Shown here: positions 1 through 64,000 of the stretch, piece by piece
Position numbering within the stretch: position 1 is the stretch's first letter
How the letters are laid out: each line of letters begins with the position of its first letter
Assembly: GCF_013409345.1 (NCBI RefSeq)
Contig: NZ_JACCBB010000001.1
Coordinates: 3,162,001 to 3,226,000, forward strand
Direction of reading: 5' to 3'
DNA: 64,000 bases
Source: Kineococcus aurantiacus
GTDB taxonomy: Bacteria > Actinomycetota > Actinomycetes > Actinomycetales > Kineococcaceae
The notes under the pieces: model-generated
The model's database searches: none
The model's input: only the letters and a program-made list of their open reading frames with translations
Told to the model about the DNA's origin: nothing
Program-made: the position numbers and the translations under genes

Positions 1-1026
1 CACGTCGACGGCTTCCGGTTCGACCTCGCCACGACCCTCACCCGGCAGTGGGGCGACGCCCACGTGCACTCGGCGTTCCTCGACATCGTCCACCAGGACC
101 CGGTGCTGGCCCCCGTGAAGCTCATCGCCGAGCCGTGGGACACCCAGGGCTACCAGGTCGGCGGGTTCCCGGCGCGCTGGTCGGAGTGGAACGGCAAGTA
201 CCGCGACGACGTCCGCGACTTCTGGCGCGGGCAGGGCACGCTGGGGTCCCTGACGCAGCGCCTGACCGGCAGCCCCGACGTGTACGAGGCCGACCGCCGC
301 TCCCCGCTGTGCAGCGTGAACTTCCTCACCGCCCACGACGGCTTCACCCTCGCCGACCTCACGGCCTACGACGAGAAGCACAACGACGCCAACGGCGAGG
401 GCAACAACGACGGCGAGAGCGACAACCGCTCCTGGAACTGCGGGGCCGAGGGCCCCACCGACGACGAGGGCGTCAACGCCCTGCGCGCCCGGCAGCGGCG
501 GAACCTGCTGACCACGCTGCTGCTGTCGTCCGGCGTCCCGATGCTCCTCGGCGGCGACGAGATGGGCCGCACCCAGGGCGGGAACAACAACGCCTACTGC
601 CAGGACGACGAGATCTCCTGGTTCGACTGGGACGCCGCCGACGCGGACCTGCTGACCTTCACCCGCGAGCTGGTCGCGCTGCGCCGCGAGACGCCGGCCC
701 TGCGGCCGTCGTGGTACGCGAACGAGGCCGGTCCCAACACCGTGTCGCTGCGCGCGGACGGCAAGCCCATGGGGCAGCACGAGTGGGACGACGCGAACGC
801 GCGCGCCTACTCGATCCAGTTCCAGGCCCCGGGCTCGCCCACGGTCCTGCTGCTGGTCAACGGGGCGTCCAACCCCGTCGAGTTCACCGTGCCGCCGGCC
901 CCGGGCGGCCCCTGGAAGCTCGTGGTGTCCTCCGACCCGCAGCAGGAGGTGGGCCGGGAGGTCGCCGAGCTGCTCGTGGGGGAGTGGTCGACGACGGTCC
1001 TGAGGTCCGGCACCATCGACGGGTGA
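1..1026 (+). CDS. glgX: Glycogen debranching enzyme GlgX, C-terminal part (5' truncated by window edge)
   Basis: Hydrolyses alpha-1,6 branch linkages of glycogen or limit dextrins in the cytoplasm (GH13 family). The reading frame is open from base 1, so the start lies outside the window. The first visible residues are HVDGFRFDLA, which carry the catalytic nucleophile Asp. LIAEPWD follows with the acid/base Glu, then TAHDGFTLADL with the third catalytic Asp. GGDEMGRTQGGNNNAYCQ, WFDW and a beta-sandwich C-terminus fit GlgX/TreX. About 341 residues are present, roughly the last half of a usual enzyme of about 700. The stop overlaps the GTG start of the next gene by 4 bp, so the two are probably translated together. 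The family call is firm; GlgX rather than TreX is a convention. Confidence 0.95.
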   Translation, partial: HVDGFRFDLATTLTRQWGDAHVHSAFLDIVHQDPVLAPVKLIAEPWDTQGYQVGGFPARWSEWNGKYRDDVRDFWRGQGTLGSLTQRLTGSPDVYEADRRSPLCSVNFLTAHDGFTLADLTAYDEKHNDANGEGNNDGESDNRSWNCGAEGPTDDEGVNALRARQRRNLLTTLLLSSGVPMLLGGDEMGRTQGGNNNAYCQDDEISWFDWDAADADLLTFTRELVALRRETPALRPSWYANEAGPNTVSLRADGKPMGQHEWDDANARAYSIQFQAPGSPTVLLLVNGASNPVEFTVPPAPGGPWKLVVSSDPQQEVGREVAELLVGEWSTTVLRSGTIDG

Positions 1027-1502
1027 GACCGCACCGCTGGGCAGCCGCCGCCGAACCGCGCGACCTGGGCGCCGTCGTCCACGGGCCGGTGGTGCTGGCC
1101 CGCGCGACGGGCGTCGTGGCCGGGCTGCGGTGCGTCTTCGCGCACGCCGACGGGTTGTCGCTGCCGTTCGTGCTGCGCGCCGAGGGGGTGCAGGCGGAGG
1201 CGGCGGCCCGGCAGAGCTTCTCGGGTCACGTGCCCCTCGACGAGTTCGGCCCGGGCACCTGGTCCGAACCCGTCGTCGCGATCGGCGTCGACGGGGACGA
1301 GGGGCTCGCCGACCCCTCGCAGTCCAGCGGCAGCGGCGGTGAGGACGCCTTCGACCTCGACGCGACCTACTGGGTGGACCGCCTCCCCACCGACGGCCGG
1401 CTCACGGTCACGGTGAGCTGGCCGCAGGCGGGGCTGCCGCTGACGCGGACCGAGCTGGAGCTGGCGGCGTGGACGCCGCAGGACGTCCTGCCGCTGCTCT
1501 GA
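1023..1502 (+). CDS. Small conserved-looking protein coupled to glgX, unknown function
   Basis: I do not recognise a family. The GTG start at 1023 overlaps the glgX stop (GTGA), which fixes both start and coupling. The product is about 159 residues with no signal peptide or membrane segment. It is rich in Val, Asp and Gly, with alternating hydrophobic stretches (LPFVLRAEG, GRLTVTVSWPQ, TELELAAW) typical of a beta-sandwich. A low-complexity SQSSGSGGED loop lies near residue 100. Its position suggests a role linked to glycogen or trehalose metabolism, but that is inference only. A large inverted repeat follows 17 bp after the stop and probably ends the transcript. Confidence 0.7.
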   Translation: MRPHRWAAAAEPRDLGAVVHGPVVLARATGVVAGLRCVFAHADGLSLPFVLRAEGVQAEAAARQSFSGHVPLDEFGPGTWSEPVVAIGVDGDEGLADPSQSSGSGGEDAFDLDATYWVDRLPTDGRLTVTVSWPQAGLPLTRTELELAAWTPQDVLPLL

Positions 1503-1518
1503 GGGGCGGGGCGGGGTA

Positions 1519-1571
1519 CGGATCGTTGTGACAACGCTCGCAGTCATCGCGAGCGTTGTCACAACGATCCG
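1519..1571. repeat. Inverted repeat, family A copy 1 (23-bp perfect arms, 7-nt loop)
   Basis: Arms 1519-1541 and 1549-1571 are perfect reverse complements around a 7-nt loop. Each arm contains CGTTGTGACAACG, itself a 6-bp hairpin around one base. The element lies between two convergent genes, so it can serve as a bidirectional terminator. The inner core recurs at 22620-22696 with different outer arms. Confidence 0.85.
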
Positions 1572-1596
1572 CCACCCTCGCGGCGGACCGGAGGCC

Positions 1597-2421
1597 TCAG
1601 ACCCGCCCGATGGACCGCTCGAGCTCGCGGGTCCGGGCCTCCCGGCGCTGCAGGCGCGCGAACTCGCGGTCGCGGCGCTCGACGAGCACGGCGACGAGGA
1701 ACCGCTCGGGGTCGGTGCCCGGCGGCGGGGCGGGGGAGACGTGGGGGAGGAACGCGTCGGCGAGCTGGACCCGCAGCGCCGCGCGGGACGCGGCGTTCAG
1801 GCTCGCGGTGCGGGCCAGGAACTGCCGGGCGGCCAGGACGGCCGGCTGGGGCAGGCGGCCGATGTCGGCCGTGCGGGCCCACCCGGCCAGCTCGGGGGGC
1901 ATGGGCGGCAGCGGGACGTGCCGGGCGGCGGTGCGCTCGCGCACGACGTACGTCCCGGCGAGCAGGTCGCCGAACCGCTTGCCGCGCGGGTTCACCAGCG
2001 AGCAGAGGATGGCGGGGCTGCCGGCCAGGCCCCACAGCTCGAAGACGCCGAGGATCGCGCGCACCAGGCAGTGGCGGAACCGGACGGGCCCGCCGTCGTC
2101 GCGGACCGTGCGCAGCCCGGTGACGAGCTTGCCGACGGAGCGGCCCCGGGTGGCGGTCTCGACGGCCGTGGGGATGCCCACGAGGCACAGCACCGACAGG
2201 ACGACGCCGAGGGCGGCCGTGGTGGCCTCGGTGCTGCGGTTGGTCAGGGCGGTGGCGCCGACGACGGCGGCGACGAACACGACGCCCACGACGAGCGCGT
2301 CGAGCAGGGCGGCCAGCAGGCGGGAGGCGAAGGAGGCGGCCCGCAGCCCCAGGACGACCGCCTCGCCGGTGACGATCTCGCCGACGGGTTCGGCGGGCGG
2401 TTCGGTCGGGGACAGGCTCAC
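1597..2421 (-). CDS. RDD family membrane protein
   Basis: An integral membrane protein of 274 residues. The RDD-type domain begins around residue 28 (RAASFASRLLAALLDALVVGVVFVAAV), with further hydrophobic helices near residues 65-90 and 118-140. The conserved RGRSVGKLVTGLR and NPRGKRFGDLLAGTYVV signatures follow. The C-terminal third is cytoplasmic, charged and Arg-rich (RRDREFARLQRREARTRE). RDD proteins are proposed transporters or membrane-stress factors; the substrate is unknown. Related genes often sit beside SpoIIM, DUF58 and MoxR genes, which occur further along this window. The GTG start at 2421 is preceded by TACGGT at a 6-nt gap, suggesting a leaderless mRNA, and the gene is divergent from the S9 peptidase. 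Confidence 0.88.
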   Translation of the reverse strand: MSLSPTEPPAEPVGEIVTGEAVVLGLRAASFASRLLAALLDALVVGVVFVAAVVGATALTNRSTEATTAALGVVLSVLCLVGIPTAVETATRGRSVGKLVTGLRTVRDDGGPVRFRHCLVRAILGVFELWGLAGSPAILCSLVNPRGKRFGDLLAGTYVVRERTAARHVPLPPMPPELAGWARTADIGRLPQPAVLAARQFLARTASLNAASRAALRVQLADAFLPHVSPAPPPGTDPERFLVAVLVERRDREFARLQRREARTRELERSIGRV

Positions 2422-2453
2422 CGCCCCACCGTACCCAGGGCTACGGTGACGCC
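2422..2453. promoter_or_regulatory. Divergent pair of predicted leaderless promoters
   Basis: The 32-bp gap between two divergent GTG starts holds TACGGT reading leftward (2433-2428) and TACGGT reading rightward (2442-2447). Each lies exactly 6 nt from its start codon, the spacing expected when transcription starts at the GTG. No Shine-Dalgarno sequence is visible for either gene. No clear -35 was found. Confidence 0.6.
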
Positions 2454-4334
2454 GTGGAACCGCACGGATCGTGGACCTCGCCCCTGCGGGCCGCCGACGT
2501 CGCCGCCTCCGGGCTGCGGCTGTCCGGGGTCGCCCTGGACGCCGACGGCACCGTGTGGTGGTCCGAGGGCCGCCCCGCCGAGGGGGGCCGCGTCGCGGTC
2601 CTGCACCGCGACCCCGGCGGCGGGGTCGTCGAGTGGGCCCCGTCGCTGGACGCCCGCACCCGCGTCCACGAGTACGGCGGCGGGTCGTGGGGCGTGCTGC
2701 CGGGCGGCGGGCTGGTGCTGGCCTCGGCCGCCGACCAGCGCTGGTTCCACGTCACCGCCTCCGGGGCCGCGCCGCAGCCCCTGGTGCCCGCCGACGGCGT
2801 CCGGTACGCCGACCCCGCCCCGTGGGGGCAGGGGGTCGTGCTGGTCGCCGAGGACGTCTCCGGCGAGGTGCCGCGCCGCGCCCTGGTCCACGTGCCCCTG
2901 GACGGGTCCGGGCCGCGGGAGCTGTTCGCGGGCCCGCGGTTCCTCGCGGCGCCGCGGGTGTCGCCGGACGGGACGCGGCTGGTGTGGATCAGCTGGGAGC
3001 ACCCGGACATGCCGTGGCAGCGGACGCTGCTGTGGACGGCGGGGCTGCGCGACGGCGCGCTGGTCGACCCGCGCGTCCTGGCCGGGGCCGACCGGCGCGA
3101 GTCCCTCGTCCACCCGGGTTTCGCCCCGGACGGGACGGTGCTCGTCGTCAGCGACCGCAGCGGTTTCTGGAACCTGTACGAGGTGGGTGACTCGCTGCGG
3201 GCGGTGCACCCCGAGGACGCCGAGCAGGGTTTCCCGCCGTGGACGTTCGGGACGACGTCGTGGGCGGCCCTGGACGAGGACCGGGTCGCGCTGGTCCACG
3301 CCGCGGGCGTGGGGTACCGGCTGGACGTGGTGCACCGGCGCACGGGGGCGCTGACCGCGCTGGACCTGCCGTTCACGGCGTTCGCGGCCACCCTGGCCGC
3401 GGCCGGTGGGCGCGTCGCGGCGATCGCCGCCTCGCCCACGGCGCCGGCCGCCGTGGTGGTCGTCGACGGTCCCCGCCACGAGGTGGCGCGCGTCTCGGCG
3501 GCGGCCCCGGACCCGGCGTACCTGCCCGTCCCGCAGGCCCTGCGGGTGCCCAGCGGGGAGCGGACCGTGCACGCGCACCGCTACCCGCCGACGCACCCGG
3601 ACCACCCCGCGCCGGGGCCTGCGCCGCACGTCCTGTTCGTGCACGGCGGGCCGACGGCGCAGTCGCAGGCCGCGTGCTCCCCGGAGGTCGCGTTCTTCAC
3701 CTCGCGCGGCATCGGCGTGGTGGACGTGCAGTACGGCGGTTCGACGGGGTACGGGCGCGCCTACCGCGAGGCGCTGGACGGGAACTGGGGGGTCGTCGAC
3801 GTCGAGGACTGCGCGGCCGTCGCGCGCTGGCTCGTCGCCGAGGGGCTCGCCCCGGCGGGGCGGGTGGGGATCCGCGGCGGCAGCGCGGGGGGTTTCACGG
3901 TGCTGGCCGCGCTGACGGGGACCGACGCGTTCTCCGCCGGGACGAGCTACTACGGCGTCGCGGACCTGCGGGCGCTGGCCGAGGACACCCACGACTTCGA
4001 GTCCCGGTACCTGGACTCCCTCGTGGGTCCCCTGCCGGAGGCGGCGGAGCTGTACGCCGAGCGCGCGCCGCTGAACCACGTCGACGGGCTGAACTGCCCC
4101 GTCCTGCTGCTGCAGGGCGCCGACGACCCGGTGGTCCCGCTGAACCAGGCCGAGGCGTTCGCCGACGCCCTGCGCCGCAAGGGTCTGCCGCACGCCCTGG
4201 TGGTGTTCCCGGGCGAGCAGCACGGTTTCCGGCGGGCCGAGAACGTCACCGCCTCGCTGGAGGCGGAGCTGTCGTTCTACGGGCAGGTGTGGGGTTTCGA
4301 CCCGCCGGGGGTGCCGCGGCTCACCGTGCGCTGA
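2454..4334 (+). CDS. S9 family prolyl oligopeptidase-type peptidase
   Basis: Cleaves short peptides or acylated amino acids; 626 residues, usual for dipeptidyl/acylaminoacyl peptidases of family S9. The N-terminal half is a beta-propeller with repeated blocks such as PRVSPDGTRLVWISWEHPDMPW. The C-terminal half is an alpha/beta hydrolase: HGGPTAQS oxyanion region, nucleophile Ser477 in GIRGGSAGG, Asp558 in QGADDPVVP and His590 in GEQHGF. The nucleophile elbow is GGSAGG rather than the commoner GGSYGG. No signal peptide, so probably cytoplasmic. The GTG start at 2454 has a TACGGT hexamer 6 nt upstream. The 3' end overlaps the convergent gap gene by 14 bp. Confidence 0.93.
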   Translation: MEPHGSWTSPLRAADVAASGLRLSGVALDADGTVWWSEGRPAEGGRVAVLHRDPGGGVVEWAPSLDARTRVHEYGGGSWGVLPGGGLVLASAADQRWFHVTASGAAPQPLVPADGVRYADPAPWGQGVVLVAEDVSGEVPRRALVHVPLDGSGPRELFAGPRFLAAPRVSPDGTRLVWISWEHPDMPWQRTLLWTAGLRDGALVDPRVLAGADRRESLVHPGFAPDGTVLVVSDRSGFWNLYEVGDSLRAVHPEDAEQGFPPWTFGTTSWAALDEDRVALVHAAGVGYRLDVVHRRTGALTALDLPFTAFAATLAAAGGRVAAIAASPTAPAAVVVVDGPRHEVARVSAAAPDPAYLPVPQALRVPSGERTVHAHRYPPTHPDHPAPGPAPHVLFVHGGPTAQSQAACSPEVAFFTSRGIGVVDVQYGGSTGYGRAYREALDGNWGVVDVEDCAAVARWLVAEGLAPAGRVGIRGGSAGGFTVLAALTGTDAFSAGTSYYGVADLRALAEDTHDFESRYLDSLVGPLPEAAELYAERAPLNHVDGLNCPVLLLQGADDPVVPLNQAEAFADALRRKGLPHALVVFPGEQHGFRRAENVTASLEAELSFYGQVWGFDPPGVPRLTVR

Positions 4335-5319
4335 GCAGTTCCAGCGTGTCGATGACGCGGTTGGAGAAACCCCACTCGTTGTCGTACCAGGCGACGACCT
4401 TGACGTGCCTGCCGTCGACGCGGGTCAGCGCGGAGTCGAAGATCGACGAGTGCGGGTTCCCGGTGATGTCGCTGGAGACCAGCGGCTCGTCGGAGAACTC
4501 CAGGACCCCCCGCAGCGCACCGGCGGCCGCGGTGCGGTAGGCCTCGACGACCTCCTCGCGGGTGACGTCGCGCGCCACCGTCGTGTTCAGCTCGACGATC
4601 GAGCCGACGGGGACGGGGACGCGGATGGAGTCGCCGGACAGCTTGCCGTCGAGCTGGGGCAGGACGAGGCCGATGGCCTTGGCGGCGCCCGTGCTCGTGG
4701 GGACGATGTTCACGCCGGCCGCGCGCGCCCGGCGGGGGTCGCGGTGCGGGCCGTCCTGCAGGTTCTGCTCCTGCGTGTAGGCGTGGACGGTCGTCATGAA
4801 CCCGTGCTCGATGCCGGCGAGGTCGTCGAGGACCTTGGCCAGCGGGGCGAGGGCGTTGGTGGTGCAGGAGGCGTTGGAGACGACGACGTGGCGCTCGGCG
4901 TCGTAGGCGTCGGTGTTGACGCCGTAGGCGAGGGTGACGTCGGCCCCGTCGGCGGGTGCGGAGACGAGGACCTTGCGGGCACCGGCGGCCAGGTGGGCCT
5001 TGGCGGCGTCGGCGGAGGTGAACCGGCCGGTGGACTCCAGGACGAGGTCGACCCCGAGCTCGGCCCAGGGCAGGTTCGCGGGGTCGCGCTCGGCCAGGAC
5101 GCGGACGGTCTGCCCGTTGACGACGAGGTTCGGGCCGTCGACCTCGACGGTGCCGTCGAACTTCCCGAGGGAGGAGTCGTAGCGCAGCAGGTGCGCGAGG
5201 GACTCGGGGGCGGTGAGGTCGTTGACGGCGACGACCTGCAGGTCGGTGTCGCGCGAGAGGAGGGCACGCAGGGTGTTGCGGCCGATGCGGCCGAACCCGT
5301 TGATGGCGATCCGTGTCAT
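4321..5319 (-). CDS. gap: Glyceraldehyde-3-phosphate dehydrogenase
   Basis: Catalyses the NAD-dependent phosphorylating oxidation of glyceraldehyde 3-phosphate in glycolysis; cytoplasmic homotetramer. The 332-residue product has the Rossmann start MTRIAINGFGRIGRNTLRAL, catalytic Cys152 in SNASCTTNALAPL, the HAYTQEQNLQDGPHRDPRRAR phosphate-site segment and the closing WYDNEWGFSNRVIDT motif. ATG 5319 is chosen because the conserved N-terminus begins there; the frame is open upstream but not conserved. Its own tail overlaps the end of the convergent peptidase gene. The neighbouring kdgK-eda pair feeds glyceraldehyde 3-phosphate into the same lower glycolytic route, which may explain the placement. 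Confidence 0.97.
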   Translation of the reverse strand: MTRIAINGFGRIGRNTLRALLSRDTDLQVVAVNDLTAPESLAHLLRYDSSLGKFDGTVEVDGPNLVVNGQTVRVLAERDPANLPWAELGVDLVLESTGRFTSADAAKAHLAAGARKVLVSAPADGADVTLAYGVNTDAYDAERHVVVSNASCTTNALAPLAKVLDDLAGIEHGFMTTVHAYTQEQNLQDGPHRDPRRARAAGVNIVPTSTGAAKAIGLVLPQLDGKLSGDSIRVPVPVGSIVELNTTVARDVTREEVVEAYRTAAAGALRGVLEFSDEPLVSSDITGNPHSSIFDSALTRVDGRHVKVVAWYDNEWGFSNRVIDTLELLSAR

Positions 5320-5412
5320 GCGTCGACTGTCGCGGGGTCGCGCGCCGGACGACAGTGGCGAGACCGCCACGGTCCGCAAGGATCCCGCCACCCTCCCTCT
5401 CGTCCCCCCGCG

Positions 5413-5464
5413 GTGATCAAGCACTTGTGGACAGGAGTGCTTGATCACGGGGGTGCTCGATCAC
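5413..5464. repeat. Family B palindromic repeat, copy 1 (three 12-mers)
   Basis: GTGATCAAGCAC at 5413-5424 faces GTGCTTGATCAC at 5437-5448, making 13-bp perfect inverted arms (5413-5425 and 5436-5448) with a 10-nt loop. A third unit GTGCTCGATCAC follows at 5453-5464. The last two units are spaced 16 nt start to start, the same period as in the other two copies. The element lies between the gap start and the eda stop. Confidence 0.8.
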
Positions 5465-5515
5465 GGGGGCGCTGGTGGACGACACCCGGCGTCGCGGGCT
5501 GAAGGGCCCGGCGGG

Positions 5516-6136
5516 TCAGCCCCGCAGGCCGGCCGCCGCGGCGGCCAGGTCGCGGACCCGGTCGAAGTCCCCGGCGCGCACGGCGTCGTCGGGCGTCAGC
5601 CAGCTCCCGCCGACGCACCCGACGTTCCCCAGCGCGAGGTAGTCCGGGGCGTTGGCCGCGGTGACGCCGCCGGTGGGGCAGAACCGCAGCCCGGGCAGCG
5701 GTGAGCGCAGAGCGGCCAGGAACGCGGCCCCGCCGGACTGCTCGGCGGGGAAGAACTTCAGCTCCGACACGCCCATCTCCAGGGCCTGCAGCGCCTCGGA
5801 GACCGTGGCGACCCCCGGCAGCAGCGGGACCCCGGCGTCGCGCGCGGCGGCCACCAGGGACGGGGTGGTCCCCGGGGAGACCACGAACCGGGCGCCGGCG
5901 CCGACGGCCGCGTGCACGTCCGCCGGGCGCACGCAGGTCCCGGCGCCGAGGTGGACGTCGGGGACCTCCGCGGCGATGCGCCGCAGGGACTCCAGGGCCG
6001 TGGGGGTGCGCAGGGTCAGCTCCAGGACGCCGACACCCCCGGCGAGCAGGGCCCGGGCCAGCGGCACGGCGCGGTCGGGGTCGTCGAGGACGACGACGGG
6101 GATGACGGGGGACAGGTCCAGGACGCTCACGTCCAC
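5516..6136 (-). CDS. eda: KDPG/KHG aldolase
   Basis: Splits 2-keto-3-deoxy-6-phosphogluconate into pyruvate and glyceraldehyde 3-phosphate. The 206-residue product is the normal size for this class I aldolase. Visible motifs are VIPVVVLDDPDRAVPLARAL at the N-terminus, the catalytic Glu in VLELTLRTP, GAGTCV, and the Schiff-base Lys127 in SELKFFPAE, followed by FCPTGGVTAANA. The GTG start at 6136 lies 26 bp after the kdgK stop, so it is the second gene of a two-gene operon. Together with KdgK it completes breakdown of 2-keto-3-deoxygluconate, pointing to uronate or gluconate-type substrates. The family B repeat lies downstream. Confidence 0.95.
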   Translation of the reverse strand: MDVSVLDLSPVIPVVVLDDPDRAVPLARALLAGGVGVLELTLRTPTALESLRRIAAEVPDVHLGAGTCVRPADVHAAVGAGARFVVSPGTTPSLVAAARDAGVPLLPGVATVSEALQALEMGVSELKFFPAEQSGGAAFLAALRSPLPGLRFCPTGGVTAANAPDYLALGNVGCVGGSWLTPDDAVRAGDFDRVRDLAAAAAGLRG

Positions 6137-6162
6137 CTCTTCGCGGTCGGGACGGGACGGGG

Positions 6163-7113
6163 TCAGGTGAGGGCGGGCACGTGCGCGGGACGGTCACCGC
6201 GGACGACGAGAGCCGCTGCGGCGCACCGGTGGCCGAAGCGCACGGCGTCGTCGGGGTCGGCGCCGCGGGACCGGGCGGCCAGGTACCCCGCGGCGAAGGC
6301 GTCCCCGGCGCCCACGGGTTCGACGACGTCGACGTCCAGGGCCGGGACGTGCCGGTCGGGTTCGCCCGGTTCCAGGACGAGGACCCCGTGCTCCTCCTGC
6401 TTCAGCAGCACCCGGCGGGCGTGGCCGAACCGCGCGCGCAGCCGGGCGGGGTCGTCCGTCCCGAACACCGCGCGCGCCTCGTCGGCGCCCAGCAGCAGCT
6501 CGTCGGCGGCCTCGGCCAGGGCGCGCAGCGGTGCGTCGTCGCGGCCCCGCCACAGGACGGGGCGGTGGTTCAGGTCGACCGACAGGGTCGCGCCCGCCGC
6601 CCGGGTGCGGCGGGCCAGCTCGGCGCAGAACCGCGCCGCGGAGTCCGACAGGCCCGGGGTGATCCCGCTGACGTGGACCGTGCCCGCCGAGGCCAGGACA
6701 CCGGCGACGGCCGGTTCGTCGAGGAACTCCGGGGACAGGGCGGAGGCTGCGGACCCGCTGCGGTAGTAGTGCATCCGTGAACGCCGCGTCCCGTCGGCCG
6801 CGGTACCGGGGACCTTGACGTACAGGCCCGTGGGGCGGTCGGGGTCGGTGGCCACGGCGCTGACGTCGACGCCCGCGCTGCCGGCCAGCGCCCGGACGTG
6901 CTCGCCGAAACCGTCGTCGCCCAGCCGCGAGACCCAGGCGACGTCGATGCCGAGGTGGCCCAGGGTGAGGGCGACGTTGAGCTCGGCGCCGCCCACGGAA
7001 CGCGTGAACGTGGCGGCCTCGGCCAGGGGGACGTCGTCGGTGGGCGTCAGGACGACCAGGGCCTCCCCGACGCAGACGACCCGGGAGGGCGTGGTGGTCT
7101 CCGTCGGCGGCAC
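6163..7113 (-). CDS. kdgK: 2-keto-3-deoxygluconate kinase, PfkB family
   Basis: Phosphorylates 2-keto-3-deoxygluconate with ATP to give the substrate of the adjacent aldolase. The 316-residue product has both PfkB signatures: SVGGAELNVALTLGHLG near residue 40 and VEPVGAGDAFAAGYL, with the catalytic base Asp271. The GLYVK and HYYRSGSAAS segments are typical of KDG kinases. Sequence alone cannot rule out another ketose-acid kinase, but pairing with eda makes KDG most likely. The GTG start at 7113 has TAGCAT 6 nt upstream and TTGCGC 18 bp before that, a good promoter for a leaderless mRNA. A 17-bp palindrome lies just upstream and may be an operator. Confidence 0.9.
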   Translation of the reverse strand: MPPTETTTPSRVVCVGEALVVLTPTDDVPLAEAATFTRSVGGAELNVALTLGHLGIDVAWVSRLGDDGFGEHVRALAGSAGVDVSAVATDPDRPTGLYVKVPGTAADGTRRSRMHYYRSGSAASALSPEFLDEPAVAGVLASAGTVHVSGITPGLSDSAARFCAELARRTRAAGATLSVDLNHRPVLWRGRDDAPLRALAEAADELLLGADEARAVFGTDDPARLRARFGHARRVLLKQEEHGVLVLEPGEPDRHVPALDVDVVEPVGAGDAFAAGYLAARSRGADPDDAVRFGHRCAAAALVVRGDRPAHVPALT

Positions 7114-7119
7114 GGCCCG

Positions 7120-7149
7120 ATGCTAGGTCCGTCGTGCGCGACTGCGCAA
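7120..7149 (-). promoter_or_regulatory. kdgK promoter (leaderless type)
   Basis: Reading leftward, TTGCGC at 7149-7144 and TAGCAT at 7125-7120 are separated by 18 bp. The -10 hexamer ends 6 nt before the kdgK GTG, so transcription should start at the first codon. Confidence 0.6.
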
Positions 7150-7154
7150 CACCC

Positions 7155-7171
7155 GTTGCACGGTGTGCAAC
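7155..7171. promoter_or_regulatory. Operator-like palindrome upstream of kdgK-eda
   Basis: GTTGCACGGTGTGCAAC has perfect 7-bp arms around GGT. It lies 5 bp upstream of the kdgK -35 hexamer, and a third half-site GCGCAAC overlaps that hexamer. It could bind a repressor or activator of the kdgK-eda operon. It could also be a weak terminator for the preceding reductase gene, whose stop is 8 bp away. Confidence 0.45.
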
Positions 7172-7178
7172 GCCTCGG

Positions 7179-8144
7179 TCAGCGGCGGCGCGCGCCGTCC
7201 ACGAGGTCGATCGCGGCCCCCCGCCACCGCGGGTGGGTGAACGCGAAACCCGACTCGATCAGGCGGCCCGGGACGACGCGGCGGCTCTTCAGCAGCAGCT
7301 CGGTGTCGGTGCGCAGCACCAGCGCCCCCACCTCGGCCATGAGCCGGGTGGCGGGCAGGCCCGGCCGGTGCCCCCACGCGCGCCGCAGCGTGCGCATGAA
7401 CTCCCGCTGCGGGACCGGGCCCGGCGCCGAGAGGTTCACGGGCCCGTCGAGGTCCTCGCGCTCCAGCAGGAACTCCACCGCGCGCACGAAGTCGTCCCCG
7501 TGGATCCACGACACGTACTGCCCGCCGCCCGCGACGGCACCGCCCAGACCCAGGCGCGCCATCCACGACAGGTAGTCGAAGATCCCGCCGCGGTCGGGCG
7601 TCATGACCATCGCCGTGCGCAGCGCGACCTTCCGGGTCGCGGGGGTGTCCGCCGCGGCCTGCGCCTCCTCCCAGCGCCGGGCGATCCGCACGCTGTACTC
7701 CCAGTACAGCGGGACGTCCGGTTCCTCCCCGCCCAGGACACCGCCCGCCTCGTCGTGGGGCAGGTCGTTCCCGCGGCTGCGGGAGTCGGCGTACACGGTG
7801 GCCGTGCTCATCTGCAGCCACGTCCGCGGCGGCCGCTGCGCGCGGCGGACCGCCTCGCCCACCGCCCGGGTGGACTCGACGCGCGAGTCCATCATCTGCC
7901 GCAGGTTCGCGTCGGTGTAGCGGCAGCTCACGGTGCGCCCGGCGAGGTTCACCACGGCGTCGGCGCCGTCGACCTCCCGCGCCCACGCGCCGACCGTCCG
8001 CCCGTCCCACACCACGTGCCGCACACCGGGTTCCAGCGTCACCGGGTGCCGGCTCAGCACGACCACCTCGTCGCCGCGGGCCGCCAGCGCCCGGCGCAGC
8101 ACCCCACCGACCTGACCCGTCCCGCCCGGGAGCACGATCTTCAC
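7179..8144 (-). CDS. TIGR01777 family epimerase/reductase (SDR superfamily)
   Basis: A 321-residue NAD(P)-binding protein of the extended SDR type. The glycine-rich motif GGTGQVG lies at residues 7-13, followed by VVNLAGRTVSCRYTDANLRQM and LQMSTATVYAD, both characteristic of TIGR01777. The C-terminal DUF1731 region includes GPVPQREFMRTL and SRRVVPGRLIESGFAFTHP. Members of this group are widespread; their physiological substrate is not established, and a few are linked to cell division (YfcH/SulA-like). The GTG start at 8144 has TAGGCT 6 nt upstream, fitting leaderless transcription. It appears monocistronic. Confidence 0.88.
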   Translation of the reverse strand: MKIVLPGGTGQVGGVLRRALAARGDEVVVLSRHPVTLEPGVRHVVWDGRTVGAWAREVDGADAVVNLAGRTVSCRYTDANLRQMMDSRVESTRAVGEAVRRAQRPPRTWLQMSTATVYADSRSRGNDLPHDEAGGVLGGEEPDVPLYWEYSVRIARRWEEAQAAADTPATRKVALRTAMVMTPDRGGIFDYLSWMARLGLGGAVAGGGQYVSWIHGDDFVRAVEFLLEREDLDGPVNLSAPGPVPQREFMRTLRRAWGHRPGLPATRLMAEVGALVLRTDTELLLKSRRVVPGRLIESGFAFTHPRWRGAAIDLVDGARRR

Positions 8145-8150
8145 GTCCCG

Positions 8151-8156
8151 AGCCTA
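8151..8156 (-). promoter_or_regulatory. Predicted leaderless -10 element of the TIGR01777 gene
   Basis: TAGGCT reads leftward and ends 6 nt before the GTG at 8144. No Shine-Dalgarno sequence precedes the start. No convincing -35 was found. Confidence 0.5.
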
Positions 8157-8403
8157 GGGCCCACCCCGGCCGGCGGGAGGTGGGTCTCCGGGGAGGTGCC
8201 GGAACCTCTGCCGCGCAACGAGAACGACCGGACGGCTCCCAGCGGCTCCGTGGCCCACCGCGTGACGAGGGCCGTGGTCGAGCACGGAGAGCCGTCAGGT
8301 TGACGTACGTGGTGCCGATGAGAGGTGTCGGCCCCGGGTGTCGAGCGCACGTGCCCCGGTGCCCCACCCCTCGTCGTACCGCTGGAACTCGAAAGGCACT
8401 GGA

Positions 8404-9993
8404 GTGAACCGACTGCGCGACCTGAACGTCGCCTCCAAGCTCTTCGCCGGCTTCGGCCTCGTCTGCCTGCTGCTGGCCGTGGTCGTCGGTCTGGGCAGCA
8501 ACCGCCTGCTGGGCTCCCAGGCCAGCCTGCGGGAGGTCGCCGGGACCGGGCTGGCCTCCGTGCAGGACATCGGTCAGGTGCGGGCGGCCTTCCTCCAGAT
8601 CCGCCTGGACGTCACGTCCGCCGCGCTGACCACCAACGACCAGCAGACCGCTCAGCAGCTGAGCACGCTGGCCGCCGACGACGAGGTGCTCGACGAGGCG
8701 CTGGCCGCGTACGCCGACTCCAACCCCCCGGTCACCGAGGAGGACTTCGCCGACCTGACCGACCTGGTGCAGCAGTACCGCACCGCCCGGGAGGGCCTCA
8801 TCGCCGCGGCGAAGGCCCACGACACCGACGCCTACATCGCGGTGCGCAGCGCCACGGTGGCCCCCGTCGCCGAGAAGATCACCGAGCACCTGGAATCGAT
8901 GCTGCAGGTGGAGCTGGACAACGCCGCCCGGATGGCCGACGAGGGCGACCGCGACGTGCGCCGCGCGGTGACGCTGCTGCTGGTCATCGGCGCCATCGCC
9001 CTGGTCGTGGCCGTCGTGGTCGCCGCCGTGGTCGCCCGCTCCATCTCCACCCCCCTGGCCCGCACCCTCACCGTCGTGCGCGGCCTGGCCGACGGCCGCC
9101 TGGACCAGCGCGTCGGCATCACCACCCGCGACGAGGTCGGCCAGCTGGCCGCCGCCGTGGACACCACCATGGACCGCCTGACCGACACCATGCGCCGCAT
9201 CGCCGGCGAAGCGGTCACCCTGGCCGCCTCCAGCGAAGAACTGAACACCGTCGCCACCCAGCTGTCGTCGGGCGCCGAGGAAGCCGCCACCCAGGCCCAG
9301 GTCGTCTCCGCCGCCACCGAACAGATCTCGGCCAACATCGGCACCGTCGCCGCCGCCGGGGACCAGATGAGCTCAGCCATCCGCGAGATCGCCACCTCCA
9401 CCGCCGACGCCTCGGCCACCGCCGCCAACGCCGTGGCCGCCGCCTCCACCGCCGGGGAGACCCTGGACCGCCTCTCGGCCTCCTCCCGCGAGATCGGCGA
9501 CGTCGTCAAGCTCATCACCTCCATCGCCGAGCAGACCAACCTGCTCGCGTTGAACGCCACCATCGAAGCGGCCCGCGCCGGGGAGATGGGCAAGGGCTTC
9601 GCCGTGGTCGCCGGTGAAGTGAAGGAGCTGGCCCAGCAGACCGCCCGGGCCACGGAGGAGATCGTGGGGCGGGTCAACGCCACCCAGACCGACGCGGCCT
9701 CGGCGGCGGCGGCGATCACCGAGATCACCGAGGTCATCGCCCGCATCGACGGGCTGCAGGCCACCATCGCCGCGGCGGTGGAGGAGCAGTCCGCCACCAC
9801 CAGCGAGATGGTCCGCAACGTCACCGAGGTCTCCACCGGCTCCCAGCAGATCGCGGTGAACATCTCCGGCATCGCCGCCTCGGCCGACCAGACCACCTCC
9901 GGGGCCACCCACACCGCCTCCACCGCCGGTGAGGTCTCCCGGGCCGCGGCCCAGCTGAACGACCTGGTCGCCTCCTTCACCCTGCCCCGCTGA
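8404..9993 (+). CDS. Methyl-accepting chemotaxis protein
   Basis: A membrane chemoreceptor of 529 residues that signals to CheA/CheW. A first membrane segment (about residues 13-36) and an extracytoplasmic four-helix-bundle sensor (about 37-188) are followed by a second membrane segment (189-212) and a HAMP domain. The long alpha-helical signalling domain has its hairpin tip around residue 375 ([19 protein letters not shown]). GTG 8404 is chosen because GAAAGG lies 7-8 nt upstream and the first membrane segment begins soon after; the open frame reaches 8338. Its ligand cannot be read. No che or flagellar genes occur in this window. A 42-bp palindrome follows the gene. Confidence 0.95.
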
Positions 9994-10032
9994 CCCCCAG
10001 CACCCGCGGCCGTCCTCGCCGGAGGCGCAGGA

Positions 10033-10060
10033 GTGCTTGATCACCGAAGTGCTTGATCAC
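10033..10060. repeat. Family B palindromic repeat, copy 2
   Basis: Two identical 12-mers GTGCTTGATCAC at 10033-10044 and 10049-10060 are separated by CGAA, a period of 16 nt. The unit contains the palindrome TGATCA. It lies between the chemoreceptor stop and the 42-bp palindrome. Confidence 0.8.
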
Positions 10061-10063
10061 GGA

Positions 10064-10105
10064 GGGGGGCGACCTGCTCCAGCGCGCTGGAGCAGGTCGC
10101 CCCCC
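10064..10105. terminator. Perfect 42-bp loopless palindrome after the chemoreceptor gene
   Basis: Bases 10064-10084 and 10085-10105 are exact reverse complements with no spacer, beginning with six G and ending with six C. In RNA it would fold with a 4-nt apical loop and a stem near 19 bp. It follows the chemoreceptor gene, so termination is the simplest role. No T tract follows. Confidence 0.65.
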
Positions 10106-10108
10106 AGC

Positions 10109-10376
10109 ACGTGCACCACCCCCGCCCAGCTGACCGTCCCGGCCCCCGTCGCCAGCGCCACGGCGGTGCCACCGGGGATCCGCGAGGTGGGCCTGACCGT
10201 CGGCGACGTTCGGGGCGGTGGGCGACGATGAGGGCCTGCTGGTGCTCGTCCCGCCCGGCCGGCCGTGGTTCCCCACCCGGGACGCGGTGGCCCGTCCCGG
10301 GGAGGTGCACGTGCAGCTGGCGGGGGTGCGCCCGGGGTCGGTGGCGGTGGGCCCGCTGGCGACCGTCACCGCCTGA
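10109..10376 (+). pseudogene. Possible gene remnant with a +1 frameshift
   Basis: Two reading frames here look protein-like and adjoin end to end. The first, from about 10109, reads TPAQLTVPAPVASATAVPPG then IREVGLTVGDV. The second, to a stop at 10374-10376, reads DDEGLLVLVPPGRPWF, later VHVQLAGVRPGSVAVGPLAT. A single +1 shift near 10205-10220 would join them into one chain of about 89 residues. No conserved start or Shine-Dalgarno is clear, and the upstream part abuts the 42-bp palindrome. A short gene starting at GTG 10218 (52 residues) is the alternative. I do not recognise the family. Confidence 0.3.
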
Positions 10377-10389
10377 CCGCGCGCGCCGG

Positions 10390-11037
10390 TCAGCCCGCCC
10401 GCAGGTACCGGACCACCGCCTGCACCCGCCGGTGCGTCGTCTCGTCGTCGGTGAGGCCGAGCTTGGCGAAGATCCGCTGCGTGTGCTTCTCGACCCCGCC
10501 GAGGGTGACGTTCAGCGCCGCCGCGACGGCCGCGTTCGACCGGCCCTGCGCCATCAGCCCGAGCACCTCGAGCTCGCGGGGCGTCAGGTCGGCCAGCGGG
10601 TCCCGGCGCCGCCCCATGAGCTGGCGCACCACGAGCGGGTCGAGCACCGTCCCGCCACCGGCGACGGTCGTGACCGCCGTGAGGAACTCCTCCAGGTCGC
10701 TGACGCGGTCCTTCAGCAGGTAGCCCGTGCCCGCCTCGCCCGAGCCGGAGCCCAGGAGCTCGTCGGCGTAGGAGACCTCGACGTACTGCGACAGCACCAG
10801 CACCGCGGCGCCGGGCCACGACCGCCGCACCTCCACGGCCGCCCGCAACCCCTCGTCGGTGTGGGTGGGGGGCATCCGCACGTCGACGAGCGCCACGTCG
10901 GGACGTTCGCGCAGCACCGCCGCCACGAGGGCGGGACCGTCGCCGACGGCCGCGACGACCTCGTGCCCGGCGTCGCCGAGCACGAGCGCGATGCCCTCGC
11001 GCAGCAGCACCGAGTCGTCGGCCAGCACGACCCGCAC
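10390..11037 (-). CDS. NarL/LuxR-type response regulator
   Basis: Transcription factor of a two-component system, 215 residues. The receiver domain spans about 1-120, with acidic pocket DD at 7-8 and phospho-acceptor Asp52 in DVALVDVRMP; the conserved Lys lies in GYLLKD. A LuxR-type helix-turn-helix covers roughly 150-210 (LTPRELEVLGLMAQGRSNAA, then VEKHTQRIFAKLGL). The start is GTG 11037, which begins within the stop region of the upstream kinase gene, so the pair is cotranscribed. The cognate sensor is clearly the preceding HisKA_3 kinase. Target genes are not evident. Confidence 0.93.
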   Translation of the reverse strand: MRVVLADDSVLLREGIALVLGDAGHEVVAAVGDGPALVAAVLRERPDVALVDVRMPPTHTDEGLRAAVEVRRSWPGAAVLVLSQYVEVSYADELLGSGSGEAGTGYLLKDRVSDLEEFLTAVTTVAGGGTVLDPLVVRQLMGRRRDPLADLTPRELEVLGLMAQGRSNAAVAAALNVTLGGVEKHTQRIFAKLGLTDDETTHRRVQAVVRYLRAG

Positions 11038-11039
11038 GC

Positions 11040-12368
11040 TCAGCCCCTCTTCCCGTTGCCGTCGCTGCTGCCGTTGCCGTTGCCGTTGTCCGGCAGCGGG
11101 ATCGAGGCGACCAGGCGCGTCGGGCCGCCGGTGGGGGAACTCACCGTCAGCGTCCCCTCCACCCCCGCCAGGCGCTGCTGCAGCCCGGCCAGCCCGCTGC
11201 CCTTGGCGACGTGGGCCCCGCCGACGCCGTCGTCGTCGACCGTGGCGACGAGGTGGCCGTCGCGGACGGTGACCCCCAGCGCGGTGCGGTGCGCGGCGGA
11301 GTGCTTGGCGACGTTCGTCAGGGCCTCGGCCACGGCGAAGTAGACCGCGGTCTCCACGTGCGGAGGCAGGTCCTCGGGGACGTCCAGCGTGCAGGTCGTG
11401 GGGATGGGGCTGCGCTGCAGCAGTTCCCCGAGGGCCGCGGCCAGGCCGCGGTCCACCAGCAGCGGCGGGGCGATGCCGCGGCTGAGCGCGCGCAGCTCCT
11501 CGGTGGTGCCCCGCGCCCGCACGAGGGCCTCGTCGAGGATCCGCCCGGCGCGGTCGGGGTCGGTGGTCAGCTGCCGGCGGGCGCGGCTGATGTCCAGCGC
11601 CAGCCGGACCACGCCCTGCTGGGGGCCGTCGTGCAGGTCCCGTTCGAGGCGGCGCAGCGACTGCGCCTCCGCGCCGCGGGCCGCGGCGCGGGAGTCCACG
11701 ACGCGCTGCACGTCGGACTGCAGGCGGGCGCGGCTGCACAGCAGGACGTCGGCGACCCCGCCGTGCAGGGCCGCGCACCCGCGCAGCACCCACGGCAGCA
11801 GCAGCGTCGCGACGACGCCGATCCCCAGGTGCAGCAGCGACTCGGTGCGCTGGTCCGACCCCCAGCCCAGGAGCCCGGCGACGGTCGTGCCGCCCTCGGG
11901 CAGCCACTGCTGCCAGGACCAGTACGTCAGCCCGCCCAGGCACACCGCCCACCACGTCACGACCACGACGAACGCGACGGTGCCGGTCACGAAGGCCAGC
12001 AGGGCCCACGCCGCGTCGAACCACGACTGCGGGTCCTGCAGCGGGGTCAGCCAGCGGCGCACCCGCCCCGCGCCCGGCGCGGCGCGCAGGTAGGTGGGGG
12101 TGGGCGCGGCGCGGTGGAGGCGGTGGCGCAGCTGGTCGCGCTGCACGTGGGCCAGGCCCCGGGCGGCCAGGAGCGTCCCGGCCAGGACCGGCACGCCCAC
12201 CCACAGCACGAGCAGCCCCGCCGCCAGCGACACGCCCGTGACGACCACGACCAGCCCCGCCACGCCCAGCCCGAGGCCGGAGACCACGAAGGCGTTGTCG
12301 TGGGCGAACCGCCGCAGCAGGGGCACCCGGGGACGGGGAGGGTTCTCGATCACGTGCCTCAGCTTCAC
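11040..12368 (-). CDS. Sensor histidine kinase, NarX/DesK-like (HisKA_3)
   Basis: Membrane sensor kinase of 442 residues partnering the downstream NarL-type regulator. The N-terminal half has four or more hydrophobic helices with short loops (about 28-70 and 120-215), resembling the actinobacterial putative sensor domain. HisKA_3 follows with phospho-acceptor His246 in RRLERDLHDGPQQG, then a HATPase_c domain (EALTNVAKHSAAHR, VDDDGVGG, GLAGLQQRL). The C-terminus ends in a low-complexity NGNGNGSSDGNGKRG tail encoded by repeated CCGTTG units. GTG 12368 is chosen because GGACGG lies 7 nt upstream. Alternative stem-loops occupy the leader at 12399-12431. Confidence 0.92.
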   Translation of the reverse strand: MKLRHVIENPPRPRVPLLRRFAHDNAFVVSGLGLGVAGLVVVVTGVSLAAGLLVLWVGVPVLAGTLLAARGLAHVQRDQLRHRLHRAAPTPTYLRAAPGAGRVRRWLTPLQDPQSWFDAAWALLAFVTGTVAFVVVVTWWAVCLGGLTYWSWQQWLPEGGTTVAGLLGWGSDQRTESLLHLGIGVVATLLLPWVLRGCAALHGGVADVLLCSRARLQSDVQRVVDSRAAARGAEAQSLRRLERDLHDGPQQGVVRLALDISRARRQLTTDPDRAGRILDEALVRARGTTEELRALSRGIAPPLLVDRGLAAALGELLQRSPIPTTCTLDVPEDLPPHVETAVYFAVAEALTNVAKHSAAHRTALGVTVRDGHLVATVDDDGVGGAHVAKGSGLAGLQQRLAGVEGTLTVSSPTGGPTRLVASIPLPDNGNGNGSSDGNGKRG

Positions 12369-12398
12369 AGCGGTGCCGTCCACGGGGCGAGCCTGCCA

Positions 12399-12431
12399 GC
12401 CCGACAGCCGGTGTCGGGCCAGCCCGACACC
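12399..12431 (-). promoter_or_regulatory. Mutually exclusive hairpins in the leader of the sensor kinase gene
   Basis: Three copies of the GCCCGACA element or its complement lie in a row. Arms 12410-12419 and 12422-12431 pair over 10 bp with a 2-nt loop. The middle copy can instead pair as 12399-12406 with 12412-12419 (8 bp, 5-nt loop). The two folds exclude each other, as in an attenuator, but tandem protein-binding sites are equally possible. Confidence 0.4.
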
Positions 12432-12466
12432 CCCCCCGCACCGGTCCGGCACCGGTCCGGCCCGCC

Positions 12467-13402
12467 CTACTCGGAGAACGTGTGCCGGTACTCCGTCGGC
12501 GACGTCCCCAGCACCCGGCCGAAGTGCAGCCGCAGGTTCGCCCCCGTGCCCAGCCCCACCCGGGCCGCGACCTGCTCGACCGACAGGTCGGTGCGTTCCA
12601 GCAGTTCGCGGGCGGCGTCGACGCGGGCCCGCAGCACCCACTGCATCGGGGTGTAACCGGTGTTCTCCACGAACCGGCGGGAGAACGTGCGCGCCGAGAC
12701 GCTGGCGTGCTGGGCCAGGGCGTCCAGCGTGAGGGGTTCGGCCAGGTGGCGCAGGGCCCACTCGCGGGTCGCGGCGAACACCTCCCCGACGCCCTCGGGG
12801 ACGCTGCGCGGGACGTACTGGGCCTGCCCGCCGCTGCGGTAGGGCGCCGCGACGAGCCGGCGCGCGACGTGGTTGGCGGCCCCGACGCCGTGGTCGCGCC
12901 GCAGCAGGTGCAGGCACAGGTCGATGCCCGAGGCGGCCCCCGCCGACGTCAGGACGTCGCCCTCGTCGACGAACAGGACGTTCTCGTCGACCCGCACGCG
13001 CGGGTGGCGCTGCGCGAGCGCGCGCGTGTAGTGCCAGTGCGTCGTGGCCCTCTTGCCGTCGAGCAGCCCCGTCGCGGCGAGCGCGAACGCGCCCGTGGAG
13101 ATGGCCGCGACCCGGGCCCCGCGCCCGTGGGCGGCGCGCAGGGCCTGCACGACGGCGGCCGGGGGTTCGGTCGTGGCGGGTTCCCGGTAGCCGGGGATGA
13201 AGATCGTCTGGGCCCACGCGAACGTCTCCAGGCCCGAGTCGACGTGGTACGACAACCCCTCCCCGCCGCGCACGAGGCCCGGGGCCGCACCGCACACCCG
13301 CAGCTCGTACGGCATCGAGGGACGGTGGGAGAAGACCTGCGCCGGGATCCCGACGTCCAGGGGTTTCGCCCCGTCCAGGACGAGCACCGCGACCCTGTGC
13401 AC
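12467..13402 (-). CDS. GlxA family transcriptional regulator (DJ-1/PfpI plus AraC HTH)
   Basis: A 311-residue regulator. Residues 1-180 form a DJ-1/PfpI-like domain beginning MHRVAVLVLDGAKPLDVGIP. The nucleophile elbow reads VAAISTGAFALAATGLLDG, with Ser where many relatives have Cys, so hydrolase activity is unlikely. Residues about 215-311 carry two AraC-type helix-turn-helix motifs (LTLDALAQHASVSARTFSRR and LSVEQVAARVGLGTGANLRL), ending TSPTEYRHTF. The effector is unknown. The GTG start at 13402 has TATCTT 6 nt upstream, so the mRNA is probably leaderless. It is divergent from SpoIIM with only 23 bp between them. Confidence 0.92.
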   Translation of the reverse strand: MHRVAVLVLDGAKPLDVGIPAQVFSHRPSMPYELRVCGAAPGLVRGGEGLSYHVDSGLETFAWAQTIFIPGYREPATTEPPAAVVQALRAAHGRGARVAAISTGAFALAATGLLDGKRATTHWHYTRALAQRHPRVRVDENVLFVDEGDVLTSAGAASGIDLCLHLLRRDHGVGAANHVARRLVAAPYRSGGQAQYVPRSVPEGVGEVFAATREWALRHLAEPLTLDALAQHASVSARTFSRRFVENTGYTPMQWVLRARVDAARELLERTDLSVEQVAARVGLGTGANLRLHFGRVLGTSPTEYRHTFSE

Positions 13403-13425
13403 CCCCGGAAGATAGCCTGACCGGC
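13403..13425. promoter_or_regulatory. Overlapping divergent leaderless promoters
   Basis: The 23-bp gap between two divergent GTG starts contains TATCTT reading leftward (13414-13409, 6 nt from the regulator start) and TAGCCT reading rightward (13413-13418, 7 nt from the SpoIIM start). The two hexamers share the TA at 13413-13414, so the promoters cannot be occupied at once. Any -35 element would lie inside the opposite gene. Confidence 0.55.
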
Positions 13426-14424
13426 GTGGACGTCGACGCCTTCCGAGCGGTGCACGAGCACGAGTGGGCGCGGCTGCGCAGCCTCGTCGCGCGCCGCCAC
13501 CTCGACGGCGCCGAGGCCGACGAGCTGGTCGCGCTCTACCAGCGCACCGCCACCCACCTGTCGGCGCTGCGCTCGGCCCAGCCCGAACCGGTGCTGCTGG
13601 ACCAGCTCTCGACGCTGCTCGTGCGGGCCCGCGCCCGCCTGACCGGCTCCCGGTACACCGCGTGGCGGCAGGTCGTGCACTACACGACGCGCGGCCTGCC
13701 CGCGGCGCTGTGGCGGCTGCGGTGGTGGACGACGGGCGCCTTCGTGTTCACGGCCGTCCTGGCCGTCGCCTCGGGGGTGTGGGTGGCCGGGAACCCCGCG
13801 GTGCAGGCCAGCCTCTTCGGGTCCGACGAGAACATCCGCCAGCTCGTGTACTCCGACTTCGAGGGCTACTACTCCGAGTACAGCCACGCGGCGTTCGCGG
13901 GGCGGGTGTGGACGAACAACGCGTGGGTCGCCGCGACGTGCGTGGCGCTGGGCATCACCGGCGTCCCGGTGCTGGTGTCGCTGGCGTACAACGCCGTCAA
14001 CGTGGGCCTGCAGGGCGGGCTGCTCGTCGAGCACGGCCGCGGGGAACTGTTCTTCGGGCTGATCCTGCCGCACGGGTTGCTGGAGCTGACCGCCGTGTTC
14101 GTCGCCGCCGGGGCCGGGCTGAAGCTGTTCTGGGCGTGGGTGTCCCCGGGCGCGCGGTCGCGCTCGCAGGCGCTGGCCACCGAGGGCCGGGCCATGGTCG
14201 GGGTGGCCCTGGGCCTGGTGGGCGTGCTGTTCGTCTCGGGGGTCATCGAGGGTTTCGTCACGCCCTCGGGCCTGCCGACGTGGGCGCGCATCGGGATCGG
14301 CGTGGTCGCCGAGGTCGCGTTCTGGAGCTACTGCTGGTTCCTGGGCCGCCCCGCCGCGGCGCAGGGGGAGACCGGCGACCTCGAGGCCCGCTACGCGGGG
14401 GACTCGGTGCCGGTCTCGGGCTGA
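13426..14424 (+). CDS. Stage II sporulation protein M (SpoIIM/DUF95) family membrane protein
   Basis: Integral membrane protein of 332 residues. A cytoplasmic helical N-terminal region (about 1-100, MDVDAFRAVHEHEWARLRSL) is typical of the non-sporulating actinobacterial branch. Five hydrophobic segments follow (about 105-130, 165-190, 195-250, 262-282, 290-310), with the conserved NNAWVAATCVALGITGVPVL and LPHGLLELTAVFVAAGAGL stretches. The family is named from Bacillus engulfment, but this lineage does not form endospores; a transport or envelope role is likely. Related genes usually neighbour RDD, DUF58 and MoxR genes. Its end overlaps the convergent gene by 34 bp. Confidence 0.9.
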   Translation: MDVDAFRAVHEHEWARLRSLVARRHLDGAEADELVALYQRTATHLSALRSAQPEPVLLDQLSTLLVRARARLTGSRYTAWRQVVHYTTRGLPAALWRLRWWTTGAFVFTAVLAVASGVWVAGNPAVQASLFGSDENIRQLVYSDFEGYYSEYSHAAFAGRVWTNNAWVAATCVALGITGVPVLVSLAYNAVNVGLQGGLLVEHGRGELFFGLILPHGLLELTAVFVAAGAGLKLFWAWVSPGARSRSQALATEGRAMVGVALGLVGVLFVSGVIEGFVTPSGLPTWARIGIGVVAEVAFWSYCWFLGRPAAAQGETGDLEARYAGDSVPVSG

Positions 14425-15161
14425 GCGCCCGCGGCGGACCGCCGCACCAGACCCGCCCGGAACCCCTCCAGGACCGCCGGGTCCGCGGCGCCGGCCACCA
14501 CGACCAGGCACGTCCCCCCACCGGGGTGCAGCAGCGGCGTGGGCCCGCCGGGCAGGGTCCCCTCCAGCAGGGCGCGGCCCACCGCGTGCACCTGCCCGGC
14601 GCTGCCGTGCAGCCCGTCGTGCCCCACGGGCCGGGCCAGCGCCCGGGCGAGCCCGTCGCCGGGGGCCCCGAACACCGGCCCGTCCAGGTGCAGGGGCGCG
14701 GTGACGAGGTCGGCCACGAGGGAGTCCAGGCCCTGACCCGTCGCGTCCTCCAGCAGCGCGCCCAGGACGACCAGACCCACCGCGGACCGGCGCACGACCT
14801 GCCCGGGGGAGGTGACCAGCGGGGTGTCCAGCACCCGTTGCAGCTTCTGCGCCGGGCGCAGGTCGTCGCGGCCCGCCACGGACGACGTCGCCGGCAGCCC
14901 CGAGGTGTGGTCCAGGAGCTGGCGCAGGGTGAAACCCCGCTCCGTCGGGCGGTCCAGGTCGACCGCGCCGACGTCGGCGAGCGCGTGCGCGGCGGTCGCC
15001 GTGAACACCTCGGTGAGCGGGCCCAGACCGACCACGGAGGTGGGGGTGAGGTTCCCCGCGGCGGCCTGCTCGACGCGGCCGTCCGCGGTGGAGGACACCG
15101 CCACGACCCCCGGGAACAGGCCCCCGCGCACCGCCCGCTCCAGCTCCCCGGCGAGGGTCAC
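14391..15161 (-). CDS. Serine hydrolase (beta-lactamase)-like protein lacking the catalytic SxxK
   Basis: A 256-residue protein of the class C beta-lactamase/PBP-like fold. The conserved LRQLLDHTSGLPA segment, the DLDRP turn and the LGALLEDATGQ helix align well with the family. The position of the nucleophile motif reads LGPLTEVFTA: Pro48 and Glu51 replace the Ser and Lys of SxxK. The second motif, normally YSN, reads RSA at 125-127. Both changes should abolish acylation, so it is probably a pseudoenzyme or binding protein. No signal peptide is evident, although relatives are usually exported. The GTG start overlaps the upstream DHFR-like stop by 4 bp, so they form an operon. Confidence 0.8.
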   Translation of the reverse strand: MTLAGELERAVRGGLFPGVVAVSSTADGRVEQAAAGNLTPTSVVGLGPLTEVFTATAAHALADVGAVDLDRPTERGFTLRQLLDHTSGLPATSSVAGRDDLRPAQKLQRVLDTPLVTSPGQVVRRSAVGLVVLGALLEDATGQGLDSLVADLVTAPLHLDGPVFGAPGDGLARALARPVGHDGLHGSAGQVHAVGRALLEGTLPGGPTPLLHPGGGTCLVVVAGAADPAVLEGFRAGLVRRSAAGAQPETGTESPA

Positions 15162-15736
15162 CGCCGCTCCAGCCGGGTCACGACGACCCCGTTGGCGAAC
15201 TGCTCCCGCTCCACCACGTCGAACGCCGTGGGGGAGAAGGTGCCCGCGACGACGGGCACCCCCGCGCCGGCCAGCACCGGGTAGGTCTTCAGGACCAGCT
15301 CGTCGATCTCCCCGAGCAGCGCCCCGGCCAGGGCGCCCCCGCCGCACAGCCACACGTCCAGCCCGGACCGGGCCTTCAGCTCCCGCACGAGGGCGACGGG
15401 GTCGTGGGCCAGGTGCACGTCGGGGTGCGGCGCCGCGGGCAGGCTGCGGGAGACGACGTGCTGCTCCAGGTGCGCGTACGGGCTCGGCGCCGACGGCAGG
15501 CCCACGCGGTAGGTGGCCAGCCCCATGAGGACGGTGTCGAACCGCCGGTTCGGCGCGTCGACCCCGAGGGGGCCGCGGAAGGCCGTGGGGACCGTCTCGG
15601 GGTAGTGGCTGGCCGTCCACCCCAGGTACTCGGCGAGCGCGTCCCCCTCGCCCTGGGGGAAGAAGTCGAACTCCCCGCCCGGGCCGGCGGTGAAGCCGTC
15701 GAGCGTGGTGCCCACGTAGTACACGAGTCGTCTCAC
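15158..15736 (-). CDS. Dihydrofolate reductase family (RibD C-terminal-like) protein
   Basis: A 192-residue reductase of the DHFR/RibD_C superfamily (YyaP/YwjB-like), probably using NADPH on an unknown small molecule. It opens with RRLVYYVGTTLDGFTAGPGG, the usual start of this family, then FDTVLMGLATYRVGL and the nucleotide-binding segment LDVWLCGGGALAGALLGEIDEL. It is not a true FolA: the folate-binding residues cannot be identified. GTG 15736 is the first start before the conserved strand; GTG 15724 is an alternative. It is the first gene of a two-gene operon with the serine-hydrolase-like gene. Confidence 0.85.
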   Translation of the reverse strand: MRRLVYYVGTTLDGFTAGPGGEFDFFPQGEGDALAEYLGWTASHYPETVPTAFRGPLGVDAPNRRFDTVLMGLATYRVGLPSAPSPYAHLEQHVVSRSLPAAPHPDVHLAHDPVALVRELKARSGLDVWLCGGGALAGALLGEIDELVLKTYPVLAGAGVPVVAGTFSPTAFDVVEREQFANGVVVTRLERR

Positions 15737-15783
15737 CCGGCCCAGCCAAGCGGGCCCGGCGCCGGCGGTGCAACCGGGCCCGG

Positions 15784-18700
15784 TCAGCTCGCCAGGGAGG
15801 GCCGGCGCAGGGAACCCAGCAGCTCGGCCGCCGGGGCGGGGCGGGCGAACCGGTAGCCCTGGGCGAGGGTGGCGCCGTAGGAGGCCAGGACCCGGGTCTG
15901 CGCGTCGTCCTCCACGCCCTCGGCGACGACGTCGATGCCCAGGGCCTGGCCGATGCCCAGCACGGCGCGCACGACGGCGTCGCAGCTGGGGTCGCGGCCC
16001 AGGCCGGCGACGAACTGCAGGTCGATCTTCAGCAGGTCCACGGGCAGCTCGGTGAGCCGGGCCAGACCCGAGTAGCCGGTGCCGAGGTCGTCGATGGCGA
16101 TGCGGACCCCGCGCCGGCGCAGGGCCTGCAGCTCCCCGCGCAGGGCGTCGGTGATGCGGGTCGTGTGGGTCTCGGTGAGCTCCAGGACGAGCAGCCCCGC
16201 GGACAGGCCCGTCTCGGCCAGGGTCCGGTCGACCTGGTCGACGAGCGACCCGCCGAGCTGCTCGGCCGAGACGTTGACGTGGACGGCGGGGGCGTCGGCG
16301 CCCAGCGCGCGCTCCCACGAGGCGGCCACGGCGCACGAGGCCCGCAGCACGAACTCGCCCACGGCGGGCATCAGCGGGGACGCCTCCAGCACGTCGAGGA
16401 ACGCGCCGGGGGCCAGCACGGTGCCGTCGGCCCGGCGCCAGCGCAGCAGGGTCTCCACGGCCTCGACGCGACCTGAACCGAGCTCCACGATGGGCTGGCC
16501 GAACATCTCGAACTCGCCGTCGGCCACGGCCCGGGCCAGTTCGGGCAGGAGGCGCTCGGCGCGTTCGAGGCGCTCGCGGTCGCGGTGGTCGTAGGCGTAG
16601 GCGCGGTTCTTGCCGGCGCGCTTGGCCGCGTACATGGCCAGATCGGCGTTCTGCAGCAGCCGGTCCAGCGTCCCGGGGTCCGCGTCGGCGGCGCGGTGGA
16701 CGGCGCTGCCGATGCTGGCGCCGACGCTGAACGTCCCGGTGCCCAGCACGACGGGTTCGCGGACGGCGGCCAGCAGGCGGCGGGCCAGGTGCTCCAGGCC
16801 CTCGTCGTCGGTGTCGGGGCAGACCACGGCGAACTCGTCGCCGCCCAGGCGCGCCACGGTGTCCCCGCCCCGGCACAGGCCCGACAGGCGGTGGGCGACC
16901 TCGCGCAGCACGTCGTCGCCGCAGGCGTGGCCGGCGGTGTCGTTGACGGCCTTGAACCCGTCGAGGTCCAGGAGCAGGACGCCGACGCGCCGGCCGTCGC
17001 CCCCACCGGCCCGCAGGGCGCGGGCGAGCCGCTCGCGCAGCAGGGCCCGGTTCGGCAGCCCCGTCAGGGCGTCGTGCATGGCCTGGTGGACGAGGGCCTG
17101 CTCGGCCTCCTTGCGGGCGGTGACGTCCTCGACGAGGCACAACAGGTACGGCTCGACGCCGGCGGGGCTGACGCGGCTGACGTTGGTGCGGCCCCAGCCG
17201 GTGCCGCCGTCGGCGTGCACGTAGCGGTGCTCGAACTGCGCCTCGTCGTCCGCGCCGGCCAGCAGCGGGGCCAGGTGGGCGCTGAACTCCTCGCGGTCCT
17301 GCGCCGGGACGAGGGCGTGGACGTCCAGGACGCCGAGCTCCTCGGGCAGCAGGCCGGTGAACTCCGTCATGGTGGCGTTGACCTGCAGGATGCGGCCGGC
17401 CACCTCCCCGAGGCCGACGATCAGCATGCCCACGGGGGCGGTGTCGAAGGCCGCGCGGAAACGGGTCTCGGAGTCGGCCAGGCGCGCCTGGGTGGTGACC
17501 TGCTCGGTGACGTCGGTGCCCACGGCGAGGGAGCCGGTGCGCCGGCCGTCCGCGTCCACCAGCCAGCTGGTGGTCAGGGCGAACTGCCGGCGCTCGCCGT
17601 CGGCGCGCACGAGCGTCCACTGCTGGGTGACGGCCGCGCCCGCCGGGTCCAGGGGGTGGGTGAAGACGCCGGGGCCCGGGGCGATGCCCAGCGCGGCGGC
17701 GCGCTCGGCGACCTCGGCGGGGTCGTGCAGCAGCTCGACGCTGCGTCCCAGGACGTCCGCGGGGGCGTGGCCCAGCAGCCGCCGGGCCCCCTCGTTGAAC
17801 ACGGTGACGTCGCCGTGCAGGTCGATGGCGACGATGAGCTGCTCGGTCGCGCCGGACAGGATCCCGGCGTAGAGGTCGCGGGTGCGGGCGACCCGGGCGG
17901 CCGCGGCGCGGTTGTCGGTGACGTCGTGGAAGGCGATGAGGGCGCCCTCGGACCAGTTCGCGCCCTCGTTGCGCGGCAGCCGGCGGCCGGTGACGTTGAC
18001 GGTGCGGGTGGTCCCGTCGAGGGTGCTGCGGAAGGTGAAGTCGGTGGACTCGACGCTCTCGCCGCCCAGGACGCGCGCCAGCGGCAGCCGGGCGCCGGCC
18101 ACGGGGTCCCCGGCCGCGTCGAGGATCTCGACGAACTCCCCGAAGCGTTCCACCGGGGTGCCCGGCGGCAGCGTCGGGTAGATGCCCAGCGCCGAGCTGT
18201 TCGCCATGAGCAGCGCGCCGCCGGCGGTGTAGACGGACATGCCGTCGCTGCTGGCGTCGAACACCGTGCGCAGCAGGTCCGCCTGGCGCTCGGCCTCGCC
18301 CCGGGCCGTGAGCAGGGACGTCACGAGCTGGGCACGCTCCTGGCGGTGCAGCACCAGGACCAGCGTCACCACCGACGTGAGCAGGACGAAGAGCTGGACG
18401 CCGACGAGCCGCTGCAGCGGGGGAGCCGTCGCGAACATGCCGACGCCGTGCAGGGCGAGGACGGCGTGCAGCAGGTCGACGAGCAGCGCGTTGGCGGCGG
18501 CCACCCGCGCGGGGAACCGGCTGCCGGCCCAGAAGGAGACGGCGACGACGAGGAACGACAGGGAGTGCAGGTGCTCGACGTCGAAGACCCACGCGAAGAC
18601 CGCCGCCGACCCGGCGTTGACCGCGACGACCTCCAGCCAGCCGGCGCCGGGCGCGCGGCGGGTGGTGCGGTCGGCCAGCAGCAGGCACAGGCCCGCGACG

Positions 18701-19206
18701 GTCAGGGTGGCGGTGCCGCCCGTGACGGTCGTCAGGAACGTCACCGGCAGCGGGGTGCCCAGCAGGGAGGCGCGCGGCCAGGCCGTCACGAGCGCGCCCG
18801 CGGCCGAGCCGCCGACGGCGGCGCCCACGAGCGCCCACGCGTCCTCGCGCTGGGTCATCCGGGTGACGCCCGGGCGCCAGCGGTGGAACAGCGCGCAGGC
18901 GACCCACGTCTGCACCAGGTCACCGACCGCGAGGGCCGCCGCGACCCCCGTCGGCACCCCTGTCAGGGTGTCGACGAGGGCGCTGAGGGCGAGGACGCCG
19001 GCGCCGGCGACGAGGCGCCGGACCCGGTGCGCCCAGGACGCGCCCACCCAGACGGCGGCGACGGCGGCGGCGGGCCAGAAGGCGGCGAGGGGGCTGCCGT
19101 CGACGCGCGCGGCGCGGCCCAGGAGCAGCGCGGCGGTGTACGCGAGCGCGAACCCGACGGTGGGCAGCACGGGGTGCGCCCTGAGCGTCGCGACCGTCCT
19201 CCCCAC
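15784..19206 (-). CDS. Membrane GGDEF-EAL protein with MASE1-like sensor and PAS domains
   Basis: A 1140-residue cyclic-di-GMP enzyme. The first 290 residues contain about eight membrane helices of MASE1 type (FWPAAAVAAVWVGASW). Three PAS-like modules follow (about 310-430, 440-560, 570-690). The GGDEF domain at about 700-860 has an intact LGGDEFAVV near 790, so diguanylate cyclase activity is plausible. The EAL domain at about 885-1130 has ETLLRW in place of EALLRW but keeps VNVSAEQL, LVLELTETH, IAIDDLGTGYSGL, LLKIDLQFV and VVAEGVED, so phosphodiesterase activity is also plausible. The GTG start lies 3 bp after the stop of the upstream ABC gene, suggesting readthrough transcription from the exporter operon. 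Confidence 0.93.
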   Translation of the reverse strand: MGRTVATLRAHPVLPTVGFALAYTAALLLGRAARVDGSPLAAFWPAAAVAAVWVGASWAHRVRRLVAGAGVLALSALVDTLTGVPTGVAAALAVGDLVQTWVACALFHRWRPGVTRMTQREDAWALVGAAVGGSAAGALVTAWPRASLLGTPLPVTFLTTVTGGTATLTVAGLCLLLADRTTRRAPGAGWLEVVAVNAGSAAVFAWVFDVEHLHSLSFLVVAVSFWAGSRFPARVAAANALLVDLLHAVLALHGVGMFATAPPLQRLVGVQLFVLLTSVVTLVLVLHRQERAQLVTSLLTARGEAERQADLLRTVFDASSDGMSVYTAGGALLMANSSALGIYPTLPPGTPVERFGEFVEILDAAGDPVAGARLPLARVLGGESVESTDFTFRSTLDGTTRTVNVTGRRLPRNEGANWSEGALIAFHDVTDNRAAAARVARTRDLYAGILSGATEQLIVAIDLHGDVTVFNEGARRLLGHAPADVLGRSVELLHDPAEVAERAAALGIAPGPGVFTHPLDPAGAAVTQQWTLVRADGERRQFALTTSWLVDADGRRTGSLAVGTDVTEQVTTQARLADSETRFRAAFDTAPVGMLIVGLGEVAGRILQVNATMTEFTGLLPEELGVLDVHALVPAQDREEFSAHLAPLLAGADDEAQFEHRYVHADGGTGWGRTNVSRVSPAGVEPYLLCLVEDVTARKEAEQALVHQAMHDALTGLPNRALLRERLARALRAGGGDGRRVGVLLLDLDGFKAVNDTAGHACGDDVLREVAHRLSGLCRGGDTVARLGGDEFAVVCPDTDDEGLEHLARRLLAAVREPVVLGTGTFSVGASIGSAVHRAADADPGTLDRLLQNADLAMYAAKRAGKNRAYAYDHRDRERLERAERLLPELARAVADGEFEMFGQPIVELGSGRVEAVETLLRWRRADGTVLAPGAFLDVLEASPLMPAVGEFVLRASCAVAASWERALGADAPAVHVNVSAEQLGGSLVDQVDRTLAETGLSAGLLVLELTETHTTRITDALRGELQALRRRGVRIAIDDLGTGYSGLARLTELPVDLLKIDLQFVAGLGRDPSCDAVVRAVLGIGQALGIDVVAEGVEDDAQTRVLASYGATLAQGYRFARPAPAAELLGSLRRPSLAS

Positions 19207-19209
19207 CGT

Positions 19210-21057
19210 CTAGGTGTCGGCGGCGGCCTGGGGGGCTTGAGCCGGGCGGGACCAGGTGTCCCACAGCCGGGCGTACCGGCCCCCCGACCGGAGGAGTTCG
19301 GCGTGGGTGCCGAGCTCGGCGATCCGGCCCCCGGCCACGACCGCGATCCGGTCGCACGCGGCGGCCTGGCTGAGCCGGTGCGCCACCACGAGGGCGGTCC
19401 GGCCCCGCACGAGGGCCGCGGCGGACAGCTCCAGGTCCCGCGCCCCGGCGCTGCCGGCCTCGGCGGTCGCTTCGTCGAGCACGACGACGGGCGGGTCGCG
19501 CAGGACGAGGCGGGCCAGGGCCAGCTGCTGGGCGCGGGCCGGGGACAGCGCCAGCTCACCGGGGCCGACGCGGGTGCCGAGGCCGTCGGGCAGCGCGCTG
19601 ACCCAGTCGTCGCCGCCGACGACGCGCAGCGCGGCGTGCACGTCCTCGTCGGTGGCGCCGGGGCGGGCCAGGGTGAGGTCGTCGCGCAGGGTGCCGGTGA
19701 AGACGTGGGACTCCTGGGCGATGACGCCGACGCGTTCGCGCACCGACCCCGCGTCGAGGTCGGCGAGGGCCACCGGCTCCCCGTCCGGCTCCCCGACCAG
19801 CTCGACGGTCCCGCCGGTGGGGGGGAAGACCCCGCCGACGATCGCGGCGAGGGTCGTCTTGCCGGCCCCGCTCTCCCCGACGACGGCCAGCGACGTGCCG
19901 GCGGGGACGTCGAGGTCGATGCCGCGCAGCACCGGGGCGGCGGTGGGGTCGTCGGAGTAGCGGTGCGTCAGGCCCCGGACGCGGACCCCGACGCGGGACC
20001 GGGGTGCGCGCGCCAGGACGGCCGGGTCGGGGGCGGGGTCCTCGGGCAGGTCGACGACCCCCACGAGCCGGTTCAGCGCGGCCGCGGCGCGGGACACCTC
20101 GTCGAAGGACAGCAGCAGCACGCCCAGCGGCCCGAAGAGGCGGTGGAACAGCAGGGCGGCGGCGGTGACGGCGCCGACGGTGACGGCATCGGCGCGCACG
20201 AGCCAGAACCCGGTGGCCAGCAGCGCGGACAGCCCGACGGCCTCGGCGGCGTTCATGGACATGGAGAACCGGGCGAAGACGCGCAGCGCGGCCCGGGAGG
20301 CCCCGACCGTGCGCCGCGAGGCGGCCCGCACGCGCTCACCCTGCAGGGGGGCCATGCGGTAGGCGTGCACGGTCGAGGCGCCGTGCAGCGACTGCAGGAA
20401 CACCTGCGAGCGCTGGGCCGCGACGGCGCGCTCGGTGGCGTACAGGGGCCCGGCCTTCGGCAGGTACCAGCGCAGGCTGGCGACGTGGACGGGGAAGACG
20501 GCGCAGAAGGCCAGGGCCAGCCGCCAGTCCAGGGACAGGAACCCCACCGCGGACAGTGCGACGGTGACCACGGAGGTCAGGACGTTCGCGGCGAGCTGGA
20601 CGGAGCTGGTGAACAGCTCGACGTCCTCGGTGACGCGGGAGGCGACGTCGCCGGAACCGGCCCGTTCCAGGACGCGGGGGTCCATCCGCAGCGACCGGTC
20701 GACGACGCGCTCGCGCAGGTCGGCGGCCACGGAGGCCCCGAGGCGCTCGGCGTCGCGGCGGGCCAGGGCCGTGGTGAGGGCGGTGAGGACGGCCACGACG
20801 GACAGCTGCACGAGCAGCGGGGTCAGCCCGTCCCCGGCCCGGACGACGTCGACGGCCCGGCCCAGCAGCAGCGGCAGCGCGACGGTCCCGGCGCTGGACA
20901 GGACCGTGGTGGTCAGGGCCGCGGCGAGCTCGCCGGGGTGGGCGCGGGCGGTCCGCCACAGGACGGCCGCGCTGCGGCGGCCGGGCGCGACGGGCAGGGC
21001 CCCGGTCGGGGTCCCGGTCGGGGTCCCGGGCGCGGTGAGGGGGGCCGGCGCGCTCAC
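19210..21057 (-). CDS. ABC exporter half-transporter with degenerate signature motif
   Basis: A 615-residue membrane-NBD fusion. Six membrane helices span about 45-330. The NBD has a good Walker A (VVGESGAGKTTL, near 392-400) and Walker B with catalytic Glu (PPVVVLDEATAE), plus the switch His in VVAHRLSQ. The signature motif, normally LSGGQ, reads LSPAR near 503. Together with its partner encoded just upstream, which has LSGGQ but no Walker A, it would form one competent and one dead ATP site. The GTG start overlaps the upstream stop by 4 bp. The N-terminus contains a short TPTGTPTG repeat. The substrate is unknown; heterodimeric exporters of this type move drugs, lipids or peptides. Confidence 0.9.
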   Translation of the reverse strand: MSAPAPLTAPGTPTGTPTGALPVAPGRRSAAVLWRTARAHPGELAAALTTTVLSSAGTVALPLLLGRAVDVVRAGDGLTPLLVQLSVVAVLTALTTALARRDAERLGASVAADLRERVVDRSLRMDPRVLERAGSGDVASRVTEDVELFTSSVQLAANVLTSVVTVALSAVGFLSLDWRLALAFCAVFPVHVASLRWYLPKAGPLYATERAVAAQRSQVFLQSLHGASTVHAYRMAPLQGERVRAASRRTVGASRAALRVFARFSMSMNAAEAVGLSALLATGFWLVRADAVTVGAVTAAALLFHRLFGPLGVLLLSFDEVSRAAAALNRLVGVVDLPEDPAPDPAVLARAPRSRVGVRVRGLTHRYSDDPTAAPVLRGIDLDVPAGTSLAVVGESGAGKTTLAAIVGGVFPPTGGTVELVGEPDGEPVALADLDAGSVRERVGVIAQESHVFTGTLRDDLTLARPGATDEDVHAALRVVGGDDWVSALPDGLGTRVGPGELALSPARAQQLALARLVLRDPPVVVLDEATAEAGSAGARDLELSAAALVRGRTALVVAHRLSQAAACDRIAVVAGGRIAELGTHAELLRSGGRYARLWDTWSRPAQAPQAAADT

Positions 21058-22595
21058 CGGGTCACCGCCGCGGCGTACTCGGCGCCGAGCTCGGGGTCCT
21101 CGAGCAGCTCGGCGTGGGTGCCGGTGGCGTGCCGGCCCCGCCCGGTGAGCAGGACGACGCGGTCGCAGCGCGACAGCAGCAGCGGGGACGTAGTGATGAG
21201 CACGGTCGTCCCGGCCCCCGCCCGCAGCCGGCGGACACCGGCGGCCACGCGGTCCTCGGTCACCGCGTCCAGCGCGGTCGTGGGGTCGCGCAGCACGAGC
21301 ACCTCCGGGTCGGTGGCCAGGGCCCGGGCCAGGCCGATGCGCTGGCGCTGACCGCCGGACAGGTTCGTGCCGCCGTCGGCCAGGGGGGTCTGCAGCGCGG
21401 TGGGCGCGGCGGCCGCGGCCAGCGCGTCGGCCAGGGCGACCCCGCGTCCGGCCGCGACCGGGCCGGTGTCGAGGGCGTCGGCGAGGGTCTCGCCCAGCAG
21501 GTGCGTCGGGGACGGCTCCACGAGGGTGCCCGCCCCGGCGAACCCGGCGGTGACGGCGTCGGCGGTGGCGGTGTCGGTCGTGACGACCCCCAGCACCTCC
21601 CCGGCCCGCGGGCGCAGCTGCGCGGCGTGCGGGCGCTGGACCTCGGCGCGCGGGGGCGGCGGCGTCAGCAGCGCGGCGACCCGGCGGGCGCTGGCGCGGG
21701 AGACGGCGAGCTGCTGCACGCAGGCGCTGACGTTGCGCACCGGGTCGGCCAGGAAGCTGGCCATGCCCACGACGGTGACGAACTCCCCGAGGTCCAGGCG
21801 CCCGCGGGCGACGAAGGCGCCGGCGACGGCGGCCGTCGCGACGAGGACGGCGCCGGTGGCCAGGGTGCTGACGCCGACGACGACCGACGTGGCACCCGCG
21901 GCCCCCACGGCGGCGCGCCGGGAAACGGAGCTGGCCAGGTGGTAGCGGCGGACGGCCTCGGGGACGCCGCCGAACCCGCGCAGCGGCCGCAGCCCGGCGA
22001 GCAGGTCCGCGGCGACGGCGGCGGCCAGGCCCGCGCTGCGCTGCCGGTCGTGCACGCGGCGCTCCAGGCGCGGGGCCAGGGCCTGCAGCCCCAGCACGAC
22101 GACGGGGACGGCCACCAGCAGGCCCAGGCCCAGGGCGAGGTCGATGCGCAGCAGCACCGCGGCGGCCACGACCATCCCGAAGCAGCCGGAGGCCAGGAAG
22201 CTGACCAGGCCCAGGGCCTCGGCGGTGTGCCGGGTGTCGGAGGTGGCCACCGACAGCGCCTCGCCGACCTGCCGGTCCCGCAGCGCGGCCGGGTCGTCGA
22301 GGACGGCGCGGGTGACGGCGGTGCGCAGCAGGTGCGCCTCCTCGAACTGCGCGACGTCCACGGTCCAGAACGCGAACGTCCCGGCGGTGCTCAGGACGGC
22401 GAACAGGACCAGGACGCCCACGACCGACAGGACGATCGCGCGGACGTCGCCGGTGCCGACGGCCCGGTCGACGGCCAGGCCGATGGCGACGGGCACGAGC
22501 GCCTCGCAGGTCTGGTGGACCATCGAGGACCCGCAGCCGACGGCGACGGCCCGCCGGTGCCTGCGCAGGACGTCGAGGACGGGACGGGGAGACAC
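21054..22595 (-). CDS. ABC exporter half-transporter lacking Walker A and canonical Walker B
   Basis: A 514-residue membrane-NBD fusion. The membrane domain spans about 15-290 (MVHQTCEALVPVAIGLAVD at its start). The NBD is heavily reduced: where Walker A belongs the sequence reads LGVVTTDTATADAVTAGF, with no GxxGxGK. Walker B reads VLVLRDPTTALD, with Arg-Asp for Asp-Glu. LSGGQRQRIGLARAL is intact at 411-415. This subunit therefore should not bind ATP normally but can complete the partner's site. Similar subunits exist in other actinobacteria. GTG 22595 is chosen because the ABC N-terminus starts there; TAGCGT lies 8 nt upstream. A 32-bp-arm inverted repeat lies just before it. Confidence 0.88.
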   Translation of the reverse strand: MSPRPVLDVLRRHRRAVAVGCGSSMVHQTCEALVPVAIGLAVDRAVGTGDVRAIVLSVVGVLVLFAVLSTAGTFAFWTVDVAQFEEAHLLRTAVTRAVLDDPAALRDRQVGEALSVATSDTRHTAEALGLVSFLASGCFGMVVAAAVLLRIDLALGLGLLVAVPVVVLGLQALAPRLERRVHDRQRSAGLAAAVAADLLAGLRPLRGFGGVPEAVRRYHLASSVSRRAAVGAAGATSVVVGVSTLATGAVLVATAAVAGAFVARGRLDLGEFVTVVGMASFLADPVRNVSACVQQLAVSRASARRVAALLTPPPPRAEVQRPHAAQLRPRAGEVLGVVTTDTATADAVTAGFAGAGTLVEPSPTHLLGETLADALDTGPVAAGRGVALADALAAAAAPTALQTPLADGGTNLSGGQRQRIGLARALATDPEVLVLRDPTTALDAVTEDRVAAGVRRLRAGAGTTVLITTSPLLLSRCDRVVLLTGRGRHATGTHAELLEDPELGAEYAAAVTR

Positions 22596-22603
22596 GTGAG
22601 GTG

Positions 22604-22609
22604 ACGCTA
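22604..22609 (-). promoter_or_regulatory. Predicted -10 element of the second exporter operon
   Basis: TAGCGT reads leftward, 8 nt before the GTG at 22595 and between the large inverted repeat and the gene. This would let the downstream ABC pair be transcribed on its own after the repeat terminates the upstream operon. Confidence 0.4.
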
Positions 22610-22619
22610 ATCGATGCGC

Positions 22620-22696
22620 GGGGCGGGGTGGGCCATCGTTGTGACAACGCTGCCGATCACCGCGAGCGTTGTCACAACGATGGCCCACCCCGCCCC
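22620..22696. repeat. Inverted repeat, family A copy 2 (32-bp perfect arms, 13-nt loop)
   Basis: Arms 22620-22651 and 22665-22696 are exact reverse complements. The inner ATCGTTGTGACAACGCT core is shared with 1519-1571, whereas the outer 15 bp differ. It lies between two same-strand ABC operons, so it probably terminates the upstream one. The following gene starts 25 bp beyond it. Confidence 0.85.
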
Positions 22697-22723
22697 CGTC
22701 CGCGCACCCGTCAGTCCACCTCG

Positions 22724-24541
22724 TCAGTCCACCTCGGCGGCGGCCCCGGCGAACTGCGCCTCGTGCAGCCGCGCGTACGCCCCGCCCGCCGCGACCAGCT
22801 CCTCGTGCCGCCCCTGCTCCACGACCCGCCCGGCCTCCATCACCAGGATCAGGTCGGCGTCGCGGATCGTGGACAGCCGGTGGGCGATGACCAGGCTCGT
22901 GCGGTCGCGCCGCAGCTGCGCCATGGCCTGCTGCACGACCCGCTCGGTGCGGGTGTCCACCGAGCTCGTCGCCTCGTCCAGCACCAGCACCTGCGGTCGG
23001 GCCAGCTGGGCCCGCGCGATCGTCACCAGCTGCTTCTCCCCGGCGCTCAGGCGGCCCGCGTCGTCGTCGACGACCGTGGCGTACCCCTCCGGCAGCGCGT
23101 CCACGACCGTGTCCACCGACGCCGCCCGCGCCGCCTCCAGGACCTCCTCGCGGGTCGCCGACGGCCGCGAGTACGCGATGTTCTCCTCGATCGTGCCCTC
23201 GAACAGCCAGGTGTCCTGCAGCACGATCGCCGCCCGCGAGCGCAGGTCCCGCCGCGACATCGTCGCGGTGTCCACGCCGTCGAGCAGGATCCGGCCCGAG
23301 CCCACCTCGTAGTAGCGCAGCAGCAGGTTCACCAGCGTCGTCTTGCCCGCCCCGGTCGGCCCGACGATCGCGACCGTGCTGCCCGCCTCGGCCACGAACG
23401 ACAGGTCCTCGATGAGCGGGGCGTCGGGGGTGTACCGGAACGAGACGTGCTCGAACTCGACGCGCCCCGGGCCCGAGGGCTTCGGCCCGTCCACCGGGTC
23501 CGGCGACAGCTCCGGCGCGTCGAGCACGTCGAACACCCGCTCGGCCGAGGCGACCCCGGACTGCAGCAGGTTCGCCATCGACCCCAGCTGCGCCAGCGGC
23601 TGGGTGAACTGCCGGGAGTACTGCACGAACGCCTGCACCCCGCCGATGGTGATCGACCCGCCCGTCACCATCGTCGCGCCCACCACGGCGATCGCGACGT
23701 AGACCAGGTTCCCGATGAGCATCGTCGAGGGCATGATCGTCCCGGAGAGGAACTGCGCGCCGGCGCTCGCTGCGTACAGCTCGGCGTTCTTGGCGGCGAA
23801 CCGGGCCCGGACCTCCTCGCGGCGGCCGAACGCCGTCACGACGTCGTGCCCCGTGAAGGCCTCCTCGATCTGCGCGTTCAGCGCGCCCGTCTCGCGCCAC
23901 TGCCCCACGAACAGCGGCTGGGACCGCTTGGCGATGGTGGCGACGACGACCAGGGTCAGCGGGATCGCCACCAGCGCCACCAGCGCCAGCCGCCAGCTGA
24001 TGGTGAACATCATGACGACGACCCCGACCACCGTCAGCGCCGAGACGAGGGCCTGCGACACCGTCTGCTGCAGGCTCTGGGAGATGTTGTCGATGTCGTT
24101 CGTCACGCGCGAGAGCAGGTCCCCGCGCGGGGTGGAGTCGACGTGCGACAGCGGCAGCCGGTGCAGCTTGGCCTCGACGTCGCCGCGCAGCCGGAACACG
24201 GTGCGCTGCACGACCCGGTTCAGCAGCAGCCCCTGCAGGAACGACAGGCCCGCCGACAGCACGCACACCGCGGCGACCTCGGCGATCGTGCGGGCCAGCC
24301 CGGACCGGTCCAGGGGCCCGCCGCCCAGCGCGGCCCGCACGACGAGGTCGGTCGCGTCCCCCAGCAGCCTGGGCACCAGGACGGTGAGGGCCACGCTGGC
24401 GAGGGCCAGGACGGACACGACCGCCAGCCCGGCCGCGTCCGGGCCCATCCGGGACAGCAGGCGCCGGGCCGAGGGCCCGAACGTGACGGCCTTCGCGCCG
24501 GGCGGCCCGGCCATCCGCACCGGACCCCCGCGCCCGCTCAC
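22724..24541 (-). CDS. ABC exporter half-transporter (canonical NBD)
   Basis: A 605-residue membrane-NBD fusion, second gene of a heterodimeric exporter operon. The membrane domain has six helices between about 40 and 345, and the coupling region includes LSRVTNDIDNISQSLQQT. The NBD has Walker A (IVGPTGAGKTTLVNLLLRYY), signature LSAGEKQLVTIARAQLARP, Walker B with catalytic Glu (VLVLDEATSSVD) and switch His (VIAHRLSTIRDAD). The GTG start at 24541 overlaps the upstream stop by 4 bp; ATG 24514 is possible. Its partner has Asp in place of the catalytic Glu, so only one ATP site of the pair should hydrolyse well, as in BmrCD or TM287/288-type exporters. Confidence 0.93.
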   Translation of the reverse strand: MSGRGGPVRMAGPPGAKAVTFGPSARRLLSRMGPDAAGLAVVSVLALASVALTVLVPRLLGDATDLVVRAALGGGPLDRSGLARTIAEVAAVCVLSAGLSFLQGLLLNRVVQRTVFRLRGDVEAKLHRLPLSHVDSTPRGDLLSRVTNDIDNISQSLQQTVSQALVSALTVVGVVVMMFTISWRLALVALVAIPLTLVVVATIAKRSQPLFVGQWRETGALNAQIEEAFTGHDVVTAFGRREEVRARFAAKNAELYAASAGAQFLSGTIMPSTMLIGNLVYVAIAVVGATMVTGGSITIGGVQAFVQYSRQFTQPLAQLGSMANLLQSGVASAERVFDVLDAPELSPDPVDGPKPSGPGRVEFEHVSFRYTPDAPLIEDLSFVAEAGSTVAIVGPTGAGKTTLVNLLLRYYEVGSGRILLDGVDTATMSRRDLRSRAAIVLQDTWLFEGTIEENIAYSRPSATREEVLEAARAASVDTVVDALPEGYATVVDDDAGRLSAGEKQLVTIARAQLARPQVLVLDEATSSVDTRTERVVQQAMAQLRRDRTSLVIAHRLSTIRDADLILVMEAGRVVEQGRHEELVAAGGAYARLHEAQFAGAAAEVD

Positions 24542-26265
24542 GCCGCCACCTCCAGCTGGCTGGCGACGATCTCCTCGTACGTCGGGCAGGTCCCGAGCAG
24601 TTCGCGGTGGGTGCCGCGCCCCACGACCTTCCCGCCGTCCAGCACGACGATCTCGTCGGCCTCGACGATGGTCGAGACCCGTTGCGCCACCACGAGGACG
24701 GAGACCCCGGGCAGGTCGCGGGCGAGGGCGGCGCGCAACCGCGCGTCGGTTGCGGTGTCCAGCGCCGAGAAGGCGTCGTCGAACACGAACACCTCCGGGC
24801 GGGCCACGACCAGCCGCGCGATGGACAGCCGTTGCCGCTGCCCGCCGGAGACGTTCGTGCCGCCCTGGGAGACCGGCGCGTCCAGCCCCTCGGGCCGGTC
24901 CCGGACGAAGTCCTCGGCCTGCGCCGTCCGCAGCGCCGCCCACAGCTCCTCGTCGGAGGCGTCGGGGCGGCCGAAGCGCAGGTTCGAGGCGATGGTCCCG
25001 GCGAACAGGTACGGCCGCTGCGGGACCAGCCCCACGCGCCGGCGCAGGTCCCCGTCGGCCAGGGACCGCACGTCGACGCCGTCGAGCAGCACCGCCCCGG
25101 TCGAGGCGTCGGCGAGCCGGGTCGCGAGGTTCACCACGGTGGTCTTGCCCGAACCGGTCGAGCCGATGACGGCCGTCGTCCGGCCCGGGGCGACGTCGAA
25201 GGAGACGCGGTCCAGGACGGGCCGGTCGGCGCCGGGGTGGGAGAACGACACCTCGCGGAACTCCAGCCGCCCCCCGGTGCTGGCGGGGGCGACGGGGGCC
25301 TGCGGCTCGTGGACGCTCGGCGGGCTCCGCAGGACCTCCTGGATGCGCCCGGCCGAGACCGCGGCGCGCGGGCCCATGACGGCCAGGAACGTCGTCATCA
25401 TGACGCCCATGAGGATCAGCACCAGGTAGGACAGGAACGCGATGAGGGAACCGATGCCCAGTTCCCCGGTCTCCACGCGGCTCGCGCCGAACCACACGAC
25501 GGCGGCGCTGGCCAGGTTCATGACGAGCGTCACGAACGGGAACACGACGGAGAACAGCCGGCCCGTGCGCAGCGCGACGTCGGTGAGCTCGGCGTTGGCC
25601 CGCTCGAACCGGGCCCGCTCGGCGTCCTCGCGCACGAAACCCCGCACGACCCGCAGCCCCGTGAGCTGCTCGCGCAGCACGCGGTTGACGGTGTCGAGCC
25701 TCTTCTGCAGCTGCCCGAACAGCGGGCCCAGGCGCGTCATGACCAGCGCCATGACGGCGACCAGCAGCGGCACGGCGACGACGACGAGCCAGCTCAGCCA
25801 GACGTCCTCGCGCAGGGCCATGACGATCCCGCCCACGCACAGGATGGGCGCGGAGACGATCATGGTGCACGTCACGAGCACGAGCATCTGCACCTGCTGG
25901 ACGTCGTTGGTCCCGCGGGTGATGAGCGAGGGGGCGCCGAACCGCCCCACCTCGGCCCTGGACAGGCTCAGGACGTGGTCGAACACGGCCGCGCGCACGT
26001 CGCGGCCCACGGCCATCGCCGCGTGGGCGCCGCAGCGGACGGCGGAGATGGTCGCCACGACCTGGACGAGGGTGACGGCGAGCATGAGCGCACCGGTGCG
26101 CCAGATGAGGCCGGTGTCCCCGGTGACGACGCCCCGGTCGATGATCTCGGCGTTCAGGCGGGGCAGGTACAGGGAGGCGACCGTCTGCAGGACCTGCAGC
26201 ACGACCACCGCCGCCAGCAGCCCGCGGTGCGGGCGCAGGTGTTCTCGCAGGAGGGTGAGCAGCAC
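24538..26265 (-). CDS. ABC exporter half-transporter (degenerate-site subunit)
   Basis: A 575-residue membrane-NBD fusion and first gene of the operon. Six membrane helices lie within about 15-310; LPRLNAEIIDRGVVTGD is typical of the extracellular entry of helix 2. The NBD has Walker A (VIGSTGSGKTTVVNLATRL), signature VSGGQRQRLSIARLVVARP and Walker B VFVFDDAFSALD, in which Asp replaces the catalytic Glu. This substitution is the hallmark of the degenerate-site partner in heterodimeric exporters. Start GTG 26265 is the first codon of the conserved LLREHLRPHRG opening. The substrate is not predictable. Upstream lies the third family B repeat, about 90 bp away. Confidence 0.93.
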   Translation of the reverse strand: MLLTLLREHLRPHRGLLAAVVVLQVLQTVASLYLPRLNAEIIDRGVVTGDTGLIWRTGALMLAVTLVQVVATISAVRCGAHAAMAVGRDVRAAVFDHVLSLSRAEVGRFGAPSLITRGTNDVQQVQMLVLVTCTMIVSAPILCVGGIVMALREDVWLSWLVVVAVPLLVAVMALVMTRLGPLFGQLQKRLDTVNRVLREQLTGLRVVRGFVREDAERARFERANAELTDVALRTGRLFSVVFPFVTLVMNLASAAVVWFGASRVETGELGIGSLIAFLSYLVLILMGVMMTTFLAVMGPRAAVSAGRIQEVLRSPPSVHEPQAPVAPASTGGRLEFREVSFSHPGADRPVLDRVSFDVAPGRTTAVIGSTGSGKTTVVNLATRLADASTGAVLLDGVDVRSLADGDLRRRVGLVPQRPYLFAGTIASNLRFGRPDASDEELWAALRTAQAEDFVRDRPEGLDAPVSQGGTNVSGGQRQRLSIARLVVARPEVFVFDDAFSALDTATDARLRAALARDLPGVSVLVVAQRVSTIVEADEIVVLDGGKVVGRGTHRELLGTCPTYEEIVASQLEVAA

Positions 26266-26354
26266 GGCAACCAGGTCTAGCAGCCGGGGCCGGGCCGGGG
26301 CACCACCCTTTCGTGGCCCGGGCGAACCGCCCCGCCCCGCCCGCCCGCACCCCC

Positions 26355-26382
26355 GTGATCGAGCACTCCGGTGATCAAGCGC
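26355..26382. repeat. Family B palindromic repeat, copy 3
   Basis: GTGATCGAGCAC at 26355-26366 and GTGATCAAGCGC at 26371-26382 are separated by TCCG. The period is again 16 nt. Orientation is opposite to copy 2. It lies exactly in the gap between the exporter operon and the DUF58-MoxR operon. Confidence 0.75.
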
Positions 26383-26406
26383 AGCGGTGGTCGGGGACGG
26401 GCGCGG

Positions 26407-27708
26407 TCACAACCGCCCCGCCGCCTTCAGCGCCAGGTACCGGTCCGCCAGCGCCGGCGCCAGCCCCTCGGGGTCGGCGTGCACCACCTCCACGCCCAGC
26501 CGCGTCAGCAGCCGCGCCGTCCGGTCCCGCACCGCCGTCGCCGTCTCGGCCGCCGCCGCGGTGTAGACGGCCTCGGCGTCGGAGCGGTCGCGGGCCAGCG
26601 CCGCCAGGGCCGGGTCGTCGACGGCGGCCAGGACGACGGTGTGCCGGGTCGCCAGCTGCTCCAGCACCCCCAGCAGCCCCGAGTCCAGGACGGAGGGGTC
26701 CAGCGCCGTCAGCAGCACCACCAGCGAGCGCTGCCGGGCCGTGGTCCGCACCTCCGTCGCCACCGCGTCCCAGTCGGCCTCCACGAGGGAGGGTTCCAGC
26801 GGCGCCAGCGCCTCCACCAGCGAGGGCAGCAGGTCCCCGCGCGCGCCCCCGCGCACCCGCGCCCGGACCCGGCGGTCGTGCGCGACGAGGTCCACGCGGT
26901 CCCCGGCGCGCGAGGCCAGCGCCGCGGTCAGCAGCGCCGCCTCGATCTGCGCGTCGAGCCGCACCGTCGGGTGCTCACCCTCCAGCCGGGCCGCCGAGGT
27001 GCGGGAGGTGTCGACGACCAGCAGCACCCGCCGGTCCCGCTCGGGCCGCCAGGTGCGCACGACGACGGCCTGCCGGCGGGCGCTGGCCCGCCAGTCGATG
27101 GAGCGCACGTCGTCGCCGTCGACGTAGTCGCGCAGCGAGTCGAACTCCGTGCCCTGCCCGCGGTGCTGCACGGCGCTGCGCCCGTCCAGCTCCCGCAGCC
27201 GCGCCAGCCGCGAGGGCAGGTGCTTGCGGGAGGTGAACGGCGGCAGCACGCGCAGCCGCCCCGGCACCGGCGCCGACCGCTGCCGGCCCGCCAGCCCCAG
27301 CGGCCCGGCGGTCCGCACCGTCACCCGGTCCGCCAGCCGGTCCCCGCGCCGGGTCGGGACGAGGACGACCTCCAGCCGGCGGCGCTCACCGGGGGGCAGG
27401 TCCAGCCGGTGGCGGGTGCCCGTGGCCCCCGCCGAGGGCACCCACGCGTCGCGCAGTACGCCCCGCACCCGCCGGCCGCCGGTGTTCTGCACGAGCAGGC
27501 CGGTGCTGCGGCGCTCCCCGAGCCGGACCGCCGGCAGCGGCGGCCGGCTGATCGCCAGCCGCCGCGGCGAGGGGGCCAGCGCGGCGTCCAGGCCGACGAG
27601 CACCGCGCACACGAGCAGCCACACCCAGAACGCGGCCCAGCCCGGCCAGGCCACGACGAGGACCAGGCCCAGCAGGGCCAGGCCCGCGGACCGCCCCGTG
27701 ACGTGCAC
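26407..27708 (-). CDS. DUF58 domain-containing protein
   Basis: A 433-residue protein with two N-terminal membrane helices (about 7-45), then an extracytoplasmic or cytoplasmic beta-rich region, then the DUF58 core at roughly 195-300. The core signature GTEFDSLRDYVDGDDVRSID followed by WRASARR is intact. The C-terminal half resembles a von Willebrand A fold, with DTSRTS in place of a full DxSxS metal site. DUF58 proteins work with MoxR ATPases, which are thought to remodel or load metal into partner proteins at the envelope. It lies 12 bp downstream of moxR in the same operon. GTG is the start. Confidence 0.92.
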   Translation of the reverse strand: MHVTGRSAGLALLGLVLVVAWPGWAAFWVWLLVCAVLVGLDAALAPSPRRLAISRPPLPAVRLGERRSTGLLVQNTGGRRVRGVLRDAWVPSAGATGTRHRLDLPPGERRRLEVVLVPTRRGDRLADRVTVRTAGPLGLAGRQRSAPVPGRLRVLPPFTSRKHLPSRLARLRELDGRSAVQHRGQGTEFDSLRDYVDGDDVRSIDWRASARRQAVVVRTWRPERDRRVLLVVDTSRTSAARLEGEHPTVRLDAQIEAALLTAALASRAGDRVDLVAHDRRVRARVRGGARGDLLPSLVEALAPLEPSLVEADWDAVATEVRTTARQRSLVVLLTALDPSVLDSGLLGVLEQLATRHTVVLAAVDDPALAALARDRSDAEAVYTAAAAETATAVRDRTARLLTRLGVEVVHADPEGLAPALADRYLALKAAGRL

Positions 27709-27720
27709 CCCGGCCCCCGC

Positions 27721-28698
27721 TCAGCGCGGGACCGGGACGGAACCCAGCACCGAGTCCAGCACCGCGTCCACGCTCACCCCGTCCAGCTCCGCCTCCGGGC
27801 GCAGCTGCACGCGGTGCCGCAGCGTCGGGCGCGCCAGCGACTTCACGTCGTCGGGGGAGACGTAGTCGCGCCCCGACAGCCACGCCCACGCCCGCGCCGT
27901 CGCCAGCAGCGACGTCGCCCCGCGCGGGGAGACGCCCAGGGCCAGCGAGGGGGACTCGCGGGTGGCGCGGCACACGTCGACGACGTAGCCGATGACCTCG
28001 CGCGAGCACTGCACGCGGCGCACCGCGTCGGCCGCGATGGACAGCTGCTCGGGCGTCGCCACGGCCCGGACGCCCGCCGCGGCCAGGTCGCGCGGGTCGA
28101 ACCCCGTCGCGTGCCGGGCCAGCACCTCGACCTCGTCCTCGCGCGGGGGCAGCGGCAGCGTGAGCTTGAGCAGGAACCGGTCCAGCTGCGCCTCCGGCAG
28201 CGGGTAGGTGCCCTCGTACTCCACGGGGTTCTGGGTGGCCGCGACGATGAACGGGTCCGGCAGCCGGCGGGGCTCGCCGTCGATGGAGACCTGCTTCTCC
28301 TCCATGGCCTCCAGCAGCGACGCCTGCGTCTTGGGGGGCGTGCGGTTGATCTCGTCGGCCAGCAGGATGTTGGTGAACACCGGGCCCTCGCGGAAGGAGA
28401 ACCGCGCGGTCTGCGCGTCGTAGACGAGCGAGCCCGTCACGTCGCCCGGCATGAGGTCGGGGGTGAACTGCACGCGCTTGGTGTCCAGGTGCAGCGCCGC
28501 CGACAGGCTGCGCACCAGCAGCGTCTTGGCCACCCCCGGCACGCCCTCGAGCAGGACGTGCCCGCGGCACAGCACGGCGATGACCAGCCCGGTCACGGCG
28601 GCGTCCTGGCCGACGACGGCCTTGGCGACCTCCTGGCGGACGGCCCGCAGGGCCTGCCGGGCGTCCTCGACGGCCTCGGTCGAGGGGGTCTCAGTCAC
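27721..28698 (-). CDS. MoxR family AAA+ ATPase
   Basis: A 325-residue AAA_3 chaperone-like ATPase. Walker A is GVPGVAKTLLVRSL (Ala before Lys, as usual in MoxR), Walker B is NILLADEINRTPPKTQASLL, sensor 1 lies in FIVAATQNPVEYEGTYPLPE, and the C-terminal AAA lid contains SPRGATSLLATARAWAW. The LEGVPGVAKT and EAMEEKQVSIDG stretches are characteristic. It probably acts with the DUF58 product and the membrane proteins encoded in the same operon. The GTG start overlaps the upstream DUF4350 stop by 4 bp; GGAAGG lies 10 nt before it. Confidence 0.95.
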   Translation of the reverse strand: MTETPSTEAVEDARQALRAVRQEVAKAVVGQDAAVTGLVIAVLCRGHVLLEGVPGVAKTLLVRSLSAALHLDTKRVQFTPDLMPGDVTGSLVYDAQTARFSFREGPVFTNILLADEINRTPPKTQASLLEAMEEKQVSIDGEPRRLPDPFIVAATQNPVEYEGTYPLPEAQLDRFLLKLTLPLPPREDEVEVLARHATGFDPRDLAAAGVRAVATPEQLSIAADAVRRVQCSREVIGYVVDVCRATRESPSLALGVSPRGATSLLATARAWAWLSGRDYVSPDDVKSLARPTLRHRVQLRPEAELDGVSVDAVLDSVLGSVPVPR

Positions 28699-29870
28699 GG
28701 TTGCACTGCCTTCCTGGGTGAGGTGCTGCGGACCTGTCGCGCGACGTCGCGCTCGAGGGCTTCGAGGTCGACGGCGAGGCGGACGAGGGCGGGGTCGTCG
28801 CGGGGGTCCTGCCCGGCGAGGAGCTCGCGGACCGCGGGGGCGGGGCGGCCGGTGGTCCAGGCGACCTGGTCGGCGACGTCGCGCACGTCGGCGCGCGCGT
28901 CCAGGCCGGTCCAGGCGCGCAGCCGGCGCGACGTGGCCTCCCGCAGCGCCCGCGCCGCCCGGTCGGACGCGCGGGCGCTGGCGTACAGCCGCCCGTGCCC
29001 CTCCACGGTCTCGGCCGCGCGCACCACGACGGGCAGCGGCTCGTCGACGAGCCGGCCCAGCCGGCGCCCGCGCCACAGCAGCACCAGGAGCGCGGCGAGC
29101 CCGGTGACGCCCACGGCGGGCCACGTCCAGGGCGGCAGCAGCGCCGTCAGCGGCTGCTGCGGGGAGTCGGTGTCGACGGGGTCGGGCAGGTACCAGACGA
29201 GGTCGGGGTGGGCGCCCAGCGTGCGCAGCGCCAGCGCCGCGTCGCCGTCCTGCGCGACCCAGCGGTTGGTCATGAGGGTGGGCTGCCCCACGACGGTCAG
29301 CGTCCCGGCCGCCAGCGGGGCCCGGACGTAGGAGCCGCCGTAGCAGGCCGTCGCGCCGCCGGAGGCCGCGTAGGTCAGGCCGCCCGCGCGGGCCGGTCCG
29401 GCGGCCACCGCGTCGGGGTCGGCGCAGCCGGGGTCGCGCACCGCGGTCGAGGCGCCGCCGGTGGGGGTGACGTCACCGGTGACCGCCTCCAGCGTCTCGG
29501 CCGAGGGGCGCAGCAGGACCAGGTCGGCCCCGGAGCCGGCCAGGACGCGCAGCCGCTGCGCCGACAGCAGGTCCGGGTCCGTCACCAGCACGGTCGTGCC
29601 GGGGCCCAGCGCGCGCGAGGCGTCGGCGAACGTGCGGGCCTCGGTGACGGTGACGCCCTGCGCGTCCAGGACGCGGGCCAGGGCCCGCCCCCCGGCGGGG
29701 TCGGCCGAGCCGGGGGCGAGGGCGGCCTCGTCGGTGCGCGGCCGCAGCAGCGCCAGGGCCAGGGCCGTGACCACGACGAGCAGGACGACCAGCAGCGCGC
29801 CGCGGTGGCGGCGGACCGCCCGGCCGGCCGCGCCGACTGCCCCGGTGGAGGTGGGGGTGGCGGTGCTCAC
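28695..29870 (-). CDS. DUF4350 domain-containing membrane protein
   Basis: A 391-residue membrane protein. One helix near residues 22-42 (ALLVVLLVVVTALALALL) is followed by the extracytoplasmic DUF4350 domain, a Rossmann-like region starting GGRALARVLDAQGVTVTEA. A second helix lies near 265-285, then a cytoplasmic Arg-rich helical tail. Two Cys residues in the outer domain (DPGCADP and TACYGG) may form a disulfide. The family always occurs beside MoxR and DUF58 genes, so it is probably part of the same envelope complex. GTG 29870 overlaps the DUF4129 stop, and its own stop overlaps the moxR start. Confidence 0.88.
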   Translation of the reverse strand: MSTATPTSTGAVGAAGRAVRRHRGALLVVLLVVVTALALALLRPRTDEAALAPGSADPAGGRALARVLDAQGVTVTEARTFADASRALGPGTTVLVTDPDLLSAQRLRVLAGSGADLVLLRPSAETLEAVTGDVTPTGGASTAVRDPGCADPDAVAAGPARAGGLTYAASGGATACYGGSYVRAPLAAGTLTVVGQPTLMTNRWVAQDGDAALALRTLGAHPDLVWYLPDPVDTDSPQQPLTALLPPWTWPAVGVTGLAALLVLLWRGRRLGRLVDEPLPVVVRAAETVEGHGRLYASARASDRAARALREATSRRLRAWTGLDARADVRDVADQVAWTTGRPAPAVRELLAGQDPRDDPALVRLAVDLEALERDVARQVRSTSPRKAVQP

Positions 29871-30493
29871 GCGGGGACCACGGGCCGGGCCGCCGCCACC
29901 TGCGCCACGACGGCGCGCAGGTCCTCGTCGGTCCCCGGCGTCGCGGGGCGCCCGCCGTAGCGGACGTCGTCGAACGTGCGGGCCGCGCGGGCCAGGGCGT
30001 CGGCGCAGTCGGGCAGCGCCCGCGCGGCGGCGGTGGTGATCTCGGTCGCGGTGCCCCCGGGCCGGGGCTCGACCAGGGCGCGCTCCTCCAGGGAGCGCAC
30101 GAGCCCGCGGAAGCGCTCGGCGACGGCCAGCGCGTGGTCCCCGGCGGCGGCGGCCGCGTCGGCGCGGGCGAAGTGGGCCGTGGCCGGTTCGGGCGCGGCC
30201 TCGAACACGGGGGCGGCCGCGGCCTGCCGGGCGCTGCGGCGCAACGGGCCGCCGACGAGGTAGACGGCCCCGGCGAGCGCGGCCAGCAGCAGCACCACCA
30301 CGACCACCGACGTCCACCCCGTGCCCAGCCCGGGCACCGACACGCCCTGGAGCCGTTCCCACAGCCACGTCCACGCGCGCTGCAGCCAGGACCCCTGCGA
30401 CTGGCGGTACTCCGGGCCCGCCAGCTCCTCGGCCAGCCAGCGCCGGGCCTGCGCCCGGTCCGGCTGGACGGGGACGGCGGACGGCCAGGTCAC
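29867..30493 (-). CDS. DUF4129 domain-containing membrane protein
   Basis: A 208-residue protein with a single membrane helix near 60-85 (TSVVVVVLLLAALAGAVYLV). A WLAEELAGPEYRQSQGSWLQ segment precedes the helix, and the C-terminal DUF4129 domain follows (ALAVAERFRGLVRSLEERALVEP, then TFDDVRYGGRPAT). DUF4129 domains also occur at the end of transglutaminase-like proteins and beside MoxR genes. The N-terminal PEYRQSQGSW is a strongly conserved piece in actinobacterial members. The start GTG 30493 overlaps the upstream stop, and the stop overlaps the DUF4350 start, so translation is tightly coupled through the operon. Confidence 0.9.
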   Translation of the reverse strand: MTWPSAVPVQPDRAQARRWLAEELAGPEYRQSQGSWLQRAWTWLWERLQGVSVPGLGTGWTSVVVVVLLLAALAGAVYLVGGPLRRSARQAAAAPVFEAAPEPATAHFARADAAAAAGDHALAVAERFRGLVRSLEERALVEPRPGGTATEITTAAARALPDCADALARAARTFDDVRYGGRPATPGTDEDLRAVVAQVAAARPVVPA

Positions 30494-31572
30494 CGCGCGG
30501 ACGCCCGGTGCAGCTCGACGTCCAGACCCTCGCGACGCATCCGCAGGTCCACGTACAGCAGCGCCGTCACCGACGCCAGGAACGGGTAGGCCACGATGCT
30601 GCCGGCCATCTGGCCCACCGTCTGGATCGCGTTCTGCACGACGATCGAGCCCGTGCCGGTGCTGCCCGTGGCGGCCCCCACGGCCCCGCCGACGGCCGCG
30701 AAGGGCACCGAGACGGCCCCGACGGCGAACTGCACGACGATGAGCGTGAGCAGCTGGATGCCGAACAGCCGCCAGAACGAGCGCCGGGTCAGGCCGAAGG
30801 ACCGCTTCAGCGCCGCGACCACGCCCAGCTGCTCCAGCAGCATCGCGGGGGAGGCCATCGAGGACTTCACCCACACGAAGGCCCAGCCCGCGAGCGCGGC
30901 CAGCGTCCCGACGAGGACGGCGGCGACCCCGGCGGCGGTGCCGGTCCCGGACTCGGCGAACACCAGCAGCAGCGCGCCGGGGGCCAGCAGCACGACCCAC
31001 AGCAGGACGCTGGCGAGGGTGATGACCAGGGACAGCCCGATCAGCGGCAGCAGCCGCGAGCGGCACGCCGCCCACAGCTGCCCGAAGGTGGTGGTGCGGC
31101 CCAGCACGGCCTGGCTGACGCTGTAGATGAGCATCCCGTTGAGGACGAGCACCGCGAGCGTCTGCAGCAGGCCGCTGAGCACGAGCAGCGGCAGCGAGCT
31201 CTGCACGGTGGAGAACACGTCCTCGACCGAGCCGGTGCCGGCCTCCAGGCTGGTGGCCAGGCCCACGACGTCGCGGGTGAACAGGACCGTGGCCAGCAGC
31301 GTGACGACCGAGGTGAGCGCCACGACGATCGCGGACAGCCCGACCATGACCCTCGGGTTCTGCCGGAACGCGCGGAACGCGCCGTCCCAGATCTCCCCCA
31401 GGCCCAGCGGCCGCAGCGGCACGATGCCGGGGCGGGGGGCGGCCGGAGCGGCGTGCTGCGGCGGGGGACCCCCGGCCGGGGCGCCCCAGCCCGAGGGCGC
31501 GGCGGCGGGCGCGGGAGGGGCCGGGTCCTGGTCGTCCGGGCGCTGCCACTGGTCCGTCCCCATGCCGGTCAT
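30490..31572 (-). CDS. Multi-pass membrane protein, first gene of the MoxR operon
   Basis: A 360-residue membrane protein with a Pro/Ala-rich cytoplasmic N-terminus (about 1-48), the conserved RPLGLGEIWDGAFRAFRQNP entry, and about six long hydrophobic segments. It matches the actinobacterial group annotated as glycerophosphoryl diester phosphodiesterase membrane domain or DUF7544-like. No catalytic domain is present. AALKRSFGLTRRSFWRLFGI is a typical amphipathic connector. The start could be ATG 31572 or ATG 31563; the longer is given. It is divergent from mtrA with 69 bp between them, so envelope-stress control of both by shared sites is possible. Confidence 0.82.
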   Translation of the reverse strand: MTGMGTDQWQRPDDQDPAPPAPAAAPSGWGAPAGGPPPQHAAPAAPRPGIVPLRPLGLGEIWDGAFRAFRQNPRVMVGLSAIVVALTSVVTLLATVLFTRDVVGLATSLEAGTGSVEDVFSTVQSSLPLLVLSGLLQTLAVLVLNGMLIYSVSQAVLGRTTTFGQLWAACRSRLLPLIGLSLVITLASVLLWVVLLAPGALLLVFAESGTGTAAGVAAVLVGTLAALAGWAFVWVKSSMASPAMLLEQLGVVAALKRSFGLTRRSFWRLFGIQLLTLIVVQFAVGAVSVPFAAVGGAVGAATGSTGTGSIVVQNAIQTVGQMAGSIVAYPFLASVTALLYVDLRMRREGLDVELHRASAR

Positions 31573-31641
31573 CGTGCCAGAGGCCCGTGGTCACGGCGTG
31601 GTGGTGACCGCGAACGCGGCCGCGGGCGGCAGGATGGGCCC

Positions 31642-32319
31642 ATGAGGGGACGCGTCCTCGTGGTGGACGACGACACCGCGCTCGCCGAGATGCTGGGGAT
31701 CGTGCTGCAGGGGGAGGGTCTGGAGACCCGGTTCTGCGCCGACGGTGACGAGGCGCTGACCGCCTTCCGGGCCACCCGGCCCGACGTCGTGCTGCTGGAC
31801 CTCATGCTGCCGGGCACCGACGGCATGGAGGTCTGCCGCCAGATCCGCGCCGAGTCCGGGGTGCCGATCGTCATGCTGACGGCCAAGAGCGACACCGTCG
31901 ACGTCGTGCTGGGCCTGGAGGCCGGGGCCGACGACTACGTCGTCAAGCCGTTCAAGCCCAAGGAGCTCGTGGCCCGCGTCCGCGCCCGGCTGCGCTCGGC
32001 CGGGGACCGCCCGCCGGAGACCCTGCGGATCGGGGACCTGACGATCGACGTGGCGGGCCACTCGGTGCGCCGCGACGGCCGGTCGCTGCCGCTGACGCCG
32101 CTGGAGTTCGAGCTGCTGGTCACCCTGGCGCGCAAGCCGTGGCAGGCGTTCACGCGCGAGCTGCTGCTGGAGCAGGTGTGGGGGTACCGGCACGCGGCCG
32201 ACACCCGCCTGGTCAACGTCCACGTCCAGCGGTTGCGCTCGAAGATCGAGCGCGACCCCGAGCACCCCGAGATCGTGGTCACGGTGCGTGGGGTGGGGTA
32301 CCGCGCCGGTCCGCTGTGA
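31642..32319 (+). CDS. mtrA: Two-component response regulator MtrA
   Basis: OmpR-family DNA-binding regulator of 225 residues. In actinobacteria MtrA controls cell-wall, division and osmotic-response genes. The receiver has DDD at 9-11, phospho-acceptor Asp53 in DVVLLDLMLPGTDGMEV, and KPFKPKELVARVRA. The winged-helix domain (about 130-225) reads LTPLEFELLVTLARKPWQAF, then VWGYRHAADTRLVNVHVQRL, typical of MtrA. It is followed without a gap by mtrB and lpqB (GTGA overlaps at both junctions), the standard order. ATG 31642 is chosen over the out-of-frame ATG at 31634; GCAGGAT lies upstream as a weak Shine-Dalgarno. Confidence 0.97.
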   Translation: MRGRVLVVDDDTALAEMLGIVLQGEGLETRFCADGDEALTAFRATRPDVVLLDLMLPGTDGMEVCRQIRAESGVPIVMLTAKSDTVDVVLGLEAGADDYVVKPFKPKELVARVRARLRSAGDRPPETLRIGDLTIDVAGHSVRRDGRSLPLTPLEFELLVTLARKPWQAFTRELLLEQVWGYRHAADTRLVNVHVQRLRSKIERDPEHPEIVVTVRGVGYRAGPL

Positions 32320-33920
32320 GGCGCGTCCTCGCGCGCTGGCGGGCCTCCCTGCAGCTGCGCGTCGTGGTCCTGACGACGCTGCTGGGGCTGGCCGTCGTCG
32401 TCGGCGTGGGGTCCTTCCTGCTCGACGGCATCGCCGACGGCCTGGTCGCCGAGCGGCAGCGGGTGGCGCTGGCCGACGCGGCCCGCAGCGCCCGGACGGC
32501 CCAGCAGCAGTTCGACGCGGCGACGACGACGAGCTCGGCGGAGGTCGAGCAGCTCGCCGGGGACGTCGTGTCGTCGCTGGAGGGCGCCGGCCCGGACCGC
32601 GTGCGCGGGGTGGTCCTGCTGCGCGCCAGCAACTCCTCCGACACCGCCGGGTCCGGGCAGGTGGTGGTGCGCGACGTCGCCTCCGAGGGGCTGGAGGCCG
32701 CCGACGTGCCGATGGCGCTGCGCCGGGCCGTGGTGGGCTCGGACGTGCAGCAGCTGCAGATCGTCGACCTGTCCGAGGGCTCGGGGGCCCCCTCGCTGGT
32801 GGTGGGGTCCACCGTGACGCTGCCGCGGGCGGGGGAGTACGAGCTGTACTTCGTGTACTCGCTGGCCAGCGAGGAGCAGACGGTCTCGCTGGTGCGCACC
32901 ACGTTCGTGGGCGGCGGGATCGCGCTGGTGCTGCTCGTGGGCGCGGTGGCGTGGGTGGTGGCGCGCATGGTCGTCGAGCCGGTCCGCGAGGCCGCCGGGA
33001 CGGCCGAGCGCCTCACCGGCGGGCACCTCGACGAGCGGATGCGCGTGCGCGGCAGCGACGACCTGGCCCGGCTGGCCCGGGCGTTCAACGAGATGGCCGC
33101 GGGCATGCAGCAGCACATCGAGCAGCTGGAGGAGCTGTCGCGGCTGCAGCGCCGCTTCGTCTCGGACGTCTCGCACGAGCTGCGCACGCCGCTGACGACG
33201 ATCCGGATGGCCGGTGAGGTCCTGCACGACGCGCGCGAGGGTTTCGACCCGGCCTCGGCCCGGTCCGCGGAGCTGCTGCTGACCCAGCTGGAGCGGTTCG
33301 ACGCGCTGCTGTCGGACCTGCTGGAGATCTCCCGCTTCGACGCCGGGGCCGCGGCCCTGGAACCGGACCCGCAGGACGTGCGGGTCCTGGTGCACCGCGT
33401 CGTGGAGTTCACGGCCACGCTGGCCGAGCGCCGGGGTTCGCAGGTCCACGTGTCCGAGCCGTCCGGCCCGTGCACGGCCGAGGTCGACGCGCGGCGCATC
33501 GAGCGGGTCCTGCGCAACCTCGTGGGCAACGCGATCGAGCACGGTGAGGCGCGGCCGATCGAGATCACGGTCGTCTGCGACGACAACGCGGTGGCCGTGG
33601 GGGTCCGCGACCACGGCGTGGGGTTGCAGCCGCAGCAGCTGCCGCGGGTGTTCGACCGGTTCTGGCGGGCCGACCCGGCCCGGGCCCGCACGACCGGCGG
33701 CAGCGGGCTGGGGCTGGCGATCGCGCTGGAGGACACCCGGTTGCACGGCGGCTGGCTGGAGGTGTGGGGCCGGCCCGGTCAGGGGTGCCACTTCGTCCTG
33801 ACGGTGCCGCGCACGGCGGGCCGGTCGCTGCGCAGCTCCCCGCTGCCGGTGGTCCCGCTGGGCTGGCGCGACGCGGTCGCGGCGCTGCCCGCGGGGCCGG
33901 GGGCGGGGGAGCGGGCGTGA
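32316..33920 (+). CDS. mtrB: Two-component sensor histidine kinase MtrB
   Basis: Membrane sensor kinase of 534 residues, partner of MtrA. An N-terminal membrane helix (about 11-32, LRVVVLTTLLGLAVVVGVGS) is followed by an extracytoplasmic sensor of about 165 residues and a second helix (about 200-222). HAMP follows, then HisKA with His287 in FVSDVSHELRTPLTT. HATPase_c motifs are LRNLVGNAIEHGE, GVRDHGVG and GGSGLGLAIALEDTRLHGG. Length and domain order match MtrB. The GTG start is fixed by its overlap with the mtrA stop, and its own stop overlaps lpqB. Confidence 0.96.
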   Translation: MRRVLARWRASLQLRVVVLTTLLGLAVVVGVGSFLLDGIADGLVAERQRVALADAARSARTAQQQFDAATTTSSAEVEQLAGDVVSSLEGAGPDRVRGVVLLRASNSSDTAGSGQVVVRDVASEGLEAADVPMALRRAVVGSDVQQLQIVDLSEGSGAPSLVVGSTVTLPRAGEYELYFVYSLASEEQTVSLVRTTFVGGGIALVLLVGAVAWVVARMVVEPVREAAGTAERLTGGHLDERMRVRGSDDLARLARAFNEMAAGMQQHIEQLEELSRLQRRFVSDVSHELRTPLTTIRMAGEVLHDAREGFDPASARSAELLLTQLERFDALLSDLLEISRFDAGAAALEPDPQDVRVLVHRVVEFTATLAERRGSQVHVSEPSGPCTAEVDARRIERVLRNLVGNAIEHGEARPIEITVVCDDNAVAVGVRDHGVGLQPQQLPRVFDRFWRADPARARTTGGSGLGLAIALEDTRLHGGWLEVWGRPGQGCHFVLTVPRTAGRSLRSSPLPVVPLGWRDAVAALPAGPGAGERA

Positions 33921-35638
33921 GGCGGCGCTGGGCCGCCGCGGGGCTGGTGGTGCTGCTCGCCGGCTGCGGGGGCCTGCCCCGTTCCAGCGACGTCGTCAGC
34001 GGTTCGCGCGTCGTGGACGACCCGCGCACCGGGCTGCTGCAGGTCATCCCCGACGGTCCCGAGCGGGGGGCGGCCCCGGTGGACGTGGTCCGCGGGTTCC
34101 TCCTGGCCGGGGCGGCCTCGCAGGACGACCACGCCGTCGCCCGCGAGTTCCTCACCGCGGCCGCCGCGCAGACGTGGCGGGCGGACGCCTCGACGACGAT
34201 CGTGACCGCCGTCCCCGACCTGTCCCTGGTCAGCCGGACCTCCACCGAGGCGGTGGTCGCGGTGGACGCCACCGCGACGGCGACCCTCGACGCCGGCGGG
34301 CACTACGTGGAGGACCCGCCGGGCACGAGGGTGCAGCGGCGGCTGCGCCTGGTCCTGCAGGACGGGCAGTGGCGGCTGGCCGACCCCGGGGACGGCACGA
34401 CGATCACCGGCCTGGACGCCTCCCGCACGCTGCGGCCCTTCCCGGTGTACTTCGCGACGGGCGGCCCGGCGCCGCAGCTGCTGGGCGACGTGCGCTGGTT
34501 CGGCTACGACGGGTCGACCGCGACGCGCATCGTCCGGGCCCTGCTGGAGGGGGCCTCGCCGTGGCTGGCCCCGGGCGTGGTCTCCGGCGCCCCGCGGGGC
34601 ACGCACCTGCGGGTGGGCACGGTGCCGGTCGCGGCGGGCACCGCGACGGTGGACCTGTCCGACGCCGCGAAGGACGCCGACCCCGCCCAGCGCCTGCTGC
34701 TGCTGGCCCAGCTGCGCGCGAGCCTGACGGAGCTGCCGGGGGTCCTGGAGGTCGTGGTGACGGTGGACGGGGCGGAGCTGTCCCGGGCCGGTTCGCAGGG
34801 CGGCGCGGGCGCCGCGGACCTGCCGCGCACGTCGGTGCCCGCCGACGGCCGGCTGGTGCTGCTGGGCCCGCAGGGGCTGTCCCGCTGGGACCGGCAGGCT
34901 CTGCAGCCGGTCGCGGGCACCGGCCCGGGGCTGGAGCTGACCGGCGGGGCCAGCCACCCGGCGGCCGCGCCGGACGCCGACGCCTACGCGGTGCTCACCG
35001 ACGAGGGCCGCGTGGTGCGGGTGCAGGCCCCGGGGGGTCCGCTGGAGGCCGCGGTCAGCGGGCGCGGGACCCTCGTCCCGCCGTCGGTGGACCGGTTCGG
35101 CTGGGTGTGGACCGCGCCCACGGCGCCGGGGCAGTCCCCGCTCGTGGTGCCGGTCGCGGCGCCGGAGACCCCGGCGGCGGTGGTCCAGGCCCCGGCGGAG
35201 GGCCTGGGCGGTCAGCTCGTGCAGGCCCGGGTCTCCCGCGACGGCGTGCGACTGCTCGTCGTGGTGCGCGACGACGCGGGGGCGGTGCACGTCCGGGTGC
35301 ACGGGATCGTGCGCGACAGCGCGGGCCGGCCGCTGCGGCTGGGCCCGGCGACGGCCGACCTGGCTCCGGGGGCGGTGGACGTGCTGGACGCCGCGTGGCT
35401 GTCGGGGGACCAGCTCGTGCTCCTGGAGCGTGACGCCGCGGGCCGGACCGCGCCCGTGCTGGCGCAGGTCTCGGGCCCCTCGACGCGGCTGCCCGCGGTG
35501 GCCGGGGCGGTGTCGGTGGCCGGTGGTCCCGGTGAGCGCGACGTGGTGGTCGGCACGGCCGACGGGCAGCTCCTGACCCGCAGCGGGGCCGACTGGATCC
35601 CGGTGGCCCCCGGCCGGGACCCGGCCTACCCCGGCTGA
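33917..35638 (+). CDS. lpqB: Lipoprotein LpqB
   Basis: Secreted lipoprotein of 573 residues that modulates MtrB in actinobacteria. The signal peptide reads RRRWAAAGLVVLLAGC, with lipobox Cys17. A GerMN-type domain lies in the N-terminal half (RIVRALLEGASPWLAPGV, then LRVGTVPVAAGTATVDLSD). A WD/beta-propeller-like C-terminal half follows (RLVLLGPQGLSRWDRQALQP onward). The GTG start overlaps the mtrB stop. In related genomes comF, hpf and secA usually follow; here a LacI-sugar importer block intervenes. The 3' end overlaps the convergent lacI-type gene by 13 bp. Confidence 0.95.
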   Translation: MRRRWAAAGLVVLLAGCGGLPRSSDVVSGSRVVDDPRTGLLQVIPDGPERGAAPVDVVRGFLLAGAASQDDHAVAREFLTAAAAQTWRADASTTIVTAVPDLSLVSRTSTEAVVAVDATATATLDAGGHYVEDPPGTRVQRRLRLVLQDGQWRLADPGDGTTITGLDASRTLRPFPVYFATGGPAPQLLGDVRWFGYDGSTATRIVRALLEGASPWLAPGVVSGAPRGTHLRVGTVPVAAGTATVDLSDAAKDADPAQRLLLLAQLRASLTELPGVLEVVVTVDGAELSRAGSQGGAGAADLPRTSVPADGRLVLLGPQGLSRWDRQALQPVAGTGPGLELTGGASHPAAAPDADAYAVLTDEGRVVRVQAPGGPLEAAVSGRGTLVPPSVDRFGWVWTAPTAPGQSPLVVPVAAPETPAAVVQAPAEGLGGQLVQARVSRDGVRLLVVVRDDAGAVHVRVHGIVRDSAGRPLRLGPATADLAPGAVDVLDAAWLSGDQLVLLERDAAGRTAPVLAQVSGPSTRLPAVAGAVSVAGGPGERDVVVGTADGQLLTRSGADWIPVAPGRDPAYPG

Positions 35639-36690
35639 GCGCGGCGCACCAGCGGCGGGGGAGCGGTGCTGGCGCGCACGACGAGGCCGGGGGTCAGCGG
35701 GGCGGGTTCGACGACGCGGTCGTGCAGCCGGCCGAGCAGGACGCGCACGCACCGGCGGCCGATGGCGGCGAAGTCCTGGTGCACGGTGGTCAGCGGCGGG
35801 GCGTAGAACGCGGCCTCGGGCACGTCGTCGAACCCGACGACCGAGACGTCGTCGGGGACCCGCAGCCCCTTGGCGGCCAGCGCGTTGAGCACGCCGACGG
35901 CCATGTGGTCGTTGGCGACGAAGACGGCCGTGACCGTCTCCAGGGGCAGCTCGGCCACGGCCGCGTGCCCGGAGGCCGCCGACCAGTCCCCGCGCACCGG
36001 CCGGGGCACGACGCGGACCCGTTCGACCAGCGCGGTGCGCCAGCCGGTGGAGCGGGCCCGGGACTCGGCCCAGTCGGTGGGCCCGCCGACGTGGTGCACG
36101 GTGCGGTGCCCGAGGTCGAGCAGGTGGTCGGTGGCCTCGCGGGCGGCGGCCACCTCGGCCCAGTAGGCGTCGGCCACGCCCGCCCCGTCCAGGCCGGGGG
36201 CCAGGACGCAGGGGAAGGCGGCGTCGGCGGCGCGGACGGCCTCCTGGGAGGAGTCCTCGGGCACGACGACGACGGCTCCGTCGACGTACTGGGCCCGCAG
36301 GTCCTCCAGCGCCTCCTGCACGCTGGAGCGGCGCAGGTCGGGGACCATCACGAGGGAGACGGCGTACCCGGCGGTGCGGGCGGCGTCCTGGATGCCGGCC
36401 AGGGTCCGGGCCACGCCGTGCAGGGACGTGTCGGCGGCGACGACGCCGATGCGGTGCGAGCGCCGGGTGACGAGGGTGCGGGCGGCGACGTTGGGCCGGT
36501 AGCCGATCTCGGCGATCGCGGCCTCGACCCGTTCGCGGGTGCGGCGGGCCACCGAGGGGCTGCCACGCACGACGCGCGAGACGGTCTGCTGGGAGACCCC
36601 GGCGAGCTGGGCGACGTCGGCGAGCACGGGGACGCGCGGGTCGGCGTCGGGGCCGCCGGCCCGGGCGGCGCCGTCGTCGTCCTCGGACAT
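35626..36690 (-). CDS. LacI family transcriptional regulator
   Basis: A 354-residue sugar-responsive repressor. The LacI helix-turn-helix at about 20-70 reads VPVLADVAQLAGVSQQTVSR, followed by the hinge helix (RPNVAARTLVTRRSHRIGV). The periplasmic-binding-protein-like effector domain occupies the rest (VTAVFVANDHMAVGVLNALA, VGFDDVPEAAFYAPPLTTVH). It is divergent from the sugar ABC operon, with a 360-bp gap containing a LacI-type operator, so it most likely represses that operon and possibly itself. The inducer would be the imported monosaccharide or a derivative. ATG 36690 is the first codon of an acidic N-terminal extension of about 20 residues. Confidence 0.94.
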   Translation of the reverse strand: MSEDDDGAARAGGPDADPRVPVLADVAQLAGVSQQTVSRVVRGSPSVARRTRERVEAAIAEIGYRPNVAARTLVTRRSHRIGVVAADTSLHGVARTLAGIQDAARTAGYAVSLVMVPDLRRSSVQEALEDLRAQYVDGAVVVVPEDSSQEAVRAADAAFPCVLAPGLDGAGVADAYWAEVAAAREATDHLLDLGHRTVHHVGGPTDWAESRARSTGWRTALVERVRVVPRPVRGDWSAASGHAAVAELPLETVTAVFVANDHMAVGVLNALAAKGLRVPDDVSVVGFDDVPEAAFYAPPLTTVHQDFAAIGRRCVRVLLGRLHDRVVEPAPLTPGLVVRASTAPPPLVRRAQPG

Positions 36691-37050
36691 GCTGTGGTCC
36701 CACTTCCTGGAGACCGGTACTCACCGCTGAGTGACCGGAGGTGATCGGGGGGTGATCGAGGGGGTGTGAGCGGGGGAGCGGGGGAGTGGTCGTCGACCTC
36801 GCGGCTTGCAGAGTAACTCAGGATCGCCGTAGCGGAACCGCCTCCGAAGAGCCTGGGTGCAACCGGGTGACCAGCTTGACGGCCCCGATTGGCAACGCTA
36901 ACAATGCTGCCATCAGCTCAACCTGCCGGTGGCTGACGGGACGAGGAAGCCCGGTCCCCCGACGGCAGAAAACGCGCCACCACGGCGCACGTCCCCCTCC
37001 CCCGCGCCACCAGTGCGCGGGGGTTTCACGAGGTACAGAGGAGTCCCGCC
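36691..37050 (+). other. Regulatory intergenic region between lacI-type gene and sugar importer
   Basis: No gene is seen in these 360 bp. The half nearer the lacI-type gene contains two GTGATCG motifs (36741 and 36752) and a purine-rich stretch. The half nearer the importer contains the promoter-operator at 36876-36904, then about 145 nt of leader ending with GAGGAG at 37038-37043, a strong Shine-Dalgarno 7 nt before the GTG at 37051. Confidence 0.6.
36876..36904 (+). promoter_or_regulatory. Importer promoter overlapped by a LacI-type operator
   Basis: TTGACG at 36876-36881 and TAACAA at 36899-36904 are 17 bp apart. TTGGCAACGCTAACAA at 36889-36904 is a 16-bp LacI-family operator with central CG; its right half GCTAACAA fits the consensus exactly and the left half is imperfect. 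The operator covers the -10, so binding would block initiation. Confidence 0.6.
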
Positions 37051-38205
37051 GTGATGAAACGCCGCAGTGCCCTGGCCGCCTTCGGTGCCGGCCTCGCCCT
37101 GACCCTCGCCGCCTGCGGCGGCGGCGGTGCGGGCTCGGACACGTCCGGCTCGGGCGGCAGCGAGCCGGCCAACCCGTCGGACATCACCATCGGCGTCGCC
37201 ATGCCGACCCAGACCTCCGAGCGCTGGATCGCGGACGGGAACAACGTCAAGGCGGGTCTGGAGAAGGCCGGCTACAAGGTCGACCTGCAGTACGCGAACG
37301 ACGACATCCCGACCCAGTCGCAGCAGATCGACCAGATGATCACCAAGGGTGACAAGCTGCTGATCGTCGCCGCCATCGACGGCACCGCGCTGAGCAGCCA
37401 GCTGTCCTCGGCCGCCGCGGCCGGCATCAAGGTCATCTCCTACGACCGCCTCATCCGCGGTTCGAAGGACGTCGACTTCTACGTGTCCTTCGACAACTAC
37501 AAGGTCGGTGTGCAGCAGGGCACCTCGCTGCTGACCGGCCTGGGCCTGAAGAACGCCGACGGTTCCGAGGGCACCGCCGCGGGCCCGTTCAACGTCGAGC
37601 TGTTCGCCGGCTCGCTGGACGACAACAACGCGCAGTTCTTCTGGAACGGCGCCTTCGACACGCTCAAGCCGTACATCGACTCCGGCAAGATCGTCGTCAA
37701 GTCCGGCCAGACGAAGATCGACCAGGCCGCCATCCTGCGCTGGCAGCAGGAGACCGCGCAGAAGCGCATGGAGGACCTGCTCACCTCCGCCTACAACGAC
37801 GGCAGCAAGGTCGACGGCGTGCTGTCGCCCTACGACGGCATCTCCCGCGGCATCATCACCGCCCTGTCGAACGCCGGGTACGGCGGGACGGGCACGAAGA
37901 TGCCGACCATCACCGGGCAGGACGCCGAGATCGCCTCGGTCAAGCTCATCAACGACGGTGTCCAGTACTCCACCATCTTCAAGGACACCCGCAAGCTCGC
38001 CGACGAGGCCGTCACGGCCGCCTCGGCCATGGTCGAGGGCAAGGAGCCCGAGGCCAACGACACCGAGACGTACGACAACGGCGTCAAGGTCGTCCCGTCC
38101 TACCTCCTGGAGTCCGAGATCGTGACGAAGGAGAACGTCAAGAGCGCTCTCGTCGACACGGAGTACTACACGCAGGCCGAGGTCGACGCCGGCAAGGCCA
38201 GCTGA
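37051..38205 (+). CDS. chvE: Monosaccharide ABC importer substrate-binding lipoprotein (ChvE-like)
   Basis: A 384-residue lipoprotein with signal peptide and lipobox LTLAAC (Cys22), followed by a Gly/Ser linker. The mature domain is a type I periplasmic-binding fold: [68 protein letters not shown]. The YDRLIR and [12 protein letters not shown] stretches are characteristic of the ChvE/multiple-monosaccharide group, which binds xylose, arabinose, galactose or glucose. GTG 37051 sits 7 nt after GAGGAG; ATG 37054 is an alternative. It is first in the operon, and a hairpin after it may keep its mRNA more abundant than that of the other two genes. Confidence 0.94.
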
Positions 38206-38217
38206 CCCCACCGCCCA

Positions 38218-38249
38218 CCCCGTCCCGGGTCCCACGACCCGGGGCGGGG
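38218..38249 (+). terminator. Intercistronic hairpin after the binding-protein gene
   Basis: Arms 38218-38230 and 38237-38249 pair over 13 bp with one G-T wobble and a 6-nt loop. Such hairpins between a binding-protein gene and its transporter genes usually cause partial termination or protect the upstream mRNA. Confidence 0.65.
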
Positions 38250-38324
38250 TTCGCGCGGTCCGGCGCCTCCCCGCGCGGACCCCCCGACACCTCCCCGACC
38301 GACACGAGGGACGACGGTTCACCG

Positions 38325-39965
38325 ATGACCGAGAACACCCACACCACGCACTCCGGGCCCGGCGCGGCCGGGAACATCCTGGAGATGCGTTCCATCACCA
38401 AGACCTTCCCCGGGGTCAAGGCGCTGTCCGACGTCTCGCTGTCGGTGCGCCGCGGTGAGGTCCACGCGATCTGCGGTGAGAACGGCGCCGGCAAGTCGAC
38501 CCTCATGAAGGTCCTGTCCGGTGTGTACCCCCACGGGACCTACGAGGGGGAGATCCACTTCGACGGGCAGCTGTCGACGTTCTCCGGCATCGCCGACAGC
38601 GAGAAGGTCGGCATCGCCATCATCCACCAGGAACTCGCCCTCGTGCCGTACCTGTCGGTCGCCGAGAACCTGTTCCTGGGCAACGAGATCAAGGGCCGTG
38701 GCGGGCTCATCGACTGGAACCGCACCAACGGCGAGGCCTCCAAGCTGCTCGCCCGGGTCGGTCTGGCGGAGAACCCCACGACCCCCATCGGCCAGCTCGG
38801 CGTCGGCAAGCAGCAGCTCGTCGAGATCGCCAAGGCCCTCAGCAAGGACGTGCGCCTGCTGATCCTCGACGAGCCGACCGCGGCGCTGAACGACAACGAC
38901 TCGGCCCACCTGCTCGACCTGCTGCGCCAGCTGCGGGACGAGGGGATGACGAGCATCATCATCTCCCACAAGCTCAACGAGATCGAGGCCATCGCGGACT
39001 CGGTGACGATCATCCGCGACGGCCAGACGATCGAGACCCTCGACATGCGCGCCGACGCCGTCACCGAGGACCGCATCATCCGCGGCATGGTCGGTCGCGA
39101 CCTGGACTCCCGCTACCCCGAGCGCACCTCGAACCCGGGTGAGGAGATCCTGCGGATCGAGGACTGGACCGTCGGGCACGCCTCCCAGGACCGCCTCGTC
39201 GTCGACCACGCGTCGCTGAACGTGCGCGCCGGCGAGGTCGTCGGCATCGCCGGCCTCATGGGCGCCGGCCGCACCGAACTGGCGATGAGCGTGTTCGGGC
39301 GCAGCTACGGCCGCTTCCTGGGCGGGCAGCTGTACATGCACGGCAAGGCCGTCCAGGCGCGCTCGGTCCGCGAGGCCATCAAGGTCGGCCTCGCCTACGC
39401 GACCGAGGACCGCAAGAAGTTCGGTCTGAACCTCATCGACGACATCAAGCGCAACGTCTCGGCCGCTGCCCTCGACAAGCTCGCGACCGGCGGTTTCGTC
39501 GACGCGAACGAGGAGATCAAGGTCGCCGAGGACAGCAAGCGGAGCATGAACATCAAGGCTCCCACCGTCAACGCGTTGACGGGCAAGCTGTCCGGCGGCA
39601 ACCAGCAGAAGGTCGTCCTGTCGAAGTGGATCTACTCCGACCCCGAGGTCCTCATCCTCGACGAGCCGACCCGAGGCATCGACGTCGGCGCCAAGTACGA
39701 GATCTACACGATCATCAACCGGCTCGTGGCGGCCGGCAAGGCCGTCATCGTCATCTCCTCCGAACTGCCCGAACTGCTCGGCATCTGCGACCGCATCTAC
39801 ACGCTGTCCGCCGGGCGCATCACGGGTGAGGTGCCGATCGCCGAGGCGTCGCAGGAGTCCCTCATGGTCCTCATGACCAAGGACCGCAGCCTGACGACGT
39901 CGCCGGACCCGCACCCCACCACCTCCCCCAGCGAAGAACTCACCCCGCAGGAGCGCACCGCATGA
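38325..39965 (+). CDS. gguA: Monosaccharide ABC importer ATP-binding protein (GguA/MmsA-like)
   Basis: A 546-residue protein with two fused NBDs, energising sugar import. NBD1 has Walker [18 protein letters not shown], signature [15 protein letters not shown] and Walker [20 protein letters not shown]2 has the usual altered Walker A ([16 protein letters not shown]), signature [15 protein letters not shown] and Walker [21 protein letters not shown]-terminal extension of Thr/Ser/Pro-rich sequence follows residue 525. The ATPGIA-type details and the [14 protein letters not shown] insertion fit GguA rather than RbsA. ATG 38325 is preceded by an imperfect GGGACGACGG. Its stop overlaps the permease ATG (ATGA). 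Confidence 0.94.
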
Positions 39966-41185
39966 GCGGCAGCACACTGACCAAGGACAAGACCGCGCCG
40001 GCTCCCCGGACCGGCAGCGCGAACCCCTTCGTCGCCATCACCCAGAACCTGCGCGAGAGCGGCATCTACATCGCGTTCGTCGTCGTGGTGCTGCTGTTCG
40101 CGGTCCTCACCGACGGGCTGTCCCTGAGCCCGGGCAACATCACGAACATCGTCCTGCAGTACTCCTACGTGCTGGTGCTGGCCATCGGCATGCTCATCGT
40201 CATCGTGGCCGGTCACATCGACCTGTCCGTGGGGTCGGTGGTCGCCCTCACCGGGGCGGTGTCGGCGCAGCTGGTCATCGGCCAGGGCCAGCCCTGGTAC
40301 GTCGGCATCCTCGCCGCCCTCGCCGTCGGGCTCGTCATCGGCGCCTGGCAGGGTTTCTGGGTCGCCTTCGTCGGGATCCCCGCGTTCATCGTGACGCTGG
40401 CCGGCATGCTGCTGTTCCGCGGTCTGACGTTCTACGTCCTCGACAACGTCTCGCTCTCGCCGTTCCCCGAGCAGTACGGCAAGGTCGCGACCGGCTTCAT
40501 CAACGGCCTCATGGGCGGCTACGGCTACGACGCCTTCACCCTGTTCGTCGCCGCGCTGGCCGTCGTCGCGTTCGCGGTCACCCAGGTCCGCACCCGCGTC
40601 GCGAAGGTCCGCTACCAGCAGGTCGTCGACGCGCTGCCGCTGTTCGTCCTGAAGATCGTCGCGGTGGGCGTCGTCGTCATGGCCTTCGCCTGGCAGCTGG
40701 CCCACTCCCGCGGCCTGCCGATCGTCCTGATCATCCTGGCCGTCCTGATCCTGGCCTACTCCACGATCATGAAGTCCTCGGTCTTCGGCCGTCAGGTCTA
40801 CGCCATCGGCGGGAACCTGGCCGCGGCCCAGCTGTCCGGCGTCAACGTGCGCCGCGTCAACTTCTGGATCTTCGTCAACATGGGCTTCCTGGCGGCCATC
40901 GCGGGCGTCATCTTCTCCTCCCGCTCCAACGGGGCCCAGCCCAGCGCCGGCACGAGCTTCGAGCTCGACGCCATCGCCGCCGCCTTCATCGGTGGCGCGG
41001 CCGTCACCGGTGGTGTCGGCAAGATCCAGGGCGCGATGATCGGTGGTCTGCTCGTCGGCGTCATCTCCAACGGCATGCAGCTGCTGAACGTCGACCAGTC
41101 GCTCCAGCAGGTCATCAAGGGCCTGGTGCTGCTGCTGGCCGTCGCCTTCGACGTCTTCAACAAGCGTCGCGGCGGGGTCCGCTGA
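39962..41185 (+). CDS. gguB: Monosaccharide ABC importer permease (GguB/MmsB-like)
   Basis: A 407-residue inner-membrane permease with about ten membrane helices. [20 protein letters not shown] is the family signature near residue 83, with [20 protein letters not shown] next. The cytoplasmic EAA-like loop [20 protein letters not shown] contacts Ggu[21 protein letters not shown] and the closing AFDVFNKRR are typical. GguB is longer than RbsC because of extra helices in the middle, as seen here (about 190-270). The ATG overlaps the gguA stop by 4 bp. A strong terminator hairpin follows 13 bp after the stop and ends the importer operon. Confidence 0.94.
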
Positions 41186-41198
41186 CCCAGCCCGCTCC

Positions 41199-41239
41199 CG
41201 CGCAGGGCCCGTCCGGAGTCTCCGGGCGGGCCCTGCGCG
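41199..41239 (+). terminator. Terminator of the sugar importer operon
   Basis: Arms 41199-41217 and 41221-41239 pair over 19 bp with a single G-T wobble and a 3-nt loop. It starts 13 bp after the permease stop. No T tract follows, as is common in this GC-rich sequence. Confidence 0.8.
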
Positions 41240-41297
41240 CGTCCGGGCCTGTGGACGGCGGCGCCGCGCCCCGGCGCCGGTGCCGCAGGGTGGCCCC

Positions 41298-41945
41298 GTG
41301 CCCCCGTCCCCGCGCTCGACCCTGGCCGCCGCCGCGGACCTCGTCTGGCCCGCCCACTGCGCCGGCTGCGCCCGCCCGGGCGCCGCGTGCTGCCCGGCCT
41401 GCGCGCCGGCCCTGCGGGCCGGGGCCGGGACGACGCTGACCGACGGCACCCCCGTGCGCGCCTGCGCCCGGCACGCCGGTCCCGCCCGGCAGGTCCTGCT
41501 CGCCGTCAAGGAGCGGCAGCGGGCCGAGCTGCGCGGTCACCTGGCCGCGGCCCTGGTCCCCGCCCTGGCCGCCCTGGCCCCCACCGGCCCGGTCCGGCTC
41601 GTGCCCGTCCCCACCCGCGCGGCCAGCCGCCGCGCCCGCGGCGGGGACCTCGTCGCCGACCTCGCCGCCCGCACCGCCCGGCTCGCCCGCGCCACCGGCC
41701 GCGACGTCGGCGTGGAGCGCTGCCTGCGGCTGGCGCGCCGCGTCCGCGACCAGACCGAGCTCGGTGCCGCCGGCCGGCGCGCCAACGTCGAGGGCGCCTT
41801 CGCCCTGCACGGCCCCCCGCCGGCCGGTCCCGTCGTGGTGCTCGACGACGTCGTGACGACCACCGCCACCGCGACCGAGGCCGTGCGGGCGCTGCGGGCC
41901 GGGGGAGCGCGGGTGCGGGGCGTGCTGGCCGTGACGCTCGCGTGA
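41298..41945 (+). CDS. comF: ComF family phosphoribosyltransferase-like protein
   Basis: A 215-residue ComF/GntX-type protein. A small zinc-ribbon is formed by Cys21, Cys24, Cys32 and Cys35 (CAGC...CPAC). The phosphoribosyltransferase fold follows, with LVPVPTRAASRRARGGDLV and the PRPP-binding loop VVVLDDVVTTTATATEA. ComF proteins are linked to DNA uptake in some bacteria, but in actinobacteria the role is unknown. GTG 41298 is chosen because CAGGG lies 8-9 nt upstream and homologues start at LAAAADLVWP; GTG 41280 is also in frame. In related genomes it lies directly between lpqB and hpf, so here it marks the far edge of the inserted sugar block. Confidence 0.88.
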   Translation: MPPSPRSTLAAAADLVWPAHCAGCARPGAACCPACAPALRAGAGTTLTDGTPVRACARHAGPARQVLLAVKERQRAELRGHLAAALVPALAALAPTGPVRLVPVPTRAASRRARGGDLVADLAARTARLARATGRDVGVERCLRLARRVRDQTELGAAGRRANVEGAFALHGPPPAGPVVVLDDVVTTTATATEAVRALRAGGARVRGVLAVTLA

Positions 41946-42019
41946 GGGGTGCGCGCGGGGATCGGCGGGGATCGGCGGGGGTGCGACACCGCGCCTGTGC
42001 ACCGCGGGCGCGGCGGGGC

Positions 42020-42025
42020 TAGCGT
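42020..42025 (+). promoter_or_regulatory. Predicted -10 of hpf leader transcript
   Basis: TAGCGT ends 6 nt before ATG 42032, the leaderless arrangement seen repeatedly in this window. It would give hpf a leader of about 204 nt. A clear -35 was not found. Confidence 0.4.
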
Positions 42026-42031
42026 TGGTGC

Positions 42032-42175
42032 ATGGCAGCCAGGAACGGTGTCAGTGCGCGTTCCACCCCCGCGGTGTCCACGGTCGGACCCGGCTCCGGG
42101 GGCGCGCGTCCCTGCCGTTCCAGCACGCCGGCTCACCGCGGCCTCCCCGCGGGGGTGGTCAGCAGCACGAGGTGA
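42032..42175 (+). CDS. Possible 47-residue leader peptide upstream of hpf
   Basis: An ATG-started frame of 47 codons, rich in Ser, Arg, Pro and Gly, with no recognisable domain. Its support is positional only: the ATG lies 6 nt after a TAnnnT hexamer, and the frame ends 60 bp before hpf. Composition is what chance frames in this GC content give, so it may be untranslated leader. Confidence 0.2.
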   Translation: MAARNGVSARSTPAVSTVGPGSGGARPCRSSTPAHRGLPAGVVSSTR

Positions 42176-42235
42176 GGGTCCGAGGCAGGTCGGCCCCACG
42201 TGCCGGCGCTGCCAGTCGAACGAGGGAGGCATCCC

Positions 42236-43009
42236 GTGGAAGTTGTGGTCACCGGACGGCACACCGACGTCAAGGAGAGGTTCCGCCGGCACGTCGAGGA
42301 CAAGCTGGAGAAGGTCAACCAGCTCGCCCCGCGCGCCCAGCGCATCGACGTCGAGGTCTCCCACGAGAGCAACCGGCGCCAGGCCAGCAGTTGCGAGCGC
42401 GTCGAGATCACGGTGCGGGACAAGGGTCCCGTGGTGCGCGCCGAGGCGTGCGCCGACGACCCGTACGCCGCGCTCGACCTCGCGACGAACAAGCTCCTGG
42501 AGCGGCTGCGACGGGCCCGGGACCGGCGCAAGGTGCACCACGGCCGGCACCGCCCCACGTCCGTGCGCCAGGCCACCGCGGGTCTGTCCGACGAGGTCCT
42601 GACCGGGGCCTTCGACCCCGCCCGGCCCCTGGCCGAGCAGGTCGCGGCCGAGACGGACCCGGCCACCGCCGCGCCCACCCCGGCCGTCATGGCGGGCTCC
42701 ACACCGCCCACCGCCTCGCCCGTGGACCCCTCCGCCGAGGACGCCTCGCCCGTGGTGATCCGCGAGAAGACCCACGACGCCACGCCCATGACCCTGGACC
42801 AGGCGCTGTACGAGATGGAGCTCGTCGGGCACGACTTCTACCTCTTCGTCGACGCCACCACCGGCACCCCCAGCGTCGTGTACCGGCGCCGCGGGTGGGA
42901 CTACGGCGTCATCCACCTGCAGCTGCAGGACGCCGCCCCCGCGGAGGCCGACGGCCACCGCCCGGCCGGTGACGCCCTGACGGCCGTCCTGGGGGCCGTC
43001 GCCCGCTGA
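42236..43009 (+). CDS. hpf: Ribosome hibernation promoting factor, long form
   Basis: Binds the 30S decoding region and dimerises 70S ribosomes into inactive 100S particles during slow growth. The 257-residue length is that of long HPF. The N-terminal S30AE domain starts EVVVTGRHTDVKERFRRHVE, with the basic LLERLRRARDRRKVHHG helix at about 85-105. A Pro/Ala/Thr-rich linker (about 130-175) leads to the C-terminal dimerisation domain (VIREKTHDATPMTLDQALYE, then VYRRRGWDYGVIHLQ). GTG 42236 is chosen because GAGGGAGG lies 6 nt upstream and homologues begin at this point. A 34-bp palindrome 21 bp downstream likely terminates it. Confidence 0.95.
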   Translation: MEVVVTGRHTDVKERFRRHVEDKLEKVNQLAPRAQRIDVEVSHESNRRQASSCERVEITVRDKGPVVRAEACADDPYAALDLATNKLLERLRRARDRRKVHHGRHRPTSVRQATAGLSDEVLTGAFDPARPLAEQVAAETDPATAAPTPAVMAGSTPPTASPVDPSAEDASPVVIREKTHDATPMTLDQALYEMELVGHDFYLFVDATTGTPSVVYRRRGWDYGVIHLQLQDAAPAEADGHRPAGDALTAVLGAVAR

Positions 43010-43030
43010 CGTCCGCCCGACCGCCCGACC

Positions 43031-43064
43031 CGGGCGCCGGTCCCCGCGCGGGGACCGGCGCCCG
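43031..43064. terminator. Perfect 34-bp loopless palindrome after hpf
   Basis: Bases 43031-43047 and 43048-43064 are exact reverse complements with no spacer. The stem would hold at least 15 GC-rich pairs. It follows the hpf stop by 21 bp, so it is most simply a terminator without a T tract. Confidence 0.75.
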
Positions 43065-43120
43065 CTGCGGTCCGTGCCAAGATCGGTCCAGACGCGCACC
43101 ACGGCCCAGGGGGACCCGCC

Positions 43121-43171
43121 ATGAACCACAGCGACGGCACGGACGACCGGGACGGCCGGGGCGCGGCGTGA
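43121..43171 (+). CDS. 16-residue leader peptide coupled to the response regulator
   Basis: ATG 43121 opens MNHSDGTDDRDGRGAA and stops at 43169-43171, overlapping the GTG of the response regulator by GTGA. AGGGGGA lies 5-6 nt before the ATG, whereas the regulator itself has no Shine-Dalgarno. Ribosomes finishing the peptide could therefore start the regulator. It is rich in Asp, Gly and Arg and has no known function. Confidence 0.5.
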   Translation: MNHSDGTDDRDGRGAA

Positions 43172-43839
43172 GCGAGGCGATCCGCGTCCTCGTCGTCGAC
43201 GACCACTCCCTGTTCCGCCGCGGCCTGCAGATGGTCCTGTCCACCGAGGACGACATCGACGTCGTCGGGGAGGCCCCCGACGGCGCCGCGGCGCTCGAGC
43301 GCGTCGAGGAGCTGCTGCCCGACGTCGTCCTCATGGACGTCTGGATGCCGCGCCGCTCCGGCATCGACGCCTGCGCGCAGATCAAGGCCGTCGCCCCCTC
43401 CACGAAGATCCTCATGCTGACCTCCTCGGAGGAGGAGGACGACCTGTTCGGCGCCGTCCGGGCCGGCGCCAACGGCTACCTGCTCAAGGACGTGCCCGCC
43501 GAGGAGGTCGCCGACGCCATCCGCGCCGTGATGACCGGGCAGTCCCTCATCACGCCCAAGATGGCCGGCCTCCTGCTGGGGGAGTTCAACGCCATGCGCC
43601 GGCGCGACGAGGAGCGCAACCTCGCCGTGCCCGGCACCCCCCGGCTCTCACCGCGCGAGCTGGAGGTCCTGCGGCTGCTGGCCCGCGGCATGGCCAACCG
43701 CGAGATCGCCGGGACCCTGTCCATCAGCGAGAACACCGTCAAGAACCACGTCCGCAACATCCTGGAGAAGCTGCAGCTGCACTCGCGCATGGAGGCCGTC
43801 GTCTACGCCGTGCGGGAGAAGATCGTCGAGCTGTCCTGA
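43168..43839 (+). CDS. NarL/LuxR-type response regulator (orphan)
   Basis: A 223-residue transcription factor. The receiver domain has DD at 11-12, Asp57 in DVVLMDVWMPRRSGIDA, and Lys in GYLLKDVPAEEV. A LuxR helix-turn-helix at about 155-215 reads LSPRELEVLRLLARGMANRE, then SENTVKNHVRNILEKLQLHS. No histidine kinase gene is adjacent, so its partner is elsewhere. Its place between hpf and secA is common in actinobacteria. The GTG start overlaps a short leader frame, and its stop shares one base with the next ATG (TGATG), so three frames are coupled in a row. Confidence 0.93.
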   Translation: MSEAIRVLVVDDHSLFRRGLQMVLSTEDDIDVVGEAPDGAAALERVEELLPDVVLMDVWMPRRSGIDACAQIKAVAPSTKILMLTSSEEEDDLFGAVRAGANGYLLKDVPAEEVADAIRAVMTGQSLITPKMAGLLLGEFNAMRRRDEERNLAVPGTPRLSPRELEVLRLLARGMANREIAGTLSISENTVKNHVRNILEKLQLHSRMEAVVYAVREKIVELS

Positions 43840-45062
43840 TGGAGGAGATCACCGCCCGGACCGCCCGCCGCGCGGCGCTCGCGGCCCAGGGGTTCAGCCG
43901 CCGCCCGCCCGCCGCGGTGTCCGCCGCCCACGTCGCCCGGGTCGCCGAACGGCTCGGCGTCGTGCAGATCGACAGCGTCAACGTGCTGTGCCGCAGCCAC
44001 TACCTGCCCTTCTTCTCCCGGCTGGGCCCCTACGACACCGCCCTGGTCGACCGGGCCGCGCACCGCGCCCCGCGCAAGCTCGTGGAGTACTGGGCGCACG
44101 AGGCCAGCTACGTCCCGGTGGCCACCCACCGGCTGCTGCGCTGGCGGATGGACCGCGCCGCCGACGACGCCTGGGGCGGGGTCCGCGCCGTGGCCGCCGA
44201 GCGGCCCGACCTGCTCGAGGCCGTCGAGGGGTTCGTCGCCGCGCACGGGCCCGTCACCGCCCGCGAGGTCGAGGCGGCGCTGGCCCCGGGCGCGCTGCGC
44301 CGCACCGACCACTGGGGCTGGAACTGGTCGGACGTGAAGAAGGCCTGCGAGCACCTCTTCTTCGCCGGGCGGCTGTCCGCCGCGGCCCGCACCCCGCAGT
44401 TCGAGCGCCGCTACGACCTCACCGAGCGCGTCCTGCCGCCCGCGGTCCGGGACCTGCCCGTGCCCGCCGTCGACGACGCCGTCCGCGAGCTCGTCCGCAC
44501 CGCCGCCCGCGCCACCGGCGTCGCGACCGGGGCGAGCCTGCGGGACTACTTCCGGCTCAAGCCCGCTCCCGCGCGGCGGGCCGTGGCCGAGCTCGTCGAG
44601 GCCGGTGAGCTCGAGCCCGTCCGCGTCCGCGGCTGGGCCGCGCACCGGCCCGCCTACCGCTGGGCGGGCACCCCGGCCCCCCGGGTGCGGGCCCGGGCGC
44701 TGCTCAGCCCCTTCGACCCGCTGATCTGGCACCGCGAGCGCACCGCGGAGCTCTTCGGCGTCACCGTGCGGCTGGAGTTCTACGTGCCGCGCGACCAGCG
44801 CGTCCACGGCTACTACGTGACCCCCTTCCTGCTCGGTGAGGACATCGTCGCCCGCGTCGACCTGAAGTCCGACCGCACTGCCCGCGCCCTGCGGGTGGAG
44901 TCGGCCTGGGCCGAGCCCGGCGCCCCCGGGGAGACCGCCGAGGAGCTCGCCGCGGCCCTGCGCAGCGCCGCCGGCTGGCTCGGCCTCGACGACGTCGTGG
45001 TCGCCGGGGTGGGCGACCTCGCCGGTGCCCTCGCGAACGCCGTCGCCCGAACGGGTCACTGA
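43839..45062 (+). CDS. Winged-helix DNA glycosylase of the YcaQ (AlkX/HTH_42) family
   Basis: A 407-residue protein of the family that unhooks DNA interstrand crosslinks or excises alkylated bases. The N-terminus contains GVVQIDSVNVLCRSHYLPFF, where Gln43-Ile44-Asp45 matches the catalytic QxD of the YcaQ branch (AlkZ has QxQ). The following LVEYWAHEASYVPV, WGWNWSDVKKACEHLFFAGR and LLSPFDPLIWHRERTAELFG, then FYVPRDQRVHGYYVTPFLLG are the core family signatures. Three tandem winged-helix units are expected. The ATG overlaps the response-regulator stop by one base. Enzyme activity is inferred from family and motif. Confidence 0.88.
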   Translation: MEEITARTARRAALAAQGFSRRPPAAVSAAHVARVAERLGVVQIDSVNVLCRSHYLPFFSRLGPYDTALVDRAAHRAPRKLVEYWAHEASYVPVATHRLLRWRMDRAADDAWGGVRAVAAERPDLLEAVEGFVAAHGPVTAREVEAALAPGALRRTDHWGWNWSDVKKACEHLFFAGRLSAAARTPQFERRYDLTERVLPPAVRDLPVPAVDDAVRELVRTAARATGVATGASLRDYFRLKPAPARRAVAELVEAGELEPVRVRGWAAHRPAYRWAGTPAPRVRARALLSPFDPLIWHRERTAELFGVTVRLEFYVPRDQRVHGYYVTPFLLGEDIVARVDLKSDRTARALRVESAWAEPGAPGETAEELAAALRSAAGWLGLDDVVVAGVGDLAGALANAVARTGH

Positions 45063-45101
45063 CGCCTCAACACCCCCCGCGCACCCGCCGAAGCTCACGA
45101 G

Positions 45102-47621
45102 GTGGACGTCGCAGCTCTCTCGCCCGACCAGGTCGGGCCCGCCAGCCAGCTCCTCGAGCACGTCCTCCTCGCGCTGGGCGCCGGCACCACCGAGCGCGAC
45201 GTCCTCGCCGGGGCCGCCGCCCTGGTGGCCGACCTCGTCGACGCCGACGTCGCCGCCGTCTGCGAGGGCGCCCACGTCCACGGTGGCGTCGGCCTGGGCC
45301 AGCGGTTCCTGCCCGAGCGCGGCCTGGCCCGCGTCGTGCGCGACGGCGGCGGCTCCTTCGCCGTCCCCGGCCTGGGCCGGGTGCGCACCACCGTCGTGGA
45401 GGTCCCCGGGCTCGCCGGCGTCCACGTCGTCGTGGGCCGCGCCGAGGACAGCCCCGAGCACGAGGGGACCGAGGACGCCGTCCGGCTCGTCGCCCGCGCC
45501 CTGGGGCTGGTCGTCCTGAGCCGGCACGGCCGCGAGCGCGAGCGCTGGCACCGCCAGCAGGGCGCCCGCGGGGCGGCGGAGCGCACCCGGCTGCAGCAGG
45601 CGCTGCGCCAGCGCGAGCAGGTCCTCACGACGTCGGTCCGGTTCCAGCGCGCCGTCTCCAGCCGCCGCCCGCTGCCGGAGCTGCTCGTCCAGATCGCCAC
45701 CAGCTCCTCCGAGCTCATGGACGACCGCGCCGTCTCCCTCGTGCTGGCCGACCCCCGCTCGCAGATGCGGATGCGTGTCGTGGCCGCCGTCGGGGAACCC
45801 GCCCTGGACCACGCGCTGGCCCTGGCCGCCGCCGAGGGCCTGGGCGGTTTCGGCGTCGCCGTCGGCGACCAGAGCACCCCGGCCGCGGCCGCCGTCCACA
45901 TCAACGGCCGCAGCGTCGGCGCCCTCGTCCTGGACACCTCCGGCAGCGGGCCGCTGGACCCCGTGGGCGCCACCGTGCTGCGCGCCTTCGCCGAGCACGC
46001 CAGCATGGCGCTCAGCCACGCCGACACCGTGCGCGCCGTCGAGGCCGCCAGCTCCGACTCCCTGACGAGCCTGCCCAACCGGGCGACGCTGCTGCGCCAG
46101 CTGGAGGTCGCCCTGCGCGTGACCGAGTCCGACGGGCTGGGCACGGCCGTCCTGTTCGTCGACCTCAACGGGTTCAAGCAGGTCAACGACACCCTCGGGC
46201 ACGCCGCCGGTGACGAGATCCTGTCCCGCGTGGCCCGCCGGCTGCGCCGCTGCCTGCGCGGGGACGACGTCGCGGCCCGCCTGGGCGGCGACGAGTTCGC
46301 CCTCGTCGTGCGCGACGTCGAACCCGAGCGCGCCGCCCAGCGCATCGCCGCGCGCGTCCAGGCCGATCTCACCCTGCCCTTCGACACCCACGGCACGACC
46401 GTGCGCGTCGGCGCCAGCATCGGCATCGCCGTCGCGGCCGACGGCGTGGGGGCCGCCGAGCTGCTGCGCCGCGCCGACAGCGCCATGTACATGGCCAAGG
46501 CCCGCTCGCACGCCGCCGGCCCGGACGTCGCCACCGGGGTCGTGCCCGGCGGTGTCGTCGTCTTCGAGGCCGACATGCACGACGCCGACCAGCTGCGCCG
46601 CCAGCTCGAGCACGACCTGCTGCGCGCCGTGCACGACGACGAGTTCGAGCTGGCCTACCAGCCGATCGTCCGCCTGGCCGACGGCGCGGTCGTCGGCGTC
46701 GAGGCGCTGCTGCGCTGGCGGCACCGCACCCGCGGCCTGCTCGAACCGGGCGCGTTCCTGGCCGGCGCCGAGCGGTCCCCGGCCGTGGAGGAGCTGTGGC
46801 GCTGGGTGCTGCGCACGGCCTGCGCCCAGGCCGCGGCCTGGCGCGAGCGCGTTCCGGACCTGTCGGTGACCGTCAACCTGTCCGCCGCCCACGTCATGGC
46901 GCGCGGGGCCAGCGACGACGTCCGCGCCGCCCTGGCCGCCGCCGCGCTCGACCCCGCCGCCCTGGTCCTGGACGTCCCCGCCGACCTGCTGGGGGAGGAC
47001 CCCGACCTGCTCACCGCGCGGTTGCGGACGCTGCGCGCCACCGGGGCCCGCATCCTGCTGGACGACTTCGCGACCCTGGACCCGGCCCGGGGCGGGGTGC
47101 TGGTCAACCACTCGCTGGCCCCGCTGCGGCAGCTGCCCGTCGACGGCGTGAAGCTGGACCGCACCCTCGTGGGCGAGATCGACGGGCCCGAGGGGGTCGA
47201 CGCCCTCGCGGCCGTCCGCGTGCTGTGCGAGCTGGGGGCCGCCCTGGACCTGGGCGTGGTCGCCGAGGGCGTCGAGCGCACCGAGCAGGTCGTGCTGCTC
47301 ACCGAGGCCGGGTGCGCCGTCGCCCAGGGCGTCCTGCTCGGCGTCCCGCGCTCGGTGGCCGAGCTGGGCCCGGAGCTGGGGGCCGGCGAGCTCGGGCCGG
47401 TGGAGCCGCGGGCGGCCGCCCCGGCGCTCGCGGACCTCGTCGACCTCGCCGGCGACGCCGAGGCGGCGGCCGGGACGATCCCGCTGGACGCCGCCGAGGT
47501 CCGCGCCGGGGAGGGCACGGTCGTGGTGCCCTCGCGCCGGGTCCCCGGGCCGCCGGTGCCGGTGCCGATCAGCGGGGTGCGGCCCGACGACCTGCGGCGC
47601 ATGCTCGACCGGTCGCGCTGA
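45102..47621 (+). CDS. Cytoplasmic GAF-GGDEF-EAL protein, EAL domain probably degenerate
   Basis: A soluble 839-residue cyclic-di-GMP protein. Two GAF-like sensor regions lie at about 10-150 and 185-315, joined by an Arg/Gln-rich coiled coil (150-185). The GGDEF domain (about 325-480) has LGGDEFALV near 393 and looks active. The EAL domain (about 505-760) keeps EALLRW near 531, VNLSA, VKLDRTLV and VVAEGVER. The ELTE strand reads LVLDVPADLL and the loop normally DDFGTGYSS reads DDFATLDPARGG. Phosphodiesterase activity is therefore doubtful. A C-terminal extension of about 75 residues ends in SGVRPDDLRRMLDRS. The GTG start at 45102 has no clear Shine-Dalgarno. Confidence 0.92.
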   Translation: MDVAALSPDQVGPASQLLEHVLLALGAGTTERDVLAGAAALVADLVDADVAAVCEGAHVHGGVGLGQRFLPERGLARVVRDGGGSFAVPGLGRVRTTVVEVPGLAGVHVVVGRAEDSPEHEGTEDAVRLVARALGLVVLSRHGRERERWHRQQGARGAAERTRLQQALRQREQVLTTSVRFQRAVSSRRPLPELLVQIATSSSELMDDRAVSLVLADPRSQMRMRVVAAVGEPALDHALALAAAEGLGGFGVAVGDQSTPAAAAVHINGRSVGALVLDTSGSGPLDPVGATVLRAFAEHASMALSHADTVRAVEAASSDSLTSLPNRATLLRQLEVALRVTESDGLGTAVLFVDLNGFKQVNDTLGHAAGDEILSRVARRLRRCLRGDDVAARLGGDEFALVVRDVEPERAAQRIAARVQADLTLPFDTHGTTVRVGASIGIAVAADGVGAAELLRRADSAMYMAKARSHAAGPDVATGVVPGGVVVFEADMHDADQLRRQLEHDLLRAVHDDEFELAYQPIVRLADGAVVGVEALLRWRHRTRGLLEPGAFLAGAERSPAVEELWRWVLRTACAQAAAWRERVPDLSVTVNLSAAHVMARGASDDVRAALAAAALDPAALVLDVPADLLGEDPDLLTARLRTLRATGARILLDDFATLDPARGGVLVNHSLAPLRQLPVDGVKLDRTLVGEIDGPEGVDALAAVRVLCELGAALDLGVVAEGVERTEQVVLLTEAGCAVAQGVLLGVPRSVAELGPELGAGELGPVEPRAAAPALADLVDLAGDAEAAAGTIPLDAAEVRAGEGTVVVPSRRVPGPPVPVPISGVRPDDLRRMLDRSR

Positions 47622-47648
47622 GCGCCCTCCCGTCAGCTGACCGTCACG

Positions 47649-47665
47649 ACACCATCACGTGGTGT
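47649..47665. promoter_or_regulatory. Operator-like palindrome at the secA promoter
   Basis: ACACCATCACGTGGTGT has perfect 6-bp arms around TCACG. It covers the expected -35 position of the secA promoter, so a bound regulator could control secA. Confidence 0.4.
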
Positions 47666-47673
47666 TGCGCCGG

Positions 47674-47679
47674 TAGAGT
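47674..47679 (+). promoter_or_regulatory. Predicted leaderless -10 of secA
   Basis: TAGAGT ends 6 nt before the GTG start of secA. The intervening bases GAAGGG are too close to the start for a normal Shine-Dalgarno. Confidence 0.5.
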
Positions 47680-47685
47680 GAAGGG

Positions 47686-50372
<2,687 letters not shown>

Positions 50373-50376
<4 letters not shown>

Positions 50377-50390
50377 GCCCGCGGGCTCAG
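50373..50390. terminator. 18-bp perfect palindrome holding both convergent stop codons
   Basis: CTGAGCCCGCGGGCTCAG contains the secA TGA (50374-50376) and, on the other strand, the TGA of the Rv3235-like gene (50389-50387). A 7-bp stem with a 4-nt loop would form in either transcript. Confidence 0.6.
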
Positions 50391-50887
50391 CCGAGCTCGA
50401 GGGCGGTGACCCGCCAGCGCTCCCCGGAGCGGTCGGTGCAGCGCTCCACGCGCAGCGCCGCCGCCCGGACGCGGTCGGTGTCCCGCAGCACGGCCCCGAC
50501 CTCGGCGACGCCGTCGCCGGGGAAGGACACCCGCAGGGTCGTGACGTGCGCGGCCCGCACCGCGGTGCCCGCGCGGGTGCGGGCGCGCAGGCGGGCCTGC
50601 AGGGCCGCCCGGCGCTGGACGCCGGTGTAGATGTCGGCGCTGGACCAGCGCAGCAGCTGCTGGGGCGGCCGCAGGCCCGTCAGCACCTCCAGCAGCGTCA
50701 CGAGGTAGCGGCGCGTCCAGAGCGTGACCTCGGGCAGCTCCGCGGGCGGCAGCAGGCGCGTGTCCCGCAGGTCGAGCGCGAACACGCCCTGGTCGGGGTC
50801 CGGGGGCGCGAGCACCGGCCCCTCGGGGCCGAAGACGTCCTCGTCGTCGAGGTAGACGGGAAGGCGCGCGGCACCGGTGCTGGACAC
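50387..50887 (-). CDS. Rv3235 family protein
   Basis: A 166-residue protein of unknown function, conserved next to secA in actinobacteria. The first 45 residues are acidic and proline-rich. The core (about 55-160) contains LWTRRYLVTLLEVLTGLRPP, then QQLLRWSSADIYTGVQRRAA, and a C-terminal beta-rich part (ERWRVTALELG). No signal peptide or membrane segment is present. GTG 50887 is preceded by AGGAG about 10 nt upstream. Its stop is embedded with the secA stop in a palindrome, so transcription of the two genes probably meets there. Confidence 0.88.
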   Translation of the reverse strand: MSSTGAARLPVYLDDEDVFGPEGPVLAPPDPDQGVFALDLRDTRLLPPAELPEVTLWTRRYLVTLLEVLTGLRPPQQLLRWSSADIYTGVQRRAALQARLRARTRAGTAVRAAHVTTLRVSFPGDGVAEVGAVLRDTDRVRAAALRVERCTDRSGERWRVTALELG

Positions 50888-50947
50888 GGGGGTTCTCCTG
50901 GTGGTCTTCGGGGTCTTCGGGGTCTTCGACGGGCTTCGGTGGAGCGG

Positions 50948-51472
50948 TCAGGACAGGCGCAGGACCTGGCCGGGGACGATCCGGTCGGGGTCGTCGCCGA
51001 TGACGCCGGCGTTGACGGCGTGGAGCCGCTGCTGCTCGGCGAGCACCTGCGCGGGGTCGGCGCCGGGGCCGCAGCGGCGCTCGGCGATGGACCACAGGCT
51101 GTCGCCGCGGTGCACGACGATCTCGCCGCCGGTGGCGGCGGGGGCGCTGCGGGCGGCCCAGCCGGGCTCGACGGGCGCGCTGACGGCCCACCCGACCTCG
51201 GGGACGGCGACGGCCGCCCCGCGCTCGGCGGCGTTGGCCGACAGGGCCGCGGAGCCCAGCAGCAGGCCCACGACGACCGCGACGAGCCGGCGCACGACGA
51301 CGGGGACGCCCGGGGTGAGCCGGACGACGCCTCGGGGGGCCCGCCGCGCGCGCAGCTCGTCGACGACCGCGACGACGACCGCGAGGGCCAGCCACAGGGC
51401 GACGAGCGCCGCGGCGGCGGCGCACACCGCGACCACGACGTCCGCCGGGTCCGTCCACGAACGAGTGGGCAC
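50948..51472 (-). CDS. LysM domain-containing membrane protein
   Basis: A 174-residue envelope protein. Two hydrophobic helices lie near 11-35 and 60-80 (VVVAVCAAAAALVALWLALA and LVAVVVGLLLGSAALSANA). An extracytoplasmic linker follows, then one C-terminal LysM module (EIVVHRGDSLWSIAERRCG, then VIGDDPDRIVPGQVLRLS) that should bind peptidoglycan. GTG 51472 is chosen over a longer open frame because AGGAGAG lies 7 nt upstream. The gene is 60 bp before the Rv3235-like gene on the same strand and probably cotranscribed with it. Confidence 0.88.
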   Translation of the reverse strand: MPTRSWTDPADVVVAVCAAAAALVALWLALAVVVAVVDELRARRAPRGVVRLTPGVPVVVRRLVAVVVGLLLGSAALSANAAERGAAVAVPEVGWAVSAPVEPGWAARSAPAATGGEIVVHRGDSLWSIAERRCGPGADPAQVLAEQQRLHAVNAGVIGDDPDRIVPGQVLRLS

Positions 51473-51590
51473 GTTGGGTCTCTCCTGGGGCTCTTCGATG
51501 TCGTTTGATGCGATTTGGTGTCTCTTGTCTATCGATCCCCTGAGCGCCGAACCAGCGAGACGGCGCTCTTGCGCCCGTTCGGAAGGCACC

Positions 51591-51626
51591 GCGTGACGTC
51601 GCGTCACGAGGGCTGACTCGTACCGT
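51591..51626 (+). promoter_or_regulatory. Promoter and operator-like palindrome of the 51633 gene
   Basis: TACCGT at 51621-51626 lies 6 nt before the GTG at 51633, the leaderless arrangement. CGTGAC and GTCACG at 51592-51597 and 51603-51608 form a palindrome over the expected -35 position. Confidence 0.45.
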
Positions 51627-51632
51627 GGTGGG

Positions 51633-52142
51633 GTGCGCTGGGACGACCTGTTCGACGACCTCGAGGCGCAGGCCGACCACGAGCGGCGTCAGGACCTCGC
51701 CGCCGAGGTGGCCGACCGCGTGCGGCGCGAGGAGGCCACCGTCCGGCTCGGGGACCGGGTGCGGGCGGCCGAGGGCCCCGTCACGTTCGTGCTGCCGGAC
51801 GGGGTGGGCGTCACCGGGACGGTCGCGACGACCGGCCCGGGGTGGTTCCTCGTCGTCGAGGTCGGGTCGGGCCGGCGGGAACTGGTCCACGAGCTCGCCG
51901 TGGTGCTGGTGCACGGCGCCCCAGCGCGCAGCGCCGCACCGCTGGGCGAGGTGGCGGCGCGCCGGACGTTCCTGCTGGCCGTGCGCGCGCTGGCGGGGCG
52001 GGGCGTGCGGGTGCGCACGAGCGCCGGGTCGTTCACGGGCGTCATCACCCGGGTGGGTGCCGACCACCTCGACCTCGAGGACGACCGGGGCGTGCGGACG
52101 GTCCCGTTCGCCGCCGTCTGGACGGTCGGCGAACGCGGCTGA
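51633..52142 (+). CDS. Conserved actinobacterial protein of unknown function
   Basis: A 169-residue cytoplasmic protein. The N-terminus is acidic and helical (MRWDDLFDDLEAQADHERRQ). Two similar beta-rich segments follow: VTFVLPDGVGVTGTVATTGP near 50 and VRVRTSAGSFTGVITRVGAD near 123. They look like an internal duplication of an SH3- or Sm-like barrel with a VxGTV/FxGVI core. I know this gene type from the secA-downstream cluster of actinobacteria, but not a function. The start is GTG 51633, with TACCGT 6 nt upstream. It converges on the HTH gene with 6 bp between stops. Confidence 0.8.
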   Translation: MRWDDLFDDLEAQADHERRQDLAAEVADRVRREEATVRLGDRVRAAEGPVTFVLPDGVGVTGTVATTGPGWFLVVEVGSGRRELVHELAVVLVHGAPARSAAPLGEVAARRTFLLAVRALAGRGVRVRTSAGSFTGVITRVGADHLDLEDDRGVRTVPFAAVWTVGERG

Positions 52143-52155
52143 CCGGGCTCAGCCG
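52136..52155. terminator. Hairpin containing both convergent stop codons
   Basis: CGGCTGA at 52136-52142 and TCAGCCG at 52149-52155 form a 7-bp stem with a 6-nt loop. It holds the stops of the 51633 gene and the HTH gene, mirroring the arrangement at the end of secA. Confidence 0.5.
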
Positions 52156-52370
52156 AGCGCGGGGTCCTCGCCGGCGAGGACGATCTCGCGGGTCTGGGCG
52201 TACATGCGCTGGATGTAGTCCTCCAGCTCGGTGTCCTCCACGCGCCACTGCCCGCGGCCACCGACCTTGATGGCCCGCAGCTCACCCGTCCGGACCAGGG
52301 CGTAGGCCTGGGCCGAGGAGATCGCGAGCGTCTCGGCGACGTCCGCGAGGGGGAGGAATCGGGCTGCCAC
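52149..52370 (-). CDS. Excisionase-family helix-turn-helix DNA-binding protein
   Basis: A 73-residue protein consisting of one MerR/excisionase-type winged helix: FLPLADVAETLAISSAQAYA, then RTGELRAIKVGGRGQWRVED, then ELEDYIQRMYAQTREIV. This is the BldC/excisionase-like group, which acts as a small regulator rather than a phage excisionase; no integrase is nearby. GTG 52370 is preceded by AGGAGA 7 nt upstream, which favours it over the longer open frame. It is divergent from the SAF gene, with 164 bp between the starts. Confidence 0.85.
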   Translation of the reverse strand: MAARFLPLADVAETLAISSAQAYALVRTGELRAIKVGGRGQWRVEDTELEDYIQRMYAQTREIVLAGEDPALG

Positions 52371-52534
52371 GGTGGTTCTCCTGCCCGGTCGAGGTGGGGG
52401 TGCCCGCATCCTGCCACGCCCGTCACCCGTCCGGACCGGCCGATCGGGTGGCCTGTGGACAACTTCCGCACAGGGTTCCCGGTCGCCCTCACCATGGGCG
52501 ACGACCACGGACCAGGACGACCATCGGAGGACGG

Positions 52535-53221
52535 GTGCGGACAGCGGTGCGGCCGGTGCACGGGCGGGACACCACCGGAGCGGACCCGCGGGCCCGGCGC
52601 GTGAGCGCGCCGTCGTGGCGGGACCCCCGGCTCCTCGTCGGCCTGCTCCTGGTGCTGGTCAGCGTCGTCGTGGGCGCCACCGTCGTCGGGCGGGCCCGCG
52701 ACACCACCGGGGTGTGGGCGCTGACCCGCCCCGTGGGGGCGGGCCGGTCGATCACCACCGAGGACCTGCGCGTCGTCCAGGTGCACCTCGACCCGGCGAC
52801 GCTGGCCGGCTACGTCCCGGCCGGCACGGACCCCTCGCGCGGTGCGGTCGCCCTGCGGGGGCTGGCCGCCGGGGAGCTCCTGCCGGTGGGCGCGCTGGGG
52901 CGGGTGGGCGACCTCACCTCCCGGCCCGTGACGGTCCCGGTCGAGGGGAACGTGCCCCAGGGCGTCGCCGTGGGTGCGCTCGTCGACGTCTGGGTCGTCC
53001 CGGCGGCCCCGGTGGCGGGCCAGGAGGCGGTGCCGGCACCCGAGCGGCTCGTGGAGGCGGCGGAGGTCTCGGCGGTCGACGACGGCGGTGGGGCCCTGAG
53101 CTCGCGCGGTGGCGCCGACGTGCAGGTCGTGGTGCCCCAGGGCGCGCTCCCGGCCGTCCTGCGGGCGGTCTCGGACGACGACGACCTCGTCCTCGTGCCC
53201 GTCCCGGGTGGTGGGGCGTGA
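52535..53221 (+). CDS. SAF domain protein, CpaB-like
   Basis: A 228-residue membrane-anchored protein. A membrane helix lies near 36-58 (LLVGLLLVLVSVVVGATVVG). The SAF domain follows (about 68-135: VGAGRSITTEDLRVVQVHLD, then VALRGLAAGELLPVGALG), then an RcpC-like second domain (RPVTVPVEGNVPQGVAVGAL). CpaB/RcpC proteins belong to Flp pilus assembly, but no secretin, prepilin or TadA gene is present here. GTG 52535 follows GGAGG by 4 nt; GTG 52602 is an alternative. The stop overlaps the CpaE-like start by 4 bp. Confidence 0.82.
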   Translation: MRTAVRPVHGRDTTGADPRARRVSAPSWRDPRLLVGLLLVLVSVVVGATVVGRARDTTGVWALTRPVGAGRSITTEDLRVVQVHLDPATLAGYVPAGTDPSRGAVALRGLAAGELLPVGALGRVGDLTSRPVTVPVEGNVPQGVAVGALVDVWVVPAAPVAGQEAVPAPERLVEAAEVSAVDDGGGALSSRGGADVQVVVPQGALPAVLRAVSDDDDLVLVPVPGGGA

Positions 53222-54486
53222 CGCTGCCGGTCGCCGTCGCCATCCCGGGCGCGGGCGAGGCGCGGTTGCTCACCGGGTGGGAGCCGCTGCGGCGCGAGCT
53301 GGTCGTCGTGCGGCGCTGCGCCGACGTCGCCGACGTCCTGGCCGTCGCCGCCGCGGGTCTCGTGCGCGCGGTGGTTCTCGGCGCCGACCTGCCCGGCTGC
53401 GACACCGAGACGGTCGGGACCCTGCGGCGCCACCGGACCGGGCTTGTCGTCCTCCTGCCGCCCGGTGCGGCCGGCGAGCAGGAGGAGCGCCGCTGGCGCG
53501 CCCTGGGCGCGACCCGCTTCGCGGTGGCGGACGCCGCCCCCGCGGACCTGGCCCGCCAGGTGGCGCTCAGCGTCTCGCCCGACCCGCGGGAACCGGCCGC
53601 GGTCGACGTCGCCGCGGACGCGGAGGCGACGTGGACGGGTGCCCCCGGTCGCGTGGTGGCGGTGTGGGGACCGCACGGGTCGTGCGGCCGGACGACGATC
53701 GCGACGAACCTGGCCGCGGAGTTCGCCGCGGCGGGTGAGCGGGCGCTGCTGGTCGACGCCGACACCCGCGGCGCCTCGGTCGCGCAGGCGCTGGGCGTGC
53801 TGGACGAGGCCCCCTCCCTGCTGGCCGCGGTGCGCGCGGCCGCCGAGGGTCGCCTCGACGTCGCCGGCCTGGTGCGCCGGACGACGACCGTGGCCGACGG
53901 GCTGGGTCTGCTCAGCGGGTCGGGAGACCCGTCGCGCTGGAGCGAGGTCCGCCCCGCCGCGCTGCGGCGGACCCTGGAGGTCGCCGCCGCGGGGCACGAC
54001 TGGACGATCGTCGACGTGCCGGGCGGGTGCGACGACCTGCCGCTGGAGTCCGGTCGCGACGCGGTCCTGGCGACCGTGCTGGACGTGGCCGACGTGGTGC
54101 TGGTCGTGGGCGCCGCGGACCCCGTCGGGCTGCAGCGCCTGGTCCGGACGTGGGGGACGCTGCCCGAGGTGGCACCGGACGCGGTCGTCGTGCCGGTGGT
54201 CAACCGCGTCCGTCCCGGCGCCGTCGGCAACCCCCCGGTGCGGCGGATCACCGCGCTGCTGCGGCGCACCGCCGGCATCGAGGACGTGGTCACCGTGCCG
54301 CACGACGACGCGGCGGACGCCGCGCTGCTGGCCGGGCGCACGCTCGCCGAGCACGCCGGCCGCTCGGTGGTGCGCCGGGCGGTGCGGGACCTGGCGGTGC
54401 GGCTCGAGGCGCTCGTGGACGCGCCGGCCACCCCGCCGGAGGACGAGCTGACCTCGGGATTTGACCCGCTGCTGGCCCGCAGTTAA
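53218..54486 (+). CDS. CpaE-like MinD/ParA-family protein with altered Walker A
   Basis: A 422-residue protein. An N-terminal receiver-like pseudo-domain (about 1-130) is followed by a MinD/ParA fold. The P-loop at residues 151-160 reads GPHGSCGRTT, with Arg158 where Lys is invariant in active family members. Later elements are kept: LLVDADTRGASVAQALG, WTIVDVPGGCDDL and VVVPVVNRVRPG. Actinobacterial CpaE-like proteins often have GxxGxxGRTT, so this is a lineage trait, not damage, but ATP hydrolysis is doubtful. GTG 53218 overlaps the CpaB-like stop. The last codons contain an rrn promoter. Confidence 0.85.
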   Translation: MTLPVAVAIPGAGEARLLTGWEPLRRELVVVRRCADVADVLAVAAAGLVRAVVLGADLPGCDTETVGTLRRHRTGLVVLLPPGAAGEQEERRWRALGATRFAVADAAPADLARQVALSVSPDPREPAAVDVAADAEATWTGAPGRVVAVWGPHGSCGRTTIATNLAAEFAAAGERALLVDADTRGASVAQALGVLDEAPSLLAAVRAAAEGRLDVAGLVRRTTTVADGLGLLSGSGDPSRWSEVRPAALRRTLEVAAAGHDWTIVDVPGGCDDLPLESGRDAVLATVLDVADVVLVVGAADPVGLQRLVRTWGTLPEVAPDAVVVPVVNRVRPGAVGNPPVRRITALLRRTAGIEDVVTVPHDDAADAALLAGRTLAEHAGRSVVRRAVRDLAVRLEALVDAPATPPEDELTSGFDPLLARS

Positions 54487-54489
54487 CGT
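54461..54489 (+). promoter_or_regulatory. rrn promoter P1
   Basis: TTGACC at 54461-54466 and TAACGT at 54484-54489 are separated by 17 bp. The -35 lies inside the last codons of the CpaE-like gene and the -10 overlaps its stop. It is the closest match to a housekeeping promoter upstream of the rrn operon. Confidence 0.6.
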
Positions 54490-54619
54490 AGTTGTCACAC
54501 CCCAGCGGGGAGGAACGGACGGGCGACCGGCCGGTTCCCGCAGGAGGTGGAACCACTCGGAACTTCTCGGTGCGATCGGCTCAGCTGAGCTGACGGGCCG
54601 CCGATGGAGACTGAGTGTC

Positions 54620-54647
54620 CTGACCGGGCCGATGAGTCCGGTAAGCT
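54620..54647 (+). promoter_or_regulatory. rrn promoter P2
   Basis: CTGACC at 54620-54625 and TAAGCT at 54642-54647 are 16 bp apart (CCTGAC gives 17). Tandem promoters are usual for actinobacterial rrn operons. Confidence 0.5.
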
Positions 54648-54703
54648 GGACGAAGTCCGCAGACAAGAAGCCGTGAAAACGGCGGAAAGTCGTGCGTCCG
54701 GTT

Positions 54704-54726
54704 CTTGAGAACTCAACAGTGTGCCA
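54704..54726 (+). promoter_or_regulatory. rrn leader antitermination/processing element
   Basis: The segment holds TTGAGAACTCAACAGTG (54705-54721) followed by TGCCA, the sequence typical of actinobacterial rrn leaders. A close copy lies in the 16S-23S spacer at 56817-56833. Confidence 0.65.
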
Positions 54727-54928
54727 TAAATGTTGATGCCAATGCATTAACCCCCAATGGTCTCTGCTCCTGTGTGGGTGGGGATCGGGGATTCCTTTGG
54801 GATTGACCTCCGCCTCTTTCACGCCAGTGGGGGGTGGAGTTTCGAGTCCAAGGGTCGACTATGAAGTGAAATGATCTACGTGGCTGCTTGGCTGGTCTTC
54901 GGGCCGGTTTGGGTGGTTGCGGATGGTT

Positions 54929-60213
<5,285 letters not shown>

Positions 60214-60435
60214 CCACGCACCAGCCACCATCAGGGCCAGTCGTAAGGATTGGTGTGGTGGGTGATGGTGTGGGTGGAGAGTGCAAACAATCTTGATGCT
60301 TTGATGAGCAGTTGCTGCTTGAGTGTTCGCGTCCATTGTGTGGTTCTCGGGAGAGAACCCGCCCACCGCCACTCGTGGTGCATGCGCAGGCGTGCTCGTG
60401 TGTGGTGGTGGGGTGGTTTGGATCCTGGCCTGTGT

Positions 60436-60554
60436 GGTCCGGTGGTCATAGCGGTGGGGAAACGCCCGGTCTCATTCCGAACCCGGAAGCTAAGCCCACC
60501 AGCGCCGATGGTACTGCTCGGGAGACTGGGTGGGAGAGTAGGTCACCGCCGGCC
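60436..60554 (+). rRNA. rrf: 5S ribosomal RNA
   Basis: About 119 nt. GGTCCGGTGGTCATAGCGGT at the 5' end pairs with GTCACCGCCGGCC at the 3' end. CCGAACCCGGAAGCTAAGCC in the middle is the conserved loop. It closes the rrn operon in the usual 16S-23S-5S order, with a 222-bp spacer from 23S that holds no gene. Confidence 0.95.
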
Positions 60555-60555
60555 A

Positions 60556-60612
60556 CTCACCTTTGGTGAGAAGCGTGTGGGGAGCCGCCCGATCAGGGCC
60601 GCTCCCCACACG
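60556..60612 (+). terminator. Tandem terminator of the rrn operon
   Basis: The first hairpin pairs CTCACC (60556-60561) with GGTGAG (60565-60570) around TTT. The second pairs 60574-60585 with 60601-60612 over 12 bp, extending by four more pairs after one mismatch. TATTTGTG follows, the nearest thing to a U tract. Confidence 0.8.
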
Positions 60613-60714
60613 TATTTGTGCCACCTCCGTGGGAGGATGGACTGCTCGCCGAGCGAGCTCAACGTGAACAGTGACGAGGACAACCGCGTTCAGCGCGGCG
60701 GGTGGGAGATCGAC

Positions 60715-62499
60715 ATGGCAGAACACGGTGCTCGTGGTCGCGGCGAGGACGATCGCCGCTCGAACCGCCCCCAGTCGTCTCGCGGGGGGAGCAGCGGCTC
60801 CCGTTCGACGGGTCCTCGTCGTTCGTCGTCCTCCGACGACCAGCGTCCGAGCCGTTCCGTGCGGGACGGGGCGCGCTACGGCGACCGGCCGCAGCGCGGC
60901 ACCTCCCGCGACGACCGCCCCGCGCGCGACGACCGTCCGCGCCGCGACGGCGACCGGCCCTTCCGCAACGACCGTGGGCCGCAGGGTGACCGTCCCCAGC
61001 GCAGCGGCTCCCGGTTCGACCGGCCGTCGCGCGACGACCGGGCTCCCCGTGACGACCGCGGACCGCAGCGCGGTGGCTCCTCCTTCGATCGACCCGCCCG
61101 CGACGACCGTCCGCGTCGTGACGGTGACCGGCCCTGGCGCGCCGAAGGTCCGCGCTACGGGGACCGCCCGCACCGCGAGGACCGCCCTCGTCGGGACGGC
61201 GACCGTCCGTTCCGCGACGACCGCGGGACCGGCAGCGACCGCCCGCAGCGCAACGGGTTCCGGAGCGACCGTCCCGCCGGCGGCGACCGTCCCTCCCGCG
61301 ACGACCGCTCTTTCCGCGACGACCGCGGGGCCCGGGGCGAGCGCGACCGTCCGCAGCGCGGCGACTCCCGGTCCGACCGGCCTCGTCGTGACGGTGACCG
61401 TCCCTTCCGCGAGGACCGGGGCGCCCGGGGCGAGCGGCCGCAGCGCACCGGGTTCCGGAGCGACCGCCCCGCGCGTGACGACCGTCCGCGCCGCGACGGC
61501 GACCGCCCCTCGCGCGACGACCGCGGTCCCCAGCGTGACCGCGCGCCGCGCGGTGACTCCCGGTTCGACCGGCCGGCGCGGGACGACCGCGGCCCCCGGC
61601 ACGACCGGCCCCAGCGCACGGAGGACCGTCCCCGCCGCAACGACCGCGGTCCGGTGCGGCCCGCGGGCGGCGACCGCGGCCGCTCGTCGGTGCCGCCGCG
61701 CCCGACCGGCCCGCGCCTGCCCGAGGACATCACGGGCAAGGAACTGCCGGGTGAGGTCCGTCGCGCGCTGCAGAGCCTGACCGGCGACAACGCCGACATC
61801 GTGGCCAAGCACCTGGTGGCGAGCGCCCGCCTGGTGGACGTGGACGCCGAGGAGGCGTGGCAGCACGCCCTCGCGGCGCAGAAGCGGGGCGGCCGGATCG
61901 CGGCCGTCCGCGAGGCGGCCGCCATCGCGGCGTACAAGGCGGGGCACTTCCGCGAGGCCCTCGCCGAGCTGCGCACGGTCCGCCGCATGACCGGTGACGA
62001 CAGCTACCTGCCGCTCATGGCGGACAGCGAGCGGGGTCTGGGGCGTCCTGAGCGGGCGCTCGACCTGGCCACCTCCAAGGAGGCGGCGGGTCTGGACACG
62101 CCGGCCAAGGTGGAGATGCTCATCGTCGCCGCGGGCGCGCGGCACGACCTGGGGCAGCACGAGGCCGCAGTCGTGTCCTTGCAGGTCCCGCAGCTGCGCA
62201 CCAACAGCCGCGCGCCCTGGCGCGCCCGTCTCTGGTACGCCTACGCGGACGCGCTGATCTCCGTGGGCCGCGCCGCCGAGGCGCGGGAGTGGCTCGTGAA
62301 GGCCGCCGAGGCGGACACCGACGGTGAGACCGATGCGGCGGAACGTCTCGACGAGCTCGACGGCATCGTCTTCGAGGAGGACTGGGACGACGAGGCGGGC
62401 GACGAGGCGGACGACGAGGCGGACGACGAGGCGGGCGACGAGGTCGACGCGAGCGACGACGTCGCCGCGGACGACGACCCGGCCGAGGACGAGGACTGA
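60715..62499 (+). CDS. Arg/Asp-rich disordered protein with C-terminal TPR-like domain
   Basis: A 594-residue protein in three parts. Residues about 1-333 are low-complexity repeats of units such as RPARDDRPRRDGDRPFRDDR, very rich in Arg, Asp, Pro and Gly, and predicted disordered. Residues about 334-555 form a helical, TPR-like domain (LPGEVRRALQSLTGDNADIV, AEEAWQHALAAQKRGGRIAA, APWRARLWYAYADALISVGR). The last 40 residues are almost all Asp, Glu and Ala. The C-terminal domain resembles the actinobacterial Rv1691-type proteins. ATG 60715 has GGGAG 6 nt upstream; the longer open frame is unsupported. Charge blocks and the rrn neighbourhood suggest RNA or ribosome binding, by inference. Confidence 0.85.
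   Translation: MAEHGARGRGEDDRRSNRPQSSRGGSSGSRSTGPRRSSSSDDQRPSRSVRDGARYGDRPQRGTSRDDRPARDDRPRRDGDRPFRNDRGPQGDRPQRSGSRFDRPSRDDRAPRDDRGPQRGGSSFDRPARDDRPRRDGDRPWRAEGPRYGDRPHREDRPRRDGDRPFRDDRGTGSDRPQRNGFRSDRPAGGDRPSRDDRSFRDDRGARGERDRPQRGDSRSDRPRRDGDRPFREDRGARGERPQRTGFRSDRPARDDRPRRDGDRPSRDDRGPQRDRAPRGDSRFDRPARDDRGPRHDRPQRTEDRPRRNDRGPVRPAGGDRGRSSVPPRPTGPRLPEDITGKELPGEVRRALQSLTGDNADIVAKHLVASARLVDVDAEEAWQHALAAQKRGGRIAAVREAAAIAAYKAGHFREALAELRTVRRMTGDDSYLPLMADSERGLGRPERALDLATSKEAAGLDTPAKVEMLIVAAGARHDLGQHEAAVVSLQVPQLRTNSRAPWRARLWYAYADALISVGRAAEAREWLVKAAEADTDGETDAAERLDELDGIVFEEDWDDEAGDEADDEADDEAGDEVDASDDVAADDDPAEDED
60880..61650 (+). repeat. Coding repeats of the Arg/Asp-rich domain
   Basis: Diverged repeats of roughly 60-100 bp encode alternating PRRDGDRP and RDDRG blocks. 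Codons vary between units (CGC, CGT and CGG for Arg), so the repetition is maintained mainly at protein level. Length variation between strains is likely. Confidence 0.75.
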
Positions 62500-62502
62500 G
62501 CC

Positions 62503-63039
62503 GTGCGGGTGTACTGGCCGACGACCTTGAAGGGGCTGGCGCGGCTCGCCGGGAGCGGTGAGCTCGCGGCGGCACCCGTCACCGTCCACGCCGTCACGCC
62601 CACGTTGCGGGACTTCTACGCCGACGCGGACCCCCGCGACCTGGAGGAGGAGCTCGAGTACGTCGCGATGACGGACGCGGCGGGCGAGTCGGTACGCCTG
62701 CTGGCCGGCGAGCTGGCCGGGGAGCCGGCGGCCGTCCCCCGGCGGGTGGTGCTGGCCCTGGACGTCCCGGACGACGCGGTCACGTCCGAGCGCAGGTCGT
62801 GGTCGGCGCCGGAGCGGTCGCGGGTGCTCCTCGGCGTGCCCCTGCGGGTCGAGGACCTCGCCAGCGTCCACGTCGACGACGCAGAGGCCGAGGCCGACGT
62901 CCGCGCGGCCGTCGCGGCCCTCCCCGCCGCCGACGGCGGCGACGAGGACGCGCGGTTCACGGTCGAGGCCTGCGAGGGTCACGACCTGCTCTGGTACGAC
63001 GCCGGGGAGCTGCCGCTCCTGCTGGCCGCCGGCGGGTGA
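62503..63039 (+). CDS. DUF6912 family protein
   Basis: A 178-residue actinobacterial protein of unknown function. It starts VRVYWPTTLKGLARLAGSGE, the hallmark of the family, followed by PVTVHAVTPTLRDFYADADP and EELEYVAMTDAAGESVRLLA. A central VVLALDVPDDAV strand and an acidic C-terminal half follow. No signal peptide, membrane segment or catalytic motif is visible. The GTG start lies 3 bp after the stop of the Arg/Asp-rich gene, so the two are cotranscribed. Conserved proximity of such genes suggests a shared process, but none is known. Confidence 0.82.
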   Translation: MRVYWPTTLKGLARLAGSGELAAAPVTVHAVTPTLRDFYADADPRDLEEELEYVAMTDAAGESVRLLAGELAGEPAAVPRRVVLALDVPDDAVTSERRSWSAPERSRVLLGVPLRVEDLASVHVDDAEAEADVRAAVAALPAADGGDEDARFTVEACEGHDLLWYDAGELPLLLAAGG

Positions 63040-63040
63040 C

Positions 63041-63541
63041 CTACGGGCGGGCGGTCCACTCCTGGGCGAGCTGGACCTCCGACCGGATCAGCCGCAGCAG
63101 CCCCGGGAGCGCGGCCTTCTCCACCTGACCCCCCAGCACCGGCACGCGGACGGTCAGCGTCCCGTCCATCGTCAGGACGCTGCCCGTCCCGGCGGCGGTG
63201 AGCACCGAGGTCGCCGTCAGCTCCACGGGCGCCGAGCGCACGGTGAGCGTCAGCCGGGCCCGGTGCGAGCCGTCGGCGGCGGCGGGCTCCCAGCGCTCGA
63301 CCTGGTCGACGACGGCCGTGGCGCCGAGGAACTTGGCCGCCGCCGCGGGCAGGACGTCCGTGCGGACGGTCCGCGACGTCGTCACGACGTGCACCTCGCC
63401 CTCGCGGGTCACCGACTCGCTGTGGTCGACGACCTCGGGGGAGTCGGCCCGGGCCCGCAGGAAGGCCGGGTCCAGGAGGACGGCCAGGACGGCGTCGGGG
63501 GCGATGGGGAACGACGAGCGCTCGGAGAACGGGGCGGGCAC
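63041..63541 (-). CDS. DUF2505 family protein (START/SRPBCC-like)
   Basis: A 166-residue protein of the actinobacterial DUF2505 family, whose predicted fold is a START-like hydrophobic-ligand pocket. The first part reads FSERSSFPIAPDAVLAVLLD, then EVHVVTTSRTVRTDVLPAAA and a C-terminal amphipathic helix (ALPGLLRLIRSEVQLAQEWT). Ligand and role are unknown. It is the last gene of a three-gene operon on this strand, 3 bp after the preceding stop. Its own end lies 1 bp from the convergent DUF6912 stop, so transcripts must overlap or stop within the genes. Confidence 0.88.
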   Translation of the reverse strand: MPAPFSERSSFPIAPDAVLAVLLDPAFLRARADSPEVVDHSESVTREGEVHVVTTSRTVRTDVLPAAAAKFLGATAVVDQVERWEPAAADGSHRARLTLTVRSAPVELTATSVLTAAGTGSVLTMDGTLTVRVPVLGGQVEKAALPGLLRLIRSEVQLAQEWTARP

Positions 63542-63544
63542 GGG

Positions 63545-63814
63545 TCAGTGGTTCCTTCCGGGGACGAGGACGGCCAGGGGGCCGGCCAGGGCTCGGGCGA
63601 GCGCGACCTCCACCTCGGTCACGGCACCGGCCGGGACGGGGGCGGGGAGGTCGCGCAGCCGCTGCGCGGCGTCGTCGACGGCGGTGGCCGCGGCGCGGAC
63701 GGCGTCCTGCTCGGGAGCGGCGACGAGCGCGGCGGCGCGGTGCAGCCGGCCGGCCAGCGCGGCCAGGCCGGCGGCGTCCCCGCGCGCGGGCCCCACGAGG
63801 TCCACGACGGTCAC
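63545..63814 (-). CDS. Small Ala-rich helical protein, unknown function
   Basis: An 89-residue product. GTG 63814 overlaps the stop of the preceding 51-codon gene (GTGA), which fixes the start more tightly than the longer open frame. It is almost wholly alpha-helical by composition (LAALAGRLHRAAALVAAPEQ, then AVRAAATAVDDAAQRLRDLP, later EVEVALARALAGPLAVLV). No membrane segment is evident. I do not recognise a family. The heptad-like Ala/Leu spacing allows a coiled coil or a four-helix bundle, perhaps with the small upstream product. It is the middle gene of the DUF2505 operon. Confidence 0.6.
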   Translation of the reverse strand: MTVVDLVGPARGDAAGLAALAGRLHRAAALVAAPEQDAVRAAATAVDDAAQRLRDLPAPVPAGAVTEVEVALARALAGPLAVLVPGRNH

Positions 63815-63966
63815 CGCGTCAGCAGCCCGTGGACGGCGCACAGCAGGTCGGCGACCGCGTCCGCGGCGTCGGGGTCGCGCAGGTCGACGTGCGTCGCCAG
63901 CAGTTCCCGCGCCAGCGCGGGGGCGGTCGCGGGCGCTGGTGAGACCGGGATCACGCGGGCGGGCAC
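63811..63966 (-). CDS. Small 51-residue protein heading the DUF2505 operon
   Basis: A short frame running from GTG 63966 to a stop overlapping the next start (GTGA). It encodes VPARVIPVSPAPATAPALAR followed by ELLATHVDLRDPDAADAVAD and LLCAVHGLLTR. Three things support it: the 4-bp overlap, helix-like composition matching its neighbour, and TACAGT exactly 6 nt before the GTG. The frame stays open upstream to the window edge, so a longer gene is possible. No family recognised. Confidence 0.5.
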   Translation of the reverse strand: MPARVIPVSPAPATAPALARELLATHVDLRDPDAADAVADLLCAVHGLLTR

Positions 63967-63972
63967 GGGCCC

Positions 63973-63978
63973 ACTGTA
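63973..63978 (-). promoter_or_regulatory. Predicted leaderless -10 of the DUF2505 operon
   Basis: TACAGT reads leftward and ends 6 nt before GTG 63966. The upstream part of the promoter runs towards the window edge. Confidence 0.4.
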
Positions 63979-64000
63979 GGCGCTGCCCTGCGCGGTGGTG

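Follow-up and report, generated by a model that had tools for sequence, protein, structure and literature searches.

A heterodimeric ABC exporter-fold pair with reciprocal motif loss and a predicted single ATP site in Kineococcus aurantiacus and other Actinomycetes

Asymmetric exporters and the Kineococcus pair

Many heterodimeric ABC exporters retain a second, crippled ATP site, and why they do so is still an open question. In asymmetric exporters, the two halves divide the labour in the same way as in the pair described here, and ATP at the degenerate site is held by the Walker A of the half to which that site belongs. The MsRv1273c/72c study describes the degenerate site as essential, with ATP bound through that half's Walker A; by our reading of it, Asp and Gln stand in for the catalytic Glu and the switch His, respectively, of one half. 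The pair analyzed here has the same fold as asymmetric exporters including MsRv1273c/72c but, unlike MsRv1273c/72c, lacks the signature in one half and, in the other, P-loop, A-loop, Q and His alike. We consider it likely, from the sequence evidence below, that the products of the two genes form a transporter of the ABC exporter fold (ABCB-like, type IV) that is an obligate heterodimer and has only one ATP site.

The pair lies on the minus strand of a 64,000-nucleotide stretch of Kineococcus aurantiacus DNA (hereafter the window) and consists of subunit A (22595..21054, GTG start, 513 aa, model pLDDT 90.6) and subunit B (21057..19210, GTG start, 615 aa, model pLDDT 89.9). The two halves are encoded together, as seen in the overlap of their genes by GTGA and in the pairing of their relatives. 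In both, an exporter-type membrane domain is fused to a C-terminal nucleotide-binding domain (NBD; Pfam ABC_membrane, models and full-chain PDB matches). Subunit A, the signature donor, has a reduced NBD without a P-loop. Subunit B, the ATP holder, is an exporter half that carries Walker A/B as well as Q and His but lacks LSGGQ. As in asymmetric exporters, Walker A/B from one subunit and LSGGQ from its partner make up one consensus site.

Within A, the LSGGQ signature (residues 412-416, 21348..21362, minus strand) and the D-loop TALD (21267..21278, minus) are kept, with S413-Q416 invariant in 57 aligned rows and D443 likewise invariant. The P-loop, A-loop, Q-loop Gln and switch His are all gone: no G-x4-GK[ST] occurs in the translation of A, and in the P-loop place (residues 334-353, 21537..21596, minus) alignments and the secondary structure of the model place a strand (334-339) only 2 residues from a helix (342-353). 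Walker B reads VLVLRD (residues 432-437, 21285..21302, minus; VLVLRDPTTALD), with Asp replaced by Arg and Glu by Asp, and the switch His is substituted by TTSP within ITTSPLL (residues 468-471, 21183..21194, minus), an xxSP motif found in 86/89 relatives. Pfam ABC_tran covers A only at profile positions 84-136 of 137, whereas the whole domain is covered in B. In the same genome, where ABC_tran matched at least 130 stretches (150 of 211 candidates scored), only two of the matches listed start past profile position 13, besides a UvrA fragment (71-137), namely at position 43, in a further A subunit paralogous to that of the window, and at position 82, in window A.

In B, by translation and alignment, Walker A is GESGAGKTT (residues 394-402, 19852..19878, minus), LSPAR occupies the signature place (504-508, 19534..19548, minus) and AEAG the D-loop place (532-535, 19453..19464, minus). 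Walker B is VVVLDE (524-529, 19471..19488, minus), with D528 and E529 invariant, and the switch His is the invariant H560 (19378..19380, minus); the motif strings of B read GESGAGKTT, VIAQES, LSPARAQ, VVVLDEATAEAG and VVAHRLS. The sequence-only reading had described A as having LSGGQ, no Walker A and an RD-type Walker B, and B as having Walker A/B with LSPAR for the signature; translation at these coordinates confirmed the former, and translation and alignment the latter.

A Foldseek search with A returned asymmetric-exporter subunits for all seven of the best solved folds. Chain B of TmrAB (Z 28.1), CydDC (28.1) and McjD (27.3) nearly tied under VIA-align, so the structural ranking alone fails to single out asymmetric exporters, and the monomer model of B superposed poorly on solved structures over the whole chain (TMq 0.39-0.51 among the matches listed).

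Reciprocal loss across relatives

The motif census covered relatives of both subunits. Because its two groups were defined by profile scores, which partly builds in the absence of motifs, a tree of the membrane domains alone served as a guard. Walker A was present in 0/90 distinct A relatives (leaving out window A, its copy L003, and L113, a duplicate of L032), the Q-loop Gln in 0/90 and the switch His in 0/89; the A-loop aromatic was missing in every A relative with data, and SGGQ was kept in 89/89. All 67 B proteins (window B included) have Walker A, and none of the 65 with data has SGGQ. A follow-up on 20 further, previously unused loci agreed on Walker A and SGGQ in every case, and Walker A was kept in 80/80 canonical control subunits and in all 60 canonical or asymmetric subunits of the tree set. 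Walker B Asp was retained in 18/89 A relatives and Glu in 52/89, so part of the dead-site chemistry persists in some of them.

Overall, these counts support the earlier claims that reciprocal loss would leave exactly one composite ATP site and, by comparison with the control subunits, that the pair goes further than asymmetric exporters usually do; orthologues with intact motifs were sought and did not appear among these A relatives and B proteins. Two points go beyond that reading: the loss in A also takes the A-loop, Q-loop Gln and switch His and, in 6/8 gene-bearing congeners (window included), the strands flanking the lost P-loop; and the RD-type Walker B is not a constant part of A.

The search gave 285 matching ORFs, from which 32 were removed before the census for a matched range of <440 or >900 residues and 10 as unclassified; none of these rows is at odds with the reciprocal pattern. 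All 10 unclassified rows carry Walker A. Among the 32, 7 are full-length fusions that carry Walker A twice, 16 are B pieces that stop before their Walker A, one A fragment (L146) has FSGGQ and no Walker A, one B row of excess length (L024) keeps Walker A but lacks SGGQ, and the other 7 are short fragments, either of L146 or of proteins that are canonical or unassigned. Two further proteins (L147, L084), first classed as partners, were canonical on inspection and were also dropped.

Local decay, with A on its way to being lost from this strain or genus, deserves hardly any credence. In its favor, A is shortened near the lost P-loop in 6/8 gene-bearing congeners (relative to L009/L010). Against it, the same losses recur in 90 relatives from many families, the reading frames are open, and SGGQ and the D-loop are strictly kept, unlike what decay would produce. 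Moreover, dN/dS is far under 1 in both domains of A, with 0.31-0.45 in the A NBD (versus four congeners), and the codons are under purifying selection. As a counterpoint, among the four NBDs compared that of A has the highest dN/dS in 4/4 species. Local decay was rejected on the 90 relatives and dN/dS, the pattern being a trait of a large clade.

A and B also travel together. B directly follows A in 67/71 loci with enough flank (65/69 with two repeated loci counted once), and at the remaining 4 a single giant NRPS gene separates the halves, which share a strand, B being located ~11 kb upstream. Membership in the two main clades, assigned by our score rule, is concordant between halves in 64/64 pairs. 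It is conceivable that A and B homodimerise or exchange partners with other half-transporters, e.g., the canonical asymmetric exporter pair directly upstream of them in the window (22724-26265). This pairing pattern makes such exchange very improbable, as does a genome (G010) in which no canonical pair occurs within the 19.5 kb read around A-B; furthermore, a homodimer of A would lack Walker A and one of B the signature, so that neither would contain a complete site.

In quick trees with SH-aLRT support only, in which TetA and TetB sit on long branches, the 45 rows of A form one clade and so do the 34 rows of B, each with support 100, from full sequences and from membrane domains alone. Reciprocal loss is an old, conserved trait of a large clade, and may go back to a single event that predates the separation of the two main clades. 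In the full tree, all 18 canonical rows on A's side have a Walker B ending in DD, as does the faulty half of asymmetric pairs, and 6/42 canonical rows on the other side end likewise. The ancestor of A may therefore have been the faulty subunit of an ordinary asymmetric exporter, a placement that comes from the full tree only, with a midpoint root and a split support of 93. In the four canonical rows nearest to B, LSGGQ is present and Walker B intact, so an LSAGE-type partner is not established as the ancestor of B.

The A-B family was detected in 187/394 sampled Actinomycetes genomes at a threshold of 1e-115 (individual matches are listed to about E 1e-188), which falls between the best presumed non-family score (355.7 bits) and five presumed family scores (at least 535 bits), three of them census loci. 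With 6-9 candidates scored per genome, a depth at which an empty outcome is by itself uninformative, the family was found in 1/151 Chloroflexota, 0/199 Bacillota and 0/200 Pseudomonadota genomes. A plasmid search with two A subunits (E 1e-10 and 1e-20) returned no Corynebacterium record and missed TetAB, which was reached via its accession only; this search is thus too weak to exclude distant members. For both window proteins and for five other members of the family, none of the 25 best NCBIfam models listed scored over its curated cut-off, and the open PMC papers searched held no description of such a family.

A proposed single-site transporter

One composite ATP site is the only complete site for which the pair has the motifs. 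B would hold one MgATP by means of Walker A, the A-loop, the Q-loop, Walker B and His, and A would close over this MgATP with LSGGQ and the D-loop. The degenerate site is stripped from both faces, A lacking the P-loop that would hold a nucleotide and B the signature that would clamp it, and the dead side might be held by protein-protein contacts in place of ATP "glue". Under this scheme, one ATP would be used per cycle, the dead site would bind no nucleotide in the real protein, and the A-B pair would pump, presumably in the direction of export.

As an alternative, the pair may be an ordinary asymmetric exporter whose degenerate site still binds ATP weakly via other residues, like MsRv1273c/72c. 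Some A relatives do keep the Walker B Asp or Glu, and ATP is bound at the degenerate site of the related MsRv1273c/72c. We nonetheless consider this unlikely, as an ATP-binding P-loop is found neither in window A nor in its 90 relatives, and the model leaves 2 residues in its place; the A-loop aromatic, Q and His are missing in all A relatives with data; and the facing signature of B is lost. Even Pdr5, among the most deviant transporters according to a review, has a Lys-to-Cys change within Walker A.

The exporter fold alone is compatible with either direction of transport, and the pair could also be an importer. IrtAB and YbtPQ have an exporter fold, yet mediate siderophore uptake. Both are among the structural matches of the pair, and one A-B subfamily is located in siderophore clusters. 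There, however, an importer-type ATPase (our label) adjoins the pair (L153:14386-15267), the S. coelicolor cluster has the uptake system CchCDEF according to PMC12161575, and TetAB is described as efflux, so that import seems quite improbable relative to export. For the window pair itself, genome context gave no clue to the substrate: the named neighbors are the ABC pair, DUF58, MoxR-type AAA, PAS-GGDEF-EAL and beta-lactamase-family proteins (Pfam), 6/10 neighborhood ORFs given are without Pfam match, and by these neighbors the pair lies outside any coelichelin-type NRPS cluster.

More broadly, in a proposal on which we are evenly divided, A-B pairs would make up a class of "single-site" ABC exporters that is large and natural. 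One of the two NBDs would act as a dedicated non-nucleotide clamp that offers only signature and D-loop to its partner's ATP, its former ATP face being rebuilt as a fixed protein-protein contact with the conserved xxSP opposite the partner's PAQAQ-type motif. In this conserved Actinomycetes family, evolution appears to have removed the second site wholly, and proteins annotated as ABC transporter ATP-binding may not bind ATP.

Comparison with known systems

TetAB of Corynebacterium striatum plasmid pTP10 belongs to the A-B family; in it, TetA has LSGGQ and no Walker A, and TetB has GTSGAGKST and no SGGQ. TetA and TetB fall in the A and B clades, respectively. The window pair is not TetAB itself, scoring 55.1 versus a cut-off of 1025 bits and 194 versus 999 bits (NCBIfam NF000506/NF000103). 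StrV/StrW may also be members of the A-B family. PMC6804068 describes them as two ABC-type transporter genes; they lie beside the streptomycin cluster. TetAB of pTP10 is reported to confer tetracycline and oxacillin resistance in C. glutamicum, in a title cited in PMC7400432. CchGI (SCO0491, SCO0493) is the presumed coelichelin exporter of Streptomyces coelicolor according to PMC12161575. Four loci, 3 of them in named Streptomyces, are of the CchG/CchI type, with the order partner, ~11 kb NRPS gene and A subunit, i.e., with halves separated by the NRPS gene, unlike the window pair; by this gene order and by family, CchG/CchI presumably belong to the A-B family. The compounds to which relatives of the window pair are linked are a hydroxamate siderophore and tetracyclines. 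With the TetAB resistance phenotype and the presumed CchG/CchI substrate, one-nucleotide ABC export becomes directly testable.

Two eukaryotic systems show partial parallels. In yeast Pdr5, every motif of one site is altered, with LNVEQ as the signature that faces it (PMC7756269); unlike in A-B, the NBD precedes the membrane domain, and the Walker A loop is substituted (Lys to Cys) and not missing. The human isoform ABCB5-beta has an N-terminally truncated NBD without Walker A and A-loop, as described in PMC11391348; unlike A, it carries two NBDs in one chain and is no dedicated signature-donor subunit.

ATP-site motifs divided between two exporter halves

Both subunits of the pair translate as ABC exporter halves from the minus strand (A, 22595-21054; B, 21057-19210), their genes overlapping by GTGA. 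The sequence-only reading had described one subunit with LSGGQ, no Walker A and an RD-type Walker B, and another with Walker A/B but LSPAR at the signature, and both descriptions hold. A carries LSGGQ and the D-loop TALD, lacks G-x4-GK[ST] and the Q-loop Gln, and has VLVLRD as its Walker B and TTSP at the switch His position; B carries GESGAGKTT, the Q-loop Gln, VVVLDE and AHR, with LSPAR at the signature and AEAG at the D-loop position. The Pfam ABC_tran profile is matched at positions 84-136 in A vs its entire length in B. Combined, B's Walker A/B, Q and His would join A's signature in a single completable composite site, and the opposite site lacks both faces, as anticipated by the earlier proposal of one composite ATP site only.

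The A query gave some match in 59/59 genomes, its own included, the weaker ones scoring like ordinary ABC proteins, and Walker A was absent from all 30 aligned strong-match loci, the window's among them. The motif census drew on at least 80 named loci and on 296 Actinomycetota genomes, with four candidates scored per genome and the DNA around strong hits added; in this draw, 36 hits in 22 genomes exceeded 390 bits, followed by a gap down to ~340 bits, where ordinary exporters start. With duplicates and two misclassified rows removed, no orthologue with intact motifs was found: A relatives lacked Walker A, the A-loop aromatic and the Q-loop Gln (0/90 each) as well as the switch His (0/89, with an SP motif at its position in 86/89), showed the Walker B Asp in 18/89 and Glu in 52/89, and retained SGGQ and the D-loop Asp throughout (89/89 each). 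B proteins had Walker A, the A-loop aromatic and Q in 67/67, the Walker B Asp and Glu and the His in 59/59, SGGQ in 0/65 and the D-loop Asp in 33/59, the smaller denominators reflecting rows without letters at those columns. Canonical subunits, i.e., ordinary ABC exporter subunits used as controls, retained Walker A in 80/80, and none of 42 further rows excluded for length or weak scores went against the pattern. The same reciprocal loss was seen in 20/20 further loci, where every A lacked Walker A and had SGGQ and every B had Walker A but no SGGQ. We chose these loci among the strong matches listed in the Actinomycetes scan described below (19 genus codes), and used only canonical queries to select their ORFs.

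The family was present in 187 of 394 Actinomycetes genomes (E-value of 1e-115 or lower) and in 1 of 151 Chloroflexota genomes, where both halves show the pattern, and was not found in Bacillota (0/199) or Pseudomonadota (0/200); since few candidates were scored per genome, these counts may miss copies. For the Chloroflexota-assigned pair (L162:318-4234), transfer from Actinomycetota and wrong binning are both possible.

Fold and ancestry of the two halves

The model of A (pLDDT 90.6, built on a 57-row alignment) places strand 334-339 and helix 342-353 only two residues apart, with no room for a P-loop between them, and contains the signature helix (414-428) with the strands behind it; in the B model, strand 389-394 and helix 400-407 enclose an ordinary P-loop. 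The top seven Foldseek matches of A were subunits of MsRv1273c/72c, TmrAB and TM287/288, and VIA-align scored TmrAB chain B (Z 28.1) on par with CydDC and McjD, a tie by which the fold indicates an ABC exporter, not which kind. The B model matches the same structural families, its monomer superposing poorly overall.

In quick trees with support by SH-aLRT only, 45 A rows formed one clade and 34 B rows another among 139 rows (support 100 each), and the membrane domains alone gave the same two clades (support 100), so that clade membership is independent of the NBD motifs. A and B membership was concordant in 64/64 pairs under our score rule. In the midpoint-rooted full tree, the split separating A's side had support 93; all 18 canonical rows on that side carried LSGGQ or VSGGQ and a Walker B ending DD, an ending also found in 6/42 canonical rows on the other side. 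On this evidence, A seems to have started as the faulty half of an asymmetric pair and gone one step further. B falls on the other side, among both LSAGE/LSAGQ and ordinary LSGGQ/DE subunits, with LSGGQ/DE in each of its four nearest rows, so that the tree does not fix its origin.

In the alignment, A of two congeners (L009, L010) has no Walker A and retains the strands on either side of the lost P-loop; in the window and five other congener loci (L004-L008) these strands are gone, and the window's A NBD counts 197 residues vs 245 in its canonical neighbor. Judging from these sequences, erosion of A goes on within the genus, L009 and L010 probably being an intermediate stage. A is under constraint. 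Against four congeners, dN/dS was 0.14-0.28 for its membrane domain, 0.31-0.45 for its NBD, 0.30-0.37 for the B NBD and 0.17-0.35 for the canonical neighbors' NBDs, with the A NBD the loosest of the four NBDs in every comparison.

Gene order and genomic surroundings

B lies directly 3' of A in 66 of 93 loci under a strict coordinate rule, and also directly follows A in L129, where the matched ranges overlap; with 22 loci too short downstream to judge and four without a downstream B, this gives 67/71 informative loci, or 65/69 without repeats (window/L003 and L032/L113, each one locus counted twice). The four exceptions, of which three are from named Streptomyces, have a large NRPS gene between the halves: A comes after it, and B before it, on the same strand and ~11 kb upstream. 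In one of these (L153), the NRPS frame has 3661 aa, and beyond it we read from the translations a binding protein, an importer ATPase, a permease-like and a monooxygenase-like protein, a gene order that we take to be the coelichelin cluster layout.

The neighbors inspected around the window pair gave no hint of substrate: a large PAS-GGDEF-EAL protein directly downstream (15784-19206), a beta-lactamase-family (PF00144) protein (14391-15773), and genes for DUF58 and MoxR-type AAA proteins (26407-29124), which lie upstream of the ABC cluster. Directly upstream of the A-B pair is an ordinary asymmetric ABC exporter pair (22724-26265), in which one subunit (24538-26265) has VSGGQ, a DD Walker B and Gln for His, and the other (22724-24565) LSAGE and a DE Walker B. 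The Asp and Gln of the former resemble changes described, in a passage on that protein, for MsRv1273c (Asp497, Gln528). This pair is a milder form of the A-B asymmetry, two stages of the trend being adjacent in the window.

A second reciprocal-loss pair is found in the same genome (L001 3171-4874 and 4871-6640). Across 130 ABC_tran matches (150 of 211 candidates scored), the A subunits of the two pairs are the only ones starting past profile position 13, a UvrA fragment aside. The second pair (L001:3171-6640; G000:C1:1605170-1608639) is a distant relative of the window pair, and the adjoining gene resembles GMP synthase in our reading of its translation.

A hairpin repeat of 43 bases (CGTTGTGACAACGCT, 13 bases, AGCGTTGTCACAACG) occurs in the window at 1524-1566 and 22637-22679, one copy lying between the ordinary and the A-B pair, and another copy precedes the second pair by ~1.8 kb (L001, near 1350-1390). 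It has 14 sites genome-wide, with 0 for the reversed control pattern, and its TTGTSACAA core was not found in five congener loci examined. The repeat seems to be a REP-like or terminator element specific to this strain or species.

Relation to described exporters

TetA of Corynebacterium striatum plasmid pTP10 has LSGGQ and no Walker A, TetB has GTSGAGKST and no SGGQ, and the two fall in the A and B clades, on long branches. TetAB is an already-named member of the reciprocal-loss family; a title cited in PMC7400432 reports tetracycline and oxacillin resistance from it in C. glutamicum, and it is also treated in PMC8304765. At least one reciprocal-loss pair therefore has a transport-type phenotype. 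By gene order, CchGI (SCO0491, SCO0493), named the presumed coelichelin exporter in a passage of PMC12161575, is another already-named member. Our literature search of listings and passages found no paper pointing out the loss in TetAB or CchGI, and no description of a family of bacterial exporters that lacks the P-loop.

The ATP at the degenerate site of ordinary asymmetric exporters is proposed to act as a glue between the NBDs (a passage of PMC12038006). With both faces of the opposite site gone in the A-B pair, something other than ATP would therefore have to hold the NBDs there. Where the signature helix of B begins, Q510 and L514 are conserved and A513, A515 and R516 nearly invariant; together with the conserved SP motif of A, these residues suggest a specialised contact. 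A review of degenerate sites places Pdr5, with Walker A Lys changed to Cys, among the largest deviations (in a passage of PMC7756269), and in ABCB5-beta one NBD is described as lacking Walker A and the A-loop (in part of PMC11391348). We file the reciprocal-loss pair as the asymmetric heterodimeric exporter at its end point: its degenerate site is lost on both faces, beyond the upstream pair, which bears out the earlier view of it as more extreme than usual asymmetric exporters.
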